A stretch of DNA of 64,000 nucleotides from Erodium maritimum (Eukaryota; Streptophyta; Magnoliopsida; Geraniales; Geraniaceae): assembly GCA_963921825.1 (NCBI GenBank), contig OY997594.1, forward strand, positions 40,232,557 to 40,296,556. Reading direction: 5' to 3'. Below the pieces are notes generated by a model that saw only the letters and a list, made by a program, of their open reading frames with translations, did no database searches and was not told where the DNA came from. Positions 1 through 64,000 of the stretch are shown piece after piece. Every line of letters begins with the position of its first letter. The first letter of the stretch is position 1. The translations under genes were made by a program, and so were the position numbers.

Positions 1-2309
1 TGAAAACAGGATATTAAAGGGAAAATGTTTTGTTAAAAAACAGAAGGAGGATAAAATAAAAGAATTTAAAATCAGAGTTGATTAAAGACGGTTTTTGGGA
101 CTATGAACGAAACCTGGACGTTTCAACCCAAACTTTAAATCGGACTAGGACGGGACAAAGGGGCAACGTTGAATCGAGCCTCGAGAACCGTGCCTCGAGA
201 TTCGTGCCTCGGAACCCGTACATCGGGAAACGGGCACCGGGTTCTATGCCCGAATACTCAAACCCGATTCGTCGTTTAATCCTTCTTTTAAACCGTTCGT
301 GTTAAAAAGACAACTTGTTGTTTATTTTGGACTTTACCGGTTCTGAGTGAAAGTTTTAACTGTTAAAAACCAGATTGGACTTCGCCCGAGAGCTCGGACT
401 CCGCCGAGAAGGCGAAGACCACTCCGGAACCCGTGTGAAGAACAAAGGAGAGACTAACCGGCTTTACAGCAGAGTTTTAGAGGAAGACCACAAGGTAGGG
501 GAAATCCTAACTACTCGAGTAATTCCATTATTAGTATGCCTAGTAGCTTAATAAAATTGTAAAGGTCCTAGAATTCCATATAGGATGCAAATAACTAGAA
601 TAACCGTCTTTCAATTATTAATAACCGGAAGTGTCTAGAATGAATGCTTAGGATGAGAATAACTAGTGTAATTCGCTTTCAATACTTGGGAATTGATTTA
701 CTGGTTGAGAGGCCGTGATGAGCCCTCGGATTAGTTTTGTGTTAGGATCACATGCTTGTTTGCCTAGTTCAGGATAAACTAAGAGTCTAATGAAACTAGT
801 TAGTTTGGATGATTGAATGTGGATTAATTGACTGACTGAACGGATGATCGAGTATGACTGGTTGTGCCAAACGGTGCAATCAGATGATCGATGTACCGAT
901 GGTTCGTGATAGGTAAGTATGACGGTAAGGGTAATTGTGGGTGTGAATCCCGTGTGGTGTGTATTGATGAACGTGTGTACTTATAAGATTGAGGATTAAG
1001 TGAATGTCTTTGTGTGTTGTGGCGAAAGTGTGATTCGGTAAGTGTTGATTGGTGATGAGTTATGGTGTGTTTCCCTTATTTATGTTCTTGATATGTTTGA
1101 TTGTACGGTTCGGTACTACACCGGGGGGGGGGGGTAATCCGGTGGTGTTGTGGTGGTTGGAGTTGACAGATTCTTCGTGATAATGGTTGAGTGTTGGAGT
1201 CTGACAGATTCTTCGTGATAATGGTTGAGTTGTGGTGGTTGGAGTTGACAGATTCTTCGTGATAATGGTTGAGTATTGGAGCCTGAGAGCATTGATTATT
1301 GGAGCCTGAGGGCATTGGTTATTGGAGATGGACTTTACGGGACAGTTGGATGGATTACTCTGTGACAAATGGTTACTGTGGTTTCACCCAAGTGTATGCG
1401 TCCTACGGGAGCACTACCTTGGTTCCCTATGACTTATGGTCCCTTGGAGGCATTTCCGAGAATTCCGACTATGAGCGTCCCTATGGGATGGTTTCCGGTG
1501 CCTCGGTGTATGTGCCACCTCTGGACCGAGGGAAAATCTGATATGATATGGGTACTCTGGTGGATCGGAATATGGGAACCGATGTGATCCCAGAATCTAT
1601 CCATGGATCGGAGGCTTGAGAAAGCGAGTGGTTGGCGTGATATTAATTGCTCCCATTTTAATAAGTTACTATTCGTTATAGTATTTCCATGGAATCTTTT
1701 GAGTTACTGTTATCTTTGGGAAAAGCGATAATATTTTATTACACTGATTCCATAACATTTCGTTGATTAATAGTATTTACTCGTTCCCAGTTGTGATGAT
1801 TTTCTATTTTATTATAATGTTCTCTATTTATTCTCTGGGAAGTTAACGTTACCCTTGTGAATGCACCGTTGTTGTCGTTGCTTTTTATTTGTTTATTATA
1901 TCTTTTGGTCTAAGGGTTTTAAACACTTTGTGACATCTAACTAAAGCAGGAAGCTAAAGTTGGAGGCTAAAGTTGTTTACGGTTTTCCCTACTAAGCGTA
2001 AGCTCACCCCTATTTGTTTATTTATTGTGTGTACAGGTGTACTTGAGATCTGGGGAATTCGAGGCTCGGGAGCTTCCGGTTGTCTTGAGGGTTGTATTAG
2101 AGATGGGTTGGTCCACATTGTTGAACTTTATTTACCTTATGTACTTGTCAAGTTTTTGACACTATATTTGAAATTTTGGATTAAATTATTGAGAAATATT
2201 TTAAACTCGCTTTCAGCTTTAAAAGAATTTATTACAGTTTTACTACTTTTATCTCAATCGTTTCAGGTCACGTCTCGAGTCCGGCCAAAACCGGATTTGG
2301 GGCGTGACA
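1..2309 (+). repeat. 5' LTR of the Tekay-like element (partial)
   Basis: Position 1 aligns with 25441 in the 3' LTR and the match continues to the shared end GGCGTGACA (2309 here; GGCATGACA at 27769 there). About 980 bases of this LTR lie left of the window. The two copies differ by scattered substitutions and by small changes in a tandem repeat of TTGACAGATTCTTCGTGATA type (about 1140-1320) and in a poly-G tract (12 G here, 24 G in the other). Small ORFs inside it are not conserved genes. Confidence 0.93.
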
Positions 2310-2312
2310 ATT

Positions 2313-2325
2313 TGGTATCAGAGCC
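2313..2325 (+). promoter_or_regulatory. Primer-binding site (tRNA-Met type)
   Basis: TGGTATCAGAGCC begins three bases after the LTR end and is the usual initiator tRNA-Met complementary site of plant LTR retrotransposons. It fixes the LTR end at 2309 and the plus orientation of the element. Confidence 0.92.
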
Positions 2326-3544
2326 TGGTGTCATTTGAAACAGGTTAAATTTTGAACTTGTTTTCAAAACCTCGGACCAACATCAATTAGGTGGGTAGAG
2401 TTAGGAGGTCTAAGTCGTGTGCTCAGTGACGCAAGTGAAAATATTTTATGCGTAGAGTGGGAACGACACAAATCTTGATTGTCTCAATGGTTGTTTAAAT
2501 TTGAATCTCTTTATTATGATGGTTACATCGCTTGATTGGGATCCTAACCCTATTGACTGTAAGATACAGTGATCGGTGAAGCCGAATGGTTGAGATCGAT
2601 ATTGGGTTAACTAGCAAGGATCGAACCGTTATAAAGTGGTTGTGAGCAAAATGATTTGTTAGGTGTGTTATCGATGTGGTTGGTCGTTTCATGATTGATA
2701 AGGTTGAAGGGTTAACTTGTTGAAGTATTGATTTATCGAGGTGTTGATTTACTGAAGAGTCGACTTATCGAAGTGTTGATTTATTGAAAGGATGATCCTA
2801 TTGGGATGAGATTTGAGAAAAGAGTAGAACTCGTGTATTCTTGCGCTCTTGTTAAGTGTATTGTGTCTATTCTGATGCTCCGTGATCCGGAAAGACTCGT
2901 TCCACCCTATACTTCGTGATATTGTTGTCCTTCCCGATGCTTCGTGTTCCGGACGGACAAACTCCACCCTATGCTTCGTGGTACGGGACTGGTTTCACCC
3001 CTATGCTTCGTGATACGGGACTGGTTTCACCCCTATGCTTCGTGATACGGGACTGGTTTCACCCATATGCTTCGTGATACGGGACAAATTTCACCCCTAT
3101 GCTTCGTGATGCGGGAAGACTGAACCGATGGTGTTCCGGCACCATACTTTGTCGTACTATTCTAATGCTGCGTGTTCTAGAGTGATGAAGTGTTAGTTGT
3201 GAAATCGCTGATTTGTTTAAGTGATAACCGTCATTTAAGAATTAAAGTTGAAACTAATAATGAGTTTGAAATTGACTTTGAGTTTGAAGCTGAGGCTTAA
3301 CTTAAATTTGAAATTGAGCTCGAAATGGAAAGTAAGTCGAGACAGAGATTGAGATTGAAATTAAGATCGGGTTTAGATCGGATGACCGAGCGATGCTCGG
3401 GTTGGTTATGACACGTTGGTTAAATAATTATTGAAGAAATTGTCGTTTGGGTCGGCCGTTAATTGATAAGTAAAACCTGAAGGGTTAAATTTAACCGGGT
3501 GATATTAAGATATGTGCTAAGACCCGCGTGGGTTACTTATGGTG
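2326..3544 (+). other. Untranslated leader of the Tekay-like element (left part)
   Basis: No convincing coding sequence is seen between the primer-binding site and the MULE insertion. It holds a 32-bp tandem repeat (2970-3117) and purine-rich, AT-rich filler. The leader resumes at 20635 after the MULE. Confidence 0.7.
2970..3117. repeat. 32-bp tandem repeat in the gypsy leader
   Basis: Starts of TATGCTTCGTG occur at 2970, 3002, 3034, 3066 and 3098, an exact 32-bp period over nearly five copies. Less regular copies of CTTCGTG-containing units extend upstream from about 2870. Confidence 0.9.
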
Positions 3545-3553
3545 TTCAAGATG

Positions 3554-3589
3554 GGCCAATTTACCCGAATGGCCTTTTTCTAGCAAAGT
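3554..3589 (+). repeat. Left terminal inverted repeat of the MULE
   Basis: It starts GGCC and shares ACCC.AATGGCCTTTT and a final AAAGT with the inverse of 20590-20625. It is directly preceded by TTCAAGATG. Confidence 0.88.
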
Positions 3590-3987
3590 CTTACGGTGGC
3601 AGACCACGTAATTTAGTTGAACTTATTTCTTTTATTTTTTATTTTCTTTTTATCAGTAAAATGCATGAGATTACATTTGTGCCCTTTTTGCACTTCAACA
3701 AAATTGCCTTGTCATCTTCAAACTATCCTTGTCAGCTCTTCAAATTATCCTAGTCAGCTTCAACTTCAAATTGAAACAACTTATGTTAAGTTGTGTCGTT
3801 TTTCCCTCCTTCAATTCTATCTTCTTCTTCTTCTTCGACTCAAACCAAAACCCCCCCAAAACCCAGAAACCTTCGACCCAACTGATCTCCAGCAAGGAAT
3901 CATCTCCGTTCTTCTCCAGCAAGGTCGAAGGATCGAGTTCCAGTTTCCGGCCATTCTCCACGAGCTACAAGTATTGTCGGAGCTGAG

Positions 3988-6444
3988 ATGGTAAGTAAGC
4001 CCTAATTGTTCTCGGTTTCCATTCCCTGCTTGTGCTTAGATAGGCTGAAATTTGGGTGAAATTGTGTTTAATTGTCGTGTAGCTACGTTGAATTCCTGTT
4101 TGAATGTAGAAATTTAGGGGGGTTTATTCGTTATGCTTTAGATACGGTTTAGGGGATTTCTAGGTCGTAAAATCAGGGGTTGTTCTAGCTCGCAATCTGG
4201 GAGTTGATATTCTAGAATGGATTGTTAGGTCATTACATTTATGGCTGTTATGGTTGGCAATCTTGGAATTAAAGTTCAATTTGAAATGAAGTGTGTTTAT
4301 AGTTTTGCAGTTCAATTTGAAATGAATTGTTTTCTGTTATTGTAATTACTTGTTTGCATCCTACCAGGCAAGTTTATCATCCCTAGAGAGTAGGCAAAAC
4401 TCAAATGTTGAAGAAAATGAAAGTTCTAGGTCAACTTCCTTCGACGGAGAAATTCCAAGTTATGATGAGGGTGAAAGTTCAAGTGCAAGCCTAGATAATG
4501 CACGATTAGTCCAAATTGAGCTGCCGGAGTTTAAACCTATTTTGGCCGAGAATGAACATTTCGATTGCAAGATATCAGTGAAGAGTCATGTAGGGGGAAC
4601 TTTTAAATTCATCAAAGGAGAACTGAGGTTAAGTGATGATGAAATCCACCTTCGCACCCTTAAAAAAGCTCCATTTGGTCATTTGATGGACATCCAACCG
4701 AGTGGTGACAATTATTGTCAAATTCCTTGGTCTCTGTTAGTTCGACAAATTGACTTGGATCGGTCGTCCGAAATCTGGTTCTTGGTCCAAGGAAGACCGA
4801 TCAGATTTTCTTTAAAGGAATTCTGTTTAATATCGGGGCTGAAGTGTGGAGCTTTTCCCGATGATAAACTTTAAAAAAAACAAATGAAGTCCAAAGTTTT
4901 GTCCTCGAAACACTTCCCGACACTAGATGCTAGTATGTTGACCTTAGAGAAGAAATTGACCCAGTTGGTTGGCGAACAAATGGAGGTTAGGCCTTCTACG
5001 AAACCTAATTGGGATATTATTAGGGTTTGCTTGTTGTTGATCATCGGGGGAGTATTGATGCCATTGGACAGACGCTTCCATAAGCTGGATCGAAAGTATT
5101 TGGCTTTAGTGGATAACTTGAAGATGTTCTACGCATACCCTTGGGGTAATCTGTCCTTCAATTATCTACTAAAACAGATAAAAGCAAAGAAGTTGAGAAA
5201 TAAAATGGTGGTGGCTCAAAAGAACCCAAGAAATGAGAGTAGTATGACATATGCCGGCTTCTTTCTTCCTTTCATAGTAAGTAACTAATTCTTCACACAA
5301 ATATTTTTTTAATATCGTAGTGTACATGATGTCTCTTATGATTTGTATCTTTTGTCGTAGGTACTTGCATTTGAATGCATACCATCATTAGCAACGAAGT
5401 TCGCAACAATTCGTGAAGACTTCGGCGTAGACTTGCCTAGAATTTTAAAATGGAAGACAACGTGGAGTAGAAATCCGTCTTACAGTGCTGTTAGGGAAGC
5501 ACTCTTACAAAGCTCACCGGAGGTTAGGAATTTAATTTTCATATAATATATGCGTTTTCATATAAATTTTGCACGTATTAAATTTTATTCGTTTTTGTGC
5601 TCAGGAAATAGTAAGTCTGTTGGTCCCCACTGAGGAAGAAAAGAAGCAGCCTTGGATGGAAGAATTCGTGAACTAAGAAGAAGAACATCCGAATCCGTTG
5701 TTGGACAACATGGTGGAAAAGATGGAGCAAGGCTATGTTGTTTCATTTCCACAAGATCAGACCGTCCATGTGGCACCGCCAACTCCACCAGCAGCACCAG
5801 AGGAGGTTCAGGTTCCTACGTCACACCCACAGTCCGATGATGGACTTTACAAGGCTGTCATGGAGCAAATTGAGCTGCTAAAGAACCAGGTCCTGTCAGT
5901 GCAGGCTGATGTGAAAAGTGTGTTGGAAGTGCAGAAGACACAATTTAAGGCGATCATGGGAGCTCTGTCAGCCCGGAAAAATGAAGACAGTCCATCGAAC
6001 CACTTCCGAGCAGGTTCTGAAGCATCATTTCCTGGGCAGGACAAACAGAAGAACCAAGAAGATGACATGGACATGTTCGATAATGTGATGGATGTTGGTG
6101 AGAAGGAGTTGAACCAAGAAGGTGTGGCCACTGGGGTTGAAGTGAACCAAGAATAAGAAGTGCCCGAGGAGGAAATGGATGTGAACCAACAAGAAGTGGG
6201 AGTTCCCACTGGTGGAGAGGATGGAGAGGAAGTTGATGTTGTAAAAATTGGAGTAGCCGTTGAAGAGGAAGTGAACAAACAACAAGAAGAAGAAGGAGTG
6301 GCAGCTGGACAAGAAGGTGTGCCCACTGTAGTTGAAGTGAACAAACAAGGAAATGTGACTGAAGAAGTTAATGAAGAAGTGACCAAACAAGTAAGTTTTG
6401 GTGAGGAAGTCAATGAAAGGGAAGATGTGAATGAAAAGGAACAG
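3988..6444 (+). pseudogene. MULE-borne DUF1985/Ulp1-like gene, 5' half
   Basis: The start codon ATG (3988-3990) is followed at once by a GTAAGT donor. The intron ends at 4367 and the frame continues MASLSSLESRQ. Exon 2 (4368-5276) contains a DUF1985-like region ending FSLKEFCLISGLKCGAFPDD. Exon 3 is 5361-5522. Exon 4 starts at 5605 and runs to the LTR A insertion at 6444, encoding a long acidic stretch with repeated EVNQE or EVNKQ peptides. All introns have GT-AG ends and all joins keep the frame. Three in-frame TAA codons interrupt it (4872, 5674, 6154) with no frameshift. With the 3' half the gene would encode about 1,000 residues. The DUF1985 plus Ulp1 layout is established for plant MULE cargo; its biological role is unknown. 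Confidence 0.85.
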
Positions 6445-8283
6445 TGTAATAACCACTCCCGGTCAACGCCAGTCAAACCTGCGAAAACAGGAAAATTTAA
6501 AATTTTTGAGCAGACACTGAATTGAACCGGAATTGGACCCCAAGGGTCACACCGGACTTAAGTTGACCCCGTTATCGAACAAAGTGAGTTCCGGGGGACT
6601 CAGGGCAACTTTCTAATCAATTTGGGAAATGTTGACTTTTCGTTGGAAAATTCAACCGAGCGACGTTTTGGTCCATTCGAGGACCGTTTTGGATCCAAAA
6701 AGCTTAGCCGTCGTCGCTGCGATCTTAGTTGAGCCATTTCCTTGTAGCCCGCCAAGTTTCGTAATTTCTTGGGAAAAGTGCCCGTTCGGGGCCCAAAACG
6801 TCCGTTTTTCGCGAATCTGATTGGAAAATATCAAGTAGATATTTTCCAAAAGGTGTGGGACCCACCTTGCCACTTGTCCAACAAGTGGTGGTGTTAATTT
6901 TGGGGGGAAAATGGGTGGTGAGGAAGACATGGCCGGCCACACATGTTAAAAGAAAAAAAAAGAGAAATGTGTTAGTTGTTTTAGAAAGAGAAAGAAGAGA
7001 GAAGAAAGGGAGAGAAGGAGAAGAAGAGAAGAGAGAAAGCTAGGGTTTGGAGCACTATTAACGCTCATCCAACCATGGGATCGTCTCAAGGCTAGGAGAA
7101 AGTGCACTCCCCTCGTTCTCCTCTACGGTATACACCGAACCGATTCTCGTTTTGATTAATTTTGGAAGTTAGGTTTGTGTAAAACTATTGGTTTAAGGTG
7201 GTTTTGATGTTGGGGTAATTGTTGGAGACGTTTTGGAGGTGTTTGGAGGGGAAGGATGACGTTTTCCGGTGACCGGAGGCTCGGGAGGAGCTCCGGCCAC
7301 CGTGGGTGGTGGCCGGCCGGCCATGGGGTGGCTGGCCGGAGCTGGGACCAGCCACCACCATGGTGGCCGAGCCCCATTTAAGCCCTAGGGCCCACGGCCA
7401 AGTTGGGCCGGGTGGGGCCCACGTGCTCGGGTGCTCGGGTTTAGGGTTCGGGAGGTTCAAAACGTTCCCCGGACCATTTATCCTTAACCGAATCGAAAAT
7501 TGGAATTAAATTGGAAAAGTTATAATTAACGGGTTTTAGAAACTTGAAACGGAAATTAATTGACTCGGGAATCGGAATTCGATTCGGTCAAGTACATTGG
7601 GACCCTTGAATTATTCTAAGACCGTAGAAACGAAAACGAGAATTTTTGGAGCCCCGGAAGGGCATTTACAAAACCCGGGCAGATTCGCCATGTCGGGCGA
7701 ATCGGGCGTTTACGGGTTCCTTATCGACAATGTCGAGTAATTGGGAAGTTTGGGAGTGATCGACATTGTCGGGGTTAAGTTTGGGCATCAAGTTTAATGA
7801 TTTTCAGCTTATTCCTGTGAGTTGTTAAGTGCCTTTAAATTGTGTTCTTTTAGATCGTGCCACGGACCGAGGCAAGGGAAAGCAGGGTGAGTGACTGAGA
7901 TCATCACCGGAGCTCGTTGGTTGGCTTTTGGGAGAACACGCACGAGGTAGGGAAAAGTAGCCGGATCTCGGCCCTGACTGGGGAAAGTTAACAGTAGAAT
8001 TGCATGTGACACCGGGGTGTCGTGGGTTAAGTAGGTTATCGAATTTTAGAAAGGCATGATACGGGAATGTAGCGAATATTGGAAAAGCATGTGACACTTA
8101 GTAGTGTCGTAGGAGCAGAGAACTTAGCATTATTAGAATTACTGGAGGCATATGACCATGCCCGGAGGTTGTTTGTGAAACTGTTGATATTAGGACTGTT
8201 GGAGGCATTGGTTATGCCGGAGGTTGTTTGTGTATTATTGTTGATGTCTCTGGTGGCCTTGTGAGCCCGTGTATTATTGTTGA

Positions 8284-8770
8284 TGTCTTTGGTGGCCTTG
8301 AGAGCCTGTGTTATTATTGTTGGTGTTTTGGGTGGCCATGAGTGCCCGTGGGGTTGTTGAACCCGTGTCTTTACCTTTGGTGTTTTGGGTGGCCATGAGT
8401 GCCCGTGGGGTTTTTGAACCCGTGTCTTTACCTTTGGTGTTTTGGGTGGCCATGAGTGCCCGTGGGGTTGTTGAACCCGTGTCTTTACCTTTGGGGTCTT
8501 GGGAGGCCGTGAGTACCCGTGGGGTTGTTGAACCCGTGTCTTTTTGGCGGTGTGTCTTGGAAGGCCGTGAGTACCTGTGGGGTTGTTGAGCCCGTGAGTG
8601 ACTGTTGGTAGTTTTGAGAGGCCGTGAGTGCCCGTGGGGTTGTTGAGCCCGTGAGTTACTGTTGGTGTATCTTGGGAGGCCGTGAGTGCTCGTGGGGCTG
8701 TTGAGTCCGAGTTTTACTGTTGGTGTCTTGGTGGCCATGAGTGCCTGTGAGTGTTGAACCTGTATTGTTA
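8284..8770. repeat. 57-bp minisatellite inside LTR A
   Basis: GCCCGTGGGG recurs at 8344, 8401 and 8458, then with more variation to about 8760. The unit encodes nothing conserved; ORFs in it on both strands are by-products of the repeat. Confidence 0.85.
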
Positions 8771-8814
8771 CTGGTTGTTGAACTTGCTTGTGATTGTGAT
8801 TGTGATTGTGATTG

Positions 8815-9055
8815 CGGATCCCGGTAGGTTGCAAGCATTCGTTGGCTGGCCTGACCAAGTTTGAGTATCAACGGGTTGCAAGCATTCTTTGGCTGGCCTG
8901 ACACAGTTTGAGTATCAACAGGTTGCAAGCATTCTTTGGCTGGCCTGACACAGTTTTGAGTATCAACAGGTTGCAAGCATTCTTTGGCTGGCCTGATCCG
9001 AGTTTGAGTATCACAGGTTGTGAGCATTCTTTAGCTAGCCTGATCCGTGTTCGTA
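8815..9055. repeat. 47-48-bp minisatellite inside LTR A
   Basis: GAGTATCA recurs at 8863, 8910, 8958 and 9006, each followed by a TTGCAAGCATTC-like stretch. It adjoins the 57-bp array but has an unrelated unit. Confidence 0.85.
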
Positions 9056-9352
9056 TGAGTGGGGGAGGTTACGGAGCAGCTGGTATGCGATCATTTGTGA
9101 TCTTGTTTGGTGTGCGACCCTTTGTGATCTTGGGTGTTGCGTGGTGGTCTTTTGAGTCTTTGGAAGAGGTTGTCATCGTTGTGTCGGGTCTACTTAGCGT
9201 GTTTGAGTGTTGAGTCGTTGAGGAAAGTAACTGTGGGTGTGTGTCAGTCGGAGTACTTGGGTTGGGGACAGTGTTCCCCGGTGTTGACTTTGTTATTGGT
9301 GTTACCGGCATTGTCTGCTAATTATGCCGTATTCAGTCTGTTATCCGTGGTT

Positions 9353-9368
9353 GTGAGCGAACGCTCAC
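9353..9368. promoter_or_regulatory. Conserved LTR palindrome
   Basis: GTGAGCGAACGCTCAC is followed by CCCTAGCTGC and a pyrimidine tract ending CTACAG. The same block is found in LTRs B (34742), C (50710), D (54514) and F (56840, reverse). A shorter version, TGAGCGTAAGCTCA, is in the Tekay-like 3' LTR (27453). Its function is not known; conservation across copies argues for a promoter or RNA-processing role. Confidence 0.6.
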
Positions 9369-9647
9369 CCCTAGCTGCTTTTCCTACAGGTACCGTTCGC
9401 AGGCTGGACTAGGTGAGCTTCTGAAGCTTGAAGAGCTAGAAGCGGGATTCTGGGCTTATTTGAGTCTAGCGACGTATATCATGTTTTTTTCCACTTGTTG
9501 GGACGTGTTTTAAGTTGTAATTATTTATTTTGTTGAACAGTTGGTGTTTTTTTAAAGTGAATTATAAAAATGGTTTCAAAGGTGTTTATTATTTTAAAAC
9601 GTTCGCGTCCCGAGTTTGGTTTACTGAAATTGGGGCGTGACAAACAG

Positions 9648-10941
9648 TCCGTGGAGAAGGAAGTAGTTGAGGTGAACCAAGAGGTCCATGAGCTGGCTGC
9701 TGTTGAAAAGGCCAAGGAAATTCCAGCTAGAGTGACTAGAAGTAAGCGTTTTGCAAAAAAGGTGAAGTCTAACACAAAGAAGCCTCCCACAAGGGCCACA
9801 AGGAGGGCTGCCACAAAGAATCCTGCCATAAGCAAGCGGAAGAGAGAAGAATCAAGCTCGACGAAAGTCTCGGCTCCTGCTATACACGAGCGGGACAGCG
9901 AAGCAACAAAGGAGAAGAAGAGGAGACTTAAAGGGAACTTAGAGAAGTTGAACCCTCTTCTTATGCCTGATCAATCCACAACCCAGGTTTATAAGGATGT
10001 GATCGCAAAACTGAAGAGGAAGAAGATACCCTTAGAGGAAATCCCAAAAACACCTTACGGAGATGTCACCTTGTCTTACTACACAACTCTCAGCGGGTCA
10101 AACGAAAAGTTGAATGCAAGGGTAAGGTGGAACCTTAATTATTTGCATTGTTTTCAATTTAATTAAAATTTAATATAATTCACTTTCATGTATGCAGCAC
10201 ATGAATGATTTCCTGTTTGGAATTAGAAAGCGGCAGGGGCATTGCAAGAAGCACTATGCACAGAATGTTGTGGTGTTAGACGCAGAATTTGCAGATGCCG
10301 TCAAGGAAGGGCACATGGCATGGAGTAAAAGTGAGAACCCCCAAGTAGCAGATCGCTTAATGGAATACGTTAGGGGCGATCTTCCGATCTTTGGTGGTAA
10401 GGAATGGGCAGGTTGTGACAGAATATTTTTTCCTTTGCTGGTGGACGAAGTATCACAGCATTGGGTTATGGTGGAGGCGGACGTAACTCTCTGCAAGCTC
10501 ATAATGTATGACTGCTATAGAACAGTTGTCCCGGATAATTCCATTTCTGGAGTGATGGAACCTTTTGTGGTGATGTTCCCACAAATTCTCATTGCTGCCA
10601 AGAATTTTCACGCGGAATTACTCCATACGGGCACCAAATGGACGTGTGAAAGGCGGTGTGATTTGCCTCAAGCGGAGCTGAGGTATGGAATCTTCTACAA
10701 CTTTGCATCTTATAACATTTTTTTGTTCTATAACTCTTACCCTTACTTAGTAGTCACTAATTTGCATTTATTGTGCAGAGGAGACTCGGGTGTTTATGCG
10801 CTGAAGTATTGCGAGCTGGAGCTCCAATCATTTCTGATCCCTATTTATATGCATCCAAAGCATGTCTCTGTTTACGGCTTGAAGATGTGTGTGGACATAG
10901 CAACACAATTCGAGAAGTTGTTGGATTACAAACATGACTGA
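9648..10941 (+). pseudogene. MULE-borne Ulp1-like cysteine peptidase domain, 3' half
   Basis: It resumes the frame of 3988-6444 after LTR A. A basic segment with KRFAKKVK and KRKREE, likely nuclear-targeting, is followed by exons 9648-10121, 10198-10682 and 10779-10941. The C48 (Ulp1) peptidase layout is visible: the His in SQHWVMVEAD, the Asp in MYDCY, then a Gln in DLPQ just before the last intron. At the nucleophile the sequence reads RGDSGVYALKYCE, so Ser (codon 10786-10788, TCG) stands where the family has Cys in a D-C-G motif. The stop is TGA at 10939-10941. Known C48 enzymes remove SUMO or similar modifiers; with Ser here this copy is probably inactive as a thiol peptidase. Confidence 0.88.
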
Positions 10942-11516
10942 GTTTTGATATGATCATTTAGGATAACACTTTATTGGTTTCAATGACTGCTAATTTGAAT
11001 ATTTGAGGTGGATTATAATTTTAATTGCACACTTTGATGTGAATTTTATTATTTTGGTGACCAAGATTGGTTTCTAAATCTAAACTGCTTTCATGTATTA
11101 GTATAATGTTAGCCTTATGTTGAATGGATTGTACTGGTAATTGGTTTTATACTATTTTGTACGTTAGGTTTATTTGGAAACTGAAGATAAGAGGACAGAT
11201 TCACGGTCGGAATCTAATTCTGTTCCATTCTGGGAACATATTTCCAATCTGACATGCCAGTCTAGAACATATGTTTCTAGAATGGTTTTGAAGTATAGAA
11301 AATATATGACAAGTATGTATGTGAATTCTAGAAAATATATTTCTAGAATGATTTTCAATTCTAGAATATTCATTTCAAATTAATGAATCTATGTGGCAAT
11401 CGGTTGTAATTGGATTGTGAACAGTTGTGTCTTGTCAAATTAATTACAGTTATAGGGCCATGCCTATACATGAACTGAAGAGTCTTTTGGAAGATGGGTG
11501 TAATTATCACTTGTAA
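10942..11516. other. 3' flank of the Ulp1-like gene
   Basis: AT-rich and without credible coding sequence. From about 11260 to 11375 the octamer TTCTAGAA and near-copies recur, forming short palindromes. The segment ends at the 9-bp TSD of the nested Pack-MULE-like element (11517-11525). Confidence 0.6.
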
Positions 11517-11525
11517 TAACTTCTT

Positions 11526-13341
11526 GGGAAAATTTCATTTTACCATCCTGTCAAACATTTAACTTCAGTTTGATACCCTGGCATAAATTTTTATCAGTTT
11601 CATACCCAAACCAAACATTTAATTTCACTTTCATATCCAACCGGGTAAAATGTCCAAAATACCCCTAACTATTACTCAAATTTTCATCTCATGTCATTGG
11701 CTCAGAATTTGAAAAGAAGTGAAATGACGATAATACCCTTCATTGTTTAGGGTGTTAAACTGAAAATTTCAATAATTTTAAAGCAAAATCAGTTTTTTTT
11801 TATAAATTCAATTTTTATTTTCAAAAAATCAGATTTTAATTTTAAAAATATATATATAAATCATTTTTTTATAAAATCATTTTTTAAAAATAATTTTTTT
11901 TTATTAAAAACAGTTTTATTCCAAAAATCATTTTTATTCATATAAAAAATTTAATTAATATTTTTTTTATTTTATTTACCCTTCTCTCTCCTCAACTTCG
12001 TCTCTCTCTCCTCCATTTTCAATCCTCCCATGGCTTCACACCAGATCTAAACAAATAGAACATCTCCGCCACTCCATATTTTCCAAACTCCATCACTATA
12101 TTTTCCAAATTTAAATTGATTTGAACGGTAATGAAACCAAATTTGTAATGATATTTATATGAGTTGTGAATAAAGCTAATTATGAAACTAAAGGCCTGAA
12201 CCCAAAATTCTGAAGCTTGAGTTTGGACTAAAGATCTTAAAACCCATAGATCTATAGAACTCATAAACCAAAAATCAACCAAACTAGATCTGTAAGCATA
12301 TACAATAACCATAGATCTGTAAAACCCATGCCTCAACAATGAACTCCTTCGGAAATAAAATTCAACAAAACATAAAACAGATCTGCCATGAGAAGCTCGT
12401 GGCAGAAGCGGGAGGAGGAGCTTCACCGCCGCCAACCAGCTCCGTCGTGACCGTCCCGTCGAACCCGAGCTCGTTTCCCCCAAACACCATAACCGACCAA
12501 GAGAAGAAGAGATCGAGGTCGCGAAAAGGGATCGAGTTCGGTGCCTGAGCCCAGGGGCTATAGTGGAAATCGTGGTCGCGAAAAGGGATCGAGTCCGGTG
12601 TCGGAGCCAAAGACTCCATCTTCGCCGGCGATCTGGTTTTATTTCACGTGAGATTAGGTTAATTGCATATTTGTCAGTGGAGAGAGAAGCTTGAACCAGA
12701 GAGTTCATCGTGTGGTGAAAATGAAAAAAAAAACTAATTTACTAATTAATAGTTTAATTCTTTGGTTAATGATTTAAGGAAAAAAATGATTAAGGATTTA
12801 AGGAAAAAAAATGTTTTTATACTATTTTTAAGATTAAAAAATGAATTTTAAAAATTAAAAAATATTTTTCATAAATAAAAACTGAATTTTTAAAAAAATG
12901 TATTTTTAAAAATAAAAAATATTTTTTATGAATAAAAAATGAATTAATAAAAATAAAAAATAAAAAATTATTTTTGATAAAAAAATTATTTTTATAAAAA
13001 AAAAACTTATTTTTATGTATTTTTAAAATTAAAATCTTATTTTTTGAAATTAAAAATTGAATTTATAATAAAAACTGATTTTATTTTAAAATTAGTGAAA
13101 TTTTCAGTTTAACACCCTAAACAATGAAGGGTATTATTGTCATTTCACTTATTTTCAAATTCTGAGCCAATGGCATGAGATGAAAATTTGAGTAATAGTT
13201 AGGGGTATTTTGGACATTTTACCCGGTTGGGTATGAAAGTGAAATTAAAAGTTTGATTTGGGTATGAAACTAATAAAAATTTGTGCCAGGGTATCAAACT
13301 GAAACTAAATGTTTGCCAGGGTGGTAAAATGAAATTTTCCC
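11526..13341. mobile_element. Pack-MULE-like non-autonomous element
   Basis: It is flanked by the perfect 9-bp duplication TAACTTCTT (11517-11525 and 13342-13350). The ends form inverted repeats of about 245 bp (11526-11770 and 13097-13341) that begin GGGAAAATTTC and match at roughly 94 percent by eye. The interior has AT-rich arms and a GC-rich centre with no transposase. Long terminal inverted repeats, a 9-bp TSD and an unrelated GC-rich insert are the hallmarks of Pack-MULEs. It differs in its ends from the host MULE, so another transposase must have moved it. Confidence 0.92.
12339..12660. other. GC-rich insert of the Pack-MULE-like element
   Basis: A GC-rich stretch between AT-rich arms, with ORFs on both strands (plus 12339-12548, minus 12362-12619) and a duplicated GTCGCGAAAAGGGATCGAGT motif (about 12518 and 12573). 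It looks like a captured host fragment, but I do not recognise a protein family and cannot choose the coding strand. Confidence 0.45.
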
Positions 13342-13409
13342 TAACTTCTTTAACCCAACGTGTCATGTCAAAATAAATTTTTGTAATCATGTAACTGCTT
13401 TTCCAAGCC

Positions 13410-13417
13410 TATATAAG
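13410..13417 (+). promoter_or_regulatory. TATA box of the acidic-protein gene
   Basis: TATATAAG lies 136 bases before the ATG at 13553 and 69 bases after the end of the Pack-MULE-like element. A TTC microsatellite, typical of plant 5' untranslated regions, occupies about 13490-13523. Confidence 0.6.
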
Positions 13418-13552
13418 AAACCAATCTAGAACTCATGCAACCCACACTGAAAATCCATTCTGCTTCCTAAAAGGTCTTGTTTGAGTTGTCTCTTCTTCTT
13501 CTTCTTCTTCTTCTTCTTCCTCTTCGTTTGCAACTCCCCCCATCTTCCATCC

Positions 13553-14119
13553 ATGGACTCACCACCACCACCATCCCCACCACCGAACTCCCCCGAGGCT
13601 TGGTTGTTTGACGAGTCCAAACCAAGCCTGTACCCCGCTCTCTCTCCCTCGTCTGCTGACACCAACATCAGCTGTAGTGACTCCGACGACGACGACAGTC
13701 GTAAAAGGAAGCGGGAAGAGTCTGACTCCGACGCCCCCGCTGACGAGACCTTCTCCGGGGCGGAGGAGGAGGGGGACCCTGACGACGACCCGGAGGTCGC
13801 CGAAAAGGAGTCGTCCGAGTCCGACGACGACCCGTGGGCGGATGTGGAGGAGGACTCCGAGGAAGAGGAAGAGGAGGAGGACTCCGAGGACGAGGACGAG
13901 GAGGACAAGGACAAGGACAAGGACAAGGACAAGGACAAGGAGGAGAACAAGAAGGAGAAGGAGGAGAAGGACCCAGCCCCAGCCCCAGCACCAGTAGCAG
14001 CAGCCCCAGCCACGCTGGAAGAAGAAGAAGATGATCCTTATGACGCCCTGTTTGTTCCTGCAAACCCGGCCGGCGACCCTAGTGAAAGTGTCGGCTCCAA
14101 CTGGCCTTCGTGGGACTAA
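13553..14119 (+). CDS. Small highly acidic protein, unknown function, MULE cargo
   Basis: An intact ORF of 188 codons. I chose the ATG at 13553, which starts MDSPPPPSPPP, over the one at 13481, because the latter adds only a poly-Phe run translated from the TTC microsatellite. It has a proline-rich start, a short basic RKRKREE patch that could target the nucleus, long Asp/Glu runs, a (KD)n repeat, a (PA)n repeat and a C-terminal NWPSWD. Third codon positions are mostly G or C, unlike its AT-rich neighbours, which hints at capture from a host gene. No family is recognised. The extreme acidity resembles histone-binding or activation domains, but that is only a resemblance. Confidence 0.65.
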   Translation: MDSPPPPSPPPNSPEAWLFDESKPSLYPALSPSSADTNISCSDSDDDDSRKRKREESDSDAPADETFSGAEEEGDPDDDPEVAEKESSESDDDPWADVEEDSEEEEEEEDSEDEDEEDKDKDKDKDKDKEENKKEKEEKDPAPAPAPVAAAPATLEEEEDDPYDALFVPANPAGDPSESVGSNWPSWD

Positions 14120-14148
14120 CTAACTTCTTCTATAAGAAGTTAGTTAGT
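14115..14148 (+). terminator. Perfect 15-bp hairpin over the stop codon
   Basis: Arms 14115-14129 and 14134-14148 are perfectly complementary with the four-base loop CTAT. The stop codon TAA of the acidic ORF (14117-14119) lies in the left arm. Whether it acts in mRNA 3' processing or stability, or is a relic of an inverted duplication, cannot be told. Confidence 0.55.
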
Positions 14149-14725
14149 TAGTTTATGTTTTATATATATGCCAGTTTGCAGGGCCAGAGCTTCCTTTTGG
14201 GAAGCAACAGATATTCCACGTTTGTTGCTTTTGTTATGTTTCAGTGTGACTTTTGGGAAGTTTGACTTATAATTACTTAATGGTTGTTTTTGTTATCTAG
14301 GATTGGGTTCACTTTTTTGTATGTCCAAATATATATATATGAATATCAATTCTAGTTTATGCCTTATTGTTTTGTTATGTATGCTTTCCAGTTCAGTGTT
14401 TAGTACATGTTAGTATCTGGAAAATGTATGCCAATTTGAACTGCCAATCTGGTTCTTTTCAGTTTCAGTAATTCTAATCCAGTCCGGAAACCATTTTCCA
14501 ATCTGAACTGTCAGTCTAACATACAATTGTAGCTACTTATCCACAAACAACATACAATTGTAGCTACTTATCCAAATACAATTGTAGCTACTTATCCAGA
14601 TACATTCGTACATTCATACAACAACAACATTCTAATCCAGTCCGGAAACCATTTTCTAATCCACAAACAACAACATACAATTGTAGCTACTTATCCAAAT
14701 ACATTCGTACATTCATACTACTAAC
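14149..14725. other. Noncoding spacer with short repeats
   Basis: No gene is seen. ACAATTGTAGCTACTTATCC recurs near 14524, 14552, 14578 and 14679, and a 24-base block beginning TCTAATCCAGTCCGG occurs twice (near 14472 and 14630). It separates the convergent acidic and GRF genes. Confidence 0.6.
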
Positions 14726-15477
14726 CTACTTATCCAAAAATTGATAAAAAAATCCTACAACAACTAACATGATCACTGTTTTGGCTTTGTCTCTTTGAGC
14801 ATCCAAATCCAATTGTAGCTTCAGAATCCTTTCCTCATCATGTTTTTTTTGTTCAAACACAATAGAAAGCTCAGCTTCCATCCTTGCAATTGTATCTTCA
14901 CAAACTTTCATTTTCTCAAGCAATTGCAATTCCCCATCTTCTATCCTTGCAACTCTATCTTCTAAAACGCCAATTGGGTAAATTGGCCCTGTATCGTCTA
15001 ATATTTTGTTGAATTGCTCTGACTTCCCAGCTGACTTTGTCCCACATTCGAATTTGGGTCCATCAATCCAGCGAAAAAATTCGCATTTCCCTTTGGTTCC
15101 TTCATTCTACCAAAAAAACAAAACAAACCCTAATTTCAGCATAAATTTCAATTCCCACATCAATCAAAAAGGAAACCTTAATTTCAGCACCAATTCCTAA
15201 ATTAGGAATACCTAATCTCAGCAGGACTTACCAAATCAACAACAAACTATAATTTCAGCAGGATTTCCCAAATCAAATCACCCTAATTTCAGCTGGAATT
15301 TCCAAATCTAAAAAGAAAAACCCTAAGCCTTTGACTTACCATGAAATTACCACACCCAACGAACCTTCTTCTTGGATTCATCTTCGTGGTTGAGGTTCGT
15401 ACAGGAGTTTCAACTCCACAGTGGCAAAGGCCCTTCTTCTTCGCGTTCGACTTCTTCATGAAGAACACAATTTTCAC
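14726..15477 (-). CDS. GRF-type zinc-finger protein with coiled coil and membrane tail
   Basis: Two exons on the minus strand (15477-15340 and 15106-14726) join in frame at a GTAAGT donor and a TTTTTTTGGTAG acceptor, giving 172 residues. Exon 1 encodes the first half of a GRF zinc finger: CHCG, then RTSTT and NPRRRFVGC. Exon 2 supplies the rest, KCEFFRWIDGPKF. A coiled coil with heptad-like ARMEAELSIVFEQKK follows, then a hydrophobic C-terminal segment (VIMLVVVGFFY). GRF fingers bind single-stranded DNA in several repair proteins, and short GRF plus coiled-coil plus tail proteins are common in plant repeats. Its place beside a transposase suggests MULE cargo. No stop codon interrupts it. Confidence 0.75.
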
Positions 15478-17104
15478 GTTCGCGCCTTAATGTTCAAATA
15501 AAATCTGTTTGAAAACGTGTGGATTGGGTTGAAATATATTATCGTTAACAAAGTAACGGATTCTGTCAAAAAACTAACTAACGGCTGGGTGTAAAACTAA
15601 AAATAACGGCTGTTTGCTTTACTATTAAGTTTACAAACCATTTTAATGTGTTTAGTTTAATAAACCATTTTAATAGTCACCCATTTTCTCTTATTTTAAT
15701 ATTTTTTTTTAACAAACCATTTTAATTCATTTGTTTTGTTGCTTTTATATATTTTGGAAGTGTTCTTGAACTTCCACAGTTCGATAATTTTTTTTGAACT
15801 GTTTTTTTATATTATTTTTTTGGAGGATGGAAGTCGTATTTTTTATTTTAAGTTTTTTTTAGAAACCATTTTAATGTGTTTTTTTTGGTCTTTCAAATAT
15901 TTTGGAAGGATATCCAAACTTTAATAGAATTGGTAAAAAAACAAATATTGTATGCAACAAATGATTGAACACAATTTCTAGTGTTCTTTACCTTGTACTC
16001 GTGTTTCTGGGAAGCAACAATTATGTTCTCATTTTGTCTACAATCTGCTGCTCTAGAAAATAATTTCTAGATCTAGAAGAACTTTTATAGATTTTCACTT
16101 AATTTTGCAGTTTGTATGTCTGGTCTAGAAGTTATTGTCCAGGTTCTCATGAAAGTCTGAAATTGTTATTAGCGTTCTAGACTCCATTCTAGAAACAATA
16201 TTCCAATTTGGATTGTTAGTCTGGTTATTGTCTTGAGTATCTGGAACACCAGACAGCAAATTCAGCATTTCCCCGGAAATTAACTATTCTAAAGAAATAT
16301 AAGCAACAAATGGAATAGAATATAAGAGAATCTAGAACATGCAAACTTAACAATGACAACGTGGTCCTGAACTTCCACAGTCCGATAATTTTTCTTGAAG
16401 TGCTTTTGTATATTATTTTTTTGGAGGATGGAAGTCGTATTTTAGATTTTAATTTTGTTTAGAAACCATTTTAATGTGTTTGTTTTGGTCTTTTAAATAT
16501 TTTGGAAGGATATCCAAACTTTAATAGAATTGGTAAAAAAACAAATATTCTATGCAACAAATGAATGAACACAATTTCTAGTGTTCTGTACCTTGTACTC
16601 GTGTTTCTGGGAAGCAACAATTATGTTCTCATTTTGTCTACAATCTGCTGCTCTAGAAAATATTTTCTAGATCTAGAAGAACTTTTATAGATTTTCACTT
16701 AATTTTGCAGTTTGTATGTCTGTTCTAGTAGTTACTGTCCAGGTTCTCATGAAAGTCTGAAATTGTTATTAGCGTTCTAGACTCCATTCTAGAAACAATA
16801 TTCCAATTTGGACTGCCAGTCTAGACACATTATTCCGATTTGGACTGCTAGTCTGGTTACTGTCTTGAGTATCTGGAACACCAGACAACAAATTCAGCAT
16901 TTCCCCGGAAATAAACTATTCAAAAGACATATAAGCAACAAATGGAATAGAATACAAAAAATACAATAACAATCAATTGTTCATATAACAAGCACAAATT
17001 GTTCATAAAATACATAATACATCCCAATTCCAAGTTTCTCAACAAGCACAAATTGTTCATAAACTGGTTACCATCCCAATCCAATTACATAAAAACTGGC
17101 CTTA
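15478..17104. other. Noncoding spacer with a tandem duplication
   Basis: AT-rich region between the GRF gene promoter side and the 3' end of the transposase gene. It holds a duplication with a 600-bp period (15768-16950) and repeated CTAGAA motifs. No credible coding region is seen. Confidence 0.65.
15768..16950. repeat. 600-bp tandem duplication inside the MULE
   Basis: GAACTTCCACAG at 15768 and 16369, ACAATTTCTAGTGTTCT at 15971 and 16571, and GCGTTCTAGACTCC at about 16172 and 16772 share a 600-base offset. The second unit has an extra block of about 45 bases near 16815. Confidence 0.88.
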
Positions 17105-19717
17105 TTACATAATAGTTGCCATTTCACATGTTGTCCTTGTATGACCAATTTCACCACATAATCCACATTTTCTTATTCTTTGAGGCCGACGTGGCTCACC
17201 GGCGGATGGGAGTCTCTTGACTTGTGGTCTACCGCGCTTTAGTGGTAGTTTTGGAGGGATAACCTTTATAGCTGGTTCGGAGCTAAGAGAAACCCAATCT
17301 CGTTCCGCTGGTACGGGATAAAGGGTTTCAAAATAAGTCATTCTCCATAAATTCAGTGAGTAATAGTCGGAGCAGTACTGATAACAATCAAGGTTCTTCA
17401 AATTGGCAGCTGCTATTGCATGTACACAAGGCAATTTATCCAAGTCGAACACACGACATTCACACCGCTTCTCAAGTAAATTAACTATGGTCACATGTTT
17501 GTTACCAACAACCTGAAACTCTGACGCGTTGAGCTGTTTCACTTTCAAGGTGGCAGTAACTCGTGTCCTTACCCGAAGGACTTTCTCTGCATATTGAGTC
17601 ATCTGTGTACCTGGAGGTATACATGCAATGTGATGGCGACGTCTATTGAACCACTCTGAAACTTTCTCCTGCATAACATCAAGCAATGCAATGACAGACC
17701 ACTCTCTTGCCTCTTTCAATGCTGCGTTTATCGACTCCACTCCATTTGTTGTCATGATATTGTACCGAGCACCTCTGAAGTGTGCTCTAGCCCATTGATG
17801 TACCGCAATATTTGTTTCTTCAAGATACTGGATGGCTGATGGGTAGGATTCAGTCATAATTTCGTACAATCTGTTGAACTCAGATACCCGGTACGCTTCA
17901 GCGCATTTTTTGAAAGCATTTAGAAGCCCTTCTCCAGCACCAACCTTTTTTTTGGAATGAAGTCGTACATTTCGTCCGAGATGCCACCTACAGTGTCCAT
18001 GATCTGCTTTGCGGTAGATCTTCAACCTCCCATTGATGATACTCTGATTCCTATCAGAAAGAATTACCAAATCATCTTCATCTGGTATAATTTCCTATAA
18101 CTTCTCAAAAAACCATGTCCATGACGCATCATTCTCTAAGTCTACAATTCCCCAAGCAATAGGATATTGATGATGATGACCATCTTGTGCGGTTGCAATA
18201 AGCATTACTCCTTTGAACCGTGTCTTCAAGAAGGTTCCATCAACCGCAACGACTTTTCTCATTGTCTTCCATCCTCGAATACATGCAACATATGCTATAA
18301 ATACATATTTGAACCTGCTTTCTTCATCCACCTTTAGATGAGTGATTGTTCCTGGATTCTTCTGTACAACCATCTCCAAATAAGCCGGAAGGAGTGCATA
18401 ACTTTTCTCGGGATCCCCTCTAAGATAAAAGTTGGCAAGTCGTCTAACCTTCCAAGCTTGCCAGTATGGTATCTCGGTGCTTGACTCAGTGTCATTTTTC
18501 AGAAATATTTGAATAAGTCTTGGACACGGTGTCGTCCTTTGACCCGCACATTTTTGCCTCACGTATTCAGCAACATATTTAGTAGTTGCTTGCCGGCGGT
18601 GGAGCTTCGTTGCATTGGCAGAGCAATGGTGAGTATTGTAATATGTTCTGACGGAGAACTGCCTTGTAGTTCCAATTTTGGCTGTCCGCATTCTCCATCC
18701 ACAAGGTTGGTTAGCACATTTTGCCACAAACACCGTCTTGTTAGATTTTTCAGCACGAAAATCGAACCCGTCCTTCACAGCAATATGTGACAAAAACGTC
18801 TAAAACTCTTCTTTCGTCTCAAATGTATCACCAACTGCTAAACCTGACCCATCTTGGAAACCGATCGAGTTTACTTCGGCATCAAGCACTTTCGTCGGAT
18901 AAAAGTGGTCTGCAGGATCAAAACTTGATCTGGATTGTTCTTGTTCTGGATACTCTCGTTCGTTTTCCATATCTTCCAATCCCACATCCTCATCCACTGC
19001 CACTTCTTCCTCATCAACTTCCACACCCGCTTCCACCTCTTCCATATCATCATCATCATTAGAACTAAATTGTTCAAGAATCTCTTCTACGCCGCCTTGC
19101 GTATCAGAAATATAATCATCATCAACATAATCATCATCAACACTTAACTGTGCTGGAGTAGGATTTGACCCCGCTAGAGTCGCTACTGCTTCTACATCAG
19201 TTCTACCCCTACTACCAGCTCGACGTGGGAGATGAACGCGCTGCCCACCGTTGTTAACACTCATAAAATCAATGGAATCCCCCGTATTTATTGGACTACA
19301 CATGTCCCGACCAAAGTACTCATCACGTACAACGGGGGCAGCAGGAGGATTCATTTCCATTTCCCTACCACCGGTATGTTTGTTAATGACCTCCACACGC
19401 AGTATGTTGTTTCGGGTCCCAATTCCATATTCCACAACAAAACCAAGAACAGTTTCATCATCTTCTAAAATAACTGGATCCATTCCTCCAACATCGTCAG
19501 GCAGGTCCGGTACTAAGTAGCTCACTTTCAATTCCTTTTCATTTTTGTCCACTCCGGTCTTCTCATACAATTTATCCCATAACCTCTTCTTCAATGATGT
19601 ATCTTCATCATCAAGAAGGATATTCATAGACTTTGAATTGCAAGGTATCCAACTATACTTCCCGTTCTCGTTCAAATATTGTCCACCATAAGAAGCATAT
19701 ACTAGCACTCGAACCAT
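17105..19717 (-). pseudogene. mudrA-like: MURA-type MULE transposase with two nonsense codons
   Basis: One frame runs from ATG 19717 (MVRVLVYASYGGQYL; an intron acceptor TTGTAG lies just before it) to the stop at 17105, about 870 codons. It is broken only by TAG at 18800-18802 and at 18095-18097. Order: an N-terminal MULE domain, a long acidic linker, a zinc-binding region with CANQPCGWRM and THHC, then the catalytic core with first Asp in VAVDGTFLK, second Asp in ILSDRN, the CRWHLGRN block and probable Glu in TNGVESINAAL. A SWIM finger (CECRVFDLDKLPCVHAIAA) and a CCHC knuckle (CGLCGEIGHTRTTC) close it. It would cut and rejoin MULE ends. Confidence 0.94.
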
Positions 19718-20589
19718 TCCTACAACAATTAGGAACATATAAATATAAAGCTACAATTTACCATAACAGACATCTACAAATATTTACATATCGATTTTAA
19801 AACAATTTCAAACAAAAAGGCCTTTGTACGTAAAGGACTTGTAAAACTATTTTCAAACAAAAGCCAAAAGGGGTAAAGGCATAAATATACATGAGTTAAT
19901 AACAGATTGATAATACATTCTGATACGGTAAAAGACCGGATGGACACCCGTTCTAGTTTACATGAAACCAGAATGCCAAACCGATCTGGTAACAGCTCAT
20001 ACCAGAACGTGTCGATCTGAACTATTACCATCGGCATAGTACGAACTCAAACCATATAATCACGAAATTGAGGTCCGAATGAATCAATACTAGCTCGAAA
20101 TATGTTTCAAAACCATTCCATGATAACATTAACTACGTTTAAACATACATATTGCTCAAAATCTACAAATTAGGTCTTTCCAATTACTTACCTCGAGCTA
20201 GGGTTTTTCTGGGCAGCCTTCAATGACAGTGGAACAATCAATTGAGCAGCTCGCACGCCAAATTGAAGACGAAACAATGGGTAGGAGGACAAACAATGCA
20301 CAGGACAGCATCAATTGAAGAAGAAAAACGAGGATGAAGGAGAAGCGAACGAGAATGGGGAAAAACTCGATTTCCCCCAATTCAGCTGGATTTGGCGCGA
20401 ATTGGCTAACGACTGCTGACGTGGATTTGGCGCCAACAGGGCAAACGAAAGCTGACGTGGAACAAAATTGAGTATAGAGTTGGGTGCTGACATGGATCAT
20501 CCATGAGGGTAATGTTGGTAGTTGGAAAGAGTCATTAATGAGGAGGCTAGGTAGGTGAGAGCATTGAATGTGGAGGCCATTTTAATTAT
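19718..20589. other. Transposase 5' region and right subterminal region of the MULE
   Basis: AT-rich, without coding sequence of note. It should hold the transposase promoter and a 5' untranslated intron, since the ATG directly follows an acceptor-like TTGTAG. Near the end is a duplicated TTGGCGC motif (20393 and 20427). Confidence 0.5.
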
Positions 20590-20625
20590 ACTTTCCTTCT
20601 AAAAGGCCATTTGGGTAATAAGGCC
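20590..20625 (-). repeat. Right terminal inverted repeat of the MULE
   Basis: Read on the minus strand it starts GGCCTTATTACCCAAATGGCC and matches 3554-3589 at about 28 of 36 bases. TTCAAGATG (20626-20634) follows. Confidence 0.88.
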
Positions 20626-20634
20626 TTCAAGATG

Positions 20635-21240
20635 TTGTGTAATTGAGGTATTTTGTGTGTACCTTGTGGGTATGACTCTGTGTACAGATTATTATATAAA
20701 TGTCCCTCTTAAGCGGATGGTTAGAAGAAATACAAACGGGTCATGCCGAATTCTCGGTAGAAACTGAAATGGTTGCACTATCACAGGCTGACTTAGGGGC
20801 GCCACTGTAGTCGAGCGTGATGGTTGGATGTTAAGTTGTTACAACGAAATTCAGGGACGCTTGGATCGGGTTGTAATGACGCGAGATCGACATGAAAGTT
20901 TGAATAAAAGTTAAGGAATTGAGGACATGAGGAAAGGAAAGAAATGCTAAGTTTGATGAGATTGATCTTGTTATGATGGTAGACCCACGGATAGGAAGGA
21001 TACCCGATTGAGGGGTATGCCTGTGGCCTTGTGCCTTGTGTGAATTACTTGAGATTATTCCTCCTGTGGTAGTTGATTGAGTGATTTGATTGAACCCTCC
21101 TGTGGTAGTTGATTGATTGATTTGATTGAACCGCTGATTGTTGTTGTGAGACGAACGAGAACGTCATGATATGATGAATCGGACCGGTTGTGTTCAACTG
21201 AGATATGAACCTATATGTTATAAACACAGCGAGTATACGA
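20635..21240 (+). other. Leader of the Tekay-like element (right part)
   Basis: The gypsy internal region continues here after the MULE. I see no coding sequence. Two copies of a CCTCCTGTGGTAGTTGATTGA-like unit lie near 21060 and 21098. Confidence 0.55.
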
Positions 21241-21960
21241 GATGTCACATGTTTATATCCCGAGGGGTACCAGGAGCCGCTCAGGTGCGAGGCAGAGCCA
21301 GACACCAGCTGTTGGTATGGCAGGGGCAGCGAGCGCCCCCGGGTGCTGCTTCCACAGAGCACCCGAGTTTTGAGGATAGACCGGTGGGGTCACCACCTAG
21401 AGTTCCTCCAGTCGTAGAGACGACTCAAGCGGCCCCTATTGATGAGGTGGTTCGCGTAGTGTTAGCAGCGCTTAGCATGAGACTGCAACACCGGCACAAG
21501 AGTCTGTGCCTACTACCGACGCAGTCACTACCGGGATGCGAGACCAGGTGGACAGTTACACGAACCGGGCACTCAGGGATTTCATAAGCTGAGTACACCA
21601 ATCTATTCCAGGAATTCAGATCCGAGGACTATTCTGTACTAGTGGAACAAACACTAGCATTAGAGAGACATTTTGGGATACCGCCAAGGCCCGGAAGACC
21701 AGGCCGAGGCCGAGTAGCTTCCTGAGGCCATCAGAGAGTCGCGATCCTAGGAAGCAGAGAACCTCAGGATTGTTTCAGCCACAGACCCAGTTCGGTGAGA
21801 CACGACGGGTTGGAGCAGTAACGTTTGTTGACCCTACCCCAGTGGCATAGTTTTGTCCTTCGTGCAGACCGTTGGAACATCTGGGCTGAGACCTCCGGTT
21901 GAGTTATGGATCTACGAGAGCCGATAAGAGAACATGCTGCCATGGCAGCAAATTCTTCCA
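21241..21960 (+). pseudogene. Decayed gag-like region of the Tekay-like element
   Basis: In the position expected for gag, a weak reading frame starts near 21249 (FISRGVPGAAQVRGRARHQ) and continues with a Pro- and Gly-rich peptide typical of chromovirus gag N-termini, then loses frame after about 21587. The assignment rests mainly on position and composition. Confidence 0.35.
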
Positions 21961-22599
21961 CCCCCATCGAGAGGAGGACCTCTTATGCGGCAGGGCCGAG
22001 CGTACATGATTACCGGGCCCCTAGTTGAGGACTTGATACCGATCTTGAGATCACGTAGATTACTTGTTACCATTTACATTTTGCATTTCGTGTCAGCTGA
22101 CACTTGAGCATTACACTAGGTTGTATTGGTTCGTGATTACTTATTGTTCAAACGAGCTTAAAATTGTTCAGCCCACCGGTACTTTAAACACACCGACTAG
22201 AGGTATGGTAGTACCGACTAGTGTCAGTGGGAGTTGAAAGTGGAGTAACATACTTGGCCATACTGAAGGTTCTTTTCATTCTCCAATAGTGCGGATCGAA
22301 TTTTAAGAAACGATTGTTGAAACAGCAAGCGTTCATCGAGTGCTACCAGCAGCGAACGCCGAGCAGTGAAAGGCTGTAGCTTTGACCAGTAAACGGTCCG
22401 ACCGGTCACAGGAGATGACCGAGCTATGATAAGATCAGAGTAGCGCAGCGGAAGCGTGGTGGGCCCATACCCACATGAGTTATAATCGACATCTCCATTT
22501 ACCCCTACAAAAAGACTTAAGTTTTAAGGTTCGAACCGTCGAAACATTTTGTTTCAAAATCCCGTTTAACGAGCGAAAAGTCGCACAAGTGTGTGCCGT

Positions 22600-24441
22600 A
22601 CTTAAGAGATTGGATTAGAACGTGTTCCCTACGTTCGTCCCGGAGGGACTAAACGGTTTGCCGCCAGTTCACGCGGAACAGGCGAATAACCTCGAGAGTT
22701 GTTCAGACGACCTTCCCAACGTAGAAGAACACGGAAAACGAGAACCGGGTACCAAGGTGTACCTTTGCCAACAAGAGAAGAACGAACGCCAATCGTCCCA
22801 CGAGGACTAAGCATAAACATAAGGTTACACCATAGAAGTGAGAGCAACTCACGTTGAAATCCGGCAACCGATAGCCGAGGGCGACTACCACAAGCTTCCA
22901 AGCCAGTAACAAGATGGTGCCGAACGAAGCGTTGTGTGGTAGGTCGAGTTTTGGTGCCATGCGTAGGCACAAGGAAAGATAAAAGTTAACTGATTGTTGA
23001 TTTTGAATTATTCAAGGAACGATTGAAGGAACCGCGCTAGTTTCCGAACTGTTCAAATTATCGAGATCTCAGTGCATGTTGATTACTCCTTATGGGGTGA
23101 CTTGGGTGAACTTGACTATAAGTTATTTTGATCGATAGCTCGTGAACGAGTGTCAATAGTATAAGGATTACCATCGATCGGGATAAACTTTATCTATAAA
23201 TCTTGGATTGTGATTCGCTATCGAGTGTGTTTATTGTACGTTTATTTTGGTGTCTTGAAGGACGCCTACTTTTGGCTAGAGTGCCAGTACGAGGTTCCAC
23301 CGTTCTTGTTGTTGTGCGTCGTTCATCCGACAAGAGGTTGGTAAAGTTTGTGGTTGTACGGAACCATGCACCGGTTTGAGAAGCGCGGTCTCGCAGATAC
23401 AATTACTTAGACGAAGCGACTTGTAAGATGGTTTTGTCAGAAGTGTGAACTGGTATCGACGGTAAGAGAAGTTTAGCAAGTTGGTTAACTTTCGTGATCG
23501 ACCGTAGTTGATATTTGTTAGTTTCTCCTTATTCTAGGATCGTGATACTTGATGAATGGTTGAATCATTATCAGGTTGAGAATCTTGAAAGGATTTACCA
23601 GGTGTGACCTGTCGATAGGATTGGGCAAGTGTGCCGCACTTTGGATAACGTGAGCTTCTAATCGTAGTTTGTTCTGAGGCGTGCCACCTTCCGACTAGAG
23701 GTCGGTGCATTGCATTATTCCCTCGATTGAGGTACGCCTACCTTTCCGCGAGATGTGATGAAACGAACGATTGTTCCAGATCCTACAGTGTTAGTGAGAT
23801 CTTTCGTTTTGTTGAATGGAGTGCGTATTATTTCCTTGTAATTTGTTTGTGGTTGGCTTTGACGTGTAGAGAGTTCCAGCAGGATACCTATGACGACGGA
23901 AATTCCGGTGTAGGATATCGAGATCCTCACCTTAGTTTTCTTAAGTGTTTAGATGTCTCTCGACTTGTGTTGTCACTCGGTTATCTTGAGTTGATGAAAC
24001 GTTGCACGTGTTTTCGTGAAGTTGGGTGAGAAGGTTTGTACCGTCAAGTATGGCGTTTGAGAAAATAGCGTGATCTAGTGAAGCTCGATTAAGTGAATAT
24101 TGCGTAAATTCAGAAACGGTTAAAGAACGTGCAGAGCAGACAAAATATATATGCAGTTAGAAGGCGCAGACCTCTGGACTTTATAGTCGATGAGCGCAGA
24201 TTTCTGACAGTGAGCCTAAGAAGGACTTTTAGCGGTTCGACCGCGTCGGAGGCAAGTTGGCCCCGCAACTTATCAAACATTTTGAGATATTCAGGTAGGA
24301 CTAGAGCCGTTGCCTAGCAGCTTCCACGTATTCCCAAACTGCGGGAGTACACCGCGGATCCCTCGCTTAAGAGTTTTGAGCGGACGTTCCCTGAGGAAGG
24401 GTCAAGAAGAGCGCGTTAGTTTTAAATTTCGGGGACGAAAC
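22600..24441 (+). pseudogene. Decayed pol remnants of the Tekay-like element
   Basis: Short frame pieces fit a gypsy pol. VFPTFVPEGLNGLPP at about 22622 resembles the segment just before reverse transcriptase. The frame 24129-24317 contains RRRRPLDFIVDERRFL, which matches the C-terminal region of chromovirus integrase in position and pattern. FKFRGRNSFKG lies just before the purine tract. Between them there are many stops and frame changes, and RT, RNase H and the integrase core cannot be traced as continuous frames. The product is certainly not functional. Confidence 0.6.
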
Positions 24442-24459
24442 TCCTTTAAGGGGGTAGAC
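24442..24459 (+). promoter_or_regulatory. Polypurine tract
   Basis: TCCTTTAAGGGGGTAGAC lies directly before the TGTAAAACTCC start of the 3' LTR. This arrangement is typical of Tekay/Del elements. Confidence 0.8.
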
Positions 24460-27400
24460 TGTAAAACTCCACATAATTCTAAAAGGGATTAATTGAAAAT
24501 CGAAACGTCAAGGTGGGTTTTTGCAACGATTGAAATTGGAGAAGGAAAAAAAGAAGAAAAAAAAGAGAAAGCTTAGGTCTGAACCAGGCCCGACCCAGCC
24601 ACCTTGCTTGGGCCGTGCGGCCCAGTTCTGCCAAGCCACTAGCCACGCCGGTTTAAGGGGCCCGGGCCCGTTTAGGAGGCTTCGGGTATAAAGAGCAAAA
24701 TTAGGGTTGAAACCCTAATTCCCTCATTCAACCGACCTCTCACCTCCCTTTTGTCCTCTCTCTCTCTCGTCTCAGAACACGCCCGACCCCCCTCAACTCT
24801 TTCTTCTCCGGTCAAACCTCGCCGACCACCACCGAGCCCGTCGCCCCTCTCTTGTCCGTCCGGTCCATCCCACACCTCCCCCCGTTTCTTCCCCGTGGAA
24901 CCGCCGCCGCCCTCTCTCCCTCAAGCGGTCGTCTCCGTTCAACCAGAGCCGTCGTCGGCAGTTCCTCGTCCCGAGCCCCCGTCTCTCTCTCTCTCTCCGT
25001 GTTGGTTTCGGGCTCGCCGGAAAGGAAAGAACCACGCTTAGCCGAGCCCTCAACCCGCCGTCGTCGATCTAGCCTCCGAGCCCCTCCCTCTCCCTCAGTC
25101 GCCCGACTCCACGCCGAGCTCTGTCGTGCTCGTCCGGAGACGAGACGTGCTAGCCGGGCTGGTACAGATCTGAGGCGTACTCCGCCGCAACCACCTCCGC
25201 CGCCCTTTATGCTTCCTACGGTGAGCGTTACACGGTGAAGCCCCGACCGGGTTGGTCACCGCCGGTGGTCGGATTCTGACCAAAAATACTCCATCTTCCC
25301 TTTCGTTATTTTTTTGAGTTTCCGTTGATTCTGTTCTGGTTGAAACGAGAACTCGTGGATCTGTTCGTTGAGAGTTGTTTTTTAATCTGGAAACTGAAGC
25401 AATTTCATTTGGATCTGGGCGAACCTTGAACGGTTCTTGTTGAAAACAGGAAATTAAAGGGAAAATGTTTTGTTAAAAAGCAGAAGGAGGATTTAAAATA
25501 AAAGAATTTAAAATCAGAGTTGATTTAAGACGGTTTTTGGGACTATGAACGAAACCTGGACGTTTAAACCCGAACTTTAAATCGGAGTAGGACGGGACAA
25601 AGGGGCAATGTTGGATCGAGCCTCGAGAACCGTGCCTCGAGATTCGTGCCTCGGAACCCGTACATCAGGAAACGTGCACCGGGTTCTATGCCCGAATACT
25701 CAAACCCGATTCGTCGTTTAATCCTTCTTTTAAACCGTTCGTGTTAAAAAGACAACTTGTTGTTTATTTTGGACTTTACCGGTTCTGAGTGCAAGTTTTA
25801 ACTGTTCAAAACCAGATTGGACTTCGCCGGAGAGCTCGGACTCCGCCGAGAAGACGAAGACTACTCCGGAACCCGTGTGAAGAACAGAGGAGAGACTAAC
25901 CGGCTTAACATCAGAGTTTTAGAGGAAGACCACAAGGTAGGGGAAATCCTAACCACTCGAGTAATTCCATTATTAGTATGCCTAGTAGGTTAATAAAATC
26001 GGAAAGGTCCTAGAATTGCATATAGGATGCGAGTAACTAGAATAACCGTCTTTCAATTATTAATAACCGGAAGTGTCTAGAATACATGCTTAGGATGAGA
26101 ATAACTAGTGTAATTCGCTTTCAATACTTGGGAATTGATTTACTGGTAGAGAGGTCGTGATGAGCCTTCGGATTAGTTTTGTGTTAGGATAACATGCTTG
26201 TTTGCCTAGTTCAGGATAAACTAAGAGTCTAATGAAACAAGTTAGTTTGGATGATTGAATGTGGATTAATTGACTGATTGAATGTGGATTAATTGACTGA
26301 TTGAACGGATGATCGAGTATGACTGGTTGTGCCAAACGGTGCAATCAGGTGATCGATGTACCGATGGTTCGTGACAGGTAAGTATGACGGTAAGGGTAAT
26401 TGTGGGTGTGAATCTCGTGTGGTGTGTATTGATGAACGTGTGTACTTCTAATATTGAGGATTAAGTGAATGTCTTTGTGTGTTGTGGCGAAAGTGTGATT
26501 CGATAAGTGTTGATTGGTGATGACTTATGGTGTGTTTCCCTTATTTATGTTCTTGATATGTTTGATTGTTCGGTTCGGTTCGGTACTACACCGGGGGGGG
26601 GGGGGGGGGGGGGGGGTAATCCGGTGGTGTTGTGGTGGTTGGAGTTGACAGATTCTTCGTGATAATGGTGGAGTTTGACAGATTCTTCGTGATAATGGTT
26701 GAGTTGTGGTGGTTGGAGTTGACAGATTCTTCGTGATAATGGTTGAGTATTGGAGCCTAAGGGCATTGGTTATTGGAGATGGACTTTACGGGACAGTTGG
26801 ATGGATTACTCTGTGACAAATGGTTACTGTGGTTTCACCCAAGTGTATGCGTCCTACGGGAGCACTACCTTGGTTCCCTATGACTTATGGTCCCTTGGAG
26901 GCATTTCCGAGAATTCCGACTATGAGCGTCCCTATGGGATGGTTTCCGGTGCCCCGATGTATGTGCCTCCTCTGGACCGAGGGAAAATCTGATATGAATA
27001 TGATATGGGTACTCTGGTGGATCGGAATATGGGAACCGATGTGATCCCAGAATCTATCCATGGATCGGAGGCTTGAGAAAGCGAGTGGTTGGCGTGATAT
27101 TAATTGCTCCCATTTTAATAAGTTACGATTCATTATAGTATTTCCATGGAATCTTTTGAGTTACTGTTATCTTTGGGAAAAGCGATACTATTTTATTACA
27201 CTGATTCCATAACATTTCGTTGATTAATAGTATTTACTTGTTCCCAGTTGTGATGGTTTTCTATTTTATTATAATATTCTCTATTTATTCTCTGGGAAGT
27301 TAACGTTACCATTGTGAATGCACCGTTGTTGTCGTTGCTTTTTATTTGTTTATTATATCTTTTGGTAAGGGTTTTAAACACTTTTGTGACATCGAACTAA

Positions 27401-27769
27401 AGCAGTTTTATTATTAAACTTGGAGGCTAAAGTTGTTTACGGTTTTCCCTACTGAGCGTAAGCTCACCCCTATTTGTTTATTTATTGTGTGTACAGGTGT
27501 ACTTGAGATCTGGGGAATTCGAGGCTCGGGAACTTTCGGTTGTCTTGAGGGTTGTATTAGAGATGGGTTGGTCCACATTGTTGAACTTTATTTACCTTAT
27601 GTTAATTGTCAAGTTTTGACATTATATTTGAAATTTTGGATTAAATTATTGAGAAATATTTTGGACTCGCTTTCAACTTTAAAAGATTTTATTACAGTTT
27701 TACTACTTTTATCTCAATCGTTTCAGGTCACGTCTCGAGTCCGGCCAAAACCGGATTTGGGGCATGACA
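24460..27769 (+). repeat. 3' LTR of the Tekay-like element
   Basis: A complete LTR of 3,310 bp from TGTAAAACTCC to GGCATGACA. Its right two thirds match 1-2309. A 24-base poly-G tract lies at 26593-26616, and the palindrome TGAGCGTAAGCTCA at 27453-27466. CT-rich, GC-rich sequence at 24740-25240 gives several ORFs on both strands that I regard as chance. Confidence 0.93.
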
Positions 27770-29878
27770 ACACACCTCACGGGGACCACAGCCCTCGGCA
27801 CTTTACCGATCGCGCATCGGAAGGTACGATGCACCTCACGGGCATACTCAAGCCTCAGCACTTTACCAATCGCGCGCCGGAAGGTACGACACACCTCACG
27901 GGGAACACAGCCATCGGCACTTTACCGGTCGCGCATTGGAAGGTACGACACACCTCTCGGGCATAGCTCAATCAAGTATCACCAGAACAATCACAATCAC
28001 AATCACATATCACACAATACTCCGCAAATAGCAAAATATAACATAACGACTAATTAACACTCAGCAAGTCAGTCAACAACAATACGGGTTCAACACCCCA
28101 CAGGCACACATGGCCACACACAAACACAATCAATTCATTAACCCTACGACACCACCAAGTTCCACATGCATTTCTATTGTTCGACAGGTTCACTCAACAT
28201 ACGACACCACCAAGTGTCACTTGCAATTCTATTATTCGACATGTTCACTCAACCTACGACACCACCAAGTGTCACATGCAATTCTATTATTCGACAGGTT
28301 CGCTCAACCTACGACACCACCAAGTGTCACATGCAGTTCTATTATTCGACAGGTTTACTTAACCTACGACACCACCAAGTGTCACATGCAGTTCTATTAT
28401 TCGACAGGTTCACTCAACCTACGACACCACCAAGTGTCACATGCATTTCTACTGATAACTTTCCCTAGTCAAGGCCGATATCCGGCTACTTTTCCCTACC
28501 TCATAAAGTGTTCCAAGTCCAATGCTCACGCTCCGGCAGTGCTCACGATCACCCGCTTAGCCTCCTCTTTCCACGGTCGGTGGCACGATCTAACATGATA
28601 AAAAATAATACACTTTTTAAATATGCAGGCAAAACACGAATTTAAAGTAATTAACGTCCAAATGCAACCCCGACAATGCCGATCACTCCCAAACTTCCCA
28701 ATTGCTCGACATTGTCAACAATGGACCCGGAAAGGCCCGATTCGCCCAGCTCGGCGAATCTGCCCGGGATCGGTAAACGCCCTTCCAGGGCTCCGAAAAT
28801 TCCTATTTTTGTTTCTACGATCTTAAAATAATTCACGTGTTCCAACGCAATCGACGGAACTAAATTCTGACGTCCGACCGATTTAACTCGCGTTTAAAGT
28901 TTCTAAACCCGATAATTCCAATTTTCCCAATTTAATTCCATAATTATATACGGGTTTAAGTTATCGACTCGGGGATCGTCCAAGACCACCCGAACACGAA
29001 AAACCCGACACCCTAACACGTGGGCCCCACCCTGCCACACCGGAGAACGTTGATTTTTGCCCCAAAATGTTCCTAAAGACCTCTAAACCTCAACCGTTCA
29101 TCATTTAATCAATTCTAAACGAACACTTAGAAATCAAACACGTCGAAACGAGGAAAATTCGGGTTCTTACCGTAGGCAACGACAAGGGGAGCTTGATTAT
29201 ACAAGAAGAAACACGATCCAACGGTCGGATCGTCCACAATATCCAAAAACCCAAGCTTTTCTCTTCTTTCTCTCCTTCCCCTTCTCTCTCTTCTTTCTCT
29301 CTCTAATTCTCTCTTCTTCTTTTTTCTGAATTGTCGTGTATCTCCTCTCAAACATTCCTTTTATTTTGTTTTAAATTCAAAACCCCTTAAAATGACCAAA
29401 AAGACCCCAACTTTATCCCTTTAATTAAGGGTACTTTTGTCCTTTCCACCCTCTTCCACCACCTTTATGTGAAGTGTCAAGTGGGTCCCACAAGATATTT
29501 TTCAGTCCGATTCGCGAAATTCGGCCGTCTCGGGCCCCTTGCGGGCCCATTTTCCAAAAATTTACGAAACTTCGCATTCTACAGGAAAACGGCCCAACTA
29601 AGACCGTTGTGACGATGGATAAGCTTTTTGGATCCAAATCGGGCCTCGAACGGACCAAAACGTCGCTCGGTTGACTTTTTCGGCAAAGAGTTAACTCCGA
29701 ATTGGTCAAAAAGTTGCCCTGAGTCACCCAGAACTCACTTTGGTCGATATCGGGGTCAACTTAAGTCCGATATGACCCTCGGGGTCAAATTTAGGTTCAT
29801 TTAGGTGTCTGTCCCAAAATTTTAAATTTTTCCGTTTTTCCGTCGATTGACTGGCGTTGACCAGGAGCGGTCCTTACA
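27770..29878 (-). mobile_element. LTR E (3-kb gypsy-type family), truncated by the Tekay-like element
   Basis: The right end, read on the minus strand, starts TGTAAGGACCGCTCC and matches LTRs A-D and F. The left part is missing because the Tekay-like element inserted into it; the remainder should lie left of the window. TGCGT at 29879-29883 is the right copy of its TSD. Beyond it the CACTA reading frame begins at once, so E inserted into the CACTA transposase gene. Confidence 0.88.
28142..28455. repeat. 55-bp minisatellite inside LTR E
   Basis: ACGACACCACCAAGT recurs at 28146, 28201, 28256, 28311, 28366 and 28421, an exact 55-bp period over six copies. The overlapping ORFs here are produced by the repeat. 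A second array of about 60-bp units (GCACTTTACC) lies at 27776-27965. Confidence 0.92.
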
Positions 29879-29883
29879 TGCGT

Positions 29884-30272
29884 AAGTATTGAAATACCTT
29901 TTGTGCGGACATGGCGAGACAATATGGGTCATGCTTAGACGAATTTGTGTTTATCGGTATAGAAATCATTCCATGATTGAATTTCACCTTCTTGGAGTCG
30001 AACCATAGACATTTGAACAACACCACCTCCAACATATCTTCGTATATGAGTTTAATGACTTAATCCAGAACACCATAATAGGTCCCATCAGATTCGGTCT
30101 CAAGCATGACACCACTGTTTTGTGTGGTTCTTCCTTTGTCTTGAGCCTCACAAAGGAATTTCACACCGTCAACGTCGCATTGTTTGTACACGTAGTGAAA
30201 TTGGACACCATTGAAAAGCATTTGTGATCCTTTATAGTGGCCTTCCTCCCAATAAGGCGTCATCTGCATGAA

Positions 30273-30337
<65 letters not shown>

Positions 30338-30384
30338 TATGAACAAATATATATATTAATTATGAACGAATATATATAGATTAA

Positions 30385-30448
<64 letters not shown>

Positions 30449-31982
30449 GAATAACTTACAGTGATCTTAAAGTTGAAGTAGAATATGTCCATTCGATGTT
30501 GTAAAGACATTTTGTCGCCAAAAGTATTGTTGTACATTGTGGTAAAAGATTTGTACTGGCAACTTCATCACAATTTTCATTACCGTTCAATGTGCCAGTG
30601 CAATTTCAGTATTGCTCAAAACTGTCTTCCATATAGGTCGTAAAGGCGTCACTGTTTCACTACAAACTGAAACGTTCGATCCGGTTGGCGTGGGGTCGAC
30701 GATATTGCTTGTGCTCGAGACTCTGTTATCAAGATACAAATTCATATGCGTCGAACATTGATGAAGAATATAAGCCTCCGCGATGCAACCCTCGGGGTAA
30801 CGGAAGTTGCGTACCCAAGATTTATAGAACCCAAGTTCTCTGAAACACAATATTATAAATATTATATATGAATTCAATCAATACACACGTCTAATATAGA
30901 ATTATATATATACATATACCGGTACGTACATACCTTTCTATGGGAAACATCCAAGTGTAATGTACAGGGCCCGTTTGAAGAACTTGATCTGGGAGGTGTT
31001 TGCATAAATGCATCATGATAGTATGGAACGGGGGAGGAAATATCATCTCCAGCCTGCACATTATGTCAGCAATCTCTGTCTTCAATTGCATAATCTGTTT
31101 CTTTGACAACTCGCGTGAACAAAGGGTTTTGAAAAAATCGGCAAGGTCACATATCACGGTAGCCACTTTTGGTGAAACATACGGACGAATCATGATAGGA
31201 AGTATACACTGCAGCAAAACGTGGCAGTCGTGTGTCTTAAGTCCGTAAAACTTCTTTTCCTTTATGTTGATCTTATTTTTTAGCGCTCCTGCATAACCCG
31301 ATGGAAAACGAATTGATACAAACCCTTGCAGCACTTCCTCACGCGCCTCCGGCCTGACTGTGTATCCTGCATGCGGTAGGGCAGTCTTTCCGCGCACCAT
31401 AGAAGGCCATAGATCCCTGTGTACACCGTTCTTTTTCCACGATTCTCTGGCTTTCAAATCATCCTTGGTCTTTCCGGTCAAATTTAACAGCGTCCCAAGA
31501 ATATTGTCACACACATTTTTCTCTATGTGCATCACGTCCAATGCATGCCTTGTCCCCAATGTACGCCAATATGGGAGATCCCAGAAAATCGACCTATGTG
31601 TCTAACATGACCTTACTGATTTGTTCTTTTGAAACTTTGGATGGAATGACAGTATGGGGTAGGTTTCACTCATAACGGCCTCGTATAATTCTTCACCTGA
31701 ACGTGCGGCCTTGTTGACATTCATCTCCATCTTTCCATAAAAAAATTTCTTGTCCATGCGACGTTTATCATCGAGTGGTAAATCCTTGCGCACCCCGTAA
31801 TAATTCGTCCTGTTGTGGCTGTGACGAGAATCCAGGTCATACAAGCATATCGGGCATGCCAAGTAACCCTTAGTTTGAATTCCACCTAACATCCCTAGCC
31901 CTGGGAAATCGCTAATGGTCCACAATACTGCTGCTCGCAACTTGACGCAATCATCAGCGGACATGTCATGGGTCACAACCCC
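29884..31982 (-). pseudogene. CACTA TNP2-like transposase, C-terminal part
   Basis: It continues the gene of 36610-35033 after LTR B. On the minus strand it reads HDMSADDCVKLRAAVLWTISDFPGLGMLGG (given here across 31970-31880), a zinc-like CPIC, then HALDVMHIEKNVCDNILG at 31544. A DUF4218-type region (31300-30930) and a DUF4216-type region (30269-29884: FHYVYKQCDVDG, then LFKCLWFD, ending AMSAQKVFQYL) follow. An in-frame TAG at 31602-31604 interrupts it without frameshift. Introns lie near 30890-30850 and around the (AT)n tracts at 30276-30560. The order Transposase_21, DUF4218, DUF4216 is that of plant TNP2 proteins. The C-terminus is lost at LTR E. Confidence 0.88.
30276..30447. repeat. (AT)n microsatellites in a TNP2 intron
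   Basis: Two long (AT)n runs, about 30276-30333 and 30389-30447, separated by TTAATTATGAAC-type sequence. They probably lie in an intron between the DUF4218 and DUF4216 exons. Confidence 0.95.
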
Positions 31983-34900
31983 AGTAATAACCACTCCCGG
32001 TCAACGCCAGTCAAATCTGCGAAAAACGGGAAAATTTAAAAATTTTATACAGACACTTAATTGAACCTAAAATTGACCCTGAGGGTCATACCGGGCTTAA
32101 GTTGACCCCAATATCGACCAAAGTGAGTTCCGGGGGACTCAGGGCAACTTTCTGACCAATTTGGGAAATGTTGACTTTTCGCTGGAAAAGTCAACCGAGC
32201 GACGTTTTGGTCCATTCGAGGTCCGTTTTGGATCCAAAAAGCTTAGCCATCGTCGCATCGGTCTTAGTTGAGCCGTTTCCATGTAGCCCGTGAAGTTTCG
32301 TAATTTCTTGGAAAAAGTGCCCGTTCGGGGCTCGAAACGTCCGAATTTCGCTAATCTGATTGGAAAATACCTAGAAGATATTTTCCCAATAAGGTGTGGG
32401 ACCCACTTGCCACTTGTCAACCAAGTGGAGGTGTTAGGTTTATGGGGCAAAACAAGAAGACTACTAGAGAGGGGGGGGGGGGGGGGTTCGGCCAAGGCAA
32501 TTCAAAAAGAAAAAAAAAAGAGGTTTTAGAAAGAGAAAGAAGAGAGAAGAAAGAAGAGAGAAAAGAGAGGTAGTGTTCTAGGGTTTGGCGTTTTCTCGTT
32601 CATCAAGCCATTGGATCGTCTCAACGATAGGAGAATCGAACTCCCACCGACATTTTCTACGGTGAGCATCTAACGTTTTTCGATTTGCTTAAGTTTGAAA
32701 GTTAGGGTTTGAGTAAAACTAGTAGTTTTTGGTGGTATTGAGGTGTGGGGATCGTTGGAGGCGTCTTGGAGACGTTTTGGAGCAAGGATTGAACGTTTCC
32801 CGGTGACCGAGAGCTCGGGGGGAGCTCCGGCCACCGTGTGTGGTGGCCGGCCGGCCATGGGGTAGCTGGCCGGAGCTAGGGCCGGCCACCACCATGGTGA
32901 GCCGGGCCCAAACCAACCCTAGCCACCCACGGCCAAGGGTGGCCGGTTGGGGCCCACTTGCTCGGGTAGTCGGGTTTCGTGTTCGGGTGGTTTAGGACGT
33001 TCCCCAAGTCATTAATCTACACCCGGATCGAAATTTGGAATTAAATTGTGAAAGTTGTAATTGACGGGTTTAGAAACTTTAAACGCAAATTAAATGACTC
33101 GGAAGTCGGAAATTGATTCCGTCGAGTGCCTAGGAACCCTTGAATTATTCTAAGGCCGTAGAAACGAAAACGGGAATTTTCAGAGCCCCAGAAGGGCGTT
33201 TCCAAAACCCGGGCAGATTCGCCATGTCGGGCGAATCGGGCTTTTCCGGGTCCACTATCGACAATGTCGAGTAATTGGGAAGTTTGGGAGTGATCGACAT
33301 TGTCGGGGTTACTTTTGGGCGTCAAGTTTATTGAATTCCAGGTTATGTCTGCGAACTTAAAAGTATTTAAATTGTGTTCTTATTAGATCGTGCCGCAGAC
33401 AGAGGGAAGGGAAAGCTAGGCGAGTGATCGAGATCACGCCGGAGCTTGTTAGTGCGCTTTTGGAGAAAGCAAACGAGGTAGGGAAAAGTAGCCGGATCTC
33501 GGCCCTGACTAAGGAAAGTTAACAGTAGAAATGCATGTGACACTTGGGTGTCGTGGGTTAAGTAAGTTTATCGAATATTAGAAAGGCAGGTGACATCGGG
33601 TGGTGTCGTATGATACGGGAACGTATCGAACAATAGAAATGCATGTGACACTTAGTAGTGTTGTAGGAGCAGTGAACTTTCGATATTAGAATTACTGGAG
33701 GCATTTGGTTATGCCCGGAGGTTGATTGTTTAATTTGTGTCTTGGGTGGTCATGAGAGCCCGTATTTTACTGCTGTGTCTTGGGTGGCCATGAGAGCCCG
33801 TATTTTACTGCTGTGTCTTGGGTGGCCATGAGAGCCCGTGTCTTTACTGTTGGTGTCTTGGGTGGCCATGAATGCCCGTGGGGTTGTTGAACCCATGTCT
33901 TTACTTTTGGTGTCTTGGGTGGCCATGAGTGCCCGTGGGGTTGTTGAACTCGTGTTCTACCGTTGGTGTTTTGGGTGGCCTTGAGTGCCCGTGGGGTTGT
34001 TGAAACCGTGTTCTATCGTTGGTGTTTTGGGTGGCCTTGAGTGCCCGTGGGGTTGTTTAGCCCGTGTTCTACCGTTGGTGTTTTGGGCGGCCTTGAGTGC
34101 GCGTGGGGTTGTTGAACCCGTGTTCTACCGTTGGTGTTTTTGGTGGCCTTGAGTGCCAGTGGGGTTGTTGAACCCGTATTTTACCGTTGGTGTCTTGGGT
34201 GGCCATGAGTGCCTGTGGAGTGTCAAACCGGTGTTGTTGTTTGTTGAACTTTGTTTGTGATTGTGATTGTGGTTACCTGAGGTTGGGGACCCGCTTCATA
34301 ATAACGAGGGTCTTGTGATCGCACGCGTCTGCATGTTCAGACGGGGTAGGGGGCCCGCCCGTGAGGAAAGGGGTCCTGGCCGCGCGGGCGTGGATTGGGG
34401 TGACAAGTCGACAGCCTGATCCGACTTTGTGTCGGGAAAAGTGTGACAGGTCGACCGCCTGGCCTGATAGGGATCGGTAAAGGGCGTGGGGGTTACTGAG
34501 CAGTTGGAGTACGATCCTTTGTGATCTTGTTTGGTGTGCGATCCTTAGTGATCTTGGGTGTTGCGTGGTTATCTGTCGTGTCTTCGGAGGAAGTCGTCAA
34601 TCCTTGTGTCGGCTTTACGTTACGGGTCCGAGTGTTGAGTCGGTTGAGGAAAGTAACAGTTTGTGTGTGTCAGTCGGGTTGTTGTTGGTGTTACCGGCAT
34701 TGTCTGCTAAGTATGTCGTAGCCAGTCTGTTATCCGTGGTGGTGAGCGAACGCTCACCCCTAGCTGCTTTTCCTACAGGTACTGGTCGCGGGATGGACTA
34801 GGTGAGCTCTCGAAGCTTGAAGAGCTAGGAGCGGAGTCCGGGTTTTCTTTTGAGTCTAGCGACGTACACTTTGCTTTTGTCCGCTTGTTGTGACGTATTT

Positions 34901-35032
34901 TTGAGTTGTAAATAATTATTTTGATTAACTACTTGATGGTTTTAAAGTGATTTATTTAAAAGGATTGAAAATGTTTTATTGTTTTAAACGTTCGCGTTCC
35001 GAGTTCGGTTCTACTGAATTTGGGGCGTGACA
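31983..35032 (+). mobile_element. Solo LTR B (3-kb gypsy-type family)
   Basis: It starts AGTAATAACC (first base mutated from T) and ends GGGGCGTGACA, flanked by ACCCC on both sides (31978-31982 and 35033-35037). It splits the CACTA transposase between DGVV and THDMS codons. It has a 16-base poly-G tract at 32471-32486, and repeats of about 57 bp from 33740 to 34230. Confidence 0.95.
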
Positions 35033-35143
35033 ACCCCATCATCCCACAACATGTGAAGCTTATCAATCAGTGGTCCAATCAGGTTATTCAAACATTTTCC
35101 AGGCGACTTCGAACCTATATATGTATATATATATATATATATG

Positions 35144-35188
<45 letters not shown>

Positions 35189-35297
35189 ACATATATATGT
35201 ATACATATATATGTATACATATATATGTATATATATATATGTATACATATATATGTATACATATATATGTATACATATATATGTATACATATATATG

Positions 35298-35328
<31 letters not shown>

Positions 35329-36610
35329 CACCAATGATAATAATATAAGTCTTTTGAAATTCTAATAATTATATCAAATGTCACTGAAATATATGTATGC
35401 ATGCATGGTTCTATATAAAATGTGAAAACAATTAATGCAACCACTGACCTGATATCAACAATGATAAGATGCTAAATTCTTTCTGCATGCACATGTCCGG
35501 GGGTAAATTGTAAGGAATCACAACAACGGGCCACATGCTATAAGGCACGACATTTGTACCAAATGGACAAAACCCATTTGTGGCTACTGCAAGACGTGCG
35601 TTGCGTTTCTCATTACGAAATCTAGGATGTAACTTGTCGAACTCAATCCAGTCTTCGCCATCAGATGGATGCCTTAGCTTGTCAGGATCGATTTCCCTTT
35701 CTACGTGCCACTGCATTTTCTTTGCAATGTTAGATGAACTGTACAACTGCTACAATTGTTTTATGATGGAGAAGTGCCTAACGGTTTTCTTCACCTTCCC
35801 TCTCCCATCATAGCGAGGTTCATCACAAATAGGACATTCTTTCAATTGTAGATTTTCAGCGTAGTATAAAAAGCAACAGTATTAACAAGCATCATATGTT
35901 TCATAACCCAACCCAACGTCCTTTATCACTTTCTGCGCCTCAGCAAACGATTTTTTATAAGTGTTCGGATCGGGAAAGTTTTTCTTATTCAGTGTACACA
36001 TTTCGTCAAACGCGTTATTCGACACCTTATATTTTTCTTTATAGGACATCAACTCCATAATGGTTGTCAATCTATCGGAACCAGGGCATCCCTTGTACAA
36101 CGATGTTTGATACACACTCAATAATCTTCTGTACTTGTCTGTATCTCCCCTTACAACCGTCTCATCAAAAGCATCAACCATATTATCACGCTCAACCGTG
36201 TCACGATATGGAAACGCATTTTCCACATACTCCCTTGCTTCATCGTAATTATCAACGGACGATGACGCCTCATTATTCATATAATTATGACCGGATGATG
36301 ACGCACGATATCTAACCATCTCCTGCATATTTTCCAATCTTTGTTCCGCTTCAGTATGCATGAGGTGTGCTTCCCCGTGATACTCCCATATTTGGTAATT
36401 TGTCATAATACCAACCCCTTTACTAGTTAAATGATCCTCCAATATGTCGAATTCCCACCAAGCGTCGTTCGTACAATTTTCACACGGACACCGGAAGTGA
36501 TCATTCACACCGAATTTTGCACCATTAACTGCGACATGCTCGAGAAACCCGAATATACCTTTCACATGCCTGTTATCATCTCTTGGCAAACTCATCCAAC
36601 TTCTATCCAT
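35033..36610 (-). pseudogene. CACTA TNP2-like transposase, N-terminal part
   Basis: The ATG at 36610 starts MDRSWMSLPRDD, the transposase-associated N-terminal domain with a CPCENC zinc-like motif. A long acidic linker follows, then ECPICDEPRY (near 35850), HVEREIDPDKLRHPSDGEDW, WPVVVIPYNLPPDMCMQKEF, and, after an intron holding a microsatellite, [19 protein letters not shown] up to LTR B. The frame is kept from 36610 to 35432 with only two stops: TAA at 35882-35884 and TAG at 35750-35752. This is the Transposase_21 region of TNP2, which cuts CACTA ends. Confidence 0.9.
35119..35330. repeat. TATA/ATGTATAC microsatellite in a TNP2 intron
   Basis: About 210 bases of TA repeats with a 12-14-base higher-order unit ATATATGTATAC. 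Both strands give long Tyr-Ile ORFs that are artefacts of the repeat. Confidence 0.95.
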
Positions 36611-36841
36611 CTATACAATTCAATATATATAATCGATCAAATTATTACACAGTGATCAAAGAATCGCTAATTAAACACAAAAAATAAATTCCAACGAGTA
36701 TGGCGTATATATTATTAACACAATAATCAATGAACTCTAATCAAATATATATATCGATCCTTAATATTTTATTAACATAATAATCAAATATCCCTAATCA
36801 AAAAATTTCCAACGAATATTATTAACTCTATAATCATTGAA

Positions 36842-36881
<40 letters not shown>

Positions 36882-37204
36882 CCCTAATATATTATTAACA
36901 TAATAATCAAATATCCCTAATAATAAAAATTCCAACGAATACTATTAACACAAATGTAAATCAAAAGTAATTTCTTCCACAAACTAAAATATATTCATCA
37001 AAAATAAAGTCGTATATATAAAACATACCATTAACGAGTTTTCTTCTTGACGTCCCTAGCTTTAATTTGTTTGGAAGCAATATTTGATATTAGGAAAAGT
37101 GTTGGGAGGTTTTGTGAGAAAGGAAAAAAATTATGCAGAATTTTGAGAGGGGGGGAGGTTTTGATAGAGAAGAAAGAGTTTGGTAGGAAGTAGACTAGTT
37201 GGTG
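36611..37204. other. 5' untranslated and promoter region of TNP2
   Basis: AT-rich, with imperfect repeats containing AATATTATTAACATAATAATC and a CT microsatellite (36842-36863). No gene is seen. It should hold the transposase promoter. Confidence 0.5.
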
Positions 37205-37620
37205 AGCTATTAAAAACAATACAACTTCTAAGTCGTCATAGAATGGCGTCTTAGAAATAGTAATTTGTCTAAGACGACATACTATTCCGTCTTAGAGGAA
37301 TTGTCCTTTAAGACACCATAGAATGACGTTGTAGAGGAATTGCTACTTCTAAGACGTCATAGTATGACGTTGTAGAACCCTTCCTACTTCTAAGACACCA
37401 TAGTATGACGTTGTAGAGGAATTGCTGCTTCTAAGACGTCAACTGATGGAGGTGCAGAAGTTGTCAACTTCTAAGACTGCATAGTCTAACGTCTTAGAAG
37501 TAGCTAACTTCTGGAATGCCATCGCATACCGTCTTAGAGGATAATACCTCTAAGACGCCAAATATTGACGTCTTAGAAGTATCTAACTTCTGCAACGCCA
37601 TGCAAAGGCCCCCGTGGCAG
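37205..37620 (-). repeat. CACTA subterminal repeats
   Basis: About a dozen units built on CTTCTAAGACGTCATAGTATG and its inverse, in both orientations, fill the last 400 bases before the terminus. In En/Spm such subterminal motifs bind the TNPA-type protein. The repeated core here is TCTAAGACG. Confidence 0.9.
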
Positions 37621-37630
37621 AAGTGAAAAA

Positions 37631-37641
37631 CTGGTGTAGTG
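37631..37641 (-). repeat. CACTA terminal inverted repeat (5' end)
   Basis: CTGGTGTAGTG on the plus strand is CACTACACCAG on the minus strand, a standard CACTA terminus. The 3-bp TSD would be GTT (37642-37644), but its partner is outside the window. Confidence 0.85.
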
Positions 37642-39124
37642 GTTCTGGTTGGGGGTGTGAAATGATCCTGACGGTAGGGAGTGCTGGTGGTATTCTTAGT
37701 CTGTGGTGTACATCTACTCTGGTTATGGATGTTGTGGAGCCTTTGGAGCGTGCTTTGGTTTGGAAGTGTCGGTGGGTGAATTATGATAGTCCGGTTTGTT
37801 TTATTAATGTGTATGCCCCATCAACCCTGTTGGCTAGGAGGGAGTTGTGGGATGAATTGGTGGACGTCGTTTCTCATGTGTTGGAGAAATCGATGATCGG
37901 TGGGGACTTTAACGCTGTTTTGGTTGAGTCAGAGAGAGAGAAACAGTAATTCTTCTAGATCGGATGTCAGGGCATTTCAAGAATGTCTCAAATTCTGGTC
38001 ACATTGATTTACCTATGGTTGGGTCTTCGTATACGTGGTATGGAAGGGAATCTAAGGCGTCCCGGTTAGATCAATTTCTTGTCTTACCAGAATTTATGGT
38101 TTCCTTCGGCCCTTTGAAACATATCAATAAGCCTCGAGATATCTCGGACCATAGACCGATCGTGTTATATGAGGAGGTAGTTAATTGGGGTCCTCGACCT
38201 TTGAAATTTTTAAATGCTTGGACAAAGCAGGAGAATAATTTACCGACAGTTTCTGAGTTATGGAACTCATATCCGACTTATGAATCAACTTCCTATACTT
38301 TATAATCGAAATTGAAGGCTTTGAGGCATGATTTACAGACTTGGAACAAGGAGGTTTTTGGCCTAGTTGAAAAGGATATTGAGGGGCTGCGGAACTTGAT
38401 TGATGAGTTAGATAAGTTGCATGAAGAGCGATATTTATCGGGATTAGAGCAACTTGACCGGGCCTGGTACACAGCCTTATTAATCTAGAAGAGAAAGCTG
38501 CAGGCCAAGATTTGGAGGCAAAAGTTCAAAGTTAAGTGGTTCCGAGGTGGGGATCGATGTTCTTGGTTCTTCCATCGGGTTGCTAATTTCAGAGCCCATG
38601 GGAATAAAATCTCTCCATTTTGTGGGTCTTCTGGTCCTATTATTGTGCCATCTGAGATGAAAGAGGCAGATGCTCTACACTTTGAGGCTCGGTTTTCTAA
38701 TGAGATGGAAGGTAGAGTCCGGTTACCTACTCTACCGTTTCATACACTTACTCCTGCGCAGGCTCAGGATTTGGAGGCTCTGTGTTATTTGGAGGAGATT
38801 AAAATCGCTATTGACGCTTGTGGTAGCGAAAAATCCCCCGGTCCGGATGGTTTTTTAATGACTTTTTCAAGGTGGCATGGACTATCATCCAGCTTGATGT
38901 GAAGCGTTTCATTGATGAATTTTTCGCTACTGGTAATTTGGGTAAGGGTTTGAATTCGATCTTTATTACTTCAATTCCTAAACATGACCAAGATGAATTG
39001 CTTAGCGACTTTAGACCTATAAGCTTGATATCGGGTCCTTATAAAATAGTCACCAAAGTGTTAGCAAATCGCTTGAAGCAAGTTATTGACAATCTTGAGA
39101 GTGATTCTCAGAGTGCCTTTGTAG
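37642..39124 (+). pseudogene. LINE ORF2: endonuclease and N-terminal reverse transcriptase
   Basis: The endonuclease/exonuclease/phosphatase fold is recognised by SAGGILSLW, INVYAPS, IGGDFNAV, VGSSYTWYG and ISDHRPI (37670-38165). A linker with a coiled-coil-like region follows, then KSPGPDGF (about 38832) and the RT start, IPKHDQDELLSDFRPISLI. There are frame changes near 37950 and 38860 and stops near 38303 and 38485, so this copy is dead. The frame runs to SAFV at 39124 and resumes after the LTR. Confidence 0.9.
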
Positions 39125-40812
39125 TGTTAGTCTTAGTGCCCATAGTTCAATCATAAATGTCTAAATGTATATATCATCGTTAGAAATAAAATTAAAGCGG
39201 CTTTATATTACTTATGTGTTGGAGTAATATATCGATGTGTGCTCTGATCTATGCCCACCATGCGAATAGAACCATAAATCGAGATAGATCACACTCGATG
39301 GGTCCCTAGTCAACAAAGCTTCACTAGAAGCGACTAGTATGAAAGATGGCTCTTTATGGCTTAAGTTCTGTTAGTCATTGGAATGGGATTCCGGAGTCTG
39401 ATCATAGATATCATGTGGGACATGATATTGGACGACCCGCCCTGAATATGTGCCATAGATTAAGTCATGAACATATTCAGTGTCGTAGCTTGTCATGTAT
39501 CCTTAGACCAAGGAGTCTTTGTGATCGCTATGTAGTCAACAACTGAGTTTGACCTGAGCCTAACGTTGTCCGTAACAGGGCTTCCATAACGGCCATGATT
39601 GGCTTGGGGACGGGCTGCATGAGTGACACGAAAGACGGCTAAGGGATTTATCCCTCATACTAAGGTATGAGAAAGATATCGATTCTCGGCCGCTTGATCG
39701 AGAGTGACTGAAAGAATAACATGGCCATGCACATCATACTGGGTATCATATCTTCAGTCATCTCACATATCAAGGAACAGTGATTGAGAATAATAAGGAT
39801 GACGGCTCTATGCCTTATCTCAATCAGGATATCGGAGATAAAAGCATAATGACAGGGACGACGGAAAGGTTAGAATCGACAGGGTCGATTCGTTATGCAG
39901 TGTCAGGCAATACTAAAGTCTCGTTAGTTGCCACTTAAATAGGATCAAGTAAAATGGGATTTTACGTTGATCTATTGACATGCATAAACCTAAGGGTCAC
40001 ACCGGAGGATGAAACTCATTGACACATTTATGGAGAATGGCCAAAAGGGAGTTGTCTCGGGACATGACCAAAACTGGGTTTTGGGTCATGTGCCCGTAAG
40101 TGAATAGGACTTTACGGATCGAGACAAGGCTTGGAGTCTTGGGATTGATCGCGTCGGATAATGTTGGACATTTCCGGTATGGAAGGCTTGGAGGCGGTGA
40201 GCGAATCACGGGACCTCGTTGGAAATGGACACGGGCCATGTTCCAAGAGGCCCATGAAAGGCTCATGCAACCAAGGCCCATGGAACTAATTAATCAAGTC
40301 TTGATTAATTAGTACTAAGTAAGCAAGACAAGGATTAAGGTGTTGGTGATTCACCACCTAACCCAATCTTGTCTTGCCATAGTTTGTCCTATTTACACCT
40401 TACTTGTCACCATGCTTGTCCCATGCCTTTAGTTGGACAAGTATGGGGTTTGTTATGTTTAAGTCATCTTTTTTCAACATAACAAACACAAGACAAGAAT
40501 AGGAAACACATTTTCTCTCCCTCTTCCATGGCCATTTCGGGTTTGGCTAGTTTCCACCTCCATTTTTGTGTTCTTGAGTCCTCAAAGAGAATAACTACGT
40601 GGCTTTGATTCCCATGTGGATACGTAGGCGTCTTGGAGACTCAAGTCAATCATTCGTTACCCGGTGTTCTTGTTTTGGTAAGAAATAATGCTGAATTTTT
40701 CTCTTGTGAATCCATTCTTTGTTAGTTGTTTGATGGTTTTAATCGTCTCTTGGTTTTCATTGATTTTCCGCTGCGAGTTGGTTCATTTCCAACCATACCT
40801 CGAGACCCAACA
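39125..40812 (+). mobile_element. Solo LTR of the copia-type family, inside the LINE
   Basis: It starts TGTTAGTCTTAG, ends GAGACCCAACA, and is flanked by TGTAG on both sides (39120-39124 and 40813-40817). It is the same family as the LTRs at 46066, 60173 and 63015. It contains a 29-bp near-perfect palindrome (40285-40313). Confidence 0.95.
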
Positions 40813-40817
40813 TGTAG

Positions 40818-42859
40818 CGGGTAGGCAGCTCGTGGATCGGGTATTGGTAGCGTCCGAGGTGATTCATATGATTAAGAGGTCGAACATAGAGGCTGTCCTT
40901 TTGAAGCTAGACTTTGAAAAGGCTTACGACATGTTGAATTGGGATTGCTTGGATGAAGTCTTGGGGCAGATGAACTTTAGTGCTCGGTGGAGGAAGAGGA
41001 TGAGGGGTTTATTTCAGGCTCACCTTTCTATCTTGGTGAATGGGCTTCCAAGTTCGGAGTTTAAAATGGTGAATGGAATTCTGCAGGGATGTCCGATTTC
41101 CCCTTTCCTGTTTTTATTAACTGCTGAAGGGCTTCATAAATTTATTGAGCAGGATATATCTTCTGGCCGGTTTAGGGGATTGGAGGTGGGAAACGGTCTT
41201 TCTGTATCCCACCTTCAGTTCGCCGATGATACTCTTCTATTCTTGAGAGGTGATTTGGTTGATCTAACGCATGTGAAGCAAACTTTAGTTAATTTTCAGT
41301 TCGTTTCAGGTTTAAAGATTAACTTTGCAAAATCCAAGGCGATTATTTTGAACGGTAATACGCTGTCTAGTGAGCAGGTGGAGGCGTGCTTGGACTGTTC
41401 GAGTGGTACCCTACCTATGCCATACTTGGGGTTTAGTTTGGGTGCATCTCCGAGAAGGATAGCCACTTGGGACCCGGTGATTCAAAAGTACAGGCAATCC
41501 TTGGCTGTATGGAGTACTAAGTTCTTATCTACTACTGGGCGTGTGGTGATGATCCAAAGTACCCTTTCAAGACTCCCTCTATTTTATATGTCCTTGTTGC
41601 GTGCTCCAAAATATGCTATCAAGCTACTTAAAGCTTTTCAACGCCGGTTCCTATGGAAATCTTATAGCTCTGGTAAGAGTTTCTCTAAAGTTAGTTGGAA
41701 TCGTGTATGTAGACCGAAGGAGAAAGGGGGGCTCGGTCTAAGGAGGTTGGGGGAGATGAATAACTCATTGTTGGCAAAGTGGTTTTGGAGGTTCGCCTCG
41801 GAGCCAGACTCATTGTGGAAAATGGTGATTTGTATTAGAATGGGGTGGTCGGATTTAGAATGGGATTTAACTGTTTTGGATCAGAGAGGTGTCTTATTCC
41901 TTTTTCACCATATTATTGGTCTTGCTTCTAACCCGATTTGTAGAGCTTTGTTTGGTCATCAAGGGTTACTTTGGCGTGTGGGTAGCGGAACACGGGTCCG
42001 TTTTTGGGATGATCCTTGGTTTGGGGATGTCCCTTTGCGTTTCAGATACCCCATGTTTTATGCTGTTGCGGAGAACAAAGCCAGTTTGGTCGCCGATTAC
42101 TGGAGGAATGGGGGTTGGGTTATCACTACCCGACGGAGGTTGTGGGACTGGGAGAAAGATGAGAGGAACGCTTTTCTATTGCTTATTTCCCATGTGGTTA
42201 TGGTGTCAAATTTGGAGGATCGGATTGTATGGAAAAAGCGTGTTAATGGGTTTTCGGTCTCGAAATGTTATTCTATTCTTTCAGGTGACGGGGATGCCCC
42301 CACTGTGGAATGGGCTTCGATCTTATGGGTGAAGGGTATTCCGCCAAAATATTCTATGCTTTTGTGGCTAGCGGCTTTATCGTCTTTACCAACGTCTATT
42401 TTCTTGGAAGCTCGTGGTGTGTATGTGCCTTTAAATGATATGTACTGCAGGATCTGTAGAGTGGGGATGGAGGAAGTAAGTCATATGTTCATTCATTGTG
42501 AATTTATATGGTTTGTGTGGTGTAAGGTGTTCTCTTGGTGAGGAGTAGATTGGGTTTCCCTGAGATCTATGGCCAAGTGTATCTTATCTTGGAAGGGTTG
42601 TGGACGTGTACGGTGGTCGAGGCACTGGGTGAGAGTTGTCTATGTTGTTTTTTGGCATTTATGGTTGCATAGATATGATGTGGTTTTTAATGATGTGATG
42701 GAGTGTGCAGATGTCGTCTCCGGGAAGATCCAAAACACGTCGTTTGGGGTTCTCTGGGCCTCCAACTCTATCAGGAAGGATCGGTCGTACTTTGATTGGC
42801 AGGTGGATCCTTCGGGTTGTCTGAGGAAGAAGTCCTGGAGGTTGTTTCTGACTGGATAA
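40818..42859 (+). pseudogene. LINE ORF2: reverse transcriptase and zf-RVT
   Basis: The frame is open from the LTR junction to 42541. It reads LLKLDFEKAYDMLNW (first catalytic Asp), then GILQGCPISPFLF, the active-site LQFADDTLLF, GLKINFAKSK and MPYLGFSLG, followed by the thumb and a C-terminal zf-RVT region with CRICRVGMEEVSHMFIHCEF. After an in-frame TGA at 42539 the frame continues to 42859 (HWVRVVYVVFWHLW). The enzyme would copy its own RNA at a nicked target. The FADD motif is intact, but the upstream part is broken. Confidence 0.93.
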
Positions 42860-42972
42860 TCTCTGGTCGTTTTTTGTTAAGGGAGTTTGTTCCCTGTTTC
42901 TCTTATTAGAGACTTTTGTAATCGTGGTGTGTGTGCTTACATGGCTTTCTCCTCCTTGGAGAATGACCATTG

Positions 42973-43006
42973 AATAAAATTCTAAGCGCTTATCCAAAAA
43001 AAAAAA
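42973..43006 (+). other. LINE polyadenylation signal and A tail
   Basis: AATAAA at 42973-42978, then 11 A at 42996-43006, mark the 3' end of the LINE. Confidence 0.8.
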
Positions 43007-43222
43007 TTATGTCGTAAATAGATTTGTACTAATGTTTTTTTTTCTGTATATTTAAAAATATGAACATTTCCTTTTAATATTATATCAAAATAACTTTTAA
43101 TTATTTTGCTATTGTGAGGCTACATATTGTGGTGTACAATATATTAATCTCAGAATATCTCAGTATTAAACTAGTATTAATATGATTACAGTATTAAACT
43201 CGCATTACGATGATTACATTAT
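43007..43222. other. AT-rich spacer
   Basis: No gene or recognisable element. It contains a short repeated AGTATTAAACT motif and may be the target DNA of the LINE. Confidence 0.5.
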
Positions 43223-43603
43223 TGATGAGCGTAAATGTGTCCTACCTAATTAGACCATTTTCCCCTACATTTTTATCTTATTTGTGCCTCGTTTTTATAT
43301 TTTTAGCGTTTTCTAATAATTGCGCAAAACCTAGTTTTTGGTCGATATTTTTCAAGTGTTCAAAATATATTCATGATTAGTCTTTTTTTGTAGGCCTCGA
43401 CAATAGAAAAATATTGGCACAAGAACGAGATTGATCAGAGGTCAAACGGAGCGGGAACAAGCGATAGAAGTTTAAATTAAAATTTGAAAAGCTGGACCCA
43501 CAGCTAGATTCAGTGTGGCGCAGGCTACAGCTACTCCGTGCGCCGCAGATCTAGTTCGCTGATCCATTGACTTCTCGTGTTGACCAGATCTGACGCATGC
43601 GCA

Positions 43604-45263
43604 TAGGGATGGCAAATGGGCGGATATGGACGGGTATGGGCGAATATACTAATACCCATTTCTGTTCATTTATTAGTTCTAAATCTACATATCCACCCAA
43701 AACCTATTACTTACCCATCTTTGTCTTACCCATTTCGGCCCAATACCCATATGGGTACCGACGAATACCCATTTCACCCATATTAATACATAGCTTACAA
43801 CAATCATACCCAAACTTGTCTTTTAATATTCATCTCTGATAATTGCAGAAACGTACCCCAAACTTTTCTTTTACTTATCTTGTTTGATAATTGTAAAAAC
43901 ATACCCTAAAACTATGTTTTAGTCATCTTGTTTGATAATTGCAAAAACCTACCCTAAACTTGTGTTTTAGTCATCTTGTTTGATAATTGCAAAAACATAC
44001 CCTAAACTTGTGTTTTAGCCATCTTGTTTGATAATTGCAAAAACATACCCTAAAGTTATCTTTTAGTCATCTTTATTGATAATTGCAAAAACATACCCTA
44101 AACTTGTGTTTTAGCCATCTTGTTTGATAATTGTAAAAACATACCCTAAAGTTATCTTTTAGTCATCTTGTTTGATAATTGCAAAAACATACCCCAAACT
44201 TGGGTTTTAACCATCTTGTTTGATAATTGCGAAAACATACCCTAAACTTGTGTTTTTAGTCATCGTGTATGACAATTGCAAAAACCTACCCTAAACTTGT
44301 GTTTTAGTCATCTCGTTTGGTAATTGCAAAATCATACCCTAAACTTGTCTTTTAGCCATCTTGTTTGATAATAGAAAAAACATATCCTAAAGTTATATTT
44401 TAGTCATCTTATTTGATAATTGGAAAAACATACCCTTAAGTTATCTTTTAGTCATCTTGTTTGATAATTGCGAAAACATACCCTAAACTTGTGTTTTAGT
44501 CATCTTCTCTGATAATTGCAAAAACATACCCTAAACTTGTATTTTAGTCATTTTCTTTGATAGTTTCAAAAACATACCCTAAACGTGTACTTTTGCCATC
44601 TTATTTGATAATACGGTTATGTCGGTTCGTTATGACATGAAAGCTTCGGTTAAGGTTTTGATCATCAACACGCATTTCGTGAAAACCAATGTTCGGAGCT
44701 TTAAGTCCGTCGTCCAAGAACTCACCAGAAAAGAATCCACTAAGATGGATGTTGTTGCATCAATGTCCCAAAATAGACTTTTAGGCAGCAAAGACTGATC
44801 AAAAAAATTATATATATTTATATGTAATTACATATTATATAATAATCAAAAAATTAATGTATATATATATATGTAATTACATATTAAATATATTATGTGT
44901 ATATATAAATACACGTGTATATATTTGTGTATATATACACATATGATGCTGGATAAAGAAGTGAGGTGGGACTGCATTTGTGTGAATATATATATATATG
45001 ATGGTGGAAGCTGAGAGTGGGACCGCATGGGTGTGCGAGTATATAGATATATATATCTACATATATGATGGTGGAACGTGAGTGTGGATGACAGGGAGAG
45101 GAAATGGGCGGGATTACGTGAGAGTGGTGAGTTCGGGTAATATGGGTATCCGAATCCAAACCCAAACCCAACTCGAATCCGAAATTATCCATATCCGAAA
45201 CTGACCCGAATATTTTAAAAAAATGGGTACCCATTAGGTATGGGTTTTTTTTTGCCATCCCTA
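43604..45263. mobile_element. Non-autonomous hAT element
   Basis: The ends are inverted: TAGGGATGGCAAA at the left and TTTGCCATCCCTA at the right. The flanks CATGCGCA (43596-43603) and CCTGCGCA (45264-45271) form an 8-bp TSD with one mismatch. Length 1,660 bp with no transposase. Subterminal sequence is rich in GGGTATGGG-type motifs. The interior is largely a 48-bp tandem array. Confidence 0.9.
43835..44612. repeat. 48-bp tandem array inside the hAT element
   Basis: TTTGATAATTGCAAAAACAT recurs with exact 48-bp spacing (for example 43931, 43979, 44027), about 17 units in all. Each unit also holds ACCCTAAACTTG and TTTTAGTCATCTTG. It is non-coding. Confidence 0.93.
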
Positions 45264-46065
45264 CCTGCGCAGCTTGGTTACACTGTTCTAGCTTGAGCTC
45301 GCCCGCACCTGATCTTGCAATCCAACCGGCGCTAATCGATTCCTTTTGCGCGTGAAATTGCAGCACAGTTACATTTTATTTTTCTTTTCTTTTTTTATTC
45401 CTACCACTCTATATATATGAGGGGGCGTGACAAACATTAGGGATCAGATTTTTTCTCCTTTTTTGAATCAAATCAAGTTTTTTCTTTTCTTTTCTCTCTT
45501 CCCTCCTTAGTGTTCTTGAGAGTCCATCTTGAGAGCATTTTCTACCATCTAAAGCCATAATCAAGACGATCCAAGGAGTTCTCATGCATCCATGAGCCTA
45601 CCACCATCTCCAACTTCTCCATTTTCATGTGTTGAAGCTTTTGAGAGTTGGAGATGGTGGGTTTGCAAAGTTAGAGGAGATTTCTCAACCCAATCCCGGT
45701 TCTAATCTCTACCTTTCTCTAGTATTGTTGTAAAAATTGGTTTTTCATGGTATGCTTGAGTAGGAATTGGACTCCATGACTATGGATTACAATCCTTGGT
45801 CATGGGTGTTGTGTATATGTTGAGTTCCTTTAAATTAATGCATGGTTTTATGGTTTGTCTGATGTTAGTGGTGTTTATGACATGATTTTGGGTTTTTGAG
45901 CTTAATAGCATCAACTTGCTTGTATGGGTATTTGTTTATAGTTTAGCTAATCGATGTTCAAGCATGATTTTCTTACTTTGTGTTCGATAAATTCATGTTT
46001 TTAAAACCAGATTTCATGTGCTAGTTATTTCATCTCTCGGGTGTATATCAAGTTCTAGGTTAGAG

Positions 46066-47741
46066 TATTAGTCTTAGTGCCCGTAGTTCAATCCTAAATG
46101 TCCAAATGTATATATCATCGTTAGCAATAAAATTAAAGCGGCTTTATATTATTTATGTGTTGGAGTAATGTATCGATGTGTGCTCTGATCTATGCCCACC
46201 ATGCGAATAGAACCATAAACCGAGATAGATCACACTCGATGGGTCCCTAGTCAACAAAGCTTCACTAGAAGCGACTAGTATGAAAGATGGCTCTTTATGG
46301 CTTACGTTCTGTTAGTCATTGGAATGGGATTCCGGAGTCTGATAATAGATATCATGTGGCAGATGATATTGGACGACCTGACATGAATATGTGCCATAGA
46401 TCAAGTCATGAACATATTCATTGTCGTAGCTTGTCATGTACCTTAGACCAAGGAGTCATTGTGATCGCTATGCAGTAAACAACTGAGTTTGACCTGAGCC
46501 TAACGTTGTCCGTAACAGGGCTTTCATAACGGCCATGATTGGCTTGGGGATGGACTGCATGAGTGGCACGAAAGACGGGTAAGGGATTTATCCCTCATAC
46601 TACGATATGGGAAAGATATCGGTTCTCGGCCGCTTGATCGAGAGTGTGTGAAAGAATAGCATGGCCATGCACATCATACTGGGTATCATATATTCAGTCA
46701 TCTCACATATAGAGGAACAGTGATTGAGAATAATTAGGATGACGGCTCTATGCCTTATCTCAATCACGATATCGAAGATAAAAGGATAATGACAGGGACG
46801 ACGGAAAGGTTAGAATCGACAGGGTCGATTCGTTATGTAGTGTCAGGCAATGCTAATGTCTCGTTAGTTGCCACTTAAATATGATCAAGTAAAATGGGAT
46901 TGTACATTGGTCTATTGACATGCATAAACCTAAGGGTCACACCGGAGGATGAAACTCATTGACACATTTATGGAGAATGGCCAAAAGGGAGTTGTCTCGG
47001 GACATGACCAAAACTGGGTTTTGAGGCATGTGCCCGTAAGTGAATAGGACATTACGGATCGAGACAAGTCTTGGAGTCTAGGGATTGATCACCTCGGATA
47101 ATGTTGGACATTTCCCGTATGGAAGGCTTCGAAGCGTTGAGGGCATCACGGGACCTCGTTGGGAATGGCCACGGGCCATGTTCCAAGAGGACCATGCAAC
47201 CAAGTCCCATGAAACTAATTAATCAAGTATTGATTAATTAGTACTAAGTAAGCAAGACAAGGATTAAGGTGTTGGTGATTCACCATCTAACTCCATCTTG
47301 TCTAGCCATACTTTTTCCTATTTACACCTTACTTAACACCATACTTGACCCATGCCTTTAGTTGGACAAGTATGAGCTTGTTATGCTTAAGTCATCTTTT
47401 TTCAACATAACAAACACAAGACAAGAATAGGAAACACAACTTCTCTCCCTCTCTCGCTACAATTTCGGGCTTGGCAAGCTCCCACCTCCTTTTTTTGTGT
47501 TCTTGAGTCCTCAAAGAGAAGAACTACGTGGCTATGATTCCCATGTGGATACGTAGGCATCTTGGAGACTCAAGCCAATCATTCGTTAACCGGTGTTCTT
47601 GTTTTGGTAAGAAATAGTGCTGAATTTTTCTCTTATGAATCTATTCTTTGTTAGTTGTTTCATGGTTTTAATCGACTCCTGGTTTTCATTTATTTTCCGC
47701 TGTGAGTTGGTTCATCTCCAACCCTACTTCGAGACCCTACA
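46066..47741 (+). repeat. 5' LTR of the copia element
   Basis: It starts TATTAGTCTTAG (second base mutated from G), ends GAGACCCTACA and matches the LINE-embedded solo LTR over its whole length. The palindrome at about 47214-47242 has one central mismatch. Confidence 0.95.
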
Positions 47742-47742
47742 T

Positions 47743-47754
47743 TGGTATCAGAGC
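47743..47754 (+). promoter_or_regulatory. Primer-binding site of the copia element
   Basis: TGGTATCAGAGC begins two bases after the LTR and is the tRNA-Met type. It sets the LTR end and orientation. Confidence 0.9.
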
Positions 47755-48007
47755 CGTGCTACCTTCGGGATGCACAAGACGGTGTTGAAAGTTTCGATTT
47801 ATGCATGTTAATTTGCCAACTTGTTTGATAACATGTTTTAAATTCTTGTTTATGGGTTTAATGCATGTAAATGAATTTTTAAAAATTATTTCAAATCTGC
47901 AATTTTTTGAAAAAAGTTTGATTTTTCGGGTCTCGGGAGCGGGACTCTCGGGGAGCCAAAACCGCGGACGGAAGGAGCTTCATTGGAGGAGCTATGCCAA
48001 GCATGAC

Positions 48008-51002
48008 TGTAAGGACCGCTTCTGGTCAACGCTGGTCAAATCGGCGGAAAAACGGAAAAATTTAAATTTTGGACATCAACCTAAATGGACCTAGAATTGA
48101 CCCCGAGGGTCATATCAGACTTAAGTTGACCCCGATATCGACCAAAGTGATTTATGGGTGACTCAGGGCAACTTTGTGACCAATTCGGGAAAAGTTGACT
48201 TTTCGTCGAAAAGGTCAACCGAGCGACGTTTTGGTCCGTTCGATGCCCGATTTGGATCCAAAAAGCTTAGCCGTCGTTACAACAGTCTTAGTTGGGCCGT
48301 TTCCTTGTAGCACGCGAAATTTCATAAATTCTTGGAAAATGGGCCCGCACGGGGCCCGAGACGGCCGAATTTCGCGAATTTGACTGAAAAATATCTACAA
48401 AGATATTTTTCTAACTAATGGGACCCACATGACACTTGTCATGAAAGTGGTGGAAGGGAGTTGAAAGGACAAAGTTGCCCTTGGTTTTAAAAACAAAAGG
48501 TGAAGGATGAGGGGGGGGGGGGGCTTTTTGGTCTTTATGGTGTGTGTTGGGTTTTAAAACAGATTAAAAGGGATGAAGAGGGGTAGTGTTCGGCCAAAAC
48601 AGAAAAGAAGAGAGAGAAAAGGAGAGAGAAAGAAGAGAGAAGAAGGAGAAGAGGTTTATGGTTTTTGGAGTTATTCGTCTCTTTTCTTGCGTATTCGTCA
48701 TCCTCTCATCGTTGCCTTCGGTAAGAACCCCAAAAACTTCTCATTTTGACGTGTTTGAATTCTAGGGTTTTGGTTAGGATTAGTTTAAAGACGAATGGTT
48801 GAGGTTTAAGGTTCGTTAGGAACGTTTTGGGGCAAAAATGAACGGTTTCCGGTGACTGGAGGCTCATGGGAGCTCTGGCCACTGTGAGCCACCGTGGGTG
48901 GTGGTTGGCCACGACCTGAACCGGCCACGGTAATGGCCGAACCGGCCCTAACCAGTCCAGCCACCCATGGCCAATGGATGGCTGGGTGAGGCCCACGTGA
49001 TCGGGTCTCATCTTTTCGTGTTCTGGTGGTCTCGGACGATCCCCGAGTCGATAATTCAAACCCGTAATGAATTATGAAATTAAATGGGGAAAATTGGAAT
49101 GACGGGTTTAGAACTTTAAACGCGAATTAAATCGATCGGACATCGGAAATTGCTTCCGTCGAATGCGTTGGAACACGTGAATTATTTTAGGATCGTAGAA
49201 ACGAAAATGGGAATTTTTGGAGCCCCGAAAGGGCGTTTTCCGATCCCGGGCAGATTCGCCGAGCTGGGTGAATCGGGCCTTTCCGGGCCCTTTGTTGACA
49301 TTGTCGAGTAACTGGGAAGCTTAGGAGCGATCGACATTGTTGGGGTTTCTATTGGACGTTAAATTCATTAAATTCGGTTTTACCCGCATATTTAATAAGT
49401 GTATTAGTTTTTTATCACCTTAGACCGTGCCACCGACCACGGAAAGAGGAGGCTAAGCGGGTGATCGTGAGCATTGCCGGAGCGTGAGAATCAGACTTGG
49501 AGCGCTTTACGAGGTAGGAAAAAGTAGCCGGATATCGGCCTTGACTAGGGAAAGTTATTAATATAAATGCATGTGACACTTGGTGGTGTCATAGGATAAG
49601 TGAACGTATCGAACTATAGAAATGCATGTGACACTTGATGGTGTCGTAGGATAAGTGAACGTATCGAACAATAGAAATGCATGTGGCAGTTGGTGGTGTC
49701 GTAGGTTAAGTAAACTTACCGTGCGATAGAAGTGCATGTAGGCACCTGATTGTGTCCATAGGTTGTGGAACCTTTCCGTGCTGTAGAATCACATGTGGGC
49801 ACTTGGTTGTGCCCGTAGGTTGAGTGAACTGATTGTGTTTGTGTGTGGCCATGTGTGCCTGTGTGGTGTTGAACCCGTTTGTTGTTGACTGACTTGCTGA
49901 GTGGTAGTTAGTCGCTATGTTATTTTCGCTATTTGCTGAGCATCGTGTGATTTATGTTATTGGTGTGGAGGTTTGGCCCGCCTATCGACTCGCCATCGAT
50001 AAAGGGTGCCACGGTACCGAGTTGAGGTTGGCCCACCTTCCGACTAGCTATCGGTAAAGTGTTGCGATGTTCCGCGATGAAGGAGAGGCAATCCTTCCGA
50101 CTAGAAATCGGAAAAGTGTTGCTATGTGTCGCGATGAGGTACGCTGCCTTCCCGAGGGACGATCGGGTAAAATGCGAGGCTACGCCGGGCCTAGCCGGTT
50201 TGCTACCGGAAACCGTGTAGTGTGTGGTTTCGTTGATGTTGTGTGACATTGCTTGTGATCTTTGTGTGTGGGTGAAGGTATGGCCCGCCTGTCTACTCGC
50301 CCTCGACAAAGGGTGCCACGGTTCTGCGATGAAGGAGAGGCCCTCCATCCGACTAGCACTTAGAAAAGTGTTGCTATGTGTCGCGATGAGGTACGCTGCC
50401 TTCCCGATCGGCGGTCAGATAAAATGTGGGGCTACGCCGGGCCCAACCTCCTGCTAACGTAAAACCGTGCTGTGGGTGTGGTATTGAGTGATTTTGATCA
50501 CGGTTGTGTTATGTTTATTGGAGTCGTCATTACTGTGTCGGGTCTACATTACGTGCACGGGTGTTAGATGGTTGGGGAAATTGACAATTATTGGCGTGAC
50601 AGTCGGGTTATTATGTGTTGTGGGGTAGTGGTCCCCTGTGTTTGTTGATTGATGCCGGTGTCCCCGGCATTCCTGCTTGTATGTCGTAGTCAATCTAGTA
50701 TCCGTGGCGGTGAGCGGAACGCTCACCCCTTGCTGCTTTTCCTACAGGTACTGGCTGCGAGGCGGACTAGGAGAACTCTCGAAGCTTAAAGAGCTGGGAG
50801 CGGGAGTCCGGGTCTTTGGTAGTTTAGCGAAGTACATTTTGGCTTTTGTTCGTTTGTTTTGAGCGTATTTTCAGTTGAAAAATATTGTTTTTGATTAATA
50901 TAAGTGGTGATTTTAAAGCGGTTTATTAAAATGTTTGAAAATCTTTTTACTGTTTCACCGTTCGCGTTCCGGGTTCGGTCATACCGAATTCGGGGCGTGA
51001 CG
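48008..51002 (+). mobile_element. Solo LTR C (3-kb gypsy-type family)
   Basis: It starts TGTAAGGACCGC and ends GGGGCGTGACG (last base mutated from A). The left flank ATGAC and right flank ATTGAC suggest a TSD altered by one inserted base. A 13-base poly-G tract lies at 48511-48523. Repeats of about 57 bp (ATGCATGTGACACTTG) lie at 49566-49740, and longer GCGATGA-containing units at 50050-50430. Confidence 0.88.
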
Positions 51003-51567
51003 ATTGACCATTGGATGGTCGATGTGCCGGGCCAAACCGTTTTGTTAGTCATGACGAGTTTGGAACCGTCTTGACAAACTCGAAAATCAAATGTTCAAAA
51101 GTTTCATTTTTGAACGGTTTCGATAAACCGAGCATCAAAAATTTCGAAACTTGGCTATTAAATAAAACCGGAAAATCACATGATGTTTGATAACATGCTT
51201 GTTTGATAACACGATGTGTGATGTGATGTTGGCATGGTGTACATAATAGCCCCGAGCTCGTTTTAATTATTTATCGCTTTTCACGGCCTGCGAGCCGTTA
51301 GAGTTAGCGTGTAATTATTCTTTCAAGGTGTGGTCGTCGAACCACTTATTTGTAATATTTATTTATTCCCGACCTATGAGTCGTGTATTAAATTGTAATA
51401 TTTTTCTCAAGACGAAGAAAGGGCGAAAAGGTCATTTGGTTGCTTTTCGGGTGTTGGCATCGGCTTGGAGTTGATAGAGCTCAAGAAGGTAGTGGGAGTT
51501 AGTTTAGGGGGCTATTATGTGCACATTTATCACTTTATGCTTGGTTTAGCTTATGCATGATTAATTC
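51003..51567 (+). other. Leader of the copia element between LTRs C and D
   Basis: With 47755-48007 and 54809-55512 this forms the untranslated leader before gag. No coding sequence is seen. It ends at AATTC, the TSD of LTR D. Confidence 0.55.
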
Positions 51568-54500
51568 TGTAAGAACCACTCCCGGTCAACGCCAGTCCAA
51601 CCTGCGAAAAATAGGAAAATTTAAATTTTTTAAGACTGACACTTAATTGAACCTAAAACTGACCCAGAGGGTCATACCGGACTTAAGTTAACCCCGTTAT
51701 CAACCAAAGTGAGTTCCGGGGGACTCAGGGCAACTTTCTGATCAATTTGGGAAATGTTGACTTTTCGCTGGAAAAGTCAACCGAGCGACGTTTTGGTCCA
51801 TTCGAGGACCGTTTTGGATCCAAAAATCTTAGCCTTCGTCGCAGCGGTCTTAGTTGAGCCATTTCCTAGTAGCCCGTGAAGTTTCATAATTTCTTGGAAA
51901 AAGTGCTCGTTCGGGGCCCGAAACGTTCGAATTTCGCGAATCTGATTGGAAAATATCTAGCAGATATTTTTCCAAAAGGTGTGGGACCCACCTTGCCACT
52001 TGTCAAACAAGTGGTGGTGTTAGGTTTTGGGGGGAAAATGAAAGGTGAGGGTAAAGGAGGGTTCGGCCAAGACAAAAAGAAAGGAAAAGAAATAGAAAAA
52101 GAAGAGAGAGGTTTAGAGAGAGAAGGAGAAGGAGAAGAAGAGAGAAGGGAGAGAAAGCTAGGGTTTTGGGGCACTATTCACGAGCTCAACCATTGGATCG
52201 TCTCAACGTTCCAAGAATCGAACTCCCCTCGTCTTCCTCTACGGTAATCACCAAACCGATCTTTGTTTTGTCAAGTTCTAAAAGTTAGGGTTTGTTTAAA
52301 ACTATTAGTTTATGGTTGTATTGAGGTTGGGGGATTGTTGGAGACGTTTTGGAAGGAAGAGGCACGTTTTCCGGTGACCGGGAGGTAGGGGGAGCTCCGG
52401 CCACCATGTGGGGTGGCTGGCCGGAGCTAGGGCCGGCCACCACCATGGTGGGCCGGGCCCATTTTGGCCCTAGCCACCCACGACCAAGGTTGGCCGGGTT
52501 GGGCCCACATGCTCGGGCTTTAGGGTTTCGTGTTCGGGTGGTTAAGAACGTTCCCCAGGTCTTTAATCCAAAACCAGATCGAAATTTGGAATTAAATTGT
52601 GAAAGTTGTAATTGTCGGGTTTAGAAATTTTAAACGCTAATTAAATGACTCGGAAGTCGGAATTCGATTCCGTCGAGTGCCTAGGAACCCTTGAATTGTT
52701 CTAAGACCGTAGAAACGAAAACGGGAATTTTCGGAGCCCCGGAAGGGCGTTTTCAAAACCCGGGCAGATTCGCCATGTCGGGCGAATCGGGCCTTTCTGG
52801 GTCCAATATCGACAATGTCGAGTAATTGGGAAGTTTGGGAGTGATCGACATTGTCGGGGTTACTTTTGGGCGTCAGGTTTATTAAAATTCAGTTTATGCC
52901 TGCAAGTTTAAAAGCGTTTAAAAATTGTGTTCTTATTAGATCGTGCTGCAGACCGAGGGAAAGGAAAGCTAGGCGAGTGACTGAGATCACGCCGGAGCTT
53001 GTTGGTTAGCTTTTGGAGAACATATACGAGGTAGGGAAAAGTAGCCGGATCTCGGCCCTGACTAGGGAAAGTTAACAGTAGAAATGCATGTGACACTTGG
53101 GTGTCGTGGGTTAAGGAGGTTATCGAATATTAGAAATGCATGTGACACTTGGGGTGTCGTGGGCTAAGTAGGTTATCGAAGATTGGAATGCATGTGACAC
53201 TTAGTAGTGTCGTAGGAGCAGAGAACTTATCGATGTTAGATTTACTGGAGGCATATGACCATGCCCGGAGTTTGATTGTGAACTTATCGATATTAGGAGT
53301 ACTGGAGGCATATGACCATGCCCGGAGGTTGTTTGTGTAATTTGTGTCTTGGGTGGCCATGAGAGCCCGTACTTTACTGTTGTGCCTTGGGTGGCCATGA
53401 GAGCCCGTGTCTTTACTATTGGTGTCTTGGGTGGCCATGAGTGCCCGTGGGGTTGTTGAACCCGTGTCTTTACTGTGGGTGTGTCTTGGGTGGCCATGAG
53501 TGCCTGTGGGGTTGTTGAACCCTTGTCTTTACTGTGGGTGTGTCTTGGGTGGCCATGAGTGCCCGTGGGGTTGTTGAACCCGTGTCTTTACTATTGGTGT
53601 GTCTTGGGTGGCCATGATTGCCCGTGGGGTTGTTGAGCCCGTGACTTACTGTTGGTGTGTCTTGGGAGGCCGTGAGTGCCCGTGGGGTTGTTGAGCCAGT
53701 GAGTTACTGTTGTGTGTCTTGGGTGGCCGTGAGTGTCATGGGGTTGTTGAGCCCGTGAGTTATGGTCGGTGTGTCTTGGGTGTCCATGAGTGCATGTGGA
53801 GTGTTCAACCTGTGTTGTTGCTGTTTGTTGAACTTGTTTGTGATTGTGATTGTGGTTACTGAGACAGGTCGACCGCCTGGCCTGACCGGGAATGACAAAG
53901 CGCGTGAGTGAGAGAGGTTACTGAGACAGGTCGACCGCCTGGCCTGACCGGGACTGGCAAAGCGCGTGAGTGAGAGAGGTTACTGAAACAGGTCGACCGC
54001 CTGGCCTGACCGGGACTGGCAAAGCGCGTGATTGGGAGAGGTTACTGAGACAGGTCGACCGCCTGGCCTGACCGGGACTGGCAAAGCGCGTGAGTGAGAG
54101 AGGTTACTGAGACAGGTCGACCGCCTGGCCCGACTTTGTGTCGGGGAAGCGCGTGAGTGAGAGAGGTTACTGAAACAGGTCGACCGCCTGGCCTGACCGG
54201 GACTGGCAAAGTGTGTGAGTGAGAGAGGTTACTGAGCAGCTGGCGTGCGATCCTTTGTGATCTTGTTTGGTGTGCGATCCTTGGTGATCTTGGGTGTTGC
54301 GTGGTTGACTGTCGTGTCTTTGGAGGAGGTCGTCAATCGTTGAGTCGGGTCTACTTTACGTGTTCGAGTGTTGAGTCGGTTGAGGAAAGTAACTGTGGGT
54401 GTGTGTTAGTCGGAGCACTTGAGTTGGGGATAGTGATCCCCGGTGTTGAGTTTGTTGTTGGTGTTACCAGCATTGTCTGCTAATTATGCCATAGTTAGTC

Positions 54501-54803
54501 TGTTATCCGTGGTGGTGAGTGAACGCTCACCCCTAGCTGCTTTTTCTACAGGTACCGGTCGCAGGTTGGACTAGGTGAGCTTCTGAAGCTTGAAGAGCTA
54601 GGAGCGGGATTCTGGGTTTATTTTGACTCTAGCGACGTATACCTTGCATTTTGTCCATTTGTTGGGACGTACCTTTAAGTTGTAAATGATTATTTTGTTG
54701 AACAAACGGTGATTTTAAAGCGATTTATGTAAAAGGCTTCAAATGTTTTATTGTTTTCAACGTTCGCGTCCTGAGTTCGGTTTACTGAAATTGGGGCGTG
54801 ACA
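51568..54803 (+). mobile_element. Solo LTR D (3-kb gypsy-type family)
   Basis: It starts TGTAAGAACCAC and ends GGGGCGTGACA, with AATTC on both sides (51563-51567 and 54804-54808). It is very similar to A and B and carries a six-copy 62-bp array not seen at that size in the others. Confidence 0.95.
53851..54232. repeat. 62-bp minisatellite inside LTR D
   Basis: CAGGTCGACCGCCTGG recurs at 53865, 53927, 53989, 54051, 54113 and 54176. Each unit ends with GAGAGAGGTTACTGA. Confidence 0.93.
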
Positions 54804-54808
54804 AATTC

Positions 54809-55512
54809 TATGTGTTAAGAATTTTATGCTTTAAATTTATTTACCGAGCATATCACCTCACATGCAAAGATAAAATTGGAATTTTAATCCTTGTTTGTGA
54901 ACCCTTAGAACCGCCATTGCATTGGAAGTAGTTGACTGGTTCAAAGGAAGAATTCCATTGGATGTAATTTGAGGCATCATTGCATTTGGAATGTAGTTGA
55001 TGTACTCATCGCATTTAGGATTTGCCAAAGTTTTGAACACAACCGGACAAGTAAAAACGGGTCATGTTCGATACCTCCCAATCATCAACACCTTACTACC
55101 TCCCCGTCCTATGGGTGTTGGGCGCATTAGCGGAGCATCCATTGGAAAGCGGTGTAGTAGGTTTGGACGACATTTGTGGGTGCCGTGCGCATTAGCGGAG
55201 CACCTACATAGTGACGGGCCATAGTTGAAAATTGGTGGACCCGACTACGATTCTAAGCCTGAGGTTGAGCTATGGTAACAAATAGGGTAGGCGGTGTACA
55301 TCAGTACATACCCTAGCCAAGAGTCACATTGGATGTGATTGGATTCCTACCTACATAGTTCGATTAAGTGGTGAGCATTAGTTCAGCTTAATCGAGTGAA
55401 TCAAGGATCTTGGTTTCAGATTCTAAAGGTTTAGAATAGATTATTGGTGTTTAAGCTTGATCTTCATAAAATTTATTCAGTTTATTGATTGAATTTTATC
55501 TGTTGTAGATCA
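54809..55512 (+). other. Leader of the copia element before gag
   Basis: No gene is seen. Related short phrases containing GCATTTGGA or GCATTAGCGGAGCA recur at 54920-55200. The likely gag start is the ATG at 55513. Confidence 0.5.
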
Positions 55513-56564
55513 AATGGAAAATTCAGCGAATATTAATAGTTTGTCGTTAAAAAAAACATTCTTGACATGGTCAAGCTAAATATGACAAACTATTTGGACT
55601 GGTACAGAATTTTGAGGATAGGCCTCAAGTTTGAACGTAAAGAATATGTCCTTGACAAGGCTGTCTCTAAGACCATATCTGAGTTACATGAAGTGTCATT
55701 AACTGCTGAGAAGAATATATCAGGGATCTGGGATCCAAGGATATTCTGATGGTCAACAAGGGAATTGGAAGTGGTAAAGGCGGGGCCCATGCGTACTTGG
55801 CGGGAAAGATGAGACACGTGAGAATGTCTGCTTCTACTGCCAATAGCCTGGTCTTTGGAACCGTGATTACAGGAAGTTCATGGATGATCTGAAGAAGGGC
55901 AGTGGGACTGTGCCTTCATCAAATACCCCAGATGATCTGAAGAAGGGCAGTTGAACTGCACCTTCATCAGGAAACCTGGATGATCTAAGGAAGGGCGATG
56001 GGACCATGCCTTCATCTGGTATTAACTCTATAGAGCTACATCTCTCTACTTCCAAAGATTAATGGGTATTAGACACCAGGATTGAATCTCACACATGCAC
56101 TAACATATAGTGGCTGAAAGTAGGAGAGGTTTGGAAAGCACGAAGTAGACCTCAGAGTTGTGACAACTGCTATAGGATCCATGAGTCTTGCTTTTCCAAG
56201 TGGCCTTGTCTTAGTATTGTATAATGTATATTGCATACCTACTTTTAGTAGGAATATTATATATGTATCTGTGTTTGACAAGGAATGATATGATGTTAAT
56301 ATTGGAAATGGAGTTTTCAATGTTCTATGCAATAGTATGTTTTATACCAGTACTGACTTGGTTGGAGGATTGTACATATTAGATATGGGTAACAATGCCT
56401 CAGGTTCTATATATTACGTTAATACCAAGAGGTCTAAATCCTACGATTTAAACCTAACTTTGTTATGGTACTGTCATTTGGGCCGCATAAACAAGAAGAG
56501 CCTATCAGTACTTCAGAAGTGTGGGCTTTCAGGTCCATTCGAACGATAGGTGCAAGGTTTGTTT
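55513..56564 (+). pseudogene. Copia gag, protease and pre-integrase remnants
   Basis: Gag is recognised by MTNYLDWYRILRIGLKFERKE-like sequence (about 55582), shown here only in part. A decayed zinc knuckle follows near 55830: CFYCQ, then stop, GLW, RDY, so the His and last Cys of the CCHC pattern are replaced. An 18-residue repeat (DDLKKGSGTVPSS) occurs three times at 55884-56025. The protease region near 56068 reads VLDTRIESH, with Arg where the family has the Gly of DTG. A GAG-pre-integrase domain (LLWYCHLGRINKKSL) lies at 56460-56505. Several stops and frame changes show it is dead. Confidence 0.82.
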
Positions 56565-59500
56565 TGTCACGCCCCGAATTCGGTAGAACCGAACCCGGAA
56601 CGCGAACGGTGAAACAATAAAATAATTTTCAACATTTTTATAAAACCGCTTAAAATCACCAGTTTGAGTTAATCAAAATAATATTTTACAACTGAAATCA
56701 CGTCCAACACAAGCGGACAAAAACTAGAGCGTACGTCGCTAAACTCCCCAAAACCCAGACTCCCGCTCCCAGCTCTTCAAGCTTCGAGAGCTCCCCTAGT
56801 CCGTCTCGCGACCAGTACCTGTAGGAAAAGCAGCTAGGGGTGAGCGTTCGCTCACCACCACGGATACTAGACTGACTATGGCATACTAGCAGAAAATGCC
56901 GGAAACACCAACAACAACCCAAACACCGGGGAGTACTATCCCCAAACTCACGTAACCCGACTATCACACGAACTGTTACTTTCTCCAACCAAATCAACAC
57001 CCGGACACGTAATGTAGACCCGACACAACGGTTACGACCCCCACCAAAGACACAAAAGATAACCACGCAACACCCAAGATCACAAAGGATCGCACACAAC
57101 AAACAAGATCACAAAGGATCGCACTCCAGCTGCTCAGTGCCGGTTGCTACCGGCTGGGCTCGAGCCTGCCCCAGGCAACTTTCCCCGAATGCAGTCGGGC
57201 CAGGCGGTCGACCTGTTAGCGATATATAACGCAATACTTCTCCGATATCTAGTCGAAAGGGGAGCCGCCCTTCATCGCCGAAGAATGCACAACTTTACCG
57301 ATGGTTAGTCGGAAGGCTAGCCAACCCCCATGCGCGCGACCACAGGACCCCTTTATTGTCAGGCGAGCCCCCAACCTCAGGCAATCACAATCAACACCCA
57401 AGGTTCAACACCCCAAAGGCACTCATGGCCACCCACGACACACCAACAGTAATACACGGGTCAACACCCCAAAGGCACACATGGCCACCCATGACACACC
57501 AACAGTAGTACACGGGTCAACACCCCAAAGGCACTCATGGCCACCCACGACACACCAACAGTAATACACGGGTCAACACCCCAAAGGCACTCATGGCCAC
57601 CCACGACGCACCAACATTAATACACGGGTCAACACCCCAAAGGCACACATGGCCACCCACGACACCCCAACAGTAATACACGGGTCAACACCCCAAAGGC
57701 ACACATGGCCACCCACGACACACCAACAGTAACACACGGGTTCAACACCCCAATGGCACACATGGCCACCCACGACACACCAACCGTAACACACGGGTTC
57801 AACACCCTAAAGGCACACATACAATTCAATCAACCTCCGGGCACAACCAAATGCCACCAGTATTTCTATTGTTCGATAAGCTCACTTATCCTACGACACT
57901 ACTAAGTGTCACATGACTTTCTATTGTTCGATACGTTCACGTCTCATACGACACCACTAAGTGTCGCCTGCGTTTCTAGCGTTCGATAAACTTACTTATC
58001 CTATGACACTACTAAGTGTCACATGCATTTCTACTGTTAACTTTCCGTAGTCAAGGTCGAGATCCGGCTACTTTTCCCTACCTTGTAACGCTTTCCCAAA
58101 AGTCCACGCCCAAGCTCCGGTGTGCTCGCGATCACTCGCCTAGCTTTCTCTTGCCGCGGTCCTCGGCACGATCTAACAAGATCACAATTAAAACACTTTT
58201 TAAGTTCGCAGGCACAAACTGAAATTTAAAGAATTAGACGCCCAAACGCAACCCCGGTAATGTCGATCACTCCAAAACTTCCCAATTACTCGACATTGTC
58301 AACAACGGGCCCGGAAAGGCCCGATTCGCCCGGCCCGGCGAATCTGCCCGGGATTGGAAAACGCCCTTCCGGGACTCCGAAAATTTCCGTTTTCGTTTCT
58401 ACGATCTTAGAATAATTCAAGGGTTCCAATGCAATCGGCGGAATCAATTTCCGAATTCCGAGCGATTTAATTCGCGTTTAAAGTTTCTAAACCCAAAATT
58501 CCCAACTTTCACAATTTAGTTCCAAAATTCGTTCCAGGTGTGAATTAACGACTTGGGGTTCGTCCTAAACAACCCGAACACGAAAACCCGAACACGGGGG
58601 CCCCACCCGGCCATCAAGACCTGTGGGTGGCTGGACCGGTTTTGGACCGGTTCACCACCATGGTGGCCGGTCCTAGCTCCGGCCAGTACCACCTAGCTCC
58701 GGCCAGCCACCACCCATAGTGGCCGGAGCTTCCCCGAGCCTCCGGTCACCGGAAACCGATCCTTTTCGCTCCAAAACGTTACCAACGAATCCTACACCTC
58801 GACTCATCCATATTTAACCCGTTTACATACAAACCCTAACTTTTAAACGTACCAAAACGAAAATCAATTGGGTTCTCACCATAGGGAATGATGACGGGAG
58901 CTCGATTCTTCGATCGTTGAGACGATCCGCCGGTTGGATCGTCGGGAAATCCCAAAACTCCAACACTTTCTCCTTTCTTTTTCCTTTTCCTTCTCTCCTT
59001 CTCTCTTCTTTCTCTCTCTATTTTCTCTTTTTTTTTCTTTGATATGGCCGAACACCTCACTTGTCTCTCTTTTGTTTTGTTCAAAAAAATAACAACTATC
59101 ACTTATTTACCAAACTACCACACTTAGTTTCTTTTTCTTTATTTTAAAAACCAACCACCACCACTTTTATGACAAGTGTGTTGTGGGTCCCAAGAGTTAG
59201 AAAAATATCTTGGTAGATATTTTTCAATCAGATTCGCGAAATTCAACTGTCTCGGGCCCCGAACGGGCCCATTTTCCAAGAAATTAAGAAACTTCACGGG
59301 CTACAAGGAAACGGCTCAACTAAGACCACTGTAACGACGGCTAAGCTTTTTGGATCCAAAACGATCCTCGAATGGACCAAAACGTCGCTCGGTTGACTTT
59401 TCCAACAAAAAGTCAATCTTTCCCAAATTGGTCCGAAAGTTGCTTTGAGTCCCCCAGAACTCACTTTGGTCGATATCGGGGTCAACTCAAGTCCGATATG

Positions 59501-59604
59501 ACCCTCGGGGTCAAATTTAGGTTCATTTAGGTGTCTGTCCAAAAAATTTAAATTTTCCTGTTTTTCGCCGATTTGACTGGCGTTGACCGGGAGCGGTTCT
59601 TACA
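56565..59604 (-). mobile_element. Solo LTR F (3-kb gypsy-type family)
   Basis: On the plus strand it starts TGTCACGCCCCGA and ends GGTTCTTACA, the reverse of LTRs A-D. TGTTT flanks it on both sides (56560-56564 and 59605-59609). It splits the copia integrase zinc-binding segment. It carries a 56-bp array. Confidence 0.95.
57400..57810. repeat. 56-bp minisatellite inside LTR F
   Basis: GGGTCAACACCCCAAAGGCAC recurs near 57458, 57514 and 57570 and on to about 57800, some seven units. It is the inverse of the 57-bp array in LTR A but more regular. Confidence 0.9.
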
Positions 59605-60172
59605 TGTTTGATGGGAAAAATGACTAAAGCGCCCTTTATCGATCGCGGTGAAAGGGCGGGTGAATTATTGGGGTTGATACACTCGAACGTGTGCAGACCA
59701 ATAAGTTCACTTGTCAGGAGGGGTTTTAGCTACTTTATCACATTTACTGATGATTATAGTAAATATGGTTATGTCTATTCGGTGAGACATAAGTCTGAAC
59801 CTTTGATAAATTCGAAGAGTTTAAGACTAATGTAGAAAACCAGCTCGACAAAGGTATTAAGGCACTTCGATTGGATCGAGGTGGAAAATACTTGGCCACA
59901 AAGTTATTAGATCATCTAAAATAGAATGATATCCTTTTGGAATGGACTCCTCCTTGGACACTGTAGTTGAAAGGTGTAGCCAAACGGAGAAATACGACAT
60001 TGTTAGACAATGGTCCGTTCCATGATTAGTTGGACTGATCTCCTGATTTCTTTCTGGGGTTATGTCTAGAGACGGCCGCGTTCATGGTGAATGGGGCTTC
60101 GACGAAGGGTATGGAAGGGACACCATTTTAGGAATGGTACGGGATGATGCCCGCTTTGTCCTTCCTAAAGAT
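59605..60172 (+). pseudogene. Copia integrase core, fused to the 3' LTR
   Basis: After the LTR F junction the frame reads CLMGKMTKAPF and then LIHSNVC, FITFTDDYSKYGYVY, LRLDRGGKYL, GVAKRRN and SFLKI. In the copia integrase core the Asp of the first block and the Glu of the third are expected. Here the first is Asn (HSN) and the third Lys (AKR); only the second Asp (LRLD) remains. The sequence ends in SFLKI, directly followed by the LTR start TGTTAG. RT, RNase H and the polypurine tract are missing. Confidence 0.87.
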
Positions 60173-61295
60173 TGTTAGTCTTAGTGCCCGTAGTTCAATC
60201 CTAAATGTCCAAATGTATATATCATCGTTAGCAATAACATTAAAGCGGCTTTATATTACTTATGTGTTGGAGGAATAATAAGGATGACGGCTCTATGCCT
60301 TATCTCAATCAGGATATCGGAGATAAAAGGATAAAGACAGGGACGACGGAAAGGTTAGAATCGATAGGGTCGATTCGTTATGCAGTGTCAGGCAAAACTA
60401 AAGTCTCATTAGTTTCCACTTAAATAGGATCAAGTAAAATGGGATTGTACAGTGATCTATTGACATGCATAAACCTAAGGGTCACACCGGAGGATGAAAC
60501 TCATTGACACATTTATGGAGAATGGCCAAAAGGGAGTTGTCTCGGGACATGACCAAAACTGGGTTTTGGGTCATGTGCCCGTAAGTGAATAGGAGATTAT
60601 GGATCGAGACAAGGTTTGGAGTCTTGGGATTGATCACGTCGGATAATGTTGGACATTTCCGGTATGGAAGGCTTGGAAGCGATGAACGCATCACGGGACC
60701 TCATTGGGAATGGCCACGGGCCATGTTCCAAGAGGCCCATGAGAGGCCCATTCAACCAAGGCCCATAGAACTAATTAATCAAGTCTTGATTTATTAGTAC
60801 TAATTAAGCAAGACAAGGATTAAGGTGTTGGTGATTCACCACCTAACCCCATCTTGTCTAGCCATACTTTGTCCTATTTACACCTTACTTGACACCATAC
60901 TTGACCCTGCCTTTAGTTGGACAAGTATGGGGTTGTTATGTTTAAGTCATCTTTTTTCAACATAACAAACACAAGACAAGAATAGGAAACACAACTTCTC
61001 TCCCTCTCTCCCTACAATTTCGGGTTTGGCAAGCTCCCACCTCCATTTTTGTGTTCTTGAGTCCTCAAAGACAATAACTACATGGCTTTGATTCTCATGT
61101 GGATACGGAGGCGTCTTGGAGACTGAAGCCAATCATTCGTTAACCGGTGTTCTTGTTTTGGTAAGAAATAGTGATGAATTTTTCTCTTGTAAATCCATTC
61201 TTTGTTAGTTGTTTCATGGTTTTAATCGTCTCTTGGTTTTCATTGATTTTCCACTGCGAGTTGGTTCATCTCCAACCCTACCTCGAGACACCACA
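60173..61295 (+). repeat. 3' LTR of the copia element, with an internal deletion
   Basis: It starts TGTTAGTCTTAG and ends GAGACACCACA. Relative to the 5' LTR about 540 bases are missing after TATGTGTTGGAG (near 60270). The rest aligns closely. Confidence 0.93.
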
Positions 61296-61300
61296 TAGAG

Positions 61301-62527
61301 TTCGTAAAAATGCAAACTTTAGCCATTTAATGAACTTATTTAGGATTTTCGTTATTTTTATGTCTTGATTTCCTATTGACGGGATAGAAATATGCTAGGA
61401 TGTGTTTTCTCGATTCTCTTGTGTGTTTCACGTCGACCGAACAATTAGGGGGGTTTTCCCTAATTTTTGTTTGCGCTATGTAGATTGATGTTTGGAGCGA
61501 TCCATGATTCGATCTAGTGTGAGACGGGATTTCACTTTTATAGAATTTACTTACGCTTGCGTATTACTAGAACGAGGTTATATTTACTTCAACTTGATTA
61601 TTGGTACCATCTTGATTGTTGGTGTTTAATATTCGAGAAGTGAACTAGGCGTAGCTAAGTAGATTCACCCATGGTTTAGAGTTTACTCATGCTTGTGTAT
61701 TACCAGAGCTTCGTGATTCGTCGCTCTATTTAGTTCTCCTTGATGATCGATTTATTCGGTCGTCAGGGTTGATTGAACTAGGCGTAGCTGAGTAGATTCG
61801 ACATTTATTTAGGGTCATCTCATGCTTGTGTAGGACCAGAGTATCGCGATTCAATACTCTATTTAGTTATACCTGATTTCCGGTGTTCATCGCTATTGAT
61901 GGTATTCGGGAATTAGGAAGTGAACTAGGCGTAGCTGAGTTGATTCGTCGAGTGGTGTAGCTATCTCTACTTGTGGTAGTTGGTAGCGAGAGTGACATGC
62001 ATTCGTTGTCGTTGTATCTCGTTCGATGATTGGTCGAGCTTCGCTCAAGATCATAGAACTACACCATATTCCTATTTTTATTGCTTTCCGATGATTGGTG
62101 GTTCGCATTTCGGTCCGGGCAATGGTCTAGTGCCCTCTCCCCCTGACTAGAATGTGGTTAAGTTCATGATACCGTGTACATAGGAACTTAAGTGTTCTAA
62201 GACCATAAGGAAATCATTATTTTATTTCACCATCGTTAACCAAACCATGCGTTGATTGGCATTCATATTTACTTGTACCCGTGACCGACTCCTTGTGTGA
62301 ATCGAAAGTTATGTGTCTTAGGTGGTAGCGTGTAGATAGATTTTATTGCCTTTTCAAATTAAAAAAACAATATTTACATTTATGCTTTTATTTTCCCTTT
62401 CGGGGATGTGGAAGTGACAGCCCACGTCCCCATGTTTTAGCAAAATACTAGTGATACCTCTACTCCCTGTGGGATCGACCGGTACTTAACCGTTAAATCT
62501 ATTGCTTGATGACCGTGTACTGATGCA
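61301..62527 (+). mobile_element. Probable Athila/Tat-type gypsy LTR, right part
   Basis: It continues 43223-46065. A unit containing GAACTAGGCGTAGCT recurs at 61642, 61775 and 61922. Near the end is CTCTACTCCCTGTGGGATCG, a phrase I associate with Athila/Tat-type LTR ends. The right boundary, near TGATGCA at 62521-62527, is uncertain. Confidence 0.5.
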
Positions 62528-63014
62528 CGTAAAATGAGGGTTTTGACGCATAGCCTTGGAGGATGACTTAGAGCTGTTCAAGCGATTCCCTTGGGTAGTG
62601 ATTCCTTCACATATATGTTACATCATGTAAAGAAGAATGGGCTGCTAGGTGAAGCAGAAGAATGAGATAACAGAAAGAAAGAGAGTACAATGACTTATTG
62701 TGATTTTTTTCCCTATTACGGTTGAATTTCGTTATGTGTGTTTACAATTATTAGTACATGCAATTTTTCACAAGTTATGTTGTGTGCATGAAGATATTTG
62801 CATTAGAGTGCATCCTGGAACTAAGCCGCACAGATTTAAGCCGCCTAGATATAACCCTTATCCTGACAAAACGTCGTGTAGACAACGAACATTTATTGAA
62901 GATGTGTAGATGGGTCAAGGCGTGCAGTAGAATGTCGTCGTACGCCTTTGTGAAATAGGCATTGGACAAACAAGTTCCAGAGGTTATGAAACTGTCGTTA
63001 TATTCATAAGTTTA
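62528..63014. other. Unassigned spacer
   Basis: A few short ORFs on both strands (62700-62969) match nothing I recognise. The last five bases GTTTA should be one TSD copy of the LTR that follows. Confidence 0.45.
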
Positions 63015-64000
63015 TGTTGGGTCTCGAGGTAGGGTTGGAGATGAACCAACTCGCAGCGGAAAATCAATGAAAACCAAGAGACGATTAAAACCATGAAACA
63101 ACTAACAAAGAATTGATTCATAAGAGAAAAATTCAGCACTATTTCTTACCAAAAAAAGAACACACCGGGTAACGAAAGATTTGGCTTGAGTCTCCAAGAC
63201 GCCTACGTATCCTCCAAGGAATCAAAGCCACGTAGTTCTAAGCTAGAGGACTCAAGAACACAAAATGGAGGAAGAACACATCCATGGCCGAAATTGGGGA
63301 GCGGAGGGAGAGAAAAATGTGTTTCTATTCCTGTCTTGTGTTTGTTATGTTGAAAAAAGATGACTTAAAAATAACAAACCCTATCAACTTGTCAAACTAA
63401 AAGAATGGGACAAATATGGAGGAAGAACACATCCATGGCCCAAATTGGGGAGGGGATGGAGAGAAAAATGTGTTTTTATTCTTGTCTTGTGTTTGTTATG
63501 TTGAAAAAACATGACTTAAAAATAACAAACCCTATCAACTTGTCAAACTAAAAGAATGGGACAAATATGGTGCTAAGTAATGCTACACAAGATGGGGTTA
63601 GGTGGTGAATCACCAACACCTTAATCCTTGTCTTGCTTCGTACTAATTAATCAAGACTTGATTAATTAGTTCCATGGGCCTTGGTTGCATGGGCCTTGGA
63701 ACATGGCCCGTGGCCATTCCCAACGAGGTCCCGTGATGTGCTCATCGCCTCCAAGCCTTCCATACCGGAAATGTCCAACATTATCCGACGTGATCAATCC
63801 CAAGACTCCAAGCCTTGTCTCGATCCGTAATGTCCTATTCACTTACGGGCACATGACCCAATACCCAATTTTGGTCATGTCCCGAGACAACTCCCTTTTG
63901 GCAATTCTCCATAGATGTGTTAATGAGTTTCATTCTCTGGTGTGACCCTTAGGTTCATGCATGTCAATAGATCAACGTAAAATCCCATTTCACTTGATCC
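63015..64000 (-). mobile_element. Copia-type LTR on the minus strand, cut by the window edge
   Basis: It starts TGTTGGGTCTCGAGG, the inverse of the end of the LTRs at 39125 and 46066, and matches them onward. It contains the palindrome near 63643-63671 and a 151-bp duplication. Whether it is solo or one end of a full element cannot be seen. Confidence 0.92.
63267..63570. repeat. 151-bp tandem duplication in the minus-strand copia LTR
   Basis: GGAGGAAGAACACATCCATGG occurs at 63267 and again at 63418, and the following 130 bases repeat with few changes. Confidence 0.93.

What the first reader, a model, noticed from the sequence alone, without database searches (positions are those of the whole stretch)
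3554..20625. Large MULE with four genes around a MURA transposase
Besides the transposase, the element carries a DUF1985/Ulp1-like gene, a GRF zinc-finger, coiled-coil, membrane-tail gene, and an acidic GC-rich ORF. Ulp1-like cargo is known for Kaonashi and CUMULE elements; GRF plus acidic cargo in the same element is, to my knowledge, not a standard description. The gene set suggests a module for handling SUMO-type modification, single-stranded DNA and chromatin during transposition, but that is inference.
Basis: partly seen in the sequence, partly recalled or inferred. Interest (0 to 1): 0.75.

Follow-up and report, generated by a model that had tools for sequence, protein, structure and literature searches.

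The report
Four-gene Mutator-like transposon family
A large jumping gene in what looks like a plant genome carries, beside its own transposase, three further genes that travel with it as a set; one of them is shared with a sister family and one is found almost only in this family, so the element looks like a toolkit built up step by step.

Summary
3554-20625 is one Mutator-like element (MULE): 36-bp terminal inverted repeats, a perfect 9-bp target-site duplication, and four genes: DUF1985-Ulp1 (+), acidic ORF (+), GRF zinc finger (-), MURA transposase (-). This copy is dead: a 3.2-kb solo LTR splits the Ulp1 gene, another MULE-type element sits before the acidic gene, and MURA and DUF1985 carry stops. 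Of 10 pairs of matching ends about 12 kb apart in the same genome, 9 carry all four genes in this order, so GRF and acidic are real cargo. Of 72 close GRF copies, 72 lie within 12 kb of a Ulp1 or MURA hit. A sister family (MURA 60-79% identical) has Ulp1 and a homologous acidic gene, but GRF near only 2 of 47 MURA copies, so acidic is the older and GRF probably the later part. The Ulp1 domain has Ser where the catalytic Cys is expected in 24 of 25 copies, which argues against SUMO-protease activity. DUF1985, variable non-coding repeats rich in TTCTAGAA, and mutation scars of methylation suggest a VANC-like anti-silencing module (inferred). New variant of a known kind; novelty judged on a partial library.

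The parts
3545..3553 (.). target-site duplication, left (TTCAAGATG)
   Evidence: identical to 20626-20634
3554..3589 (+). left terminal inverted repeat
   Evidence: 78% complementary to 20590-20625; similar ends in the other full copies
4326..5288 (+). DUF1985 part of the DUF1985-Ulp1 gene; one premature stop at 4872-4874 in this copy
   Evidence: Pfam PF09331; the range ends in what I take to be an intron
5340..6444 (+). linker part of the DUF1985-Ulp1 gene with repeated peptide motifs
   Evidence: 89-97% identical in the copies compared; no clear Pfam family
6445..9642 (.). solo-LTR-type insertion (TG...CA), direct repeat AACAG at 6440-6444 and 9643-9647; not part of the MULE
   Evidence: not found in the 9 other full copies; similar repeats elsewhere in the window
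9648..10941 (+). C-terminal part of the DUF1985-Ulp1 gene; Peptidase_C48 exon to 10682, last exon 10779-10941; expected catalytic Cys is Ser
11261..11366 (.). 33-bp non-coding tandem repeat with TCTAGA motifs
11526..13341 (.). nested MULE-type insertion, TIR about 440 bp, target-site duplication TAACTTCTT; not part of the larger MULE
   Evidence: not found in the 9 other full copies
13553..14119 (+). acidic ORF, 188 aa, conserved ends and variable acidic middle
14726..15106 (-). GRF gene exon 2: last zinc ligand, heptad-repeat region, hydrophobic tail; contains a TIR-like site at 14964-14989
15340..15459 (-). GRF gene exon 1 (three zinc-ligand cysteines)
   Evidence: splice sites inferred from sequence
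15760..16957 (.). non-coding tandem duplication of about 600 bp (15760-16325, 16361-16957) rich in TCTAGA; the number of units seems to differ between copies
17105..19738 (-). MURA transposase gene, cut by two in-frame stops in this copy
   Evidence: Pfam DBD_Tnp_Mut, MULE, SWIM
20590..20625 (-). right terminal inverted repeat
20626..20634 (.). target-site duplication, right (TTCAAGATG)

Best explanation
It is a dead copy of a TIR-MULE family whose uninterrupted form is about 12 kb and carries four genes that move together. MURA cuts and pastes the element at the GGCC...ACCC ends, leaving 9-10 bp duplications (anatomy shown, activity inferred). The DUF1985-Ulp1 protein most likely works like VANC of VANDAL elements: a sequence-specific DNA-bound factor that lifts host silencing from its own family, with the Ulp1 domain kept as a non-catalytic binding module because its Cys is replaced by Ser (inferred). 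Its likely landing sites are the TTCTAGAA-rich repeats in the non-coding gaps (inferred). The acidic, probably disordered and nuclear protein is an older partner of that system, perhaps a histone-chaperone or activation-domain type cofactor (inferred). The GRF, coiled-coil, membrane-tail protein was most likely added later, in this lineage, with unknown benefit (its distribution is shown; gain rather than loss in the sister is inferred).
For: Ends and duplications: (10-bp perfect duplication in 7 of 10 end pairs, 9 bp with one mismatch in 1, none found in 2). Gene set: 9 of 10 end pairs about 12 kb apart; in 15 further loci picked around acidic hits no locus departs from the order and 14 of 15 have at least one GRF exon. 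Co-occurrence: GRF within 12 kb of 65 of 74 close MURA copies; a Ulp1 or MURA hit within 12 kb of 72 of 72 close GRF copies. Distances between copies correlate among MURA, GRF, Ulp1 and DUF1985 (rho 0.72-0.76, 0 of 199 permutations). Acidic gene in both families: 36 of 36 close sister-type acidic rows within 12 kb of Ulp1 or MURA, 0 of 36 with GRF within 6 kb. [quoted passage not shown] TTCTAGAA 3-8 per element in 9 copies against 0.41 in shuffles of 4 of them. Transitions at CG and CHG sites are 2.4-7.9 times those at other sites in 8 of 9 exon sets, as methylation leaves.
Against: No expression, methylation or binding data. DUF287, the other VANC domain named in PMC5735166, was not found by Pfam in the pieces scanned. 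The TTCTAGAA clusters could be a by-product of repeat slippage. Within the family GRF exon 2 shows no purifying selection (dN/dS 1.02), and MURA and Ulp1 are also weakly constrained (0.68-0.85). The acidic gene was found within 12 kb of only 44 of 74 close MURA copies, though its search lists were capped. The sister spacer was read at one locus only (L044). Two MURA copies at 76-77% do have GRF nearby.
Confidence: 0.5

Rival explanations
1. The Ulp1-like protein is an active SUMO or SUMO-like protease that protects MURA or chromatin proteins.
For: Peptidase_C48 match E 6e-15 with the last exon joined; H and D at the expected spacing and a nearby Q are present in the window copy.
Against: The expected DCG motif reads with Ser in 24 of 25 copies (23 of 24 matched, one more) and Leu in one (E5), and Ser in the sister locus. 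The catalytic position is recalled from Ulp1 and placed by motif; no solved structure was matched.
Confidence: 0.12
2. Acidic and GRF are passengers: captured host genes, as in Pack-MULEs, kept by hitch-hiking.
For: GRF exon 2 evolves near-neutrally within the family; 20 GRF genes at 55-70% identity have no listed MURA or Ulp1 hit within 12 kb and could include a host source.
Against: The acidic gene sits in the same place in two families that differ by 26-28% in MURA protein, and its ends are nearly invariant.
Confidence: 0.25
3. Acidic and GRF are transposition helpers: the acidic protein as DNA mimic or chaperone for the transposome, GRF binding single-stranded DNA or ends during repair.
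For: GRF zinc fingers bind single-stranded DNA in known proteins (recalled); a TIR-like site lies in GRF exon 2 in 10 of 10 full copies examined.
Against: GRF is near only 2 of 47 sister MURA copies, so that family seems to do without it; no biochemical evidence; the TIR-like site may be a relic.
Confidence: 0.2

Closest known systems
VANDAL elements with VANA, VANB, VANC (PMC5735166, passages seen; PMC10398659, listing and a term search without hits)
   Same: MULE with several genes; DUF1985 protein; tandem repeats in non-coding parts that differ between related elements
   Different: TIR of 36 bp here; Ulp1 domain fused; DUF287 not detected; acidic and GRF genes; VANB could not be compared because no sequence of it was at hand
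Kaonashi (KI-MULEs) of Arabidopsis (described in PMC2528002 and PMC13317346, passages seen)
   Same: Ulp1-like gene opposite in orientation to mudrA
   Different: Kaonashi are described as non-TIR with three coding genes; here TIR and four genes, with Ser at the expected catalytic position
Ulp1-bearing TIR-MULEs of grapevine and melon (PMC2528002, 12 of 35 passages seen)
   Same: TIR-MULE, 9-nt duplication, Ulp1 sequence downstream of the transposase in either orientation
   Different: no acidic or GRF gene mentioned in the passages seen
Pack-MULEs (recalled, and PMC2528002 passages)
   Same: MULE ends around extra gene sequence
   Different: the full copies read here keep their transposase gene and the extra genes recur in 9 of 10 end pairs

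Membership tests
Mutator-like elements (MULE) | MURA-type transposase | tested here: met
   DBD_Tnp_Mut 2.7e-9, MULE 5.8e-9, SWIM 9.9e-9
Mutator-like elements (MULE) | 8-11 bp target-site duplication | tested here: met
   9 bp in the window; 10 bp in 7 of 10 end pairs, 9 bp with a mismatch in 1, none found in 2
TIR-MULE | terminal inverted repeats | tested here: met
   36 bp, 78%; short for a TIR-MULE
Kaonashi | Ulp1-like gene in reverse orientation to the transposase | tested here: met
Kaonashi | non-TIR ends | tested here: not met
   TIR present in the window copy and in the 9 other full copies
VANDAL / VANC | DUF1985 protein | tested here: met
VANDAL / VANC | DUF287 in the same protein | tested here: not met
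   no Pfam match in the exon pieces scanned, which cover most but not all of the gene
VANDAL / VANC | element-specific motif repeated in non-coding regions | tested here: inconclusive
   TTCTAGAA enriched and clustered; no binding data
VANDAL / VANC | removes DNA methylation from its family | not testable with these tools
   needs methylation data
Active C48 (Ulp1) protease | catalytic Cys | tested here: not met
   Ser in 24 of 25 copies, Leu in 1; the position rests on recalled motif and Pfam end position, not on a structure
GRF zinc finger | profile match and four ligands | tested here: inconclusive
   E 7.4e-5 but 23.2 bits under the 25.9 cut-off; the four cysteines are present in the window copy, one is lost in each of two copies, E4 and L039
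Pack-MULE | captured gene fragment, no transposase | tested here: not met
   MURA present

The most novel reading that the evidence does not exclude
MULEs of this clade carry a stepwise-built anti-silencing machine: a DUF1985 pseudo-protease that reads a self-made repeat code, an old acidic nuclear cofactor that I know from no other transposon, and, in one lineage, a membrane-tailed GRF protein, perhaps to place the element at the nuclear envelope or to handle single strands.
Probability: 0.25. Interest if true: 0.78.

Novelty: new variant of a known kind. Interest (0 to 1): 0.52.

Why it matters
How transposons escape host methylation is open, and VANC is a rare known route. Two families here share an acidic gene next to a DUF1985-Ulp1 gene, and one of them also has a GRF gene. 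That gives a natural comparison for asking which parts of such a module are needed, and a candidate DNA motif to test. It also warns that Ulp1 domains in MULEs need not be proteases.

Tried and rejected
Separate insertion of the acidic and GRF genes into the window copy: rejected, since they recur in the same place and GRF divergence tracks that of MURA and Ulp1; for the acidic gene the correlation is weaker (0 to 11 of 199 permutations reach it). CpG decay as the cause of the acidic gene's fast divergence (86% mean identity against 95-98% in the other coding blocks and 90-95% in repeat-rich non-coding blocks): rejected as the main cause, since its CG and CHG transitions lie within the range of the other exons while its transversions outside those sites are 2.4-5.2 times as frequent; slippage and D/E interchange fit better. 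Protein searches for GRF and acidic relatives gave none; that database seems to hold few plant proteins, so this says little. No solved structure matched the Ulp1 domain. The surroundings of the 20 GRF genes at 55-70% identity could not be read. A first try at aligning the sister acidic gene used a wrong frame and was replaced. The paper search listed mostly chemistry papers. The genome search with DUF1985 did not complete. Structure prediction was not run: spliced proteins are not accepted and the acidic protein looks disordered.

Limits: match lists are capped (40 of 98 candidates scored; 150; 147), so absence counts are not proof. Rows dropped by hand before the position counts: 4 second pieces of GRF loci (105 of 109 rows used), 5 second pieces of Ulp1 loci (145 used), 24 second pieces of sister-acidic loci (74 of 98 used, two of which may be one locus). 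In one search one stop per copy in the DUF1985 range I ascribe to an intron at its end, and the MURA range includes its terminal stop. One search failed in the script; one search printed its results, then failed on saving.
Full report
The window lies in a 763-Mb genome of 40 contigs, unnamed; that it is a plant is my inference from the families present. Two later insertions are nested in it: a solo-LTR-type insert at 6445-9642 with direct repeat AACAG, and a MULE-type insert at 11526-13341 with duplication TAACTTCTT. Neither was found in the 9 other full copies. This copy is broken: the Ulp1 gene is split, MURA is cut by two in-frame stops, and DUF1985 carries a stop at 4872-4874.

Genes. Pfam finds DUF1985, Peptidase_C48, DBD_Tnp_Mut, MULE and SWIM, and a GRF zinc finger below its cut-off. 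Joining the last Ulp1 exon raises C48 from 42.1 to 56.1 bits. The acidic ORF has no Pfam match above a cut-off.

Copies. The end pattern has 133 matches in the genome, 4 for the pattern read backwards; only the first places were listed. From these I took 10 pairs of facing ends, 11.8-12.7 kb apart; pairs of other lengths were not read in full. Nine carry DUF1985-Ulp1, acidic, GRF and MURA in one order; the tenth (E1) matched only the LTR probe. The acidic DNA search scored 40 of 98 candidates, giving 40 loci. Of the 15, all have Ulp1, 14 have at least one GRF exon, and 13 have MURA (one only a fragment) within the stretch. Because these 15 were chosen by the acidic gene they do not test its presence. 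Duplications of 10 bp are perfect in 7 of the 10 end pairs, 9 bp with one mismatch in 1, none found in 2.

Genome-wide positions. Of 74 MURA copies at 79% identity or more, 65 have GRF and 63 have Ulp1 within 12 kb. Of 72 GRF copies at 79% or more, all 72 have a Ulp1 or MURA hit within 12 kb; of 9 at 70-79%, all 9; of 20 at 55-70%, none; of 4 lower, none. Of 72 Ulp1 copies at 79% or more, 58 have GRF within 6 kb and 46 an acidic gene. Distances between 19 copies agree across MURA, GRF, Ulp1 and DUF1985 (rho 0.72-0.76, 0 of 199 permutations); with the acidic gene rho is 0.45-0.72, reached by 0 to 11 of 199 permutations, 36 pairs. The genes therefore travel together, most clearly the four exon sets other than acidic.

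Sister family. Of 47 MURA copies at 60-79% identity, 29 have Ulp1 within 12 kb, on the opposite strand in those I looked at by eye, with a median distance of 4.2 kb against 6.0 kb in this family; 2 have GRF, and those two, at 76 and 77%, may be diverged members of this family rather than of the sister. I read the spacer of one sister copy (L044). It shows no GRF match better than E 0.055 but an acidic ORF of 260 aa in the same place and orientation relative to Ulp1. It shares PPPSP..W.F and PED..FSG..EEGDP with ours; alignment scores of 105 (window) and 114 (L039) were reached by 1 of 9000 and 0 of 9000 block shuffles. Searching the genome with it returned both families, including the window's own acidic gene at E 8.6e-5. 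Of the 36 rows at 52% or more, 36 have Ulp1 or MURA within 12 kb and 0 have GRF within 6 kb; of 38 weaker rows, 35 and 21; three have neither Ulp1 nor MURA listed nearby. Of the 47 sister MURA copies, 35 have an acidic gene within 12 kb; of 29 at 45-60%, none has an acidic gene, GRF or Ulp1 in the lists. So the acidic gene belongs to the common set of the two families. GRF is either a gain in this one or a loss in the sister; a GRF too diverged to detect in the sister is not excluded.

Selection. Copies are about 96% alike in coding blocks and mostly drift: dN/dS 0.62 (DUF1985), 0.70-0.83 (Ulp1), 0.68-0.85 (MURA), 0.61 and 1.02 (GRF exons 1 and 2). The acidic ORF is open from the start site to the common C-terminal region in 12 of 25 copies; of these one begins TTG and two end five residues early, leaving 9 of 25 strictly whole. 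Its ends are nearly fixed (nonsynonymous-to-synonymous ratio of changes shared by three or more copies 0.08 and 0.00, from 5 and 3 changes) while its middle varies (1.48, 27 changes). Against the sister locus, MURA gives 0.43-0.49 and the Ulp1 end 0.28. The acidic middle diverges faster than any other aligned block of the element, by transversions and indels more than by CG decay.

Ulp1 active site. The H and D of the triad are 17 residues apart in the window copy, as in yeast Ulp1 (recalled). The next motif reads GDSG where Ulp1 proteases read DCG (recalled). The codon is Ser in 23 of 24 copies matched (TCG or TCA) and Leu in one, E5; the copy not matched, L039, reads DSG; the sister has TCA. 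I take the domain to be non-catalytic. This is a prediction; the catalytic position was not checked on a structure (one search gave no relative).

Non-coding repeats. TTCTAGAA occurs 3-8 times per element in 9 full copies against 0.41 in dinucleotide shuffles of four of them, TCTAGA 15-22 against 3.3. They cluster after the Ulp1 gene and in a tandem unit of about 600 bp between GRF and MURA. In the sister spacer other tandem repeats of 31-32 bp stand between MURA and the acidic gene. In VANDAL elements VANC binds short motifs in non-coding tandem repeats that differ between related families, and VANC has DUF1985 and DUF287 (PMC5735166, passages); DUF287 was not found here. The likeness is in layout, not in motif. 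CG and CHG transitions are 2.4-7.9 times those at other sites in 8 of 9 exon sets, the short GRF exon 1 being the exception at CG, so I infer that the copies were methylated.

Literature. Ulp1 in TIR- and non-TIR MULEs is known (PMC2528002, PMC13317346, passages). My searches listed no paper on a MULE with GRF or acidic cargo: 'GRF zinc finger' with 'MULE', one unrelated paper; 12 listed; 20 of 190 listed; none; 12 of 790 listed; these are listings, and papers were opened only where passages are cited. Subscription papers, among them the original Kaonashi and melon reports, were not at hand, so novelty is judged on a partial library.

Verdict. Real, four-gene, family-wide; the gene set differs between two families in a way that suggests it was built in steps. 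The anatomy is close to certain; the anti-silencing mechanism is an inference with moderate support.

Noticed in passing
window 14964-14989: A 26-bp stretch inside GRF exon 2 is 88% complementary to the element's left end. In 10 of 10 full copies the best internal match to an end lies there, score 14-23 against at most 13 in 30 shuffles of one copy. It may be a relic of an older element end or a second transposase site.
   Followed up: partly
window 6445-9642, about 31984-35033, 48008-51001, 51568-54805, 56563-59604: A family of solo-LTR-like repeats of about 3 kb recurs in the window; the copy in the MULE has an internal 57-bp tandem array.
   Followed up: no
window 11526-13341: Nested MULE-type element of 1.8 kb with long TIR and a GC-richer middle, perhaps a captured gene fragment; its longest ORF has no Pfam match above a cut-off.
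   Followed up: partly
genome, e.g. G000:C4:58131567, C7:37624939, C5:25455338: Twenty GRF genes at 55-70% identity, many with an open frame of about 115 aa, without a listed MURA or Ulp1 hit within 30 kb: another transposon's cargo or a host family.
   Followed up: no
window 1-2310 and 25441-27770: Direct repeat of 2.3 kb, 93% identical.
   Followed up: no
G000:C1:37744790-37757509: A pair of matching ends in which only the LTR probe matched, perhaps an old element overwritten by retrotransposons.
   Followed up: no
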